A DNA stretch of 64,000 nt from Tupaia tana (taxonomy: Eukaryota > Chordata > Mammalia > Scandentia > Tupaiidae): the NCBI GenBank assembly GCA_026018925.1, contig JAKSZU010000518.1, forward strand, positions 26,343 through 90,342, given 5' to 3'. The position numbers and the translations under genes were made by a program. Under the pieces are notes generated by a model. It had not been told where the DNA came from and made no database searches. It was given only the letters and a program-made list of their open reading frames with translations. This document shows positions 1-64,000 of this stretch, piece after piece (positions within the stretch are counted from its first letter, which is position 1; each line of letters opens with the position of its first letter).

Positions 1-3000
1 TGTTAAAAAGAGAATGCAGGGGGGTCAAGGGAAAAGAAAAGAGAAAAAAAAAAATAAACCCGCCTTAAGGCGATCCTGGCTACCTACCTAGAAGGTGGAG
101 TCTGGGGCCTGGGGGTCTGGAAGTGGGGTGGGGGTCAGAGGTGACCCTCCCTCAGTGTCCCTTGCTGGCCAGAGGCTTGCAGGTGACGCTATTGCCTGCT
201 GGCAGTCCGGGAAGGTCTGGGGGGAGAAGGAGGGCTAGGTGTTAAAAAGAGAATGCAGGGGGGGTCAAGGGAAAAGAAAAGAGAAAAAAAAAAAACCCGC
301 CTTAAGGCGATCCTGGCTACCTACCTAGAAGGTGGAGTCTGGGGCCTGGGGGTCTGGAAGTGGGGTGGGGGTCAGAGGTGACCCTCCCTCAGTGTCCCTT
401 GCTGGCCAGAGGCTTGCAGGTGACGCTATTGCCTGCTGGCAGTCCAGGAAGGTCTAGAAGGTGGAGTCTGGGGCCTGGGGGTCTGGAAGTGGGGTGGGGG
501 TCAGAGGTGACCCTCCCTCAGTGTCCCTTGCTGGCCAGAGACTTGCAGGACACGCTATTGCCTGCTGGCAGTCCAGGAAGTTCTGGGGGGAGAAGGAGGG
601 CTAGGTGTTAAAAAGAGAATGCAGGGGGGTCAAGGGAAAAGAAAAGAGAAAAAAAAAAAAAAAAAACCCCGCCTTAAGGCGATCCTGGCTACCTACCTAG
701 AAGGTGGAGTCTGGGGCCTGGGGGTCTGGAAGTGGGGTGAGGGTCAGAGGTGACCCTCCCTCAGTGTCCCTTGCTGGCCAGAGGCTTGCAGGTGACGCTA
801 TTGCCTGCTGGCAGTCCAGGAAGTTCTGGGGGAGAAGGAGGGCTAGGTGTTAAAAAGAGAATGCAGGGGGGTCAAGGGAAAAGAAAAGAGAAAAAAAAAA
901 AAAGCTGCCTTAAGGCGATCCTGGCTACCTACCTAGAAGGTGGAGTCTGGGGCCTGGGGGTCTGGAAGTGGGGTGGGGGTCAGAGGTGACCCTCCCTAGT
1001 GTCCCTTGCTGGCCAGAGACTTGCAGGACACGCTATTGCCTGCTGGCAGTCCAGGAAGGTCTGGGGGGAGAAGGAGGGCTAGGTGTTAAAAAGAGAATGC
1101 AGGGGGGTCAAGGGAAAAGAAAAGAGAAAAAAAAGAAAAAAACCCGCCTTAAGGCGATCCTGGCTACCTACCTAGAAGGTGGAGTCTCGGGCCTGGGGGT
1201 CTGGAAGTGGGGTGGGGGTCAGAGGTGACCCTCCCTCAGTGTCCCTTGCTGGCCAGAGGCTTGCAGGTGACGCTATTGCCTGCTGGCAGTCCAGGAAGGT
1301 CTGGGGGGAGAAGGAGGGCTAGGTGTTAAAAAGAGAATGCAGGGGGGTCAAGGGAAAAGAAAAGAGAAAAAAAAAAAAAAACCCCGCCTTAATGCGATCC
1401 TGGCTACCTACCTAGAAGGTGGAGTCTGGGGCCTGGGGGTCTGGAAGTGGGGTGGGGGTCAGAGGTGACCCTCCCTCAGTGTCCCTTGCTGGCCAGAGGC
1501 TTGCAGGTGACGCTATTGCCTGCTGGCAGTCCAGGAAGGTCTGGGGGGAGAAGGAGGGCTAGGTGTTAAAAAGAGAATGCAGGGGGGTCAAGGGAAAAGA
1601 AAAGAGAAAAAAAAAAAATAACCCGCCTTAAGGCGATCCTGGCTACCTACTTAGAAGGTGGAGTCTGGGGCCTGAGGGTCTGGAAGTGGGGTGGGGGTCA
1701 GAGGTGACCCTCCCTCAGTGTCCCTAGCTGGCCAGAGGCTTGCAGGTGACGCTATTGCCTGCTGGCAGTACAGGAAGGTCTGGGGGGAGAAGGAGGGCTA
1801 GGTGTTAAAAAGAGAATGCAGGGGGGTCAAGGGAAAAGAAAAGAGAAAAAAAAAATAACATGCCTTAAGGCGATCCTGGCTACCTACCTAGAAGGTGGAG
1901 TCTGGGGCCCGGGGGTCTGAAAATGGGGTGGGGGTCAGAGGTGACCCTCCCTCAGTGTCCCTTGCTGGCCAGAGGCTTGCAGGTGACGCTATTGCCTGCT
2001 GGCAGTCCAGGAAGGTCTGGGGGGAGAAGGAGGGCTAGGTGTTAAAAAGAGAATGCAGGGGGGTCAAGGGAAAAGAAAAGAGAAAAAAAAAAAAACCCGC
2101 CTTAAGGCGATCCTGGCTACCTACCTAGAAGATGGAGTCTGGGGCCTGGGGGTCTGGAAGTGGGGTAGGGGTCAGAGGTGACCCTCCCTCAGTGTCCCTT
2201 GCTGGCCAGAGGCTTGCAGGTGACGCTATTGCCTGCTGGCAGTCCAGGAAAGTCTGGGGGGAGAAGGAGGGCTAGGTGTTAAAAAGAGAATGCAGGGGGG
2301 TCAAGGGAAAAGAAAAGAGAAAAAAAAAAAAACCTGCCTTAAGGCGATCCTGGCTACCTACCTAGAAGGTGGAGTCTGGGGCCTGGGGGTCTGGAAGTGG
2401 GGTGGGGGTCAGAGGTGACCCTCCCTAGTGTCCCTTGCTGGCCAGAGACTTGCAGGACACGCTATTGCCTGCTGGCAGTCCAGGAAGGTCTGGGGGGAGA
2501 AGGAGGGCTAGGTGTTAAAAAGAGAATGCAGGGGGGTCAAGGGAAAAGAAAAGAGAAAAAAAAGAAAAAAACCCGCCTTAAGGTGATCCTGGCTACCTAC
2601 CTAGAAGGTGGAGTCTGGGGCCTGGGGGTCTGGAAGTGGGGTGGGAGTCAGAGGTGACCCTCCCTCAGTGTCCCTTGCTGGCCAGAGGCTTGCAGGTGAC
2701 GCTATTGCCTGCTGGCAGTCCAGGAAGGTCTGGGTGGAGAAGGAGGGCTAGGTGTTAAAAAGACAATGCAGGGGGGTCAAGGGAAAAGAAAAGAGAAAAA
2801 AAAAAAAACCCGCCTTAAGGCGATCCTGGCTACCTACCTAGAAGGTGGAGTCTGGGGCCTGGGGGTCTGGAAGTGGGGTGGGGGTCAGAGGTGACCCTCC
2901 CTCAGTGTCCCTTGCTGGCCAGAGGTTTGCAGGTGACGCTATTGCCTGCTGGTAGTCCAGGAAGGTCTGGGGGGAGAAGGAGGGCTAGGTGTTAAAAAGA

Positions 3001-5580
3001 GAATGCAGGGGGGTCAAGTGAAAAGAAAAGAGAAAAAAAAAAAAAAAACTGCCTTAAGGCGATCGTGGCTACCTACCTAGAAGGTGGAGTCTGGGGCCTG
3101 GGGGTCTGGAAGTGGGGTGGGGGTCAGAGGTAACCCTCCCTCAGTGTCCCTTGCTGGCCAGAGACTTGCAGGACACGCTATTGCCTGCTGGCAGTCCAGG
3201 AAGGTCTGGGGGGAGAAGGAGGGCTAGGTATTAAAAAGAGAATGCAGGGGGGTCAAGGGAAAAGAAAAGAGAAAAAAAAAAAAAAAACCCGCCTTAAGGC
3301 GATCCTGGCTACCTACCTAGAAGGTGGAGTCTGGGGCCTGGGGGTCTGGAAGTGGGGTGGGGGTCAGAGGTGACCCTCCCTCAGTGTCCCTTGCTGGCCA
3401 GAGGCTTGCAGGTGACGCTATTGCCTGCTGGCAGTCCAGGAAGTTCTGGGGGGAGAAGGAGGGCTAGGTGTTAAAAAGAGAATGCAGGGGGGTCAAGGGA
3501 AAAGAAAAGAGAAAAAAAAAAAAAACCCGCCTTAAGGCGATCCTGGCTACCTACCTAGAAGGTGGAGTCTGGGGCCTGGGGGTCTGGAAGTGGGGTGGGG
3601 GTCAGAGGTGACCCTCCCTCAGTGTCCCTTGCTGGCCAGAGGCTTGCAGGTGACGCTATTGCCTGCTGGCACTCCAGGAAGGTCTGGGGGGAGAAGGAGG
3701 GCTAGGTGTTAAAAAGAGAATGCAGGGGGGTCAAGGGAAAAGAAAAGAGAAAAAAAAAAAAAAAAAACCTGCCTTAAGGCGATCCTGGCTACCTACCTAG
3801 AAGGTGGAGTCTGGGGCCTGGGGGTCTGGAATTGGGGTGGGGGTCAGAGGTGACCCTCCCTCAGTGTCCCTTGCTGGCCAGAGGCTTGCAGGACACGCTA
3901 TTGCCTGCTGGCAGTCCAGGAAGGTCTGGGGGGAGAAGGAGGGCTAGGTGTTAAAAAGAGAATGCCGGGGGGTCAAGGGAAAAGAAAAGAGAAAAAAAAA
4001 AAAAAACCCGCCTTAAGGCGATCCTGGCTACCTACCTAGAAGGTGGAGTCTGGGGCCTGGGGGTCTTAAGTGGGGTGGGGGTCAGAGGTGACCCTCCCTC
4101 AGTGTCCCTTGCTGGCCAGAGGCTTGCAGGTGACGCTATTGCCTGCTGGCAGTCCAGGAAGGTCTGGGGGGAGAAGGAGGGCTAGGTGTTAAAAAGAGAA
4201 TGCAGGGGGGTCAAGGGAAAAGAAAAGAGAAAAAAAAAAAACCCGCCTTAAGGCGATCCTGGCTACCTACCTAAAAGGTGGAGTCTGGGGCCTGGGGGTC
4301 TGGAAGTGGGGTGGGGGTAAGAGGTGACACTCCCACAGTGTCCCTTGCTGGCCAGAGGCTTGCAGGTGACGCTATTGCCTGCTGGCAGTCCAGGAAGGTC
4401 TGGGGGGAGAAGGAGGGCTAGGTGTTAAAAAGAGAATGCAGGGGGGTCAAGGGAAAAGAAAAGAGAAAAAAAAAAAAAACCCGCCTTAAGGCGATCCTGG
4501 CTACCTACCTAGATGGTGGAATCTGGGGCCTGGGGGTCTGGAAGTGGGGTGGGGGTCAGAGGTGACCCTCCTCAGTGTCCCTTGCTGGCCAGAGGCTTGC
4601 AGGTGACGCTATTGCCTGCTGGCAGTCCAGGAAGTTCTGGGGGGAGAAGGAGGGCTAGGTGTTAAAAAGAGAATGCAGGGGGGTCAAGGGAAAAGAAAAG
4701 AGAAAAAAAAAAAAAAACCCGCCTTAAGGCGATCCTGGCTACCTACCTAGAAGGTGGAGTCTGGGGCCTGGGGGTCTGGAAGTGGGGTGGGGGTCAGAGG
4801 TGACCCTCCCTCAGTGTCCCTTGCTTGCCAGAGGCTTGCAGGTGACGCTATTGCCTGCTGGCAGTCCAGGAAGTTCTGGGGGGAGAAGGAGGGCTAGGTG
4901 TTAAAAAGAGAATGCAGGGGGGTCAAGGGAAAAGAAAAGAGAAAAAAAAAAAAACCCGCCTTAAGGCGATCCTAGCTACCTACCTAGAAGGTGGAGTCTG
5001 GGGCCTGGGGGTCTGGAAGTGGGGTGGGGGTCAGAGGTGACCCTCCCTCAGTGTCCATTGCTGGCCAGAGGCTTGCAGGTGACGCTATTGCCTGCTGGCA
5101 GTCCAGGAAGGTCTGGGGGGAGAAGGAGGGCTACGTGTTAAAAAGAGAATGCAGGGGGTCAAGGGAAAAGAAAAGAGAAAAAAAAAAAAACCCGCCTTAA
5201 GGCGATCCTGGCTACCTACCTAGAAGGTGGAGTCTGGGGCCTGGGGGTCTGGAAGTGGGGTGGGGGTCAGAGGTGACCCTCCCTTAGTGTCCCTTGCTGG
5301 CCAGAGTCTTGCAGGTGACGCTATTGCCTGCTGGCAGGCCAGGAAGGTCTGGGGGGAGAAGGAGGGCTAGGTGTTAAAAAGAGAATGCAGGGGGGTCAAG
5401 GGAAAAGAAAAGAGAAAAAAAAAAAAACCCGCCTTAAGGCGATCCTGGCTACCTACCTAGAAGGTGGAGTCTGGGGCCTGGGGGACTGGAAGTGGGGTGG
5501 GGGTCAGAGGTGACCCTCCCTCAGTGTCCCTTGCTGGCCAGAGGCTTGCAGGTGACGCTATTGCCTGCTGGCAGTCCAGG
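1..5580. repeat. Array segment of mixed monomers, left end
   Basis: About 23 monomers, mostly class A, with class B copies at about 541, 1,016, 2,446 and 3,166. Two class B copies share a CA deletion in the CCCTCCCTCAG motif (ccctccctagtg near 998 and 2,427, offset about 1,429 bp) and are each followed by an A-tract interrupted by G, so they are probably copies of one ancestral unit. A class recombinant (gaggcttgcaggacac) is at about 3,880. No gene or unique sequence is present. Confidence 0.85.
327..455 (+). repeat. Truncated 129-bp monomer (1 of 7)
   Basis: The unit runs from agaaggtggag to ggtct and then joins directly to the next agaaggtggag, so the G-rich 3' part, the A-tract and the palindrome are missing (about 110 bp lost). 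The junction ggtct|agaagg creates TCTAGA. The deletion endpoints share only a CT microhomology (ggTCTgggg and acCTagaag). All seven truncated units have the same junction and length, so they descend from one deletion. Confidence 0.9.
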
Positions 5581-6600
5581 AAGGTCTGGGGTGAGAAGGA
5601 GGGCTAGGTGTTAAAAAGAGAATGCAGGGGGGTCAAGGGAAAAGAAAAGAGAAAAAAAAAAAAAAAACCCGGCTTAAGGCGATCCTGGCTACCTACCTAG
5701 AAGGTGGAGTCTGGGGCCTGGGGGTCTGGAAGTGGGGTGGGGGTCAGAGGTGACCCTCCCTCAGTGTCCCTTGCTGGCCAGAGGCTTGCAGGTGACGCTA
5801 TTGCCTGCTGGCAGTCCAGGAAGTTCCGGGGGGAGAAGGAGGGCTAGGTGTTAAAAAGAGAATGCAGGGGGGGTCAAGGGAAAAGAATAGAGAAAAAAAA
5901 AAAAACCCCGCCTTAAGGCGATCCTGGCTACCTACCTAGAAGGTGGAGTCTGGGGCCTGGGGGTCTGGAAGTGGGGTGGGGGTCAGAAGTGACCCTCCCT
6001 CAGTGTCCCTTGCTGGCCAGAGGCTTGCAGGTGACGCTATTGCCTGCTGGCAGTCCAGGAAGGTCTGGGGGGAGAAGGAGGGCTAGGTGTTAAAAAGAGA
6101 ATGCAGGGGGGTCAAGGGAAAAGAAAAGAGAAAAAAAAAAAAAAAAACCCGCCTTAAGGCGATCCTGGCTACCGACCTAGAAGGTGGAGTCTGGGGCCTG
6201 GGTGTCTGGAAGTGGGGTGGGGGTCAGAGGTGACCCTCCCTCAGTGTCCCTTGCTGGCCAGAGGCTTGCAGGTGACGCTATTGCCTGCTGGCAGTCCAGG
6301 AAGGTCTGGGGTGAGAAGGAGGGCTAGGTGTTAAAAAGAGAATGCAGGGGGGTCAAGGGAAAAGAAAAGAGAAAAAAAAAAAAAAAACCCGGCTTAAGGC
6401 GATCCTGGCTACCTACCTAGAAGGTGGAGTCTGGGGCCTGGGGGTCTGGAAGTGGGGTGGGGGTCAGAGGTGACCCTCCCTCAGTGTCCCTTGCTGGCCA
6501 GAGGCTTGCAGGTGACGCTATTGCCTGCTGGCAGTCCAGGAAGTTCCGGGGGGAGAAGGAGGGCTAGGTGTTAAAAAGAGAATGCAGGGGGGTCAAGGGA
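5581..6600. repeat. Three-unit (720-bp) duplication
   Basis: Three rare variants recur at an offset of exactly 720 bp: ggggtgagaagg at about 5,590 and 6,310, acccggcttaagg at about 5,667 and 6,387, and aagttccgggg at 5,821 and 6,541. The variant gggggggtcaagggaaaagaatag near 5,870 is present only in the first copy. The spacing fits three monomers duplicated in tandem. Confidence 0.8.
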
Positions 6601-7854
6601 AAAGAAAAGAGAAAAAAAAAAAACCCGCCTTAAGGCGATCCTGGCTACCTACCTAGAAGGTGGAGTCTGGGGCCTGGGGGTCTGGAAGTGGGGTGGGGGT
6701 CAGAGGTGACCCTCCCTCAGTGTCCCTTGCTGGCCAGAGGCTTGCAGGTGACGCTATTGCCTGCTGGCAGTCCAGGAAGTTCTGGGGGGAGAAGGAGGGC
6801 TAGGTGTTAAAAAGAGAATGCAGGGGGGTCAAGGGAAAAGAAAAGAGAAAAAAAAAAAAAAACCCGCGTTAAGGCGATCCTGGCTACCTACCTAGAAGGT
6901 GGAGTCTGGGGCCTGGGGGTCTGGAAGTGGGGTGGGGGTCAGAGGTGACCCTCCCTCAGTGTCCCTTGCTGACCAGAGGCTTGCAGGTGACGCTATTGCC
7001 TGCTGGCAGTCCAGGAAGGTCTGGGGGGAGAAGGAGGGCTAGGTGTTAAAAAGAGAATGCAGGGGGGTCAAGGGAAAAGAACAGAGAAAAAAAAAAAAAC
7101 CCGCCTTAAGGCGATCCTGGCTACCTACCTAGAAGGTGGAGTCTGGGGCCTGGGGGTCTGGAAGTGGGGTGGGGGTCAGAGGTGACCCTCCCTCAGTGTC
7201 CCTTGCTGGCCAGAGGCTTGCAGGTGACGCTATTGCCTGCTGGCAGTCCAGGAAGGTCTGGGGGGAGAAGGAGGGCTAGGTGTTAAAAAGAGAATGCAGG
7301 GGGGTCAAGGGAAAAGAAAAGAGAAAAAAAAAACAAAAACCCGCCTTAAGGCGATCCTGGCTACCTACCTAGAAGGTGGAGTCTGGGGCCTGGGGGTCTG
7401 GAAGTGGGGTGGGGGTCAGAGGTGACCCTCCCTCAGTGTCCCTTGCTGGCCAGAGGCTTGCAGGTGACGCTATTGCCTGCTGGCAGTCCAGGAAGTTCTG
7501 GGGGGAGAAGGAGGGCTAGGTGTTAAAAAGAGAATGCAGGGGGGTCAAGGGAAAAGAAAAGAGAAAAAAAAAAAAAAAACCCGCCTTAAGGCGATCCTGG
7601 CTACCTACCTAGAAGGTGGAGTCTGGGGCCTGGGGGTCTGGAAGTGGGGTGGGGGTCAGAGGTGACCCTCCCTCAGTGTCCCTTGCTGGCCAGAGGCTTG
7701 CAGGTGACGCTATTGCCTGCTGGCAGTCCAGGAAGATCTGGGGGGAGAAGGAGGGCTAGGTGTTAAAAAGAGAATGCAGGGGGGTCAAGGGAAAAGAAAA
7801 GAGAAAAAAAAAAAAAAACCCGCCTTAAGGCGATCCTGGCTACCTACCTAGAAG

Positions 7855-8460
7855 GTGGAGTCTGGGGCTTGGGGGTCTGGAAGTGGGGTGGGGGTCAGAG
7901 GTGACCCTCCCTCAGTGTCCCTTGCTGGCCAGAGGTTTGCAGGTGACGCTATTGCCTGCTGGCTGTCCAGGAAGGTCTGGGGGGAGAAGGAGGGCTGGGT
8001 GTTAAAAAGAGAATGCGGGGGGGTCAAGGGAAAAGAAAAGAGAAAAAAAAAAAAAAAACCCGCCTTAAGGCGATCCTGGCTACCTACCTAGAAGGTGGAG
8101 TCTGGGGCCTGGGGGTCTGGAAGTGGGGTGGGGGTCAGAGGTGACCCTCCCTCAGTGTCCCTTGCTGGCCAGAGGCTTGCAGGTGACGCTATTGCCTGCT
8201 GGCAGTCCAGGAAGGTCTAGAAGGTGGAGTCTGGGGCCTCGGGGTCTGGAAGTGGGGTGGGGGTCAGAGGTGACCCTCCCTCAGTGTCCCTTGCTGGCCA
8301 GAGACTTGCAGGATACGCTATTGCCTGCTGGCAGTCCAGGAAGGTCTGGGGGGAGAAGGAGGGCTAGGTGTTAAAAAGAGAATGCAGGGGGGACAAGGGA
8401 AAAGAAAAGAGAAAAAAAAAAAAACCCGCCTTAAGGCGATACTGGCTACCTACCTAGAAG
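7855..8460. repeat. 606-bp module, copy 1
   Basis: Composite of three parts: a full unit with gctgggtgtt and gcggggggg, a 129-bp truncated unit, and a full class B unit with cctcggggtc, gggggacaaggg and gcgatactgg. It is followed directly by a second copy, and the pair is repeated 2,401 bp downstream. Confidence 0.85.
8090..8218 (+). repeat. Truncated 129-bp monomer (2 of 7)
   Basis: Same ggtct|agaagg junction and 129-bp length as the copy at 327-455. It forms the middle of a 606-bp three-part module (full unit, truncated unit, full unit carrying cctcggggtc). Confidence 0.9.
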
Positions 8461-9064
8461 GTGGAGTCTGGGGCCTGGGGGTCTGGAAGTGGGGTGGGGG
8501 TCAGAGGTGACCCTCCCTCAGTGTCCCTTGCTGGCCAGAGTTTTGCAGGTGACGCTATTGCCTGCTGGCAGTCCAGGAAGGTCTGGGGGGAGAAGGAGGG
8601 CTGGGTGTTAAAAAGAGAATGCGGGGGGGTCAAGGGAAAAGAAAAGAGAAAAAAAAAAAACCCGCCTTAAGGCGATCCTGGCTACCTACCTAGAAGGTGG
8701 AGTCTGGGGCCTGGGGGTCTGGAAGTGGGGTGGGGGTCAGAGGTGACCCTCCCTCAGTGTCCCTTGCTGGCCAGAGGCTTGCAGGTGACGCTATTGCCTG
8801 CTGGCAGTCCAGGAAGGTCTAGAAGGTGGAGTCTGGGGCCTCGGGGTCTGGAAGTGGGGTGGGGGTCAGAGGTGACCCTCCCTCAGTGTCCCTTGCTGGC
8901 CAGAGACTTGCAGGACACGCTATTGCCTGCTGGCAGTCCAGGAAGGTCTGGGGGGAGAAGGAGGGCTAGGTGTTAAAAAGAGAATGCAGGGGGGACAAGG
9001 GAAAAGAAAAGAGAAAAAAAAAAAAAAACCCGCCTTAAGGCGATACTGGCTACCTACCTAGAAG
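8461..9064. repeat. 606-bp module, copy 2
   Basis: Tandem copy of 7,855-8,460 with the same three parts and the same private variants. Its first unit reads gagttttgc where the other copies have gaggtttgc, and cctgggggtc where copies 1 and 3 have cttgggggtc. Confidence 0.85.
8692..8820 (+). repeat. Truncated 129-bp monomer (3 of 7)
   Basis: Lies 602 bp after the previous truncated copy, with the same junction and the same following unit (cctcggggtc, gggggacaaggg, gcgatactgg). The two belong to a tandem duplication of the 606-bp module. Confidence 0.9.
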
Positions 9065-10255
9065 GTGGAGTCTGGGGCCTGGGGGTCTGGAAGTGGGGTG
9101 GGGGTCAGAGGTGACCCTCCCTCAGTGTCCCTTGCTGGCCAGAGGCTTGCAGGTGACGCTATAGCCTGCTGGCAGTCCAGGAAGTTCTGGGGGTAGAAGG
9201 AGGGCTAGGTGTTAAAAAGAGAATGCAGGGGGGTCAAGGGAAAAGAAAAGAGAAAAAAAAAAAAAAAACCCGCGTTAAGGCGATCCTGGCTACCTACCTA
9301 GAAGGTGGAGTCTGGGGCCTGGGGGTCTCGAAGTGGGGTGGGGGTCAGAGGTGACCCTCCCTCAGTGTCCCTTGCTGACCAGAGGCTTGCAGGTGACGCT
9401 ATTGCCTGCTGGCAGTCCAGGAAGGTCTGGGGGGAGAAGGAGGGCTAGGTGTTAAAAAGAGAATGCAGGGGGGTCAAGGGAAAAGAACAGAGAAAAAATA
9501 AAAACCCGCCTTAAGGCGATCCTGGCTACCTACCTAGAAGGTGGAGTCTGGGGCCTGGGGGTCTGGAAGTGGGGTGGGGGTCAGAGGTGACCCTCCCTCA
9601 GTGTCCCTTGCTGGCCAGAGGCTTGCAGGTGACGCTATTGCCTGCTGGCAGTCCAGGAAGGTCTGGGGGGAGAAGGAGGGCTAGGTGTTAAAAAGAGAAT
9701 GCAGGGGGGTCAAGGGAAAAGAAAAGAGAAAAAAAAAACAAAAACCCGCCTTAAGGCGATCCTGGCTACCTACCTAGAAGGTGGAGTCTGGGGCCTGGGG
9801 GTCTGGAAGTGGGGTGGGGGTCAGAGGTGACCCTCCCTCAGTGTCCCTTGCTGGCCAGAGGCTTGCAGGTGACGCTATTGCCTGCTGGCAGTCCAGGAAG
9901 TTCTGGGGGGAGAAGGAGGGCTAGGTGTTAAAAAGAGAATGCAGGGGGGTCAAGGGAAAAGAAAAGAGAAAAAAAAAAAAAACCCGCCTTAAGGCGATCC
10001 TGGCTACCTACCTAGAAGGTGGAGTCTGGGGCCTGGGGGTCTGGAAGTGGGGTGGGGGTCAGAGGTGACCCTCCCTCAGTGTCCCTTGCTGGCCAGAGGC
10101 TTGCAGGTGACGCTATTGCCTGCTGGCAGTCCAGGAAGGTCTGGGGGGAGAAGGAGGGCTAGGTGTTAAAAAGAGAATGCAGGGGGGTCAAGGGAAAAGA
10201 AAAGAGAAAAAAAAAAAAACCCGCCTTAAGGCGATCCTGGCTACCTACCTAGAAG

Positions 10256-10861
10256 GTGGAGTCTGGGGCTTGGGGGTCTGGAAGTGGGGTGGGGGTCAGA
10301 GGTGACCCTCCCTCAGTGTCCCTTGCTGGCCAGAGGTTTGCAGGTGACGCTATTGCCTGCTGGCAGTCCAGGAAGGTCTGGGGGGAGAAGGAGGGCTGGG
10401 TGTTAAAAAGAGAATGCGGGGGGGTCAAGGGAAAAGAAAAGAGAAAAAAAAAAAAAAAACCCGCCTTAAGGCGATCCTGGCTACCTACCTAGAAGGTGGA
10501 GTCTGGGGCCTGGGGGTCTGGAAGTGGGGTGGGGGTCAGAGGTGACCCTCCCTCAGTGTCCCTTGCTGGCCAGAGGCTTGCAGGTGACGCTATTGCCTGC
10601 TGGCAGTCCAGGAAGGTCTAGAAGGTGGAGTCTGGGGCCTCGGGGTCTGGAAGTGGGGTGGGGGTCAGAGGTGACCCTCCCTCAGTGTCCCTTGCTGGCC
10701 GGAGACTTGTAGGACACGCTATTGCCTGCTGGCAGTCCAGGAAGGTCTGGGGGGAGAAGGAGGGCTAGGTGTTAAAAAGAGAATGCAGGGGGGACAAGGG
10801 AAAAGAAAAGAGAAAAAAAAAAAAACCCGCCTTAAGGCGATACTGGCTACCTACCTAGAAG
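10256..10861. repeat. 606-bp module, copy 3
   Basis: Counterpart of copy 1 shifted by 2,401 bp, of identical length, with the same set of variants plus the private ggccggagacttgtagg change. Confidence 0.85.
10491..10619 (+). repeat. Truncated 129-bp monomer (4 of 7)
   Basis: Counterpart of the copy at 8,090-8,218 at an offset of 2,401 bp. The following unit has private changes (ggccggagacttgtagg near 10,698) that arose after the duplication. Confidence 0.9.
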
Positions 10862-11469
10862 GTGGAGTCTGGGGCCTGGGGGTCTGGAAGTGGGGTGGGG
10901 GTCAGAGGTGACCCTCCCTCAGTGTCCCTTGCTGGCCAGAGGTTTGCAGGTGACGCTATTGCCTGCTGGCAGTCCAGGAAGGTCTGGGGGGAGAAGGAGG
11001 GCTGGGTGTTAAAAAGAGAATGCGGGGGGGTCAAGGGAAAAGAAAAGAGAAAAAAAAAAAACCCGCCTTAAGGCGATCCTGGCTACCTACCTAGAAGGTG
11101 GAGTCTGGGGCCTGGGGGTCTGGAAGTGGGGTGGGGGTCAGAGGTGACACTCCCTCAGTGTCCCTTGCTGGCCAGAGGCTTGCAGGTGACGCTATTGCCT
11201 GCTGGCAGTCCAGGAAGGTCTAGAAGGTGGAGTCTGGGGCCTCGGGGTCTGGAAGTGGGGTGGGGGTCAGAGGTGACCCTCCCTCAGTGTCCCTTGCTGG
11301 CCAGAGACTTGCAGGACACGCTATTGCCTGCTGGCAGTCCAGGAAGGTCTGGGGGGAGAAGGAGGGCTAGGTGTTAAAAAGAGAATGCAGGGGGGACAAG
11401 GGAAAAGAAAAGAGAAAAAAAAAAAAAAAAAAACCCGCCTTAAGGCGATACTGGCTACCTACCTAGAAG
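10862..11469. repeat. 606-bp module, copy 4
   Basis: Counterpart of copy 2 shifted by 2,401 bp. The final A-tract (near 11,417-11,433) is longer than in the sister copies, giving about 608 bp. Confidence 0.85.
11093..11221 (+). repeat. Truncated 129-bp monomer (5 of 7)
   Basis: Counterpart of the copy at 8,692-8,820 at an offset of 2,401 bp, with the same junction. It carries a private ggtgacactccc change. Confidence 0.9.
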
Positions 11470-12662
11470 GTGGAGTCTGGGGCCTGGGGGTCTGGAAGTG
11501 GGGTGGGGGTCAGAGGTGACCCTCCCTCAGTGTCCCTTGCTGGCCAGAGGCTTGCAGGTGACGCTATTGCCTGCTGGCAGTCCAGGAAGGTCTGGGGGGA
11601 GAAGGAGGGCTAGGTGTTAAAAAGAGAATGCAGGGGGGTCAAGGGAAAAAAATAGAGAAAAAAAAAAAATAACCCGCCTTAAGGCGATCCTGGCTACCTA
11701 CCTAGAAGGTGGAGTCTGGGGCCTGGGGGTCTGGAAGTGGGGTGGGGGTCAGAGGTGAACCTCCCTCAGTGTCCCTTGCTGGCCAGAGGCTTGCAGGTTA
11801 CGCTATTGCCTGCTGGCAATCCAGGAAGTTCTGGGGGGAGAAGGAGGGCTAGGTGTTAAAAAGAGAATGCAGGGGGGTCAAGGGAAAAGAAAAGAGAAAA
11901 AAAAAAAAAAAACCTGCCTTAAGGCGATCCTGGCTACCTATCTAGAAGGTGGAGTCTGGGGCCTGGGGGTCTGGAAGTGGGGTGGGGGTCAGAAGTGACC
12001 CTCCCTAGTGTCCCTTGCTGGCCAGAGACTTGCAGGACACGCTATTGCCTGCTGGCAGTCCAGGAACGTCTGGGGGGAGAAGGAGGGCTAGGTGTTAAAA
12101 AGAGAATGCAGGGAGGTCAAGGGAAAAGAAAAGAGAAAAAAAAGAAAAAAACCCGCCTTAAGGTGATCCTGGCTACCTACCTAGAAGGTGGAGTCTGGGG
12201 CCTGGGGGTCTGGAAGTGGGGTGGGGGTCAGAGGTGACCCTCCCTCAGTGTCCCTTGCTGGCCAGAGGCTTGCAGGTGACGCTATTGCCTGCTGGCAGTC
12301 CAGGAAGGTCTGGGGGGAGAAGGAGGGCTAGGTGTTAAAAAGAGAATGCAGGGGGGTCAAGGGAAAAGAAAAGAGAAAAAAAAAAAAAAAACCCGCCTTA
12401 AGGCGATCCTGGCTACCTACCTAGAAGGTGGAGTCTGGGGCCTGGGGGTCTGGAAGTGGGGTGGGGGTCAGAGGTGACCCTCCCTCAGTGTCCCTTGCTG
12501 GCCAGAGGCTTGCAGGACATGCTATTGCCTGCTGGCAGTCCAGGAATTTCTGGGGGGAGAAGGAGGGCTAGGTGTTAAAAAGAGAATGCAGGGGCGTCAA
12601 GGGAAAAGAAAAGAGAAAAAAAAAAAAAAAACCCGCCTTAAGGCGATCCTGGCTACCTACCT

Positions 12663-12791
12663 AGAAGGTGGAGTCTGGGGCTTGGGGGTCTGGAAGTGGG
12701 GTGGGGGTCAGAGGTGACCCTCCCTCAGTGTCCCTTGCTGGCCAGAGGCTTGCAGGTGACGCTATTGCCTGCTGGCAGTCCAGGAAGGTCT
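12663..12791 (+). repeat. Truncated 129-bp monomer (6 of 7)
   Basis: Same junction, but followed by a unit with cctgggtgtctgg instead of cctcggggtc, so it lies outside the 606-bp module family although it shares the founding deletion. Confidence 0.9.
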
Positions 12792-14692
12792 AGAAGGTGG
12801 AGTCTGGGGCCTGGGTGTCTGGAAGTGGGGTGGGGGTCAGAGGTGACCCTCCCTCAGTGTCCCTTGCTGGCCAGAGACTTGCAGGACACGCTATTGCCTG
12901 CTGGCAGTCCAGGAAGGTCTGGGGGGAGAAGGAGGGCTAGGTGTTAAAAAGAGAATGCAGGGGGGTCAAGGGAAAAGAAAAGAGAAAAAAAAGAAAAAAA
13001 CCCGCCATAAGGTGATCCTGGCTACCAACCTAGAAGGTGGAGTCTGGGGCTTGGGGGTCTGGAAGTGGGGTGGGGGTCAGAGGTGACCCTCCCTCAGTGT
13101 CCCTTGCTGGCAAGAGGTTTGCAGGTGACGCTATTGCCTGCTGGCAGTCCAGGAAGGTCTGGGGGGAGAAGGAGGGCTAGGTGTTAAAAAGAGAATGCAG
13201 GGGGGTCAAGGGAAAAGAAAAGAGAAAAAAAAAAAAACCCGCCTTAAGGCGATCCTGGCTACCTACCTAGAAGGTGGAGTCTGGGGCCTGGGGGTCTGGA
13301 AGTGGGGTGGGGGTCAGAGGTGACCCTCCCTCAGTGTCCCTTGCTGGCCAGAGGCTTGCAGGTGACACTATTGCCTGCTGGCAGTCCAGGAAGGTCTGGG
13401 GGGAGAAGGAGGGCTAGGTGTTAAAAAGAGAATGCAGGGGGGTGAAGGGAAAAGAAAAGAGAAAAAAAAAAAACCTGCCTTAAGGCGATCCTGGCTACCT
13501 ACCTAGAAGGTGGAGTCTGGGGACTGGGGGTCTGGAAGTGGGGTGGGTGTCAGAGGTGACCCTCCCTCAGTGTCCCTTGCTGGCCAGAGACTTGCAGGAC
13601 ATGCTATTGCCTGCTGGCAGTCCAGGAATTTCTGGGGGGAGAAGGAGGGCTAGGTGTTAAAAAGAGAATGCAGGGGCGTCAAGGGAAAAGAAAAGAGAAA
13701 AAAAAAAAAAAAAAACCCGCCTTAAGGCGATCCTGGCTACCTACCTAGAAGGTGGAGTCTGGGGCCTGGGGGTCTGGAAGTGGGGTGGGGGTCAGAGGTG
13801 ACCCTCCCTCAGTGTCCCTTGCTGGCCAGAGGCTTGCAGGTGACGCTATTGCCTGCTGGCAGTCCAGGAAGGTCTGGGGGGAGAAGGAGGGCTAGGTGTT
13901 AAAAAGAGAATGCAGGGGGGTCAAGGGAAAAGAAAAGAGAAAAAAAAAAAAAACCCGCCTTAAGGCAATCCTGGCTACCTACCTAGAAGGTGGAGTCTGG
14001 GGCCTGGGGGTCTGGAAGTGGGGTGGGGGTCAGAGGTGACCCTCCCTCAGTGTCCCTTGCTGGCCAGAGGCTTGCAGGTGACGCTATTGCCTGCTGGCAG
14101 TCCAGGAAGGTCTGGGGGTAGAAGGAGGGCTAGGTGTTAAAAAGAGAATGCAGGGGGGTCAAGGGAAAAGAAAAGAGAAAAAAAAAAAACCCGCCTTAAG
14201 GCGATCCTGGCTACCTACCTAGAAGGTGGAGTCTGGGGCCTGGGGGTCTGGAAGTGGGGTGGGGGTCAGAGGTGACCCTCCCTCAGTGTCCCTTGCTGGC
14301 CAGAGGCTTGCAGGTGACGCTATTGCCTGCTGGCAGTCCAGGAAGTTCTGAGGGGAGAAGGAGGGCTAGGTGTTAAAAAGAGAATGCAGGGGGGTCAAGG
14401 GAAAAGAAAAGAGAAAAAAAAAAAAAACCCGCCTTAAGGTGATCCTGGCTACCTACCTAGAAGGTGGAGTCTGGGGCCTGGGGGTCTGGAAGTGGGGTGG
14501 GGGTTAGAGGTGACTCTCCCTCAGTGTCCCTTGCTGGCCAGAGGCTTGCAGGTGACGCTATTGCCTGCTGGCCGTCCAGGAAGTTCTGGGGGGAGGAGGG
14601 CTAGGTGTTAAAAAGAGAATGCAGGGGGGTCAAGGGAAAAGAAAAGAGAAAAAAAAAAAAACCCGCCTTAAGGCGATCCTGGCTACCTACCT

Positions 14693-14821
14693 AGAAGGTG
14701 GAGTCTGGGGCTTGGGGGTCTGGAAGTGGGGTGGGGGTCAGAGGTGACCCTCCCTCAGTGTCCCTTGCTGGCCAGAGGCTTGCAGGTGACGCTATTGCCT
14801 GCTGGCAGTCCAGGAAGGTCT
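14693..14821 (+). repeat. Truncated 129-bp monomer (7 of 7)
   Basis: Same junction. The next unit has an extra G (gtgggggtggggg near 14,858) and class B ggatacgct. This is the rightmost truncated unit in the window; none is seen from here to 64,000. Confidence 0.9.
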
Positions 14822-15032
14822 AGAAGGTGGAGTCTGGGTCCTGGGGGTCTGGAAGTGGGGGTGGGGGTCAGAGGTGACCCTCCTTCAGTGTCCCTTGCTG
14901 GCCAGAGACTTGCAGGATACGCTATTGCCTGCTGGCAGTCCAGGAAGGTCTGGGGGGAGAAGGAGGGCTAGGTGTTAAAAAGAGAATGCAGGGGGGTCAA
15001 GGGAAAAGAAAAGAGAAAAAAAAAAAAAAAAA

Positions 15033-16710
15033 CCCCGCCTTAAGGCGATCCTGGCTACCTACCTAGAAGGTGGAGTCTGGGGCCTGGGGGTCTGGAAGTG
15101 GGGTGGGGGTCAGAGGTGACCCTCCCTCAGTGTCCCTTGCTGGCCAGAGGCTTGCAGGTGACGCTATTGCCTGCTGGCAGTCCAGGAAGGTCTGGGGGGA
15201 GAAGGAGGGCTAGGAGTTAAAAAGAGAATGCAGGGGGGTCAAGGGAAAAGAAAAGAGAAAAAAAAAATAACCCGCATTAAGGCGATCCTGGCTACCTACC
15301 TAGAAGGTGGAGTCTGGGGCCTGGGGGTCTGGAAGTGGGGTGGGGGTCAGAGGTGAACCTCCCTCAGTGTCCCTTGCTGGCCAGAGGCTTGCAGGTGACG
15401 CTATTGCCTGCTGGCAGTCCAGGAAGTTCTGGGGGGAGAAGGAGGGCTAGGTGTTAAAAAGAGAATGCAGGGGGGTCAAGGGAAGAGAAAAGAGAAAAAA
15501 AAAAAAAAAAACCTGCCTTAAGGCGATCCTGGCTACCTACCTAGAAGGTGGAGTCTGGGGCCTGGGGGTCTGGAAGTGGGGTGGGGGTCAGAGGTGACCC
15601 TCCCTAGTGTCCCTTGCTGGCCAGAGACTTGCAGGACACGCTATTGCCTGCTGGCAGGCCGGGAAGGTCTGGGCGGGAAGGAGGGCTAGGTGTTAAAAAG
15701 AGAATGCAGGGGGGTCAAGGGAAAAGAAAAGAGAAAAAAAAGAAAAAAACCCGCCTTAAGGTGATCCTGGCTACCTACCTAGAAGGTGGAGTCTGGGGCC
15801 TGGGGGTCTGGAAGTGGGGTGGGGGTCAGAGGTGACCCTCCCTCAGTGTCCCTTGCTGGCCAGAGGCTTGCAGGTGACGCTATTGCCTGCTGGCAGTCCA
15901 GGAAGGTCTGGGGGGAGAAGGAGGGCTAGGTGTTAAAAAGAGAATGCAGGGGGGTCAAGGGAAAAGAAAAGAGAAAAAAAAAAAAAACCCGCCTTAAGGC
16001 GATCCTGGCTACCTACCTAGAAGGTGGAGTCTGGGGCCTGGGGGTCTGGAAGTGGGGTGGGGGTCAGAGGTGACCCTCCCTCAGTGTCCCTTGCTGGCCA
16101 GAGACTTGCAGGACACGCTATTGCCTGCTGGCAGTCCAGGAATTTCTGGGGGGAGAAGGAGGGCTAGGTGTTAAAAAGAGAATGCAGGGGGGTCAAGGGA
16201 AAAGAAAAGAGAAAAAAAAAAAAAAAAAACCCGCCTTAAGGCGTTCCTGGCTACCTACCTAGAAGGTGGAGTCTGGGGCTTGGGGGTCTGGAAGTGGGGT
16301 GGGGGTCAGAGGTGACCCTCCCTCAGTGTCCCTTGCTGGCCAGAGGCTTGCAGGTGACGCTATTGCCTGCTGGCAGTCCAGGAAGGTCTGGGGGGATAAG
16401 GAGGGCTAGGTGTTAAAAAGAGAATGCAGGGGGGTCAAGGGAAAAGAAAAGAGAAAAAAAAAAAAAAACCCGCCCTAAGGCAATCCTGGCTACCTACCTA
16501 GAAGGTGGAGTCTGGGGCCTGGGGGTCTGGAAGTGGGGTGGGGGTCAGAGGTGACCCTCCCTCAGTGTCCCTTGCTGGCCAGAGGCTTGCAGGTGACGCT
16601 ATTGCCTGCTGGCAGTCCAGGAAGGTCTGGGGGGAGAAGGAGGGCTAGGTGTTAAAAAGAGAATGCAGGGGGGTCAAGGGAAAAGAAAAGAGAAAAAAAA
16701 AAAAAAAAAA
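15033..16710. repeat. Seven-unit block (1,678 bp), copy 1
   Basis: Starts at ccccgcctt (four C) and holds seven monomers with these markers in order: taggagttaaaa (15,211), cccgcattaa (15,271), gtgaacctccc (15,353), ggaagagaaaag (15,481), ggcaggccgggaagg with gggcgggaagg (15,654), ggaatttctgg (16,140), gcgttcctgg (16,241), ggggggataagg (16,391) and cgccctaaggcaatcc (16,471). All recur 1,678-1,681 bp downstream. Outside A-tracts I found no substitution between the two copies. Confidence 0.92.
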
Positions 16711-18388
16711 CCCCGCCTTAAGGCGATCCTGGCTACCTACCTAGAAGGTGGAGTCTGGGGCCTGGGGGTCTGGAAGTGGGGTGGGGGTCAGAGGTGACCC
16801 TCCCTCAGTGTCCCTTGCTGGCCAGAGGCTTGCAGGTGACGCTATTGCCTGCTGGCAGTCCAGGAAGGTCTGGGGGGAGAAGGAGGGCTAGGAGTTAAAA
16901 AGAGAATGCAGGGGGGTCAAGGGAAAAGAAAAGAGAAAAAAAAAATAACCCGCATTAAGGCGATCCTGGCTACCTACCTAGAAGGTGGAGTCTGGGGCCT
17001 GGGGGTCTGGAAGTGGGGTGGGGGTCAGAGGTGAACCTCCCTCAGTGTCCCTTGCTGGCCAGAGGCTTGCAGGTGACGCTATTGCCTGCTGGCAGTCCAG
17101 GAAGTTCTGGGGGGAGAAGGAGGGCTAGGTGTTAAAAAGAGAATGCAGGGGGGTCAAGGGAAGAGAAAAGAGAAAAAAAAAAAAAAAAACCTGCCTTAAG
17201 GCGATCCTGGCTACCTACCTAGAAGGTGGAGTCTGGGGCCTGGGGGTCTGGAAGTGGGGTGGGGGTCAGAGGTGACCCTCCCTAGTGTCCCTTGCTGGCC
17301 AGAGACTTGCAGGACACGCTATTGCCTGCTGGCAGGCCGGGAAGGTCTGGGCGGGAAGGAGGGCTAGGTGTTAAAAAGAGAATGCAGGGGGGTCAAGGGA
17401 AAAGAAAAGAGAAAAAAAAGAAAAAAAACCCGCCTTAAGGTGATCCTGGCTACCTACCTAGAAGGTGGAGTCTGGGGCCTGGGGGTCTGGAAGTGGGGTG
17501 GGGGTCAGAGGTGACCCTCCCTCAGTGTCCCTTGCTGGCCAGAGGCTTGCAGGTGACGCTATTGCCTGCTGGCAGTCCAGGAAGGTCTGGGGGGAGAAGG
17601 AGGGCTAGGTGTTAAAAAGAGAATGCAGGGGGGTCAAGGGAAAAGAAAAGAGAAAAAAAAAAAAAAACCCGCCTTAAGGCGATCCTGGCTACCTACCTAG
17701 AAGGTGGAGTCTGGGGCCTGGGGGTCTGGAAGTGGGGTGGGGGTCAGAGGTGACCCTCCCTCAGTGTCCCTTGCTGGCCAGAGACTTGCAGGACACGCTA
17801 TTGCCTGCTGGCAGTCCAGGAATTTCTGGGGGGAGAAGGAGGGCTAGGTGTTAAAAAGAGAATGCAGGGGGGTCAAGGGAAAAGAAAAGAGAAAAAAAAA
17901 AAAAAAAAAACCCGCCTTAAGGCGTTCCTGGCTACCTACCTAGAAGGTGGAGTCTGGGGCTTGGGGGTCTGGAAGTGGGGTGGGGGTCAGAGGTGACCCT
18001 CCCTCAGTGTCCCTTGCTGGCCAGAGGCTTGCAGGTGACGCTATTGCCTGCTGGCAGTCCAGGAAGGTCTGGGGGGATAAGGAGGGCTAGGTGTTAAAAA
18101 GAGAATGCAGGGGGGTCAAGGGAAAAGAAAAGAGAAAAAAAAAAAAAACCCGCCCTAAGGCAATCCTGGCTACCTACCTAGAAGGTGGAGTCTGGGGCCT
18201 GGGGGTCTGGAAGTGGGGTGGGGGTCAGAGGTGACCCTCCCTCAGTGTCCCTTGCTGGCCAGAGGCTTGCAGGTGACGCTATTGCCTGCTGGCAGTCCAG
18301 GAAGGTCTGGGGGGAGAAGGAGGGCTAGGTGTTAAAAAGAGAATGCAGGGGGGTCAAGGGAAAAGAAAAGAGAAAAAAAAAAAAAAAA
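16711..18388. repeat. Seven-unit block (1,678 bp), copy 2
   Basis: Direct tandem copy of 15,033-16,710 with every marker in the same order (taggagttaaaa 16,889, cccgcattaa 16,949, gcgttcctgg 17,922, ggggggataagg 18,072, cgccctaaggcaatcc 18,151). The copies differ visibly only in A-tract length, so this is probably the youngest duplication in the window, or was recently homogenised. Confidence 0.92.
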
Positions 18389-19440
18389 CGCTTTAAGGCG
18401 ATCCTGGCTAACTACCTAGAAGGTGGAGTCTGGGGCCTGGGGGTCTGGAAGTGGGGTGGGGGTCAGAGGTGACCCTCCCTCAGTGTCCCTTGCTGGCCAG
18501 AGGCTTGCAGGTGACGCTATTGCCTGCTGGCAGTCCAGGAAGTTCTGGGGGGAGAAGGAGGGCTAGGTGTTAAAAAGAGAATGCAGGGGGGTCAAGGGAA
18601 AAGAAAAGAGAAAAAAAAAAAAAAAAACCGCCTTAAGGCGATCCTGGCTACCTACCTAGAAGGTGGAGTCTCGGGCCTGGGGGTCTGGAAGTGGGGTGGG
18701 GGTCAGAGGTGCACCTCCCTCAGTGTCCCTTGCTGGCCAGAGGCTTGCAGGTGACGCTATTGCCTGCTGGCAGTCCAGGAAGGTCTGGGGGGAGAAGGAG
18801 GGCTAGGTGTTAAAAAGAGAATGCAGGGGGGTCAAGGGAAAAGAAAAGAGAAAAAAAAAAAAAACCCGCCTTAAGGCGATCCTGGCTACCTACCTAGAAG
18901 GTGGAGTCTGGGGCCTGGGGGTCTGGAAGTGGGGTGGGGGTCAGAGGTGACCCTCCCTTAGTGTCCCTTGCTGGCCAGAGGCTTGCAGGTGACGCTATTG
19001 CCTGCTGGCAGTCCAGGAAGGTCTGGGGGGAGAAGGAGGGCTAGGTGTTAAAAAGAGAATGCAGGGGGGTCAAGGGAAAAGAAAAGAGGAAAAAAAAAAA
19101 AAAAACCCGCCTTAAGGCGATCCTGGCTACCTACCTAGAAGGTGGATTCTGGGGCCTGGGGGTCTGGAAGTGGGGTGGGGGTCAGAGGTGACCCTCCCTC
19201 AGTGTCCCTTGCTGGCCAGAGGCTTGCAGGTGACGCTATTGCCTGCTGGCAGTCCAGGAAGGTCTGGGGGGAGAAGGAGGGCTAGGTGTTAAAAAGAGAA
19301 TGCAGGGCGGTCAAGGGAAAAGAAAAGAGAAAAAAAAAAAAAAAACCCGCCTTAAGGCGATCATGGCTACCTACCTAGAAGGTGGAGTCTGGGGCCTGGG
19401 GGTCTGGAAGTGGGGTGGGGGTCAGAGGTGACCCTCCCTC
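18389..19440. repeat. Array segment with long-range relatives
   Basis: About four units with marked variants: cgctttaagg with taactaccta (18,389-18,412), gtctcgggcc with ggtgcacctcc (18,671-18,715), ccctcccttagtg (near 18,955) and ggtggattctgg (19,141). The last two recur in the same order near 33,755 and 33,940, an offset of about 14,800 bp (about 62 units). Confidence 0.75.
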
Positions 19441-20290
19441 AGTGTCCCTTGCTGGCCAGAGGCTTGCAGGTGACGCTATTGCATGCTGGCAGTCCAGGAA
19501 GTTCTGGGGGGAGAAGGAGGGCTAGGTGTTAAAAAGAGAATGCAGGGGGGTCAAGGGAAAAGAAAAGAGAGAAAAAAAAAAAAAAACCTGCCTTAAGGCG
19601 ATCCTGGCTACCTACCTAGAAGGTGGAGTCTGGGGCCTGGGGGTCTGGAAGTGGGGTGGGGGTCAGAGGTGACCCTCCCTCAGTGTCCCTTGCTGGCCAG
19701 AGACTTGCAGGACACGCTATTGCCTGCTGGCAGTCCAGGAAGGTCTGGGGGGAGAAGGAGGGCTAGGTGTTAAAAAGAGAATTCAGGGGGGTCAAGGGAA
19801 AAGAAAAGAGAAAAAAAAATAAACCCGCCTTAAGGCGATCCTGGCTACCTACCTAGAAGGTGGAGTCTGGGGCCTGGGGGTCTGGAAGTGGGGTGGGGGT
19901 CAGAGGTGACTCTCCCTCAGTGTCCCTTGCTGGCCAGAGGCTTGCAGTTGACGCTATTGCCTGCTGGCAGTCCAGGAAGGTCTGGGGGGAGAAGGAGGGC
20001 TAGGTGTTAAAAAGAGAATGCAGGGGGGTCAAGGGAAAAGAAAAGAGAAAAAAAAAAAAAACCCGCATTAAGGTGATCCTGGCTACCTACCTAGAAGGTG
20101 GAGTCTGGGGCCTGGGGGTCTGGAAGTGGGGTGGGGGTCAGAGGTGACACTCCATCAGTGTCCCTTGCTGGCCAGAGGCTTGCAGGTGACGCTATTGCCT
20201 GCTGGCAGTCCAGGAAGGTCTGGGGGGAGAAGGAGGGCTAGGTGTTAAAAAGAGAATGCAGGGGGGTCAAGGGAAAAGAAAAGAGAAAAA
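19441..20290. repeat. Five-unit module, copy 1 of 3
   Basis: Ordered markers: attgcatgctgg (19,481), an A-tract preceded by gagagaaaa (near 19,565), agagaattcagg (19,785), gtgactctccc (19,905), ttgcagttgacg (19,943), taaggtgatcc (20,068) and gacactccatcag (20,146). The same series recurs 1,195 bp and 4,534 bp downstream. Confidence 0.85.
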
Positions 20291-20634
20291 AAAAAAAAAA
20301 CCCGCCTTAAGGCGATCCTGGCTACCTACCTAGAAGGTGGAGTCTGGGGCCTGGGGGTCTGGAAGTGGGGTGGGGGTCAGAGGTGACCCTCCCTCAGTGT
20401 CCCTTGCTGGCCAGAGGCTTGCAGGTGACGCTATTGCCTGCTGGCAGTCCAGGAAGGTCTGGGGGGAGAAGGAGGGCTAGGTGTTAAAAAGAGAATGCAG
20501 GGGGGTCAAGGGAAAAGAAAAGAGAAAAAAAAAAAAAAAACCCGCCTTAAGGCGATCCTGGCTACCTACCTAGAAGGTGGAGTCTGGGGCCTGGGGGTCT
20601 GGAAGTGGGGTGGGGGTCAGAGGTGACCCTCCCT

Positions 20635-22300
20635 CAGTGTCCCTTGCTGGCCAGAGGCTTGCAGGTGACGCTATTGCATGCTGGCAGTCCAGGAAGTTCT
20701 GGGGGGAGAAGGAGGGCTAGGTGTTAAAAAGAGAATGCAGGGGGGTCAAGGGAAAAGAAAAGAGAGAAAAAAAAAAAAAACCTGCCTTAAGGCGATCCTG
20801 GCTACCTACCTAGAAGGTGGAGTCTGGGGCCTGGGGGTCTGGAAGTGGGGTGGGGGTCAGAGGTGACCCTCCCTCAGTGTCCCTTGCTGGCCAGAGACTT
20901 GCAGGACACGCTATTGCCTGCTGGCAGTCCAGGAAGGTCTGGGGGGAGAAGGAGGGCTAGGTGTTAAAAAGAGAATTCAGGGGGGTCAAGGGAAAAGAAA
21001 AGAGAAAAAAAAAAAAAACCCGCCTTAAGGCGATCCTGGCTACCTACCTAGAAGGTGGAGTCTGGGGCCTGGGGGTCTGGAAGTGGGGTGGGGGTCAGAG
21101 GTGACTCTCCCTCAGTGTCCCTTGCTGGCCAGAGGCTTGCAGTTGACGCTATTGCCTGCTGGCAGTCCAGGAAGGTCTGGGGGGAGAAGGAGGGCTAGGT
21201 GTTAAAAAGAGAATGCAGGGGGGTCAAGGGAAAAGAAAAGAGAAAAAAAAAAAAACGCGCCTTAAGGTGATCCTGGCTACCTACCTAGAAGGTGGAGTCT
21301 GGGGCCTGGGGGTCTGGAAGTGGGGTGGGGGTCAGAGGTGACACTCCATCAGTGTCCCTTGCTGGCCAGAGGCTTGCAGGTGACGCTATTGCCTGCTGGC
21401 AGTCCAGGAAGGTCTGGGGGGAGAAGGAGGGCTAGGTGTTAAAAAGAGAATGCAGGGGGGTCAAGGGAAAAGAAAAGAGAAAAAAAAAAAAAAAAACCCG
21501 CCTTAAGGCGATCCTGGCTACCTACCTAGAAGGTGGAGTCTGGGGCCTGGGGGTCTGGAAGTGGGGTGGGGGTCAGAGGTGACCCTCCCTCAGTGTCCCT
21601 TGCTGGCCAGAGGCTTGCAGGTGACGCTATTGCCTGCTGGCAGTCCAGGAAGGTCTGGGGGGAGAAGGAGGGCTAGGTGTTAAAAAGAGAATGCAGGGGG
21701 GTCAAGGGAAAAGAAAAGAGAAAAAAAAAAAACCTGCCTTAAGGCGATCCTGGCTACCTACCTAGAAGGTGGAGTCTGGGGCCTGGGAGTCTGGAAGTGG
21801 GGTGGGGGTCAGAGGTGACCCTCCCTCAGTGTCCCTTGCTGGCCAGAGGCTTGCAGGTGACGCTATTGCCTGCTGGCAGTCCAGGAAGGTCTGGGGGGAG
21901 AAGGAGGGCTAGGTGTTAAAAAGAGAATGCAGGGGGGTCAAGGGAAAAGAAAAGAGAAAAAAAAAAAAACCCGCCTTAAGGCGATCCTGGCTACCTACCT
22001 AGAAGGTGGAGTCTGGGGCCTGGGGATCTGGAAGTGGGGTGGGGGTCAGAGGTGACCCTCCCTCAGTGTCCCTTGCTGGCCAGAGGCTTGCAGGTGACGC
22101 TATTGCCTGCTGGCAGTCCAGGAAGGTCTGGGGGGAGAAGGAGGGCTAGGTGTTAAAAAGAGAATGCAGGGGGGTCAAGGGAAAAGAAAAGAGAAAAAAA
22201 AAAAAACCCGCCTTAAGGCGATCCTGGCTACCTACCTAGAAGGTGGAGTCTGGGGCCTGGGGGTCTGGAAGTGGGGTGGGGGTCAGAGGTGACCCTCCCT
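20635..22300. repeat. Five-unit module, copy 2, with extension
   Basis: Second copy of the 19,441 series (attgcatgctgg 20,673, aattcagg 20,975, ttgcagttgacg 21,139, gacactccatcag 21,340). The series extends further to cctgggagtctgg (21,783) and ggggatctgg (22,022), and this longer block recurs 3,339 bp downstream. This gives nested duplication: five units first, then fourteen. Confidence 0.85.
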
Positions 22301-23400
22301 CAGTGTCCCTTGCGGGCCAGAGGCTTGCAGGTGACGCTATTGCCTGCTGGCAGTCCAGGAAGGTCTGGGGGGAGAAGGAGGGCTAGGTGTTAAAAAGAGA
22401 ATGCAGGGGGGTCAAGGGAAAAGAAAAGAGAAAAAAAAAAAAAAAAACCCGCCTTAAGGCGATCCTGGCTACCTACCTAGAAGGTGGAGTCTGGGGCCTG
22501 GGGGTCTGGAAGTGGGGTGGGGGTCAGAGGTGACCCTCCCTCAGTGTCCCTTGCTGGCCAGAGGCTTGCAGGTGACGCTATTGCCTGCTGGCAGTCCAGG
22601 AAGTTCTGGGGGGAGAAGGAGGGCTAGGTGTTAAAAAGAGAATGCAGGGGGGTCAAGGGAAAAGAAAAGAGAAAAAAAAAAAAAACCCGCCTTAAGGCGA
22701 TCCTGGCTACCTACCTAGAAGGTGGAGTCTGGGGCCTGGGGGTCTGGAAGTGGGGTGGGGGTCAGAGGTGACCCTCCCTCAGTGTCCCTTGCTGGCCAGA
22801 GGCTTGCAGGTGACGCTATTGCCTGCTGGCAGTCCAGGAAGGTCTGGGGGGAGAAGGAGGGCTAGGTGTTAAAAAGAGAATGCAGGGGGGTCAAGGGAAA
22901 AGAAAAGAGAAAAAAAAATAAAAAACCCGCCTTAAGGCGATCCTGGCTACCTACCTAGAAGGTGGAGTCTGGGGCTTGGGGGTCTGGAAGTGGGGTGGGG
23001 GTCAGAGGTGACCCTCCCTCAGTGTCCCTTGCTGGCCAGAGGCTTGCAGGTGACGCTATTGCCTGCTGGCAGTCCAGGAAGGTCTGGGGGGAGAAGGAGG
23101 GCTGGGTGTTAAAAAGAGAATGCGGGGGGGTCAAGGGAAAAGAAAAGAGAAAAAAAAAAAACCCGCCTTAAGGCGATCCTGGCTACCTACCTAGAAGGTG
23201 GAGTCTGGGGCCTGGGGATCTGGAAGTGGGGTGGGGGTCAGAGGTGACCATCCCTCAGTGTCCCTTGCAGGCCAGAGGCTTGCAGGTGACGCTATTGCCT
23301 GCTGGCAGTCCAGGAAGGTCTGGGGGGAGAAGGAGGGCTAGGTGTTAAAAAGAGAATGCAGGGGGGTGAAGGGAAAAGAAAAGAGAAAAAAAAAAAAAAC
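22301..23400. repeat. Eighteen-unit offset pair, copy 1
   Basis: Markers tgcgggccag (22,311), an A-tract broken by T (22,919), ggcttgggggtc plus gctgggtgtt and gcggggggg (22,972-23,135), accatccctcag (23,248) and gggggtgaaggg (23,362) recur about 4,295 bp downstream. The ggcttgggg/gctgggtg/gcggggggg unit is the one that opens the 606-bp modules at 7,855 and 10,256, linking this region to one about 13 kb away. Confidence 0.82.
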
Positions 23401-23539
23401 CTGCCTTAAGGCGATCCTGGCTACCTACCTAGAAGGTGGAGTCTGGGGCCTGGGGGTCTGGAAGTGGGGTGGGGGTCAGAGGTGACCCTCCCTCAGTGTC
23501 CCTTGCTGGCCAGAGACTTGCAGGACACGCTATTGCCTG

Positions 23540-23700
23540 CTGGCAGTCCAGGAATTTCTGGGGGGAGAAGGAGGGCTAGGTGTTAAAAAGAGAATGCAGG
23601 GGCGTCAAGGGAAAAGAATAGAGAAAAAAAAAAAAAAAAACCCGCCTTAAGTCGATCCTGGCTACCTACCTAGAAGGTGGAGTCTGGGGCGTGGGGGTCT
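23540..23700. repeat. ggaatttctgg/gggcgtcaagg variant, copy shared with 30.5 kb
   Basis: Ordered markers gggggtgaaggg (23,362), ggaatttctgg (23,553), gggcgtcaagg (near 23,600), aaaagaatagag (near 23,614) and cttaagtcgatcc (23,645) recur near 30,280, 30,474, 30,520, 30,534 and 30,563, an offset of about 6,918 bp (29 units). Confidence 0.8.
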
Positions 23701-23973
23701 GGAAGTGGGGTGGGGGTCAGAGGTGACCCTCCCTCAGTGTCCCTTGCTGGCCAGAGGCTTGCAGGTGACGCTATTGCCTGCTGGCAGTCCAGGAAGGTCT
23801 GGGGGGAGAAGGAGGGCTAGGTGTTAAAAAGAGAATGCAGGGGGGTCAAGGGAAAAGAAAAGAGAAAAAAAAAAAAAAACCCGCCTTAAGGCGATCCTGG
23901 CTACCTACCTAGAAGGTGGAGTCTGGGGCCTGGGGGTCTGGAAGTGGGGTGGGGGTCAGAGGTGACCCTCCCT

Positions 23974-25640
23974 CAGTGTCCCTTGCTGGCCAGAGGCTTG
24001 CAGGTGACGCTATTGCATGCTGGCAGTCCAGGAAGTTCTGGGGGGAGAAGGAGGGCTAGGTGTTAAAAAGAGAATGCAGGGGGGTCAAGGGAAAAGAAAA
24101 GAGAGAAAAAAAAAAAAAACCTGCCTTAAGGCGATCCTGGCTACCTACCTAGAAGGTGGAGTCTGGGGCCTGGGGGTCTGGAAGTGGGGTGGGGGTCAGA
24201 GGTGACCCTCCCTCAGTGTCCCTTGCTGGCCAGAGACTTGCAGGACACGCTATTGCCTGCTGGCAGTCCAGGAAGGTCTGGGGGGAGAAGGAGGGCTAGG
24301 TGTTAAAAAGAGAATTCAGGGGGGTCAAGGGAAAAGAAAAGAGAAAAAAAAAAAACCCGCCTTAAGGCGATCCTGGCTACCTACCTAGAAGGTGGAGTCT
24401 GGGGCCTGGGGGTCTGGAAGTGGGGTGGGGGTCAGAGGTGACTCTCCCTCAGTGTCCCTTGCTGGCCAGAGGCTTGCAGTTGACGCTATTGCCTGCTGGC
24501 AGTCCAGGAAGGTCTGGGGGGAGAAGGAGGGCTAGGTGTTAAAAAGAGAATGCAGGGGGGTCAAGGGAAAAGAAAAGAGAAAAAAAAAAAAAACCCGCCT
24601 TAAGGTGATCCTGGCTACCTACCTAGAAGGTGGAGTCTGGGGCCTGGGGGTCTGGAAGTGGGGTGGGGGTCAGAGGTGACACTCCATCAGTGTCCCTTGC
24701 TGGCCAGAGGCTTGCAGGTGACGCTATTGCCTGCTGGCAGTCCAGGAAGGTCTGGGGGGAGAAGGAGGGCTAGGTGTTAAAAAGAGAATGCAGGGGGGTC
24801 AAGGGAAAAGAAAAGAGAAAAAAAAAAAAAAAAACCCGCCTTAAGGCGATCCTGGCTACCTACCTAGAAGGTGGAGTCTGGGGCCTGGGGGTCTGGAAGT
24901 GGGGTGGGGGTCAGAGGTGACCCTCCCTCAGTGTCCCTTGCTGGCCAGAGGCTTGCAGGTGACGCTATTGCCTGCTGGCAGTCCAGGAAGGTCTGGGGGG
25001 AGAAGGAGGGCTAGGTGTTAAAAAGAGAATGCAGGGGGGTCAAGGGAAAAGAAAAGAGAAAAAAAAAAAAACCTGCCTTAAGGCGATCCTGGCTACCTAC
25101 CTAGAAGGTGGAGTCTGGGGCCTGGGAGTCTGGAAGTGGGGTGGGGGTCAGAGGTGACCCTCCCTCAGTGTCCCTTGCTGGCCAGAGGCTTGCAGGTGAC
25201 GCTATTGCCTGCTGGCAGTCCAGGAAGGTCTGGGGGGAGAAGGAGGGCTAGGTGTTAAAAAGAGAATGCAGGGGGGTCAAGGGAAAAGAAAAGAGAAAAA
25301 AAAAAAAACCCGCCTTAAGGCGATCCTGGCTACCTACCTAGAAGGTGGAGTCTGGGGCCTGGGGATCTGGAAGTGGGGTGGGGGTCAGAGGTGACCCTCC
25401 CTCAGTGTCCCTTGCTGGCCAGAGGCTTGCAGGTGACGCTATTGCCTGCTGGCAGTCCAGGAAGGTCTGGGGGGAGAAGGAGGGCTAGGTGTTAAAAAGA
25501 GAATGCAGGGGGGTCAAGGGAAAAGAAAAGAGAAAAAAAAAAAAAACCCGACTTAAGGCGATCCTGGCTACCTACCTAGAAGGTGGAGTCTGGGGCCTGG
25601 GGGTCTGGAAGTGGGGTGGGGGTCAGAGGTGACCCTCCCT
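23974..25640. repeat. Five-unit module, copy 3, with extension
   Basis: Fourteen-unit (3,339-bp) shifted copy of 20,635-22,300: attgcatgctgg (24,012), aattcagg (24,313), gtgactctccc (24,440), ttgcagttgacg (24,475), gacactccatcag (24,677), cctgggagtctgg (25,122) and ggggatctgg (25,361). Similarity ends after this point because the tgcgggccag marker that follows copy 2 at 22,311 is instead found at 26,608. Confidence 0.85.
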
Positions 25641-28325
25641 CAGTGTCCCTTGCTGGCCAGAGGCTTGCAGGTGACGCTATTGCCTGCTGGCAGTCCAGGA
25701 AGGTCTGGGGGGAGAAGGAGGGCTAGGTGTTAAAAAGAGAATGCAGGGGGGTCAAGGGAAAAGAAAAGAGAAAAAAAAAAAAAAAAAACCCGCCTTAAGG
25801 CGATCCTGGCTACCTACCTAGAAGGTGGAGTCTGGGGCCTGGGGGTCTGGAAGTGGGGTGGGGGTCAGAGGTGACCCTCCCTCAGTGTCCCTTGCTGGCC
25901 AGAGGCTTGCAGGTGACGCTATTGCCTGCTGGCAGTCCAGGAAGGTCTGGGGGGAGAAGGAGGGCTAGGTGTTAAAAAGAGAATGCAGGGGGGTCAAGGG
26001 AAAAGAAAAGAGAAAAAAAAAAAAACCCGCCTTAAGGCGATCCTGGCTACCTACCTAGAAGGTGGAGTCTGGGGCCTGGGGGTCTGGAAGTGGGGTGGGG
26101 GTCAGAGGTGACCCTCCCTCAGTGTCCCTTGCTGGCCAGAGGCTTGCAGGTGACGCTATTGCCTGCTGGCAGTCCAGGAAGTTCTGGGGGGAGAAGGAGG
26201 GCTAGGTGTTAAAAAGAGAATGCAGGGGGGTCAAGGGAAAAGAAAAGAGAAAAAAAAAAAAAAACCCGCCTTAAGGCGATCCTGGCTACCTACCTAGAAG
26301 GTGGAGTCTGGGGCCTGGGGGTCTGGAAGTGGGGTGGGGGTCAGAGGTGACCCTCCCTCAGTGTCCCTTGCTGGCCAGAGGCTTGCAGGTGACGCTATTG
26401 CCTGCTGGCAGTCCAGGAAGTTCTGGGGGGAGAAGGAGGGCTAGGTGTTAAAAAGAGAATGCAGGGGGGTCAAGGGAAAAGAAAAGAGAAAAAAAAAAAA
26501 AAACCCGCCTTAAGGCGATCCTGGCTACCTACCTAGAAGGTGGAGTCTGGGGCCTGGGGGTCTGGAAGTGGGGTGGGGGTCAGAGGTGACCCTCCCTCAG
26601 TGTCCCTTGCGGGCCAGAGGCTTGCAGGTGACGCTATTGCCTGCTGGCAGTCCAGGAAGGTCTGGGGGGAGAAGGAGGGCTAGGTGTTAAAAAGAGAATG
26701 CAGGGGGGTCAAGGGAAAAGAAAAGAGAAAAAAAAAAAAAACCCGCCTTAAGGCGATCCTGGCTACCTACCTAGAAGGTGGAGTCTGGGGCCTGGGGGTC
26801 TGGAAGTGGGGTGGGGGTCAGAGGTGACCCTCCCTCAGTGTCCCTTGCTGGCCAGAGGCTTGCAGGTGACGCTATTGCCTGCTGGCAGTCCAGGAAGTTC
26901 TGGGGGGAGAAGGAGGGCTAGGTGTTAAAAAGAGAATGCAGGGGGGTCAAGGGAAAAGAAAAGAGAAAAAAAAAAAAAACCCGCCTTAAGGCGATCCTGG
27001 CTACCTACCTAGAAGGTGGAGTCTGGGGCCTGGGGGTCTGGAAGTGGGGTGGGGGTCAGAGGTGACCCTCCCTCAGTGTCCCTTGCTGGCCAGAGGCTTG
27101 CAGGTGACGCTATTGCCTGCTGGCAGTCCAGGAAGGTCTGGGGGGAGAAGGAGGGCTAGGTGTTAAAAAGAGAATGCAGGGGGGTCAAGGGAAAAGAAAA
27201 GAGAAAAAAAAATAAAAAACCCGCCTTAAGGCGATCCTGGCTACCTACCTAGAAGGTGGAGTCTGGGGCTTGGGGGTCTGGAAGTGGGGTGGGGGTCAGA
27301 GGTGACCCTCCCTCAGTGTCCCTTGCTGGCCAGAGGCTTGCAGGTGACGCTATTGCCTGCTGGCAGTCCAGGAAGGTCTGGGGGGAGAAGGAGGGCTGGG
27401 TGTTAAAAAGAGAATGCGGGGGGGTCAAGGGAAAAGAAAAGAGAAAAAAAAAAAACCCGCCTTAAGGCGATCCTGGCTACCTACCTAGAAGGTGGAGTCT
27501 GGGGCCTGGGGGTCTGGAAGTGGGTTGGGGGTCAGAGGTGACCATCCCTCAGTGTCCCTTGCTGGCCAGAGGCTTGCAGGTGACGCTATTGCCTGCTGGC
27601 AGTCCAGGAAGGTCTGGGGGGAGAAGGAGGGCTAGGTGTTAAAAAGAGAATGCAGGGGGGTGAAGGGAAAAGAAAAGAGAAAAAAAAAAAAACCTGCCTT
27701 AAAGCGATCCTGGCTAACTACCTAGAAGGTGGAGTCTGGGGCCTGGGGGTCTGGTAGTGGGGTGGGGGTCAGAGCTGACCCTCCCTCAGTGTCCCTTGCT
27801 GGCCAGAGACTTGCAGGACACGCTATTGCCTGCTGGCAGTCCAGGAAGTTCTGGGGGGAGAAGGAGGGCTAGGTGTTAAAAAGAGAATGCAGGGGGGTCA
27901 AGGGAAAAGAAAAGAGAAAAAAAATAAAAAACCTGCCTTAAGGCGATCCTGGCTACCTACCTAGAAGGTGGAGTCTGGGGCCTGGGGGTCTGGAAGTGGG
28001 GTGGGGGTCAGAGGGGACCCTCCCTAGTGTCCCTTGCTGGCCAGAGACTTGCAGGACACGCTATTGCCTGCTGGCAGTCCAGGAAGGTCTGGGGGGAGAA
28101 GGAGGGCTAGGTGTTAAAAAGAGAATGCAGGGGGGTCAAGGGAAAAGAAAAGAGAAAAAAAAGAAAAAAACCCGCCTTATGGTGATCCTGGCTACCTACC
28201 TAGAAGGTGGAGTCTGGGGCCTGGGTGTCTGGAAGTGGGGTGGGGGTCAGAAGTGACCCACCCTCAGTGTCCCTTGCTGGCCAGAGGCTTGCAGGTGACG
28301 CTATTGCCTGCTGGCAGTCCAGGAA
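25641..28325. repeat. Array segment, mostly class A units
   Basis: Near-consensus units up to 26,594, then the 18-unit-offset copy, then a mixed group at 27,690-28,320: class B units at 27,807 and 28,043, a double-variant unit (ctggtagtgg with gagctgacc near 27,750-27,780) and another ccctccctagtg unit (28,021) followed by an A-tract broken by G and a tatggtgatcc palindrome variant (28,177). No genes. Confidence 0.8.
26595..27690. repeat. Eighteen-unit offset pair, copy 2
   Basis: Second copy of 22,301-23,400: tgcgggccag (26,608), T-interrupted A-tract (27,213), ggcttgggggtc unit (from 27,256), accatccctcag (27,542) and gggggtgaaggg (27,656). It lacks the tgcaggccag change near 23,266 and has a private gtgggttgggggtc (near 27,520). 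Confidence 0.82.
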
Positions 28326-28570
28326 GGTCTGGGGGGAGAAGGAAGGCTAGGTGTTAAAAAGAGAATGCAGGGGGGTCAAGGGAAAAGAAAAGAGAAAAAA
28401 AAAAAAAAAACCGTCTTAAGGCGATCCTGGCTACCTACCTAGAAGGTGGAGTCTCGGGCCTGGGGGTCTGGAAGTGGGGTGGGGGTCAGAGGTGACCCTC
28501 CCTCAGTGTCCCTTGCTGGCCAGAGGCTTGCAGGTGACGCTATTGCCTGCTGGCAGTCCAGGAAGGTCCG
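28325..28570. repeat. ggaaggctagg/ccgtcttaagg variant pair, copy 1 of 3
   Basis: Three linked variants, ggaaggctagg (28,341), ccgtcttaagg (28,411) and gtctcgggcc (28,452), recur at 31,204/31,273/31,314 and 32,399/32,468/32,508. The offsets are 2,863 bp (12 units) and 1,195 bp (5 units). Confidence 0.85.
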
Positions 28571-29660
28571 GGGGGAGAAGGAGGGCTAGGTGTTAAAAAG
28601 AGAATGCAGGGGGGTCAAGGGAAAAGAAAAGAGAAAAAAAAAAAAACCCGCCTTAAGGCGATCCTGGCTACCTACCTAGAAGGTGGAGTCTGGGGCCTGG
28701 GGGTCTGGAAGTGGGGTGGGGGTCAGAGGTGTCCCTCCCTCAGTGTCCCTTGCTGGCCAGAGGCTTGCAGGTGACGCTATTGCCTGCTGGCAGTCCAGGA
28801 AGGTCTGGGGGGAGAAGGAGGGCTAGGTGTTAAAAAGAGAATGCAGGGGGGTCAAGGGAAAAGAAAAGAGAAAAAAAAAAAAACCCGCCTTAAGGCGATC
28901 CTGGCTACCTACCTAGAAGGTGGAGTCTGGGGCCTGGGGGTCTGGAAGTGGGGTGGGGGTCAGAGGTGACCCTCCCTCAGTGTGCCTTGCTGGCCAGAGG
29001 CTTGCAGGTGACGCTATTGCCTGCTGGCAGTCCAGGAAGGTCTGGGGGGAGAAGGAGGGCTAGGTGTTAAAAAGAGAATGCAGGGGGGTCAAGGGAAAAG
29101 AAAAGAGAAAAAAAAAAAAAACCTGCCTTAAGGCGATCCTGGCTACCTACCTAGAAGGTGGAGTCTGGGGCCTGGGGGTCTGGAAGTGGGGTGGGGTTCA
29201 GAGGTGACCCTCCCTCAGTGTCTCTTGCTGGCCAGAGACTTGCAGGACAGGCTATTGCCTGCTGGCAGTCCAGGAAGGTCTGGGGGGAGAAGGAGGGCTA
29301 GGTGTTAAAAAGAGAATGCAGGGGGGTCAAGGGAAAAGAAAAGAGAAAAAAAAAAAAAACCCGCCTTAAGGCGATCCTGGCTACCTACCTAGAAGGTGGA
29401 GTCTGGGGCCTGGGGGTCTGGAAGTGGGGTGGGGGTCAGAGGTGACCCTCCCTCAGTGTCCCTTGCTGGCCAGAGGCTTGCAGGTGACGCTATTGCCTGC
29501 TGGCAGTCCAGGAAGATCTGGGGGGAGAAGGAGGGCTAGGTGTTAAAAAGAGAATGCAGGGGGGTCAAGAGAAAAGAAAAGAGAAAAAAAAAAAAAAACC
29601 CGCCTTAAGGCGATCCTGGATACCTACCTAGAAGGTGGAGTCTGGGGCCTGGGGGTCTGG
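28566..29660. repeat. 23-unit offset pair, copy 1
   Basis: Ordered markers ggtccgggg (28,566), gaggtgtccctcc (28,727), gtgtgccttgctgg (28,981), ggacaggctattgcc (29,245), ggaagatctgg (29,511), gtcaagagaaaag (29,564) and ctggatacctacc (29,616) all recur 5,496-5,498 bp downstream. Unrelated units lie between, so this is a non-adjacent duplication or the outer part of a larger nested block. Confidence 0.87.
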
Positions 29661-31190
29661 AAGTGGGGTGGGGGTCAGAGGTGACCCTCCCTCAGTGTCC
29701 CTTGCTGGCCAGAGGCTTGCAGGTGACGCTATTGCCTGCTGGCAGTCCAGGAAGGTCTGGGGGGAGAAGGAGGGCTAGGTGTTAAAAAGAGAATGCAGGG
29801 GGGTCAAGGGAAAAGAAAAGAGAAAAAAAAAAAAAAAAACCCGCCTTAAGGCGATCCTGGCTACCTTCCTAGAAGGTGGAGTCTGGGGCCTGGGGGTCTG
29901 GAAGTGGGGTGGGGGTCAGAGGTGACCCTCCCTCAGTGTCCCTTGCTGGCCAGAGGCTTGCAGGTGACGCTATTGCCTGCTGGCCGTCCAGGAAGGTCTG
30001 GGGGGAGAAGGAGGGCTAGGTGTTAAAAAGAGAATGCAGGGGGGTCAAGGGAAAAGAAAAGAGACAAAAAAAAAAAACCCGCCTTAAGGCGATCCTGGCT
30101 ACCTACCTAGAAGGTGGAGACTGGGGCCTGGGGGTCTGGAAGTGGGGTGGGGGTCAGAGGTGACCCTCCCTCAGTGTCCCTTGCTGGCCAGAGGCTTGCA
30201 GGTGACGCTATTGCCTGCTGGCAGTCCAGGAAGGTCTGGGGGGAGAAGGAGGGCTAGGTGTTAAAAAGAGAATGCAGGGGGGTGAAGGGAAAAGAAAAGA
30301 GAAAAAAAAAAAAAAAAACCTGCCTTAAGGCGATCCTGGCTACCTACCTAGAAGGTGGAGTCTGGGGCCTGGGGGTCTGGAAGTGGGGTGGGGGTCAGAG
30401 GTGACCCTCCCTCAGTGTCCCTTGCTGGCCAGAGACTTGCAGGACACGCTATTGCCTGCTGGCAGTCCAGGAATTTCTGGGGGGAGAAGGAGGGCTAGGT
30501 GTTAAAAAGAGAATGCAGGGGCGTCAAGGGAAAAGAATAGAGAAAAAAAAAAAAAAACCCGCCTTAAGTCGATCCTGGCTACCTACCTAGAAGGTGGAGT
30601 CTGGGGCCTGGGGGTCTGGAAGTGGGGTGGGGGTCAGAGGTGACCCTCCCTCAGTGTCCCTTGCTGGCCAGAGGCTTGCAGGTGACGCTATTGCCTGCTG
30701 GCTGTCCAGGAAGGTCTGGGGGGAGAAGGAGGGCTAGGTGTTAAAAAGAGAATGCAGGGGGGTCAAGGGAAAAGAAAAGAGAAAAAAAAAAAAAAACCCG
30801 CCTTAAAGCAATCCTGGCTACCTACCTAGAAGGTGGAGTCTGGGGCCTGGTGGTCTGGAAGTGGGGTGGGGGTCAGAGGTGACCCTCCCTCAGTGTCCCT
30901 TGTTGGCCAGAGGCTTGCAGGTGACGCTATTGCCTGCTGGCAGTCCAGGAAGGTCTGGGGGGAGAAGGAGGGCTAGGTGTTAAAAAGAGAATGCAGGGGG
31001 GTCAAGGGAAAAGAAAAGAGAAAAAAAAAAAAACCCGCTTTAAGGCGATCCTGGCTACCTACCTAGAAGGTGGAGTCTGGGGCCTGGGGGTCTGGAAGTG
31101 GGGTGGGGGTCAGAGGTGACCCTCCCTCAGTGTCCCTTGCTGGCCAGAGGCTTGCAGGTGACGCTATTGCCTGCTGGCAGTCCAGGAAGG
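29661..31190. repeat. Array segment around the 30.5-kb variant group
   Basis: About six units. It contains ctaccttcctagaagg (29,864), gagacaaaaaa (30,061), ggtggagactgg (30,113), the gggggtgaaggg/ggaatttctgg/gggcgtcaagg/cttaagtcg series shared with 23.4-23.7 kb, a ggctgtccagg unit (30,700), and a unit with ttaaagcaatcc, cctggtggtctgg and ttgttggcc (30,803-30,910). No genes. Confidence 0.8.
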
Positions 31191-32390
31191 TCTGGGGGGA
31201 GAAGGAAGGCTAGGTGTTAAAAAGAGAATGCAGGGGGGTCAAGGGAAAAGAAAAGAGAAAAAAAAAAAAAAACCGTCTTAAGGCGATCCTGGCTACCTAC
31301 CTAGAAGGTGGAGTCTCGGGCCTGGGGGTCTGGAAGTGGGGTGGGGGTCAGAGGTGACCCTCCCTCAGTGTCCCTTGCTGGCCAGAGGCTTGCAGGTGAC
31401 GCTATTGCCTGCTGGCAGTCCAGGAAGGTCTGGGGGGAGAAGGAGGGCTAGGTGTTAAAAAGAGAATGCAGGGGGGTCAAGGGAAAAGAAAAGAGAAAAA
31501 AAAAAAAAAACCCGCCTTAAGGCGATCCTGGCTACCTACCTAGAAGGTGGAGTCTGGGGCCTGGGGGTCTGGAAGTGGGGTGGGGGTCAGAGGTGACCCT
31601 CCCTCAGTGTCCCTTGCTGGCCAGAGGCTTGCAGGTGACGCTATTGCCTGCTGGCAGTCCAGGAAGGTCTGGGGGGAGAAGGAGGGCTAGGTGTTAAAAA
31701 GAGAATGCAGGGGGGTCAAGGGAAAAGAAAAGAGAAAAAAAAAAAAAAAACCTGCCTTAAGGCGATCCTGGCTACCTACCTAGAAGGTGGAGTCTGGGGC
31801 CTGGGGGTCTGGAAGTGGGGTGGGGGTCAGAGGTGACCCTCCCTCAGTGTCCCTTGCTGGCCAGAGACTTGCAGGACACGCTATTGCCTGCTGGCAGTCC
31901 AGGAAGTTCTGGGGGGGAGAAGGAGGGCTAGGTGTTAAAAAGAGAATGCAGGGGGGTCAAGGGAAAAGAAAAGAGAAAAAAAAAAAAAAACCCGTCTTAA
32001 GGCGATCCTGGCTACCTACCTAGAAGGTGGAGTCTGGGTCCTGGGGGTCTGGAAGTGGGGTGGGGGTCAGAGGTGACCCTCCCTCAGTGTCCCTTGCTGG
32101 CCAGAGGCTTGCAGGGGACGCTATTGCCTGCTGGCAGTCCAGGAAGGTCTGGGGGGAGAAGGAGGTCTAGGTGTTAAAAAGAGAATGTAGGGGGGTCAAG
32201 GGAAAAGAAAAGAGAAAAAAAAAAAAAACCCGCCTTAAGGCGATCCTGGCTACCTACCTAGAAGGTGGAGTCTGGGGCCTGGGGGTCTGGAAGTGGGGTG
32301 GGGGTCAGAGGTGACCCTCCCTCAGTGTCCCTTGCTGGCCAGAGGCTTGCAGGTGACGCTATTGCCTGCTGGCAGTCCAGGAAGGTCTGG
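31190..32390. repeat. Five-unit module, 31.2-kb copy
   Basis: Begins with ggaaggctagg (31,204) and ccgtcttaagg, passes through two plain units and a class B unit with a seven-G run (near 31,912), and ends with a unit carrying gtctgggtcctggg (32,030), gcaggggacgc (32,111), ggaggtctagg (32,161) and gaatgtagggg (32,184). The next module repeats this order with one extra plain unit. Confidence 0.85.
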
Positions 32391-33690
32391 GGGGAGAAGG
32401 AAGGCTAGGTGTTAAAAAGAGAATGCAGGGGGGTCAAGGGAAAAGAAAAGAGAAAAAAAAAAAAAAACCGTCTTAAGGCGATCCTGGCTACCTACCTAGA
32501 AGGTGGAGTCTCGGGCCTGGGGGTCTGGAAGTGGGGTGGGGGTCAGAGGTGACCCTCCCTCAGTGTCCCTTGCTGGCCAGAGGCTTGCAGGTGACGCTAT
32601 TGCCTGCTGGCAGTCCAGGAAGGTCTGGGGGGAGAAGGAGGGCTAGGTGTTAAAAAGAGAATGCAGGGGGGTCAAGGGAAAAGAAAAGAGAAAAAAAAAA
32701 AAAAACCCGCCTTAAGGCGATCCTGGCTACCTACCTAGAAGGTGGAGTCTGGGGCCTGGGGGTCTGGAAGTGGGGTGGGGGTCAGAGGTGACCCTCCCTC
32801 AGTGTCCCTTGCTGGCCAGAGGCTTGCAGGTGACGCTATTGCCTGCTGGCAGTCCAGGAAGGTCTGGGGGGAGAAGGAGGGCTAGGTGTTAAAAAGAGAA
32901 TGCAGGGGGGTCAAGGGAAAAGAAAAGAGAAAAAAAAAAAAAAAACCCGCCTTAAGGCGATCCTGGCTACCTACCTAGAAGGTGGAGTCTGGGGCCTGGG
33001 GGTCTGGAAGTGGGGTGGGGGTCAGAGGTGACCCTCCCTCAGTGTCCCTTGCTGGCCAGAGGCTTGCAGGTGACGCTATTGCCTGCTGGCAGTCCAGGAA
33101 GGTCTGGGGGGAGAAGGAGGGCTAGGTGTTAAAAAGAGAATGCAGGGGGGTCAAGGGAAAAGAAAAGAGAAAAAAAAAAAAAACCTGCCTTAAGGCGATC
33201 CTGGCTACCTACCTAGAAGGTGGAGTCTGGGGCCTGGGGGTCTGGAAGTGGGGTGGGGGTCAGAGGTGACCCTCCCTCAGTGTCCCTTGCTGGCCAGAGA
33301 CTTGCAGGACACGCTATTGCCTGCTGGCAGTCCAGGAAGTTCTGGGGGGAGAAGGAGGGCTAGGTGTTAAAAAGAGAATGCAGGGGGGTCAAGGCAAAAG
33401 AAAAGAGAAAAAAAAAAAAAAAACCCGTCTTAAGGCGATCCTGGCTACCTACCTAGAAGGTGGAGTCTGGGTCCTGGGGGTCTGGAAGTGGGGTGGGGGT
33501 CAGAGGTGACCCTCCCTCAGTGTCCCTTGCTGGCCAGAGGCTTGCAGGGGACGCTATTGCCTGCTGGCAGTCCAGGAAGGTCTGGGGGGGAGAAGGAGGT
33601 CTAGGTGTTAAAAAGAGAATGTAGGGGGGTCAAGGGAAAAGAAAAGAGAAAAAAAAAAAAAAACCCGCCTTAAGGCGATCCTGGCTACCT
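32391..33690. repeat. Same module expanded to six units
   Basis: The opening variants are 1,195 bp from those of the previous copy (five units), but the closing variants (gtctgggtcctggg 33,463, gcaggggacgc 33,545, ggaggtctagg 33,595, gaatgtagggg 33,618) are about 1,434 bp away (six units). One extra consensus-like monomer was therefore gained here or lost in the other copy. Confidence 0.85.
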
Positions 33691-34054
33691 ACCTAGAAGG
33701 TGGAGTCTGGGGCCTGGGGGTCTGGAAGTGGGGTGGGGGTCAGAGGTGACCCTCCCTTAGTGTCCCTTGCTGGCCAGAGGCTTGCAGGTGACGCTATTGC
33801 CTGCTGGCAGTCCAGGAAGGTCTGGGGGGAGAAGGAGGGCTAGGTGTTAAAAAGAGAATGCAGGGGGGTCAAGGGAAAAGAAAAGAGAAAAAAAAAAAAA
33901 AAAACCCGCCTTAAGGCGATCCTGGCTACCTACCTAGAAGGTGGATTCTGGGGCCTGGGGGTCTGGAAGTGGGGTGGGGGTCAGAGGTGACCCTCCCTCA
34001 GTGTCCCTTGCTGGCCAGAGGCTTGCAGGTGACGCTATTGCCTGCTGGCAGTCC

Positions 34055-35160
34055 AGGAAGGTCCGGGGGGAGAAGGAGGGCTAGGTGTTAAAAAGAGAAT
34101 GCAGGGGGGTCAAGGGAAAAGAAAAGAGAAAAAAAAAAAAACCCGCCTTAAGGCGATCCTGGCTACCTACCTAGAAGGTGGAGTCTGGGGCCTGGGGGTC
34201 TGGAAGTGGGGTGGGGGTCAGAGGTGTCCCTCCCTCAGTGTCCCTTGCTGGCCAGAGGCTTGCAGGTGACGCTATTGCCTGCTGGCAGTCCAGGAAGGTC
34301 TGGGGGGAGAAGGAGGGCTAGGTGTTAAAAAGAGAATGCAGGGGGGTCAAGGGAAAAGAAAAGAGAAAAAAAAAAAAAACCCGCCTTAAGGCGATCCTGG
34401 CTACCTACCTAGAAGGTGGAGTCTGGGGCCTGGGGGTCTGGAAGTGGGGTGGGGGTCAGAGGTGACCCTCCCTCAGTGTGCCTTGCTGGCCAGAGGCTTG
34501 CAGGTGACGCTATTGCCTGCTGGCAGTCCAGGAAGGTCTGGGGGGAGAAGGAGGGCTAGGTGTTAAAAAGAGAATGCAGGGGGGTCAAGGGAAAAGAAAA
34601 GAGAAAAAAAAAAAAAAACCTGCCTTAAGGCGATCCTGGCTACCTACCTAGAAGGTGGAGTCTGGGGCCTGGGGGTCTGGAAGTGGGGTGGGGGTCAGAG
34701 GTGACCCTCCCTCAGTGTCCCTTGCTGGCCAGAGACTTGCAGGACAGGCTATTGCCTGCTGGCAGTCCAGGAAGGTCTGGGGGGAGAAGGAGGGCTAGGT
34801 GTTAAAAAGAGAATGCAGGGGGGTCAAGGGAAAAGAAAAGAGAAAAAAAAAAAAAACCCGCCTTAAGGCGATCCTGGCTACCTACCTAGAAGGTGGAGTC
34901 TGGGGCCTGGGGGTCTGGAAGTGGGGTGGGGGTCAGAGGTGACCCTCCCTCAGTGTCCCTTGCTGGCCAGAGGCTTGCAGGTGACGCTATTGCCTGCTGG
35001 CAGTCCAGGAAGATCTGGGGGGAGAAGGAGGGCTAGGTGTTAAAAAGAGAATGCAGGGGGGTCAAGAGAAAAGAAAAGAGAAAAAAAAAAAAAAACCCGC
35101 CTTAAGGCGATCCTGGATACCTACCTAGAAGGTGGAGTCGGGGGCCTGGGGGTCTGGAAG
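34055..35160. repeat. 23-unit offset pair, copy 2
   Basis: Second copy of 28,566-29,660 with all seven markers in order (34,062; 34,224; 34,477; 34,743; 35,009; 35,062; 35,114). Private differences: gtcgggggcctgg (near 35,139), and tgtcccttgctgg where copy 1 has tgtctcttgctgg (29,219). Confidence 0.87.
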
Positions 35161-38100
35161 TGGGGTGGGGGTCAGAGGTGACCCTCCCTCAGTGTCCCTT
35201 GCTGGCCAGAGGCTTGCAGGTGACGCTATTGCCTGCTGGCAGTCCAGGAAGTTCTGGGGGGAGAAGGAGGGCTAGGTGTTAAAAAGAGAATGCAGGGGGG
35301 TCAAGGGAAAAGAAAAGAGAAAAAAAAAAAAAAAACCCGCCTTAAGGCGATCCTGGCTACCTACCTAGAAGGTGGAGTCTGGGGCCTGGGGGTCTGGAAG
35401 TGGGGTGGGGGTCAGAGGTGACCCTCCCTCAGTGTCCCTTGCTGGCCAGAGGCTTGCAGGTGACGCTATTGCCTGCTGGCAGTCCAGGAAGGTCTGGGGG
35501 GAGAAGGAGGGCTAGGTTTTAAAAAGAGAATGCAGGGGGGTCAAGGGAAAAGAAAAGAGAAAAAAAAAAAAAACCTGCCTTAAGGCGATCCTGGCTACCT
35601 ACCTAGAAGGTGGAGTCTGGGGCCTGGGGGTCTGGAAGTGGGGTGGGGGTCAGAGGTGACCCTCCCTCAGTGTCCCTTGCTGGCCAGAGGCTTGCAGGTG
35701 ACGCTATTGCCTGCTGGCAGTCCAGGAAGTTCTGGGGGGAGAAGGAGGGCTAGGTGTTAAAAAGAGAATGCAGGGGGGTCAAGGGAAAAGAAAAGAGAAA
35801 AAAAAAAAAAAAAACCTGCCTTAAGGCGATCCTGGCTACCTACCTAGAAGGTGGAGTCTGGGGCCTGGGGGTCTGGAAGTGGGGTGGGGGTCAGAGGTGA
35901 CCCTCCCTCAGTGTCCCTTGCTGGCCAGAGACTTGCAGGTGACGCTATTGCCTGCTGGCAGTCCAGGAAGGTCTGGGGGGAGAAGGAGGGCTAGGTGTTA
36001 AAAAGAGAATGCAGGGGGGTCAAGGGAAAAGAAAAGAGAAAAAAAAAAAAAAAACCTGCCATAAGTCGATCCTGGCTACCTACCTAGAAGGTGGAGTCTG
36101 GGGCCTGGGGGTCTGGAAGTGGGGTGGGGGTCAGAGGTGACCCTCCCTCAGTGTCCCTTGCTGGCCAGAGACTTGCAGGACACGCTATTGCCTGCTGGCA
36201 GTCCAGGAAGGTCTGGGGGGAGAAGGACGGCAAGGTGTTAAAAAGAGAATGCAGGGGGGTCAAGGGAAAAGAAAAGAGAAAAAAAAAATAAACCCGCCTT
36301 AAGGCGATCCTGGCTACCTACCTAGAAGGTGGAGTCTGGGGCCTGGGGGTCTGGAAGTGGGGTGGGGGTCAGAGGTGACCCTCGCTCAGTGTCCTTGCTG
36401 GCCAGAGGCTTGCAGGTGACGCTATTGCCTGCTGGCAGTCCAGGAAGGTCTGGGGGGAGAAGGAGGGCTAGGTGTTAAAAAGAGAATGCAGGGGGGTCAA
36501 GGGAAAAGAAAAGAGAAAAAAAAAAAAAACCCGCCTTAAGGCGATCCTGGCTACCTACCAAGAAGGTGGAGTCTGGGTCCTGGGGATCTGGAAGTGGGGT
36601 GGGGGTCAGAGGTGACCCTCCCTCAGTGTCCCTTGCTGGCCAGAGACTTGCAGGACACGCTATTGCCTGCTGGCAGTCCAGGAAGTTCTGGGGGGAGAAG
36701 GAGGGCTAGGTGTTAAAAAGAGAATGCAGGGGGGTCAAGGGAAAAGACAAGAGAAAAAAAAAAAAAAAACCGCCTTAAGGCGATCCTGGCTACCTACCTA
36801 GAAGGTGGAGTCTGGGGCCTGGGGGTCTGGAAGTGGGGTGGGGGTCAGAGGTGACCCTCCCTCAGTGTCACTTGCTGGCCAGAGGCTTGCAGGTGACGCT
36901 ATTGCCTGCTGGCAGTCCAGGAAGTTCTGGGGGGAGAAGGAGGGCTAGGTGTTAAAAAGAGAATGCAGGGGGGTCAAGGGAAAGGAAAAGAGAAAAAAAA
37001 AAAAACCCGCCTTATGGCGATCCTGGCTACCTACCTAGAAGGTGGAGTCTGGGGCTTGGGGGTCTGGAAGTGGGGTGGGGGTCAGAGGTGACCCTCCCTC
37101 AGTGTCCCTTGCTGGCCAGAGGCTTGCAGGTGACGCTATTGCCTGCTGGCAGTCCAGGAAGGTCTGGGGGGAGAAGGAGGGCTAGGTGTTAAAAAGAGAA
37201 TGCAGGGGGGTCAAGGGAAAAGAAAAGAGAAAAAAAAAACAAAACCCGCCTTGAGGCGATCATGGCTACATACCTAGATGGTGGAGTCTGGGGCCTGGGG
37301 GTCTGGATGTGGGGTGGGGGTCAGAGGTGACCCTCCCTCAGTGTCCCTTGCTGGCCAGAGGCTTGCAGGTGACGCTATTGCCTGCTGGCAGTCCAGGAAG
37401 GTCTGGGGGGAGAAGGAGGGCTAGGTGTTAAAAAGAGAATGCAGGGGGGTCAAGGGAAAAGAAAAGAGAAAAAAAAAAAAACCTGCCTTAAGGTGATCCT
37501 GGCTACCTACCTAGAAGGTGGAGTCTGGGGCCTGGGGGTCTGGAAGTGGGGTGGGGGTCAGAGGTGACCCTCCCTCAGTGTCCCTTGCTGGCCAGAGGCT
37601 TGCAGGTGACGCTATTGCCTGCTGGCAGTCCAGGAAGGTCTGGGGGGAGAAGGAGGGCTATGTGTTAAAAAGAGAATGCAGGGGGGTCAAGGGAAAAGAA
37701 AAGAGAAAAAAAAAAAAACCTGCCTTAAGGCGATCCTGGCTACCTACCTAGAAGGTAGAGTCTGGGGCCTGGGGGTCTGGAAGTGGGGTGGGTGTCAGAG
37801 GTGACCCTCCCTCAGTGTCCCTTGCTGGCCAGAGACTTGCAGGACACGCTATTGCCTGCTGGCAGTCCAGGAAGTTCTGGGGGGAGAAGGAGGGCTAGGT
37901 GTTAAAAAGAGAATGCAGGGGGGTCAAGGGAAAAGAAAATAGAAAAAAAAAAATAAACCCGCCTTAAGGCGATCCTGGCTACCTACCTAGAAGGTGGAGT
38001 CTGGGGCCTGGGGGTCTGGAAGTGGGGTGGGGGTCAGAGGTGACCCTCCCTCAGTGTCCCTTGCTGGCCAGAGGCTTGCAGGTGACGCTATTGCCTGCTG

Positions 38101-38600
38101 GCAGTCCAGGAAGTTCTGGGGGGAGAAGGAGGGCTAGGTGTTAAAAAGAGAATGCAGGGGGGTCAAGGGAAAAGAAAAGAGAAAAAAAAAAAAAAAACCC
38201 GCCTTAAGGCGATCCTGGCTACCTACCTAAAAGGTGGAGTCTGGGGCCTGGGGGTCTGGAAGTGGGGTGGGGGTCAGAGGTGAACCTCCCTCAGTGTCCC
38301 TTGCTGGCCAGAGGCTTGCAGGTGACGCTATTGCCTGCTGGCAGTCCAGGAAGGTCTGGGGGGAGAAGGAGGGCTAGGTGTTAAAAAGAGAATGCAGGGG
38401 GGTCAAGGGAAAAGAAAAGAGAAAAAAAAAAAAAACCCGCCATAAGGCGATCCTGGCTACCTACTTAGAAGGTGGAGTCTGGGGCCTGGGGGTCTGGAAG
38501 TGGGGTGGGGGTCAGAGGTGACCCTCCCTCAGTGTCCCTTGCTGGCCAGAGGCTTGCAGGTGACGCTATTGCCTACTGGCCGTCCAGGAAGGTCTGGGGG
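35161..38600. repeat. Array segment of weakly structured units
   Basis: About 14 units without a clear higher-order partner. Notable changes: gctaggttttaaaa (35,510), a class-recombinant unit gagacttgcaggtgac (35,928), gaaggacggcaagg (36,224), ccctcgctcagtgtccttgc with small deletions (near 36,382), and a heavily altered unit at 37,247-37,320 (cttgaggcgatcatggctacataccta, gatggtgg, ggatgtggggtg). The first ctatgtgttaaaa unit is at 37,660. No genes. Confidence 0.75.
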
Positions 38601-41600
38601 GAGAAGGAGGGCTAGGTTTTAAAAAGAGAATGCAGGGGGGTCAAGGGAAAAGAAAATAGAGAGAAAAAAAAAAAAAAAACCCTCCTTAAGGCGATCCTGG
38701 CTACCTACCTAGAAGGTGGAGTCTGGGGCCTGGGGGTCTGGAAGTGGCGTGGGGGTCAGAGGTGACCCTCCCTCAGTGTCCCTTGCTGGCCAGAGGCTTG
38801 CAGGTGACGCTATTGCCTGCTGGCAGTCCAGGAAGGTCTGGGGGGAGAAGGAGGGCTATGTGTTAAAAAGAGAATGCAGGGGGGTCAAGGGAAAAGAAAA
38901 GAGAAAAAAAAAAAAAAAAAAAACCCGCCTTAAGGCGATCCTGGCTACCTACCTAGAAGGTGGAGTCTGGGGCCTGGGGGTCTGGAAGTGGGGTGGGGGT
39001 CAGAGGTGACCCTCCCTCAGTGTCCCTTGCTGGCCAGAGGCTTGCAGGTGACGCTATTGCCTGCTGGCAGTCCAGGAAGGTCTGGGGGGAGAAGGAGGGC
39101 TAGGTGTTAAAAAGAGAATGCAGGGGGGTCAAGGGAAAAGAAAAGAGAAAAAAAAAAAAAAAACCCGCCTTAAGGCGATCCTGGCTACCTACCTAGAAGG
39201 TGGAGTCTGGGGCCTGGGGGTCTGGAAGTGGGGTGGGGGTCAGAGGTGACCCTCCCTCAGTGTCCCTTGCTGGCCAGAGGCTTGCAGGTGACGCTATTGC
39301 CTGCTGGCAGTCCAGGAAGGTCTGGGGGGAGAAGGAGGGCTAGGTGTTAAAAAGAGAATGCAGGGGGGTCAAGGGAAAAGAAAAGAGAAAAAAAAAAAAA
39401 AACCCGCCTTAAGGCGATCCTGGCTACCTACCTAGAAGGTGGAGTCTGGGGCCTGGGGGTCTGGAAGTGGGGTGGGGGTCAGAGGTGACCCTCCCTCAGT
39501 GTCCCTTGCTGGCCAGAGGCTTGCAGGTGACGCTATTGCCTGCTGGCAGTCCAGGAAGGTCTGGGGGGAGAAGGAGGGCTAGGTGTTAAAAAGAGAATGC
39601 AGGGGGGTCAAGGGAAAAGAAAAGAGAAAAAAAAAAAAAAAAAGCCTGCCTTAAGGCGATCCTGGCTACCTACCTAGAAGGTGGAGTCTGGGGCCTGGGG
39701 GTCTGGAAGTGGGGTGGGGGTCAGAGGTGACCCTCCCTCAGTGTCCCTTGCTGGCCAGAGACTTGCAGGACACGCTATTGCCTGCTGGCAGTCCAGGAAG
39801 GTCTGGGGGGAGAAGGAGGGCTAGGTGTTAAAAAGAGAATGCAGGGGGGTCAAGGGAAAAGAAAAGAGAAAAAAAAAAAAAAAACCCGCCTTAAGGCGAT
39901 CCTGGCTACCTACCTAGAAGGTGGAGTCTGGGGCCTGGGGGTCTGGAAGTGGGGTGGGGGTCAGAGGTGACCCTCCCTCAGTGTCCCTTGCTGGCCAGAG
40001 GCTTGCAGGTGACGCTATTGCCTGCTGGCAGTCCAGGAAGGTCTGGGGGGAGAAGGAGGGCTAGGTGTTAAAAAGAGAATGCAGGGGGGTCAAGGGAAAA
40101 GAAAAGAGAAAAAAAAAAAAACCCGCCTTAAGGCGATCCTGGCTACCTACCTAAAAGGTGGAGTCTGGGGCCTGGGGGTCTGGAAGTGGGGTGGGGGTCA
40201 GAGGTGACCCTCCCTCAGTGTCCCTTGCTGGCCAGAGGCTTGCAGGTGACGCTATTGCCTGCTGGCAGTCCAGGAAGGTCTGGGGGGAGAAGGAGGGCTA
40301 GGTGTTAAAAAGAGAATGCAGGGGGGTCAAGGGAAAAGAAAAGAGAAAAAAAAAAAAAACCTGCCTTAAGGCGATCCTGGCTACCTACCTAGAAGGTGGA
40401 GTCTGGGGCCTGGGGGTCTGGAAGTGGGGTGGGGGTCAGAGGTGACCCTCCCTCAGTGTCCCTTGCTGGCCAGAGACTTGCAGGACACGCTATTGCCTGC
40501 TGGCAGTCCCGGAAGGTCTGGGGGGAGAAGGAGGGCTAGGTGCTAAAAAGAGAATGCAGGGGGGTCAAGGGAAAAGAAAAGAGAAAAAAAAAAAAAACCC
40601 GCCTTAAGGCGATCCTGGCTACCTACCTAGAAGGTGGAGTCTGGGGCCTGGGGGTCTGGAAGTGGGGTGGGGGTCAGAGGTGACCCTCCCTCAGTGTCCC
40701 TTGCTGGCCAGAGGCTTGCAGGTGACGCTATTGCCTGCTGGCAGTCCAGGAAGTTCTGGGGGAGAAGGAGGGCTAGGTGTTAAAAAGAGAATGCAGGGGG
40801 GTCAAGGGAAAAGAAAAGAGAAAAAAAAAAAAAAAACCCGCCTTAAGGCGATCCTGGCTACCTACCTAAAAGATGGAGTCTGGGGCCTGGGGGTCTGGAA
40901 GTGGGGTGGGGTTCAGAGGTGACCCTCCCTCAGTGTCCCTTGCTGTCCAGAGACTTGCAGGACACGCTATAGCCTGCTGGCAGTCCAGGAAGTTCTGGGG
41001 GGAGAAGGAGGGCTAGGTGTTAAAAAGAGAATGCAGGGGGGTCAAGGGAAAAGAAAAGAGAAAAAAAAAAAAAAAAACCCTCCTTAAGGCGATCCTGGCT
41101 ACCTACCTAGAAGGTGGAGTCTGGGGCCTGGGGGTCTGGAAGTGGCGTGGGGGTCAGAGGTGACCCTCCCTCAGTGTCCTTTGCTGGCCAGAGTCTTGCA
41201 GGTGACGCTATTGCCTGCTGGCAGTCCAGGAAGGTCTGGGGGGAGAAGGAGGGCTATGTGTTAAAAAGAGAATGCAGGGGGGTCAAGGGAAAAGAAAAGA
41301 GAAAAAAAAAAAAAAACCCGCCTTAAGGCGATCCTGGCTACCTACCTAGAAGGTGGAGTCTGGGGCCTGGGGGTCTGGAAGTGGGGTGGGGGTCAGAGGT
41401 GACCCTCCCTCAGTGTCCCTTGCTGGCCAGAGGCTTGCAGGTGACGCTATTGCCTGCTGGCAGTCCAGGAAGGTCTGGGGGGAGAAGGAGGGCTAGGTGT
41501 TAAAAAGAGAATGCAGGGGGGTCAAGGGAAAAGAAAAGAGAAAAAAAAAAAAACCCGCCTTAAGGCGATCCTGGCTACCTACCTAGAAGGTGGAGTCTGG

Positions 41601-42675
41601 GGCCTGGGGGTCTGGAAGTGGGGTGGGGGTCAGAGGTGACCCTCCCTCAGTGTCCCTTGCTGGCCAGAGGCTTGCAGGTGACGCTATTGCCTGCTGGCAG
41701 TCCAGGAAGGTCTGGGGGGAGAAGGAGGGCTAGGTGTTAAAAAGAGAATGCAGGGGGGTCAAGGGAAAAGAAAAGAGAAAAAAAAAAAAAAAACCCGCCT
41801 TAAGGCGATCCTGGCTACCTACCTAGAAGGTGGAGTCTGGGGCCTGGGGGTCTGGAAGTGGGGTGGGGGTCAGAGGTGACCCTCCCTCAGTGTCCCTTGC
41901 TGGCCAGAGGCTTGCAGGTGACGCTATTGCCTGCTGGCAGTCCAGGAAGGTCTGGGGGGAGAAGGAGGGCTAGGTGTTAAAAAGAGAATGCAGGGGGGTC
42001 AAGGGAAAAGAAAAGAGAAAAAAAAAAAAAAAACCTGCCTTAAGGCGATCCTGGCTACCTACCTAGAAGGTGGAGTCTGGGGCCTGGGGGTCTGGAAGTG
42101 GGTGGGGGTCAGAGGTGACCCTCCCTCAGTGTCCCTTGCTGGCCAGAGACTTGCAGGACACGCTATTGCCTGCTGGCAGTCCAGGAAGGTCTGGGGGGAG
42201 GAGGGCTAGGTGTTAAAAAGAGAATGCAGGGGGGTCAAGGGAAAAGAAAAGAGAAAAAAAAAAAAAAACCCGCCTTAAGGCGATCCTGGCTACCTACCTA
42301 AAAGGTGGAGTCTGGGGCCTGGGGGTCTGGAAGTGGGGTGGGGGTCAGAGGTGAACCTCCCTCAGTGTCCCTTGCTGGCCAGAGGCTTGCAGGTGACGCT
42401 ATTGCCTGCTGGCAGTCCAGGAAGGTCTGGGGGGAGAAGGAGGGCTATGTGTTAAAAAGAGAATGCAGGGGGGTCAAGGGAAAAGAAAAGAGAAAAAAAA
42501 AAAAAAAAAAAACCCGCCTTAAGGCGATCCTGGCTACCTACCTAGAAGGTGGAGTCTGGGGCCTGGGGGTCTGGAAGTGGGGTGGGGGTCAGAGGTGACC
42601 CTCCCTCAGTGTCCCTTGCTGGCCAGAGGCTTGCAGGTGACGCTATTGCCTGCTGGCAGTCCAGGAAGGTCTGGG
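38600..42675. repeat. 17-unit higher-order block (about 4.08 kb), copy 1
   Basis: Ordered markers recur 4,072-4,079 bp downstream: gctaggttttaaaa (38,611), gaaaatagaga (38,651), gtggcgtgg (38,744), ctatgtgtt (38,857), agcctgccttaag (39,643), cagtcccggaagg (40,507), cctaaaagatggag (40,866), gggtggggttcag (40,905), tgctgtccagag (40,942), gctatagcc (40,969), ccctccttaagg (41,079), cctttgctgg (41,178) and ctatgtgtt (41,255). The right-hand part of the block is less well matched. Confidence 0.85.
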
Positions 42676-45600
42676 GGGAGAAGGAGGGCTAGGTTTTAAA
42701 AAGAGAATGAAGGGGGGTCAAGGGAAAAGAAAATAGAGAAAAAAAAAAAAAAACCCTCCTTAAGGCGATCCTGGCTACCTACCTAGAAGGTGGAGTCTGG
42801 GGCCTGGGGGTCTGGAAGTGGCGTGGGGGTCAGAGGTGACCCTCCCTCAGTGTCCCTTGCTGGCCAGAGGCTTGCAGGTGACGCTATTGCCTGCTGGCAG
42901 TCCAGGAAGGTCTGGGGGGGAGAAGGAGGGCTATGTGTTAAAAAGAGAATGCAGGGGGGTCAAGGGAAAAGAAAAGAGAAAAAAAAAAAAAAAAAAACCC
43001 GCCTTAAGGCGATCCTGGCTACCTACCTAGAAGGTGGAGTCTGGGGCCTGGGGGTCTGGAAGTGGGGTGGGGGTCAGAGGTGACCCTCCCTCAGTGTCCC
43101 TTGCTGGCCAGAGGCTTGCAGGTGACGCTATTGCCTGCTGGCAGTCCAGGAAGGTCTGGGGGGAGAAGGAGGGCTAGGTGTTAAAAAGAGAATGAAGGGG
43201 GGTCAAGGGAAAAGAAAAGAGAAAAAAAAAAAAAAAACCCGCCTTAAGGCGATCCTGGCTACCTACCTAGAAGGTGGAGTCTGGGGCCTGGGGGTCTGGA
43301 AGTGGGGTGGGGGGTCAGAGGTGACCCTCCCTCAGTGTCCCTTGCTGGCCAGAGGCTTGCAGGTGACGCTATTGCCTGCTGGCAGTCCAGGAAGGTCTGG
43401 GGGGAGAAGGAGGGCTAGGTGTTAAAAAGAGAATGCAGGGGGGTCAAGGGAAAAGAAAAGAGAAAAAAAAAAAAAAAACCCGCCTTAAGGCGATCCTGGC
43501 TACCTACCTAGAAGGTGGAGTCTGGGGCCTGGGGGTCTGGAAGTGGGGTGGGGGTCAGAGGTGACCCTCCCTCAGTGTCCCTTGCTGGCCAGAGGCTTGC
43601 AGGTGACGCTATTGCCTGCTGGCAGTCCAGGAAGGTCTGGGGGGAGAAGGAGGGCTAGGTGTTAAAAAGAGAATGCAGGGGGGTCAAGGGAAAAGAAAAG
43701 AGAAAAAAAAAAAAAAAGCCTGCCTTAAGGCGATCCTGGCTACCTACCTAGAAGGTGGAGTCTGGGGCCTGGGGGTCTGGAAGTGGGGTGGGGGTCAGAG
43801 GTGACTCTCCCTCAGTGTCCCTTGCTGGCCAGAGACTTGCAGGACACGCTATTGCCTGCTGGCAGTCCAGGAAGGTCTGGGGGGAGAAGGAGGGCTAGGT
43901 GTTAAAAAGAGAATGCAGGGGGGTCAAGGGAAAAGAAAAGAGAAAAAAAAAAAAAAACCCGCCTTAAGGCGATCCTGGCTACCTACCTAGAAGGTGGAGT
44001 CTGGGGCCTGGGGGTCTGGAAGTGGGGTGGGGGTCAGAGGTGACCCTCCCTCAGTGTCCCTTGCTGGCCAGAGGCTTGCAGGTGACGCTATTGTCTGCTG
44101 GCAGTCCAGGAAGGTCTGGGGGGAGAAGGAGGGCTAGGTGTTAAAAAGAGAATGCAGGGGGGTCAAGGGAAAAGAAAAGAGAAAAAAAAAAAAACCCGCC
44201 TTAAGGCGATCCTGGCTACCTACCTAAAAGGTGGAGTCTGGGGCCTGGGGGTCTGGAAGTGGGGGTGGGGGTCAGAGGTGACCCTCCCTCAGTGTCCCTT
44301 GCTGGCCAGAGGCTTGCAGGTGACGCTATTGCCTGCTGGCAGTCCAGGAAGGTCTGGGGGGAGAAGGAGGGCTAGGTGTTAAAAAGAGAATGCAGGGGGG
44401 TCAAGGGAAAAGAAAAGAGAAAAAAAAAAAAAACCTGCCTTAAGGCGATCCTGGCTACCTACCTAGAAGGTGGAGTCTGGGGCCTGGGGGTCTGGAAGTG
44501 GGGTGGGGGTCAGAGGTGACCCTCCCTCAGTGTCCCTTGCTGGCCAGAGACTTGCAGGACACGCTATTGCCTGCTGGCAGTCCCGGAAGGTCTGGGGGGA
44601 GAAGGAGGGCTAGGTGTTAAAAAGAGAATGCAGGGGGGTCAAGGGAAAAGAAAAGAGAAAAAAAAAAAAAACCCGCCTTAAGGCGATCCTGGCTACCTAC
44701 CTAGAAGGTGGAGTCTGGGCCTGGGGGTCTGGAAGTGGGGTGGGGGTCAGAGGTGACCCTCCCTCAGTGTCCCTTGCTGGCCAGAGGCTTGCAGGTGACG
44801 CTATTGCCTGCTGGCAGTCCAGGAAGTTCTGGGGGAGAAGGAGGGCTAGGTGTTAAAAAGAGAATGCAGGGGGGTCAAGGGAAAAGAAAAGAGAAAAAAA
44901 AAAAAAAAACCCGCCTTAAGGCGATCCTGGCTACCTACCTAAAAGATGGAGTCTGGGGCCTGGGGGTCTGGAAGTGGGGTGGGGTTCAGAGGTGACCCTC
45001 CCTCAGTGTCCCTTGCTGTCCAGAGACTTGCAGGACACGCTATAGCCTGCTGGCAGTCCAGGAAGTTCTGGGGGGAGAAGGAGGGCTAGGTGTTAAAAAG
45101 AGAATGCAGGGGGGTCAAGGAAAAGAAAAGAGAAAAAAAAAAAAAAAAACCCTCCTTAAGGCGATCCTGGCTACCTACCTAGAAGGTGGAGTCCGGGGCC
45201 TGGGGGTCTGGAAGTGGCGTGGGGGTCAGAGGTGACCCTCCCTCAGTGTCCTTTGCTGGCCAGAGGCTTGCAGGTGACGCTATTGCCTGCTGGCAGTCCA
45301 GGAAGGTCTGGGGGGAGAAGGAGGGCTATGTGTTAAAAAGAGAATGCAGGGGGGTCAAGGGAAAAGAAAAGAGAAAAAAAAAAAAAACCCGCCTTAAGGC
45401 GATCCTGGCTACCTACCTAGAAGGTGGAGTCTGGGGCCTGGGGGTCTGGAAGTGGGGTGGGGGTCAGAGGTGACCCTCCCTCAGTGTCCCTTGCTGGCCA
45501 GAGGCTTGCAGGTGACGCTATTGCCTGCTGGCAGTCCAGGAAGGTCTGGGGGGAGAAGGAGGGCTAGGTGTTAAAAAGAGAATGCAGGGGGGTCAAGGGA

Positions 45601-46402
45601 AAAGAAAAGAGAAAAAAAAAAAAACCCGCCTTAAGGCGATCCTGGCTACCTACCTAGAAGGTGGAGTCTGGGGCCTGGGGGACTGGAAGTGGGGTGGGGG
45701 TCAGAGGTGACCCTCCCTCAGTGTCCCTTGCTGGCCAGAGGCTTGCAGGACACGCTATTGCCTGCTGGCAGTCCAGGAAGGTCTGGGGGGAGAAGGAGGG
45801 CTAGGTGTTAAAAAGAGAATGCAGGGGGGTCAAGGGAAAAGAAAGAGAAAAAAAAAAAAAAACCCCTTAAGGCGATCCTGGCTACCTACCTAAAAGGTGG
45901 AGTCTGGGGCCTGGGGGTCTGGAAGTGGGGTGGGGGTCAGAGGTGACCCTCCCTCAGTGTCCCTTGCTGGCCAGAGGCTTGCAGGTGACGCTATTGCCTG
46001 CTGGCAGTCCAGGAAGGTCTGGGGGGAGAAGGAGGGCTAGGTGTTAAAAAGAGAATGCAGGGGGGTCAAGGGAAAAGAAAAGAGAAAAAAAAAAAAAACC
46101 TGCCTTAAGGCGATCCTGGCTACCTACCTAGAAGGTGGAGTCTGGGGCCTGGGGGTCTGGAAGTGGGGTGGGGGTCAGAGGTGACCCTCCCTCAGTGTCC
46201 CTTGCTGGCCAGAATCTTGCAGGACACGCTATTGCCTGCTGGCAGTCCAGGAAGGTCTGGGGGGAGAAGGAGGGCTAGGTGTTAAAAAGAGAATGCAGGG
46301 GGGTCAAGGGAAAAGAAAAGAGAAAAAAAAAAAAAAAACCCGCCTTAAGGCGATCCTGGCTACCTACCTAGAAGGTGGAGTCTGGGGCCTGGGGGTCTGG
46401 AA
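42676..46402. repeat. 17-unit higher-order block, copy 2
   Basis: Copy of 38,600-42,675: gctaggttttaaaa (42,690), gaaaatagag (42,731), gtggcgtgg (42,820), ctatgtgtt (42,931), agcctgccttaag (43,718), cagtcccggaagg (44,581), cctaaaagatggag (44,938), tgctgtccagag (45,014), ccctccttaagg (45,150), ctatgtgtt (45,327). Private features: gaatgaagggg (42,706 and 43,190), extra or missing G at 43,309-43,316, 44,260 and 44,716, and a shortened unit at 45,840-45,880 (gaaagagaaaa, ccccttaagg with cgcc lost). Confidence 0.83.
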
Positions 46403-49400
46403 GTGGGGTGGGGGTCAGAGGTGACCCTCCCTCAGTGTCCCTTGCTGGCCAGAGGCTTGCAGGTGACGCTATTGCCTGCTGGCAGTCCAGGAAGGTCTGG
46501 GGGAGAAGGAGGGCTAGGTGTTAAAAAGAGAATGCAGGGGGGTCAAGGGAAAAGAAAAGAGAAAAAAAAAAAAAACCCGCCTTAAGGCGATCCTGGCTAC
46601 CTACCTAAAAGGTGGAGTCTGGGGCCTGGGGGTCTGGAAGTGGGGTGGGGGTCAGAGGTGACCCTCACTCAGTGTCCCTTGCTGGCCAGAGGCTTGCAGG
46701 TGACGCTATTGCCTGCTGGCAGTCCAGGAAGATCTGGGGGGAGAAGGAGGGCTAGGTGTTTAAAAAGAGAATGCAGGGGGGTCAAGGGAAAAGAAAAGAG
46801 AAAAAAAATAAAACCCGCCTTAAGGCGATCCTGGCTACCTACCTAGATGGTGGAGTCTGGGGCCTGGGGGTCTGGAAGTGGGGTGGGGGTCAGAGGTGAC
46901 CCTCCCTCAGTGTCCCTTGCTGGCCAGAGGCTTGCAGGTGACGCTATTGCCTGCTGCCAGTCCAGGAAGTTCTGGGGGGAGAAGGAGGGCTAGGTGTTAA
47001 AAAGAGAATGCAGGGGGGTCAAGGGAAAAGAAAAGAGAAAAAAAAAAAAAAACCCGCCTTAAGGCGATCCTGGCTACCTACCTAGAAGGTGGAGTCTGGG
47101 GCCTGGGGGTCTGGAAGTGGCGTGGGGGTCAGAGGTGACCCTCCCTCAGTGTCCCTTGCTGGCTAGAGGCTTGCAGGTGACGCTATTGCCTGCTGGCAGT
47201 CCAGGAAGGTCTGGGGGGAGAAGGAGGGCTATGTGTTAAAAAGAGAATGCAGGGGGTCAAGGGAAAAGAAAAGAGAAAAAAAAAAAAAAACCCGCCATAA
47301 GGCGATCCTGGCTACCTACCTAGAAGGTGGAGTCTGGGGCCTGGGGGTCTGGAAGTGGGGTGGGGGTCAGAGGTGACCCTCCCTCAGTGTCCCTTGCTGT
47401 CCAGAGGCTTGCAGGTGACGCTATTGCCTGCTGGCAGTCCAGGAAGGTCTGGGGGGAGAAGGAGGGCTAGGTGTTAAAAAGAGAATGCAGGGGGGTCAAG
47501 GGAAAAGAAAAGAGAAAAAAAAAAAAAACCCGCATTAAGGCGATCCTGGCTACCTACCTAGAAGGTGGAGTCTGGGGCCTGGGGGTCTGGAAGTGGGGTG
47601 GGGGTCAGAGGTGACCCTCCCTCAGTGTCCCTTGCTGGCCAGAGGCTTGCAGGTGACGCTATTGCCTGCTGGCAGTCCAGGAAGGTCTGGGGGGAGAAGG
47701 AGGGCTAGGTGTTAAAAAGAGAATGCAGGGGGGTCAAGGGAAAAGAAAAGAGAAAAAAAAAAAAAAAACCGGCCTTAAGGCGATCCTGGCTACCTACCTA
47801 GAAGGTGGAGTCTGGGGCCTGGGGGTCTGGAAGTGGGGTGGGGGTCAGAGGTGACCCTCCCTCAGTGTCCCTTGCTGGCCAGAGGCTTGCAGGTGACGCT
47901 ATTGCCTGCTGGCAGTCCAGGAAGGTCTGGGGGGAGAAGGAGGGCTAGGTGTTAAAAAGAGTATGCAGGGGGGTCAAGGGAAAAGAAAAGAGAAAAAAAA
48001 AAAAAAAAAACCTGCCTTAAGGCGATCCTGGCTACCTACCTAGAAGGTGGAGTCTGGGGCCTGGGGGTCTGGAAGTGGGGTGGGGGTCAGAGGTGACCCT
48101 CCCTCAGTGTCCCTTGCTGGCCAGAGACTTGCAGGACACGCTATTGCCTGCTGGCAGTCCAGGAAGGTCTGGGGGGGAGAAGGAGGGCTAGGTGTTAAAA
48201 AGAGAATGCAGGGGGGTCAAGGGAAAAGAAAAGAGAAAAAAAAAAAAACCCGCCTTAAGGCGATCCTGGCTACCTACCTAGAAGGTGGAGTCTGGGGCCT
48301 GGGGGTCTGGAAGTGGGGTGGGGGTCAGAGGTGACCCTCCCTCAGTGTCCCTTGCTGGCCAGAGGCTTGCAGGTGACGCTATTGCCTGCTGGCAGTCCAG
48401 GAAGGTCTGGGGGAGAAGGAGGGCTAGGTGTTAAAAAGAGAATGCAGGGAGGTCAAGGGAAAAGAAAAGAGAAAAAAAAAAAAAAAAACCCGCCTTAAGG
48501 CGATCCTGGCTACCTACCTTAAAGGTGGAGTCTGGGGCCTGGGGGTCTGGAAGTGGGGTGGGGGTCAGAGGTGACCCTCCCTCAGTGTCCCTTGCTGGCC
48601 AGAGGCTTGCAGGTGACGCTATTGCCTGCTGGCAGTCCAGGAAGGTCTGGGGGGAGAAGGAGGGCTAGGTGTTAAAAAGAGAATGCAGGGGGGGTCAAGG
48701 GAAAAGAAAAGAGAAAAAAAAAAAAAAAAAAAACCCGCCTTAAGGCGATCCTGGCTACCTACCTAGATGGTGGAGTCTGGGGCCTGGGGGTCTGGAAGTG
48801 GGGTGGGGGTCAGAGGTGACCCTCCCTCAGTGTCCCTTGCTTGCCAGAGGCTTGCAGGTGACGCTATTTCCTGCTGGCAGTCCAGGAAGGTCTGGGGGGA
48901 GAAGGAGGGCTAGGTGTTAAAAAGAGAATGCAGGGGGGTCAAGGGAAAAGAAAAGAGAAAAAAAAAAAAAAAAACCCGCCTTAAGGCGATCCTGGCTACC
49001 TACCTAGAAGGTGGAGTCTGGGGCCTGGGGGTCTGGAAGTGGGGTGGGGGTCAGAGGTGACCCTCCCTCAGTGTCCCATGCTGGCCAGAGGCTTGCAGGT
49101 GACGCTATTGCCTGCTGGCTGTCCAGGAAGATCTGGGGGGAGAAGGAGGGCTAGGTGTTAAAAAGAGAATGCAGGGGGGTCAAGGGAAAAGAAAAGAGAA
49201 AAAAAAAAAAAAAAACCCGCCTTAAGGCGATCCTGGCTACCTACGTAGAAGGTGGAGTCTGGGGCCTGGGGGTCTGGAAGTGGGGTGGGGGTCAGAGGTG
49301 ACCCTCCCTCAGTGTCCCTTGCTGGCCAGAGGCTTGCAGGTGACGCTATTGCCTGCTGGCCGTCCAGGAAGGTCTGGGGGGAGAAGGAGGGCTAGGTGTT

Positions 49401-50233
49401 AAAAAGAGAATGCAGGGGGGTCAAGGGAAAAGAAAAGAGAAAAAAAAAAAAAACCTGCCTTAAGGCGATCCTGGCTACCTAACTAGAAGGTGGAGTCTGG
49501 GGCCTGGGGGTCTGGAAGTGGGGTGGGGGTCAGAGGTGACCCTCCCTCAGTGTCCCTTGCTGGCCAGAGACTTGCAGGACACGCTATAGCCTGCTGGCAG
49601 TCCAGGAAGGTCTGGGGGGAGAAGGAGGGCTAGGTGTTAAAAAGAGAATGCAGGGGGGTCAAGGGAAAAGAAAAGAGAAAAAAAAAAATAAAAACCCGCC
49701 TTAAGGCGATCCTGGCTACCTACCTAGAAGGTGGAGTCTGGGGCCTGGGGGTCTGGAAGTGGGGTGGGGGTCAGAGGTGACCCTCCCTCAGTGTCCCTTG
49801 CTGGCCAGAGGCTTGCAGGTGACGCTATTGCCTGCTGGCAGTCCAGGAAGGTCTGGGGGGAGAAGGAGGCCTAGGTGTTAAAAAGAGAATGCATGGGTTC
49901 AAGGGAAAAGAAAAGAGAAAAAAAAAAAAAACCCGCCTTAAGGCGATCCTGGCTACCTACCTAGAAGGTGGAGTCTGGGGCCTGGGGGTCTGGAAGTGGG
50001 GTGGGGGTCAGAGGTGACCCTCCCTCAGTGTCCCTTGCTGGCCAGAGGCTTGCAGGTGACGCTATTGCCTGGTGGCAGTCCAGGAAGGTCTGGGCGGAGA
50101 AGGAGGGCTAGGTGTTAAAAAGAGAATGCAGGGGGGTCAAGGGAAAAGAAAAGAGAAAAAAAAAAAAAACCCGCCTTAAGGCGATCTTGGCTACCTACCT
50201 AGAAGGTGGAGTCTGGGGCCTGGGGGTCTGGAA
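46403..50233. repeat. 16-unit higher-order block (3,831 bp), copy 1
   Basis: Ordered markers recur 3,831 bp downstream: ctgccagtcc (46,955), gtggcgtgg (47,117), ggctagaggc (47,161), ctatgtgtt (47,229), a shortened G-run gcagggggtcaagg (47,249), ccgccataagg (47,293), tgctgtccagagg (47,396), cccgcattaagg (47,530), accggcctt (47,768), agagtatgcagg (47,959), gcagggaggtcaagg (48,445), cctagatggtgg (48,764), ttgcttgccagagg (48,838), ctatttcctgc (48,864), cccatgctgg (49,076), ctacgtagaagg (49,242), ggccgtccagg (49,359), taactagaagg (49,481), ggaggcctagg (49,866) and gcatgggttcaagg (49,892). The block ends with a unit carrying cctggtggcag (50,068). Confidence 0.9.
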
Positions 50234-53200
50234 GTGGGGTGGGGGTCAGAGGTGACCCTCCCTCAGTGTCCCTTGCTGGCCAGAGGTTTGCAGGTGACGC
50301 TATTGCCTGCTGGCAGTCCAGGAAGGTCTGGGGGAGAAGGAGGGCTAGGTGTTAAAAAGAGAATGCAGGGGGGTCAAGGGAAAAGAAAAGAGAAAAAAAA
50401 AAAAACCCGCCTTAAGGCGATCCTGGCTACCTACCTAAAAGGTGGAGTCTGGGGCCTGGGGGTCTGGAAGTGGGGTGGGGGTCAGAGGTGACCCTCCCTC
50501 AGTGTCCCTTGCTGGCCAGAGGCTTGCAGGTGACGCTATTGCCTGCTGGCAGTCCAGGAAGGTCTGGGGGGAGAAGGAGGGCTAGGTGTTAAAAAGAGAA
50601 TGCAGGGGGGTCAAGGGAAAAGAAAAGAGAAAAAAAAATAAAACCCGCCTTAAGGCGATCCTGGCTACCTACCTAGAAGGTGGAGTCTGGGGCCTGGGGG
50701 GTCTGGAAGTGGGGTGGGGGTCAGAGGTGACCCTCCCTCAGTGTCCCTTGCTGGCCAGAGGCTTGCAGGTGACGCTATTGCCTGCTGCCAGTCCAGGAAG
50801 TTCTGGGGGGAGAAGGAGGGCTAGGTGTTAAAAAGAGAATGCAGGGGGGTCAAGGGAAAAGAAAAGAGAAAAAAAAAAAAAACCCGCCTTAAGGCGATCC
50901 TGGCTACCTACCTAGAAGGTGGAGTCTGGGGCCTGGGGGTCTGGAAGTGGCGTGGGGGTCAGAGGTGACCCTCCCTCAGTGTCCCTTGCTGGCTAGAGGC
51001 TTGCAGGTGACGCTATTGCCTGCTGGCAGTCCAGGAAGGTCTGGGGGGAGAAGGAGGGCTATGTGTTAAAAAGAGAATGCAGGGGGTCAAGGGAAAAGAA
51101 AAGAGAAAAAAAAAAAAAAACCCGCCATAAGGCGATCCTGGCTACCTACCTAGAAGGTGGAGTCTGGGGCCTGGGGGTCTGGAAGTGGGGTGGGGGTCAG
51201 AGGTGACCCTCCCTCAGTGTCCCTTGCTGTCCAGAGGCTTGCAGGTGACGCTATTGCCTGCTGGCAGTCCAGGAAGGTCTGGGGGGAGAAGGAGGGCTAG
51301 GTGTTAAAAAGAGAATGCAGGGGGGTCAAGGGAAAAGAAAAGAGAAAAAAAAAAAAAAAACCCGCATTAAGGCGATCCTGGCTACCTACCTAGAAGGTGG
51401 AGTCTGGGGCCTGGGGGTCTGGAAGTGGGGTGGGGGTCAGAGGTGACCCTCCCTCAGTGTCCCTTGCTGGCCAGAGGCTTGCAGGTGACGCTATTGCCTG
51501 CTGGCAGTCCAGGAAGGTCTGGGGGAGAAGGAGGGCTAGGTGTTAAAAAGAGAATGCAGGGGGGTCAAGGGAAAAGAAAAGAGAAAAAAAAAAAAAAAAA
51601 ACCGGCCTTAAGGCGATCCTGGCTACCTACCTAGAAGGTGGAGTCTGGGGCCTGGGGGTCTGGAAGTGGGGTGGGGGTCAGAGGTGACCCTCCCTCAGTG
51701 TCCCTTGCTGGCCAGAGGCTTGCAGGTGACGCTATTGCCTGCTGGCAGTCCAGGAAGGTCTGGGGGGAGAAGGAGGGCTAGGTGTTAAAAAGAGTATGCA
51801 GGGGGGTCAAGGGAAAAGAAAAGAGAAAAAAAAAAAAAAAAAAACCTGCCTTAAGGCGATCCTGGCTACCTACCTAGAAGGTGGAGTCTGGGGCCTGGGG
51901 GTCTGGAAGTGGGGTGGGGGTCAGAGGTGACCCTCCCTCAGTGTCCCTTGCTGGCCAGAGACTTGCAGGACACGCTATTGCCTGCTGGCAGTCCAGGAAG
52001 GTCTGGGGGAGAAGGAGGGCTAGGTGTTAAAAAGAGAATGCAGGGGGGTCAAGGGAAAAGAAAAGAGAAAAAAAAAAAACCCGCCTTAAGGCGATCCTGG
52101 CTACCTACCTAGAAGGTGGAGTCTGGGGCCTGGGGGTCTGGAAGTGGGGTGGGGGTCAGAGGTGACCCTCCCTCAGTGTCCCTTGCTGGCCAGAGGCTTG
52201 CAGGTGACGCTATTGCCTGCTGGCAGTCCAGGAAGGTCTGGGGGAGAAGGAGGGCTAGGTGTTAAAAAGAGAATGCAGGGAGGTCAAGGGAAAAGAAAAG
52301 AGAAAAAAAAAAAAAAAAAACCCGCCTTAAGGCGATCCTGGCTACCTACCTTAAAGGTGGAGTCTGGGGCCTGGGGGTCTGGAAGTGGGGTGGGGGTCAG
52401 AGGTGACCCTCCCTCAGTGTCCCTTGCTGGCCAGAGGCTTGCAGGTGACGCTATTGCCTGCTGGCAGTCCAGGAAGGTCTGGGGGGAGAAGGAGGGCTAG
52501 GTGTTAAAAAGAGAATGCAGGGGGGTCAAGGGAAAAGAAAAGAGAAAAAAAAAAAAAAAAAACCCGCCTTAAGGCGATCCTGGCTACCTACCTAGATGGT
52601 GGAGTCTGGGGCCTGGGGGTCTGGAAGTGGGGTGGGGGTCAGAGGTGACCCTCCCTCAGTGTCCCTTGCTTGCCAGAGGCTTGCAGGTGACGCTATTTCC
52701 TGCTGGCAGTCCAGGAAGGTCTGGGGGGAGAAGGAGGGCTAGGTGTTAAAAAGAGAATGCAGGGGGGTCAAGGGAAAAGAAAAGAGAAAAAAAAAAAAAA
52801 CCCGCCTTAAGGCGATCCTGGCTACCTACCTAGAAGGTGGAGTCTGGGGCCTGGGGGTCTGGAAGTGGGGTGGGGGTCAGAGGTGACCCTCCCTCAGTGT
52901 CCCATGCTGGCCAGAGGCTTGCAGGTGACGCTATTGCCTGCTGGCTGTCCAGGAAGATCTGGGGGGAGAAGGAGGGCTAGGTGTTAAAAAGAGAATGCAG
53001 GGGGGTCAAGGGAAAAGAAAAGAGAAAAAAAAAAAAAAAACCCGCCTTAAGGCGATCCTGGCTACCTACGTAGAAGGTGGAGTCTGGGGCCTGGGGGTCT
53101 GGAAGTGGGGTGGGGGTCAGAGGTGACCCTCCCTCAGTGTCCCTTGCTGGCCAGAGGCTTGCAGGTGACGCTATTGCCTGCTGGCCGTCCAGGAAGGTCT

Positions 53201-53818
53201 GGGGGGAGAAGGAGGGCTAGGTGTTAAAAAGAGAATGCAGGGGGGTCAAGGGAAAAGAAAAGAGAAAAAAAAAAAAACCTGCCTTAAGGCGATCCTGGCT
53301 ACCTAACTAGAAGGTGGAGTCTGGGGCCTGGGGGTCTGGAAGTGGCGTGGGGGTCAGAGGTGACCCTCCCTCAGTGTCCCTTGCTGGCCAGAGACTTGCA
53401 GGACACGCTATAGCCTGCTGGCAGTCCAGGAAGGTCTGGGGGGAGAAGGAGGGCTAGGTGTTAAAAAGAGAATGCAGGGGGGTCAAGGGAAAAGAAAAGA
53501 GAAAAAAAAAATAAAAACCCGCCTTAAGGCGATCCTGGCTACCTACCTAGAAGGTGGAGTCTGGGGCCTGGGGGTCTGGAAGTGGGGTGGGGGTCAGAGG
53601 TGACCCTCCCTCAGTGTCCCTTGCTGGCCAGAGGCTTGCAGGTGACGCTATTGCCTGCTGGCAGTCCAGGAAGGTCTGGGGGGAGAAGGAGGCCTAGGTG
53701 TTAAAAAGAGAATGCATGGGTTCAAGGGAAAAGAAAAGAGAAAAAAAAAAAAAACCCGCCTTAAGGCGATCCTGGCTACCTACCTAGAAGGTGGAGTCTG
53801 GGGCCTGGGGGTCTGGAA
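50234..53818. repeat. 15-unit higher-order block (3,585 bp), copy 2
   Basis: Repeats the marker series of 46,403-50,233 in the same order from ctgccagtcc (50,786) to gcatgggttcaagg (53,715), but lacks the last unit of copy 1 (cctggtggcag, gatcttgg). It is one monomer shorter. Private: gtggcgtgg in the unit at 53,343, and one extra G at about 50,700. Confidence 0.9.
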
Positions 53819-56626
53819 GTGGGGTGGGGGTCAGAGGTGACCCTCCCTCAGTGTCCCTTGCTGGCCAGAGGTTTGCAGGTGACGCTATTGCCTGCTGGCA
53901 GTCCAGGAAGGTCTGGGGGAGAAGGAGGGCTAGGTGTTAAAAAGAGAATGCAGGGGGGTCAAGGGAAAAGAAAAGAGAAAAAAAAAAAAACCCGCCTTAA
54001 GGCGATCCTGGCTACCTACCTAAAAGGTGGAGTCTGGGGCCTGGGGGTCTGGAAGTGGGGTGGGGGTCAGAGGTGACCCTCCCTCAGTGTCCCTTGCTGG
54101 CCAGAGGCTTGCAGGTGACGCTATTGCCTGCTGGCAGTCCAGGAAGGTCTGGGGGGAGAAGGAGGGCTAGGTGTTAAAAAGAGAATGCAGGGGGGTCAAG
54201 GGAAAAGAAAAGAGAAAAAAAAAATAAAACCCGCCTTAAGGCGATCCTGGCTACCTACCTAGAAGGTGGAGTCTGGGGCCTGGGGGTCTGGAAGTGGGGT
54301 GGGGGTCAGAGGTGACCCTCCCTCAGTGTCCCTTGCTGGCCAGAGGCTTGCAGGTGACGCTATTGCCTGCTGCCAGTCCAGGAAGTTCTGGGGGGAGAAG
54401 GAGGGCTAGGTGTTAAAAAGAGAATGCAGGGGGGTCAAGGGAAAAGAAAAGAGAAAAAAAAAAAAAAACCCGCCTTAAGGCGATCCTGGCTACCTACCTA
54501 GAAGGTGGAGTCTGGGGCCTGGGGGTCTGGAAGTGGCGTGGGGGTCAGAGGTGACCCTCCCTCAGTGTCCCTTGCTGGCTAGAGGCTTGCAGGTGACGCT
54601 ATTGCCTGCTGGCAGTCCAGGAAGGTCTGGGGGGAGAAGGAGGGCTATGTGTTAAAAAGAGAATGCAGGGGGTCAAGGGAAAAGAAAAGAGAAAAAAAAA
54701 AAAAACCCGCCTTAAGGCGATCCTGGCTACCTACCTAGAAGGTGGAGTCTGGGGCCTGGGGGTCTGGAAGTGGGGTGGGGTTCAGAGGTGACCCTCCCTC
54801 AGTGTCCCTTGCTGTCCAGAGGCTTGCAGGTGACGCTATTGCCTGCTGGCAGTCCAGGAAGGTCTGGGGGGAGAAGGAGGGCTAGGTGTTAAAAAGAGAA
54901 TGCAGGGGGGTCAAGGGAAAAGAAAAGAGAAAAAAAAAAAAAAACCCGCATTAAGGCGATCCTGGCTACCTACCTAGAAGGTGGAGTCTGGGGCCTGGGG
55001 GTCTGGAAGTGGGGTGGGGGTCAGAGGTGACCCTCCCTCAGTGTCCCTTGCTGGCCAGAGGCTTGCAGGTGACGCTATTGCCTGCTGGCAGTCCAGGAAG
55101 GTCTGGGGGGAGAAGGAGGGCTAGGTGTTAAAAAGAGAATGCAGGGGGGTCAAGGGAAAAGAAAAGAGAATAAAAAAAAAAAAAACGGCCTTAAGGCGAT
55201 CCTGGCTACCTACCTAGAAGGTGGAGTCTGGGGCCTGGGGGTCTGGAAGTGGGGTGGGGGTCAGAGGTGACCCTCCCTCAGTGTCCCTTGCTGGCCAGAG
55301 GCTTGCAGGTGACGCTATTGCCTGCTGGCAGTCCAGGAAGGTCTGGGGGGAGAAGGAGGGCTAGGTGTTAAAAAGAGTATGCAGGGGGGTCAAGGGAAAA
55401 GAAAAGAGAAAAAAAAAAAAAAAAAACCTGCCTTAAGGCGATCCTGGCTACCTACCTAGAAGGTGGAGTCTGGGGCCTGGGGGTCTGGAAGTGGGGTGGG
55501 GGTCAGAGGTGACCCTCCCTCAGTGTCCCTTGCTGGCCAGAGACTTGCAGGACACGCTATTGCCTGCTGGCAGTCCAGGAAGGTCTGGGGGGAGAAGGAG
55601 GGCTAGGTGTTAAAAAGAGAATGCAGGGGGGTCAAGGGAAAAGAAAAGAGAAAAAAAAAAAAACCCGCCTTAAGGCGATCCTGGCTACCTACCTAGAAGG
55701 TGGAGTCTGGGGCCTGGGGGTCTGGAAGTGGGGTGGGGGTCAGAGGTGACCCTCCCTCAGTGTCCCTTGCTGGCCAGAGGCTTGCAGGTGACGCTATTGC
55801 CTGCTGGCAGTCCAGGAAGGTCTGGGGGAGAAGGAGGGCTAGGTGTTAAAAAGAGAATGCAGGGAGGTCAAGGGAAAAGAAAAGAGAAAAAAAAAAAAAA
55901 CCCGCCTTAAGGCGATCCTGGCTACCTACCTAAAAGGTGGAGTCTGGGGCCTGGGGGTCTGGAAGTGGGGTGGGGGTCAGAGGTGACCCTCCCTCAGTGT
56001 CCCTTGCTGGCCAGAGGCTTGCAGGTGACGCTATTGCCTGCTGGCAGTCCAGGAAGGTCTGGGGGGAGAAGGAGGGCTAGGTGTTAAAAAGAGAATGCAG
56101 GGGGGTCAAGGGAAAAGAAAAGAGAAAAAAAAAAAAAAACCCGCCTTAAGGCGATCCTGGCTACCTACGTAGATGGTGGAGTCTGGGGCCTGGGGGTCTG
56201 GAAGTGGGGTGGGGGTCAGAGGTGACCCTCCCTCAGTGTCCCTTGCTTGCCAGAGGCTTGCAGGTGACGCTATTGCCTGCTGGCAGTCCAGGAAGGTCTG
56301 GGGGGAGAAGGAGGGCTAGGTGTTAAAAAGAGAATGCAGGGGGGTCAAGGGAAAAGAAAAGAGAAAAAAAAAAAAAAACCCGCCTTAAGGCGATCCTGGC
56401 TACCTACCTAGAAGGTGGAGTCTGGGGCCTGGGGGTCTGGAAGTGGGGTGGGGGTCAGAGGTGACCCTCCCTCAGTGTCCCTTGCTGGCCAGAGGCTTGC
56501 AGGTGACGCTATTGCCTGCTGGCAGTCCAGGAAGGTCTGGGGGGAGAAGGAGGGCTAGGTGTTAAAAAGAGAATGCAGGGGGGGTCAAGGGAAAAGAAAA
56601 GAGAAAAAAAAAAAAAAAAAAAAAAA
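53819..56626. repeat. Higher-order block copy 3, cut short
   Basis: Third copy of the same series at an offset of 3,585 bp: ctgccagtcc (54,370), gtggcgtgg (54,533), ggctagaggc (54,587), tgctgtccagagg (54,822), cccgcattaagg (54,947), aacggcctt (55,185), agagtatgcagg (55,375), gcagggaggtcaagg (55,861), agatggtgg (56,171) and ttgcttgccagagg (56,247). Some markers are reverted to consensus (ccgccttaagg for ccgccataagg, ctattgcctg for ctatttcctg). After about twelve units it ends in a 23-A run at 56,604-56,626 and the scrambled segment. Confidence 0.88.
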
Positions 56627-56964
56627 GTCTGGGGCCTGGGGGTCTGGAAAAGGTGACCCTCCCTCAGTGCCTTAAGGCGATCCTGGCTACCTACCTAGAA
56701 GGTGCGAGTCTGGAGGGGCCTGGGGGTCTGGAAGTGGGGTGGGGGTCAGAGGTGACCCTCCCTCAGTGTCCCTTGCTGGCCAGAGGCTTGCAGGTGACGC
56801 TATTGCCTGCTGGCAGTCCAGGAAGGTGTTAAAAAGGTCTGGGGGGAGAAGGCCTTAAGGCGGGCTAGGTGTTGGAAAAAAGTGTCCCTTGCTGGAGAAT
56901 GCATTGCCTGGGGGTCCAGGAAGGTCAAGGGAAAAGAAAAGAGAAAAGAAAAAAAAAAAAAAAA
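56627..56964. other. Scrambled satellite segment
   Basis: This 338-bp stretch is made of unit fragments in the wrong order. After 23 A it enters at gtctggggcctggggg, skipping the first 40 or so bases of the unit. It jumps from ctggaa to aggtgaccctccctcagtg, back to ccttaaggcgatcc, and runs nearly normally with two small insertions (ggtgCgagtc, ctggAGGggcc) to ccaggaagg. It then goes to tgttaaaaag (56,827), back to gtctggggggagaagg, to a second ccttaaggcg (56,853), to ggctaggtgtt, ggaaaaa, agtgtcccttgctgg (56,881), agaatgca, ttgcctg, ggggtccaggaaggtc, and finally the normal purine tail. Every piece is satellite sequence. Real template switching or an assembly/consensus error are both possible. 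Confidence 0.9.
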
Positions 56965-57205
56965 CCCGCCTTAAGGCGATCCTGGCTACCTACCTAGAAG
57001 GTGGAGTCTGGGGCCTGGGGGTCTGGAAGTGGGGTGGGGGTCAGAGGTGACCCTCCCTCAGTGTCCCTTGCTGGCCAGAGGCTTGCAGGTGACGCTATTG
57101 CCTGCTGGCAGTCCAGGAAGGTCTGGGGGGAGAAGGAGGGCTAGGTGTTAAAAAGAGAATGCAGGGGGGTCAAGGGAAAAGAAAAGAGAAAAAAAAAAAA
57201 AAACC

Positions 57206-57217
57206 CGCCTTAAGGCG
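57206..57217. repeat. 12-bp perfect palindrome at unit start
   Basis: CGCCTTAAGGCG reads the same on both strands, with a CpG at each end and CTTAAG in the centre. It directly follows the A-tract and is present intact in most monomers. In units beginning cctgcc it shrinks to the inner 10 bp. Other point variants (cgcgttaagg, ccgcattaagg, ccgccataagg, cggcttaagg) break symmetry in scattered copies. A dyad next to a rigid A-tract could bind a dimeric protein, but no specific factor is recognised. Confidence 0.85.
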
Positions 57218-57248
57218 ATCCTGGCTACCTACCTAGAAGGTGGAGTCT

Positions 57249-57279
57249 GGGGCCTGGGGGTCTGGAAGTGGGGTGGGGG
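57249..57279 (+). other. G-run cluster, possible G-quadruplex
   Basis: Four runs of four to five G lie within 31 bp, separated by loops of 3, 9 and 1 nt. The 9-nt loop exceeds the usual 7-nt limit for canonical quadruplex motifs but itself contains GG. Two six-G runs later in the unit (57,364-57,369 and 57,403-57,408) could supply further strands. On the complementary strand the ggggtgggggt part reads as a CACCC-type box, as recognised by the Sp/KLF family. Present in nearly all monomers. Confidence 0.5.
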
Positions 57280-57292
57280 TCAGAGGTGACCC
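57277..57292. promoter_or_regulatory. GGGTCA-n4-TGACCC inverted repeat, nuclear-receptor-like
   Basis: GGGTCAGAGGTGACCC has two 6-bp arms in exact inverted order around a 4-bp spacer. Read as a direct repeat, the same bases give GGGTCA-G-AGGTGA, one mismatch from a DR1 element (RGGTCA-N-RGGTCA), the class bound by HNF4 and by RXR heterodimers. The element is conserved in nearly all monomers; scattered breaks include ggtgaacctc, ggtgcacctc, gaagtgacc and gaggtgtccc. The motif is seen directly. Binding by a nuclear receptor is inference from motif similarity only and may be chance. Confidence 0.35.
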
Positions 57293-57365
57293 TCCCTCAG
57301 TGTCCCTTGCTGGCCAGAGGCTTGCAGGTGACGCTATTGCCTGCTGGCAGTCCAGGAAGGTCTGG

Positions 57366-57378
57366 GGGGAGAAGGAGG
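57366..57378 (-). other. Match to the 13-mer PRDM9 hotspot motif
   Basis: GGGGAGAAGGAGG is, on the minus strand, CCTCCTTCTCCCC, which fits the degenerate human recombination-hotspot motif CCNCCNTNNCCNC at every fixed position. The block is intact in most monomers and broken in a minority, for example gtgagaagg near 5,591 and 6,311, gggtagaagg near 9,191 and 14,116, and ggaaggctagg at 28,341, 31,204 and 32,399. The motif is permissive for purine-rich DNA and the species is unknown, so meaning is uncertain. Confidence 0.4.
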
Positions 57379-57410
57379 GCTAGGTGTTAAAAAGAGAATG
57401 CAGGGGGGTC

Positions 57411-57444
57411 AAGGGAAAAGAAAAGAGAAAAAAAAAAAAAAAAA
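57411..57444 (+). repeat. All-purine tract ending in poly(A)
   Basis: A 34-nt run without pyrimidines: a mirror-symmetric GAAAAGAAAAG core, then GAG, then 17 A. Every full-length monomer has it. The terminal A-run ranges from about 10 to 23 and is the main source of unit-length variation. It is sometimes interrupted by one G (for example near 1,135, 2,564, 12,144, 15,741, 17,420, 28,163), a T (1,619, 22,919, 27,213, 49,689) or a C (7,334, 9,739, 37,230). It may be a relic of a retroposed 3' end or simple slippage; the sequence does not decide. Confidence 0.8.
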
Positions 57445-60260
57445 CCCGCCTTAAGGCGATCCTGGCTACCTACCTAGAAGGTGGAGTCTGGGGCCTGGGG
57501 GTCTGGAAGTGGGGTGGGGGTCAGAGGTGACCCTCCCTCAGTGTCCCTTGCTGGCCAGAGGCTTGCAGGTGACGCTATTGCCTGCTGGCAGTCCAGGAAG
57601 GTCTGGGGGGAGAAGGAGGGCTAGGTGTTAAAAAGAGAATGCAGGGGGTTCAAGGGAAAAGAAAAGAGAAAAAAAAAAAAAACCCGCCTTAAGGCGATCC
57701 TGGCTACCTACCTAGAAGGTGGACTCTGGGGCCTGGGGGTCTGGAAGTGGGGTGGGGGTCAGAGGTGACCCTCCCTCAGTGTCCCTTGCTGGCCAGAGAC
57801 TTGCAGGACACGCTATAGCCTGCTGGCAGTCCAGGAAGGTCTGGGGGGAGAAGGAGGGCTAGGTGTTAAAAAGAGAATGCAGGGGGGTCAAGGGAAAAGA
57901 AAAGAGAAAAAAAAAAATAAAAACCCGCCTTAAGGCGATCCTGGCTACCTACCTAGAAGGTGGAGTCTGGGGCCTGGGGGTCTGGAAGTGGGGTGGGGGT
58001 CAGAGGTGACCCTCCCTCAGTGTCCCTTGCTGGCCAGAGGCTTGCAGGTGACGCTATTGCCTGCTGGCAGTCCAGGAAGGTCTGGGGGGAGAAGGAGGGC
58101 TAGGTGTTAAAAAGAGAATGCAGGGGGGTCAAGGGAAAAGAAAAGAGAAAAAAAAAAAAAAAAACCTGCCTTAAGGCGATCCTGGCTACCTACCTAGAAG
58201 GTGGAGTCTGGGGCCTGGGGGTCTGGAAGTGGGGTGGGGGTCAGAGGTGACCCTCCCTCAGTGTCCCTTGCTGGCAGAGGCTTGCAGGTGACGCTATTGC
58301 CTGCTGGCAGTCCAGGAAGGTCTGGGGGGAGAAGGAGGGCTAGGTGTTAAAAAGAGAATGCAGGGGGGTCAAGGGAAAAGAAAAGAGAAAAAAAAAAAAA
58401 AAAAACCCGCCTTAAGGCGATCCTGGCTACCTACCTAGAAGGTGGAGTCTGGGCCCTGGGGGTCTGGAAGTGGGGTGGGGGTCAGAGGTGACCCTCCCTC
58501 AGTGTCCCTTGCTGGCCAGAGGCTTGCAGGTGACGCTATTGCCTGCTGGCAGTCCAGGAAGGTCTGGGGGGAGAAGGAGGCCTAGGTGTTAAAAAGAGAA
58601 TGCAGGGGTTCAAGGGAAAAGAAAAGAGAAAAAAAAAAAAACCCGCCTTAAGGCGATCCTGGCTACCTACCTAGAAGGTGGAGTCTGGGGCCTGGGGGTC
58701 TGGAAGTGGGGTGGGGGTCAGAGGTGACCCTCCCTCAGTGTCCCTTGCTTGCCAGAGGCTTGCAGGTGACGCTATTGCCTGGTGGCAGTCCAGGAAGGTC
58801 TGGGGGGAGAAGGAGGGCTAGGTGTTAAAAAGAGAATGCAGGGGGGTCAAGGGAAAAGAAAAGAGAAAAAAAAAAAAAACCCGCCTTAAGGCGATCTTGG
58901 CTACCTACCTAGAAGGTGGAGTCTGGGGCCTGGGGGTCTGGAAGTGGGGTGGGGGTCAGAGGTGACCCTCCCTCAGTGTCCCTTGCTGGCCAGAGGCTTG
59001 CAGGTGACGCTATTGCCTGCTGGCAGTCCAGGAAGTTCTGGGGGGAGAAGGAGGGCTAGGTGTTAAAAAGAGAATGCAGGGGGGTCAAGGGAAAAGAAAA
59101 GAGAAAAAAAAAAAAAACCCGCCTTAAGGCGATCCTGGCTACCTACCTAGAAGGTGGAGTCTGGGGCCTGGGGGTCTGGAAGTGGGGTGGGGGTCAGAGG
59201 TGACCCTCCCTCAGTGTCCTTTGCTGGCCAGAGGCTTGCAGGTGACGCTATTGCCTGCTGCCAGTCCAGGAAGGTCTGGGGGGAGAAGGAGGGCTAGGTG
59301 TTAAAAAGAGAATGCAGGGGGGTCAAGGGAAAAGAAAAGAGGAAAAAAAAAAAAAACCCGCCTTAAGGCGATCCTGGCTACCTACCTAGAAGGTGGAGTC
59401 TGGGGCCTGGGGGTCTGGAAGTGGGGTGGGGGTCAGAGGTGACCCTCCCTCAGTGTCCCTTGCTGGCCAGAGGCTTGCAGGTGACGCTATTGCCTGCTGG
59501 CCGTCCAGGAAGGTCTGGGGGGAGAAGGAGGGCTAGGTGTTAAAAAGAGAATGCAGGGGGGTCAAGGGAAAAGAAAAGAGAAAAAAAAAAAAAAAACCTG
59601 CCTTAAGGCGATCCTGGCTACCTAACTAGAAGGTGGAGTCTGGGGCCTGGGGGTCTGGAAGTGGGGTGGGGGTCAGAGGTGACCCTCCCTCAGTGTCCCT
59701 TGCTGGCCAGAGACTTGCAGGACACGCTATAGCCTGCTGGCAGTCCAGGAAGGTCTGGGGGGAGAAGGAGGGCTAGGTGTTAAAAAGAGAATGCAGGGGG
59801 GTCAAGGGAAAAGAAAAGAGAAAAAAAAAAATAAAAACCCGCCTTAAGGCGATCCTGGCTACCTACCTAGAAGGTGGAATCTGGGGCCTGGGGGTCTGGA
59901 AGTGGGGTGGGGGTCAGAGGTGACCCTCCCTCAGTGTCCCTTGCTGGCCAGAGGCTTGCAGGTGACGCTATTGCCTGCTGGCAGTCCAGGAAGGTCTGGG
60001 GGGAGAAGGAGGGCTAGGTGTTAAAAAGAGAATGCAGGGGTTCAAGGGAAAAGAAAAGAGAAAAAAAAAAAAACCCGCCTTAAGGCGATCCTGGCTACCT
60101 ACCTAGAAGGTGGAGTCTGGGGCCTGGGGGTCTGGAAGTGGGGTGGGGGTCAGAGGTGACCCTCCCTCAGTGTCCCTTGCTGGCCAGAGGCTTGCAGGTG
60201 ACGCTATTGCCTGCTGGCAGTCCAGGAAGGTCTGGGGGGAGAAGGAGGGCTAGGTGTTAA

Positions 60261-63200
60261 AAAGAGAATGCAGGGGGGTCAAGGGAAAAGAAATGAGAAA
60301 AAAAAAAAAACCCGCCTTAAGGCGATCCTGGCTACCTACCTAGAAGGTGGAGTCTGGGGCCTGGGGGTCTGGAAGTGGGGTAGGGGTCAGAAGTGACCCT
60401 CCCTCAGTGTCCCTTGCTGGCCAGAGGCTTGCAGGTGACGCTATTGCCTGCTGGCAGTCCAGGAAGGTCTGGGGGGAGAAGGAGGGCTAGGTGTTAAAAA
60501 GAGAATGCAGGGGGGTCAAGGGAAAAGAAAAGAGAAAAAAAAAAAAAAACCCGCCTTAAGGCGATCCTGGCTACCTACCTAGAAGGTGGAGTCTGGGGCC
60601 TGGGGGTCTGGAAGTGGGGTGGGGGTCAGAGGTGACCCTCCCTCAGTGTCCCTTGCTGGCCAGAGGCTTGCAGGTGACGCTATTGCCTGCTGGCAGTCCA
60701 GGAAGGTCTGGGGGGAGAAGGAGGGCTAGGTGTTAAAAAGAGAATGCAGGGGGTTCAAGGGAAAAGAAAAGAGAAAAAAAAAAAAAAACCCGCCTTAAGG
60801 CGATCCTGGCTACCTACCTAAAAGGTGGAGTCTGGGGCCTGGGGGTCTGGAAGTGGGGTGGGGGTCAGAGGTGACCCTCCCTCAGTGTCCCTTGCTGGCC
60901 AGAGGCTTGCAGGTGACGCTATAGCCTGCTGGCAGTCCAGGAAGGTCTGGGGGGAGAAGGAGGGCTAGGTGTTAAAAAGAGAATGCAGGGGGGTCAAGGG
61001 AAAAGAAAAGAGAAAAAAAAAAAAAAAACCCGCCTTAAGGCGATCCTGGCTACCTACCTAGAAGGTGGAGTCTGGGGCCTGCGGGTCTGGAAGTGGGGTG
61101 GGGGTCAGAGGTGACCCTCCCTCAGTGTCCCTTGCTGGCCAGAGGCTTGCAGGTGACGCTATTGCCTGCTGGCAGTCCCTGGAAGGTCTGGGGGGAGAAG
61201 GAGGGCTAGGTGTTAAAAAGAGAATGCAGGGGGGTCAAGGGAAAAGAAAAGAGAAAAAAAAAAAAAAAACCTGCCTTAAGGCGATCCTGGCTACCTACCT
61301 AGAAGGTGGAGTCTGGGGCCTGGGGGTCTGGAAGTGGGGTGGGGGTCAGAGGTGACCCTCCCTCAGTGTCCCTTGCTGGCCAGAGGCTTGCAGGTGACGC
61401 TATTGCCTGCTGGCAGTCCAGGAAGGTCTGGGGGGAGTAGGAGGGCTAGGTGTTAAAAAGAGAATGCAGGGGGGTCAAGGGAAAAGAAAAGAGAAAAAAA
61501 AAAAAACCCCGCCTTAAGGCGATCCTGGCTACCTACCTAGAAGGTGGAGTCTGGGCCCCTGGGGGTCTGGAAGTGGGGTGGGGGTCAGAGGTGACCCTCC
61601 CTCAGTGTCCCTTGCTGGCCAGAGGCTTGCAGGACACGCTATTTGCCTGCTGGCAGTCCAGGAAGGTCTGGGGGGAGAAGGAGGCCTAGGTGTTAAAAAG
61701 AGAATGCAGGGGGGTCAAGGGAAAAGAAAAGAGAAAAAAAAAAAAAACCCGCCTTAAGGCGATCCTGGCTACCTACCTAGAAGGTGGAGTCTGGGGCCTG
61801 GGGTCTGGAAGTGGGGTGGGGGTCAGAGGTGACCCTCCCTCAGTGTCCCTTGCTGGCCAGAGGCTTGCAGGTGACGCTATTGCCTGCTGGCAGTCCAGGA
61901 AGGTCTGGGGGGAGAAGGAGGGCCTAGGTGTTAAAAAGAGAATGCAGGGGGGTCAAGGGAAAAGAAAAGAGAAAAAAAAAAAAACCCGCCTTAAGGCGAT
62001 CTTGGCTACCTACCTAGAAGGTGGAGTCTGGGGCCTGGGGGTCTGGAAGTGGGGTGGGGGTCAGAGGTAACCCTCCCTCAGTGTCCCTTGCTGGCCAGAG
62101 GCTTGCAGGTGACGCTATTGCCTGCTGGCAGTCCAGGAAGGTCTGGGGGGAGAAGGAGGGCTAGGTGTTAAAAAGAGAATGCAGGGGGGTCAAGGGAAAA
62201 GAAAAGAGAAAAAAAAAAAAAAAAACCCGCCTTAAGGCGATCCTGGCTACCTACCTAGAAGGTGGAGTCTGGGGCCTGGGGGTCTGGAAGAGGGGTAGGG
62301 GTCAGAGGTGACCCTCCCTCAGTGTCCCTTGCTGGCCAGAGGCTTGCAGGTGACACTATTGCCTGCTGGCAGTCCAGGAAGGTCTGGGGGGAGAAGGAGG
62401 GCTAGGTGTTAAAAAGAGAATGCAGGGGGGTCAAGGGAAAAGAAAAGAGAAAAAAAAAAAAAAAAAACCCGCCTTAAGGCGATCCTGGCTACCTACCTAG
62501 AAGGTGGAGTCTGGGGCCTGGGGGTCTGGAAGTGGGGTGGGGGTCAGAGGTGACCCTCCCTCAGTGTCCCTTGCTGGCCAGAGGCTTGCAGGTGACGCTA
62601 TTGCCTGCTGGCCGTCCAGGAAGGTCTGGGGGGAGAAGGAGGGCTAGGTGTTAAAAAGAGAATGCAGGGGGGTCAAGGGAAAAGAAAAGAGAAAAAAAAA
62701 AAAAAAACCCGCATTAAGGCGATCCTGGCTACCTACCTAGAAGGTGGAGTCTGGGGCCTGGGGGTCTGGAAGTGGGGTGGGGGTCAGAGGTGACCCTCCC
62801 TCAGTGTCCCTTGCTGGCCAGAGGACTTGCAGGTGACGCTATTGCCTGCTGGCAGTCCAGGAAGTTCTGGGGGGAGAAGGAGGGCTAGGTGTTAAAAAGA
62901 GAATGCAGGGGGGTCAAGGGAAAAGAAAAGAGAAAAAAAAAAAAACCCGCCTTAAGGCTATCCTGGCTACCTACCTAGAAGGTGGAGTCTGGGGCCTGGG
63001 GGTCTGGAAGTGGGGTGGGGGTCAGAGGTGACCCTCCCTCAGTCTCCCTTGCTGGCCAGAGGCTTGCAGGTGACGCTATTGCCTGCTGGCAGTCCAGGAA
63101 GGTCTGGGGGGAGAAGGAGGGCTAGGTGTTAAAAAGAGAATGCAGGGGGTTCAAGGGAAAAGAAAAGAGAAAAAAAAAAAAAAACCTGCCTTAAGGCGAT

Positions 63201-64000
63201 CCTGGCTATCTACCTAGAAGGTGGAGTCTGGGGCCTGGGGGTCTGGAAGTGGGGTGGGGGTCAGAGGTGACCCTCCCTCAGTGTCCCTTGCTGGCCAGAG
63301 GCTTGCAGGTGACGCTATTGCCTGCTGGCAGTCCAGGAAGTTCTGGGGGGAGAAGGAGGGCTAGGTGTTAAAAAGAGAATGCAGGGGGGTCAAGGGAAAA
63401 GAAATGAGAGAAAAAAAAAAAAAAAACCCTCATTAAGGCGATCCTGGCTACCTACCTAGAAGGTGGAGTCTGGGGCCTGGGGGTCTGGAAGTGGCGTGGG
63501 GGTCAGAGGTGACCCTCCCTCAGTGTCCCTTGCTTGCCAGAGGCTTGCAGGTGACGCTATTGCCTGCTGGCAGTCCAGGAAGGTCTGGGGGAGAAGGGAG
63601 GGCTATGTGTTAAAAGAGAATGCAGGGGGGTCAAGGAAAAGAAAAGAGAAAAAAAAAAAAAAACCCGCCTTAAGGCGATCCTGGCTACTACCTAGAAGGT
63701 GGAGTCTGGGGCCTGGGTGTCTGGAAGTGGGGTGGGTTCAGAGGTGACCCTCCCTCAGTGTCCCTTGCTGGCCAGAGGCTTGCAGGTGACGCTATTGCCT
63801 GCTGGCAGTCCAGGAAGGTCTGGGGGGAGAAGGAGGGCTAGGTGTTAAAAAGAGAATGCAGGGGGGTCAAGGGAAAAGAAAAGAGAAAAAAAAAAAAAAA
63901 ACCCGCCTTAAGGCGATCCTGGCTACCTACCTAGAAGGTGGAGTCTGGGGCCTGGGGGTCTGGAAGTGGGGTGGGGGTCAGAGGTGACCCTCCCTCAGTG
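60261..64000. repeat. Right-hand array segment with more indels
   Basis: About 15-16 units with more small insertions and deletions than elsewhere: cagtccctggaagg (61,174), gggggagtagg (61,433), gggcccctggggg (61,554), ctatttgcctg (61,640), ggcctggggtctgg with lost G (61,796), gagggcctagg (61,917), gaggacttgcaggtg (62,821), gagaagggaggg (63,591), gtgttaaaagag (63,608), gtcaaggaaaag (63,631), ggctactacctag (63,682) and ggtgggttcagagg (63,731). The gtggcgtgg/ctatgtg unit recurs at 63,492-63,605. The array continues past the window edge. Confidence 0.8.

What the first reader, a model, noticed from the sequence alone, without database searches (positions are those of the whole stretch)
56627..56964. 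Scrambled unit with about a dozen out-of-order junctions
This is the only place in 64 kb where unit order fails. Fragments of about 7-110 bases, all recognisable from the satellite, are joined forwards and backwards within 338 bp, often at short shared words such as gg, agg, aagg or ggcg. It coincides with the longest A-run I noticed (23 A) and with the abrupt end of the third higher-order block. Such a pattern is what repeated template switching during replication repair (MMBIR/FoSTeS-like) would leave. It is also what a failed consensus between collapsed repeat copies could produce, and I cannot tell these apart.
Basis: partly seen in the sequence, partly recalled or inferred. Interest (0 to 1): 0.85.

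Follow-up and report, generated by a model that had tools for sequence, protein, structure and literature searches.

The report
Satellite repeat peppered with copied words
One copy among hundreds of a tandem repeat is complete and in order but carries about ten short extra stretches, most of them copied from the same repeat, which looks like a single burst of stuttering DNA synthesis, although a sequencing or assembly error cannot be ruled out without the reads.

Summary
The anomaly at 56,619-56,964 is in the assembly, but it is not a shuffled unit. One complete 239-nt unit can be read through it in order (239 of 239 bases, no mismatch, no net deletion; about 5 bases may really be lost). Some 100 extra bases, plus 8 extra A in the longest A-run of the window, sit at ten sites. 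They tile with exact words of the same unit, all in direct orientation.
No other of 757 aligned units looks like it. Three of its junctions occur nowhere else in the 2.95-Gb genome, which holds at least 7,314 unit anchors. Three or more shared bases lie at 7 of 18 junctions, 9.7% expected, P 0.001; other cut-offs gave P 0.09.
Two reader claims fail: unit order also breaks at seven 129-bp partial units, and the third higher-order block ends about 340-370 bp earlier.
Best reading: one episode of direct-strand template switching with return to register. Main rival: a read or consensus error; the segment lies 7.0 kb from the end of an unplaced contig.
Side result: the satellite is the 5'-UTR monomer of an L1 family (505 monomer-L1 joints).

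The parts
1..64000 (-). 239-bp satellite array; the unit is the 5'-UTR (promoter-region) monomer of an L1 family, L1 sense being the - strand of the window
   Evidence: TRF; arrays abut L1 5'-UTR/ORF1 in L028, L037 and L027 and ORF2-side sequence in L025; 505 monomer-to-L1-body joints genome-wide with up to 3 mismatches
46342..56280 (+). 16-unit higher-order block in about 2.7 tandem copies (starts near 46342, 50173, 53758); the third copy loses its markers between about 56250 and 56280
   Evidence: variant-signature diagonals
56379..56603 (+). ordinary unit body between the block end and the anomaly; equals the consensus except for one extra G in the G-run at 56578-56584 (7 G are seen in 25 of 698 units counted)
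56604..56626 (+). A-run of 23, longest in the window
   Evidence: 2 of 717 A-runs counted in six array pieces are 23 or longer
56627..56668 (+). insert block: copies of unit bases 42-64 and 81-98 with one extra a between them and 16 unit bases skipped (three bases, ccc, are counted as backbone by the alignment)
   Evidence: exact tiles, alignment
56669..56964 (+). backbone: unit bases 4-239 in order, interrupted by the inserts below
56705..56705 (+). 1-nt insert (c)
56712..56714 (+). 3-nt insert (gga); too short to call templated
56823..56833 (+). 11-nt insert from the word at unit bases 179-191, 4 and 3 shared nt at its two junctions
56853..56861 (+). insert ccttaaggc, copy of unit bases 5-13 (one a counted as backbone by the alignment)
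56874..56876 (+). insert of 3 nt (gga); too short to call templated
56882..56894 (+). 13-nt insert, copy of unit bases 97-109
56904..56910 (+). 7-nt insert, copy of unit bases 134-140
56915..56922 (+). 8-nt insert, copy of unit bases 148-155
56944..56949 (+). 6-nt insert in the A/G tract (local slippage would do)

Best explanation
One satellite monomer underwent a single episode of discontinuous templated synthesis. A nascent strand copying the unit (for example in break-induced or gap-filling synthesis, begun or stalled at the long A-run) came off several times, annealed by 0-5 bases to another part of the same template strand in this or a neighbouring unit, copied roughly 7-24 bases, and went back to the place it had left. 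The long in-register homology of a nearly identical array would guide it back, so the extra words were kept and almost nothing was lost. Shown: the complete backbone, exact satellite words, direct orientation, microhomology excess at the 3-nt cut-off, uniqueness in the assembly. Inferred: that a real DNA molecule carries it, that it was one event, the polymerase and the trigger. The inserts of 1-3 nt are not explained by copying.
For: Intact backbone with insertions only. The stretch tiles with exact satellite words (23 tiles, four of them only 4-6 nt), which noisy raw-read error would hardly give (inference). Microhomology of 3 nt or more at 7 of 18 junctions, P 0.001. No gain from allowing inverted pieces. 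Single occurrence: 1 of 757 aligned units; three junction patterns each found once genome-wide with up to 3, 3 and 2 mismatches; the exact-anchor gapped pattern for 3 or more extra bases between unit bases 141 and 179 found 3 other places, all with longer G-runs instead of a copied word (the anomaly itself lacks the right anchor and is not among them). Flanking units are ordinary. Two more diverged units in contig C555 share small inserts, and one of them adds a 9-nt satellite word, so small templated inserts may arise naturally in this repeat.
Against: No reads, second haplotype or second individual could be examined; the left-flank marker is unique in the assembly, so no allelic copy was found. 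The segment is 7.0 kb from the end of an unplaced 90-kb contig. Insertion-only change without any inverted piece is unusual for MMBIR or polymerase-theta repair (recalled). The simpler junction parse gives P 0.09, and microhomology of 2 nt or more gives P 0.087.
Confidence: 0.48

Rival explanations
1. Technical artefact: an error in a read, or in consensus or polishing, in the possibly thinly supported tail of an unplaced satellite contig, inserting satellite words into an otherwise normal unit.
For: 7.0 kb from the contig end; begins at the window's longest A-run; insertion-only change fits a consensus that keeps spurious detours (recalled, not tested); PacBio HiFi is reported to lose coverage at A/G-rich low-complexity sequence (passages of PMC7545148), and parts of this unit are A/G-rich; seen once although the assembly holds at least 7,314 unit anchors.
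Against: The words match the unit without error; they come from other phases of the unit, whereas mis-registered satellite reads differ by whole units (inference); base-level noise nearby is low, with 4 single-unit deletions among the 80 units listed. The read type and assembler of this genome, and the read depth here, are not known to me.
Confidence: 0.42
2. Chain of end-joining rounds at one double-strand break (polymerase-theta type), the whole stretch of about 56,828-56,922 being a single insert tract made of short templated pieces.
For: Piece lengths of about 7-20 nt with short shared words; microhomology-mediated joining that can also give insertions is inferred in the human germline (passages of PMC7615360).
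Against: Several pieces continue the backbone exactly where it stopped, which a blind chain would hardly do (0 of 2,000 random-phase chains of the whole segment reached the score); no inverted piece needed; the first insert block lies outside this tract.
Confidence: 0.05
3. Successive forward deletions over several units that left fragments behind.
For: All pieces are direct and some are joined at short words.
Against: Leftovers of many deletions would not be expected to add up to one complete unit in order (0 of 2,000 shuffles reached the score).
Confidence: 0.02
4. Template jumps by L1 reverse transcriptase on an RNA of tandem monomers, later caught inside the array.
For: The unit is an L1 5'-UTR monomer, and an RNA template allows only direct jumps (inference).
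Against: The segment lies inside a contig that is satellite throughout, without an L1 body; exact returns are unexplained.
Confidence: 0.03

Closest known systems
MMBIR / FoSTeS replication template switching
   Same: Several short templated pieces joined at microhomology in one place
   Different: No inverted piece, no net loss, and in-register return to the backbone each time
Tandem Short Template (TST) jumps (PMC7347108, passages seen)
   Same: Chains of short templated insertions attributed to replication template switching
   Different: There the inserts have a median of about 150-200 bp and come from hotspots often far apart, and obvious microhomology is infrequent; here the copied words are about 7-24 nt from the same 239-bp unit, inside a retained backbone
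Short templated insertions at breaks (PMC11724301, abstract in search listing only)
   Same: Insert length (most about 5-34 bp there)
   Different: The inserts described there are inverted duplications formed by foldback at double-strand breaks; here all are direct and spread over a whole unit
Mouse L1 5'-UTR monomers with tether (PMC9022269, passages seen)
   Same: Tandem promoter monomers directly upstream of a non-monomeric stretch and ORF1
   Different: The youngest mouse L1s carry on average 3-4 monomers, with seven loci above 10; here a contig of 90 kb holds 367 unit intervals. Promoter activity was not tested here

Membership tests
MMBIR / FoSTeS event | several templated segments joined out of order | tested here: met
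   13-17 junctions by parse; exact tiles
MMBIR / FoSTeS event | microhomology at junctions above chance | tested here: inconclusive
   P 0.001 for 3 nt or more, P 0.087 for 2 nt or more; P 0.09 with the simple parse
MMBIR / FoSTeS event | mixture of direct and inverted segments (common, not obligatory; recalled) | tested here: not met
   both-strand tiling no shorter than direct-only tiling
MMBIR / FoSTeS event | present in the DNA of the organism | not testable with these tools
   no reads; no allelic contig found with the left-flank marker
Polymerase-theta end-joining scar | insert tract at one junction with small flanking deletion (recalled) | tested here: not met
   inserts at ten sites across a retained unit, no net deletion
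TST jumps | inserts of about 150-200 bp from breakpoint hotspots | tested here: not met
   inserts of 1 to about 42 nt that match the local unit (compare)
L1 5'-UTR monomer (what the satellite unit is) | unit lies directly upstream of L1 non-monomeric 5'-UTR and ORF1 in many copies | tested here: met
   505 joints with up to 3 mismatches; monomer sequence upstream in 6 of 6 and ORF1 start downstream in 5 of 6 loci looked at
L1 5'-UTR monomer (what the satellite unit is) | promoter activity | not testable with these tools
   none

The most novel reading that the evidence does not exclude
A real germline event in which a stalled replication or repair fork in a nearly identical tandem array made about ten short excursions on the same template strand and returned to its register each time, leaving an insertion-only scar. 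This would be a signature that arises when an array's own homology keeps re-anchoring the nascent strand.
Probability: 0.35. Interest if true: 0.65.

Novelty: new variant of a known kind. Interest (0 to 1): 0.42.

Why it matters
If it is real, it would be a near-complete record of template switching inside satellite DNA, where such events are normally invisible because jumps between identical units leave no trace. The in-register return would suggest that tandem homology protects against loss while permitting insertions. If it is an artefact, it is an example of an assembly error that mimics template switching, useful as a warning in surveys of complex repair scars. In either case the host repeat is notable: L1 5'-UTR monomers expanded into long satellite arrays.

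Tried and rejected
Shuffled order: rejected, because one unit is complete and in order. Inverted pieces: none needed. Coincidence with the higher-order block end: near, not exact. Chimeric join of two arrays: right-flank variants occur both in C662 and elsewhere, so this is undecided; the right-flank marker I chose proved common (251 places) and so was useless for finding an allele. The extra G before the A-run is ordinary (25 of 698 G-runs have 7 G). The gapped pattern for unit bases 192-209 was badly chosen, since its lower limit admits one extra base: 574 places, of which the 100 listed carry only 1-2 extra bases; the other 474 were not seen. Rfam gave one sub-threshold match in 55,000-58,500; phage records gave none for one stretch of 481 bases. 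Species: not identified; a scan with short SINE and L1-tail words from memory gave no clear answer. One search used a wrong unit cut that produced false insertions and was replaced. The jump-parse output was cut in display. One search also gave a microhomology test with A-runs included (mean 2.6 against 0.88, 0 of 1,000); I used the version without them. Units longer than 420 or shorter than 100 bp were not counted, and units under 160 bp (41 of 798) were not aligned there.

Literature: searches were aimed at the insertion pattern or at artefacts; none of the titles and abstract starts listed describes an insertion-only scar in a satellite. Searches (no paper) and 71 were aimed at L1-derived satellites. 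I saw passages of five papers and read none in full. These searches cover only the held library and those terms.

Full report
WHERE. The window is G000:C662:26343-90342, the right-hand 64 kb of a contig of 90,342 bp in an unnamed 2.95-Gb genome of 1,198 contigs, some of which exceed 200 Mb; I take C662 to be unplaced. It consists of a satellite with a period of about 239 bp. The anomaly lies 7.0 kb from the contig end.

WHAT THE SEGMENT IS. A jump alignment to the unit consensus finds 13-17 junctions, depending on the jump penalty, between 56,618 and 56,942, all on the + strand. A plain gapped alignment then shows something simpler. One whole unit, 239 of 239 bases without mismatch or deletion, can be read in order through 56,627-56,964, with about 100 extra bases in between. 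There are ten insertion sites (two pairs of alignment gaps merged and one edge base left out): 8 extra A plus a block at 56,627-56,668 made of unit bases 42-64 and 81-98; 1 nt at 56,705; 3 nt at 56,712; 11 nt at 56,823; 9 nt at 56,853; 3 nt at 56,874; 13 nt at 56,882; 7 nt at 56,904; 8 nt at 56,915; 6 nt at 56,944. Bases 1-3 and 173 of the unit match inside inserts, so a true loss of about 5 bases is possible. Shuffling the fragments or giving them random phases never reached the observed alignment score (0 of 2,000 each); such chains still recovered up to 235 and 236 of 239 bases in order, with means of 186 and 172. The whole stretch tiles with exact unit words, 23 tiles with the A-runs, four of them only 4-6 nt long. 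The inserts of 1-3 nt are too short to be called templated.

JUNCTIONS. With a parse-matched null and the A-runs left out, 7 of 18 junctions share 3 or more bases (expected 9.7%, P 0.001), mean 1.9 against 0.88 (P 0.0008); for 2 or more bases P is 0.087. A simpler parse of 14 junctions gave mean 1.36 against 0.83, P 0.09. Allowing reverse-strand pieces does not shorten the tiling.

HOW RARE. Of 798 units cut from nine array pieces, 41 short ones were not aligned; of the 757 aligned, only the anomaly shows many inserts of this size. Two more diverged units in C555 share inserts of 4 and 2 nt, and one of them adds a 9-nt satellite word. Genome-wide there are at least 7,314 unit anchors; three junction patterns occur once each; an exact-anchor gapped pattern for 3 or more extra bases between unit bases 141 and 179 found 3 places, all with longer G-runs. 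A second gapped pattern was uninformative.

CONTEXT. A 16-unit block is repeated about 2.7 times from 46.3 kb; its third copy loses its markers inside the unit at 56,144, and a unit equal to the consensus but for one extra G follows before the anomaly. So the anomaly is close to, but not at, the block end. Unit order is also broken at seven 129-bp partial units in the first 15 kb; partial units of the same kind occur in other arrays and at L1 5' ends. The left-flank marker is unique in the assembly, so no allelic contig was found.

WHAT THE SATELLITE IS. At the four array-to-L1 joints that I read, in C864, C555 and twice in C309, the monomers stop at the same unit phase. Three run into the non-monomeric 5'-UTR and ORF1 of an L1; the fourth, the end of a 23-kb array on C309, runs into sequence just before ORF2 through a deletion. 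The monomer-to-L1 joint occurs 505 times with up to 3 mismatches. The unit is therefore an L1 5'-UTR monomer, and the window is its antisense strand. The youngest mouse L1s average 3-4 monomers (passages of PMC9022269). In the passages I saw of a review of transposon-derived satellites, the L1-derived ones come from ORF2 or the 3' UTR (PMC9659126); I saw none from the L1 5' UTR, but did not read the whole review.

MECHANISM. I favour one burst of direct-strand, short-range template switching with return to register (0.48), with a technical artefact close behind (0.42). For a real event: exact words, microhomology at the 3-nt cut-off, intact backbone, ordinary neighbours. For an artefact: contig tail, A-run, insertion-only change, singleton, weaker P values at other cut-offs. 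Collapse of repeat copies is a poor fit, since copies differ by whole units (inference). No tool here holds reads, so the matter stays open.

Noticed in passing
whole window; L025:3870, L027:3060, L028:9410, L037:5760: The 239-bp satellite is the 5'-UTR monomer of an L1 family: arrays abut the L1 body at a fixed phase in the four joints read, and 505 such joints are found genome-wide. Monomer arrays reach 90 kb (C662), and a 23-kb array lies next to L1 ORF2 on C309.
   Followed up: partly
453, 8216, 8818, 10617, 11219, 12789, 14819: Seven 129-bp partial units (bases 30-158 repeated), a recurrent short form also seen next to L1 bodies.
   Followed up: partly
46342-56280: 16-unit higher-order block in about 2.7 copies; other local segment duplications of about 4-19 units occur across the contig.
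   Followed up: partly
L025:3860-3880: The C309 array is joined to L1 sequence just before ORF2 through a deletion of the tether and most of ORF1, with a few shared bases at the joint (by eye).
   Followed up: no
unit bases 46-76, for example 56715-56745: G-rich tract with four runs of 4-5 G in the consensus unit, a possible G-quadruplex.
   Followed up: no
L037:2640-2760 and 4060-4200: Two C555 units share small inserts (4 and 2 nt); one adds a 9-nt templated insert, the other extra G-rich words: a possible milder form of the same process.
   Followed up: partly
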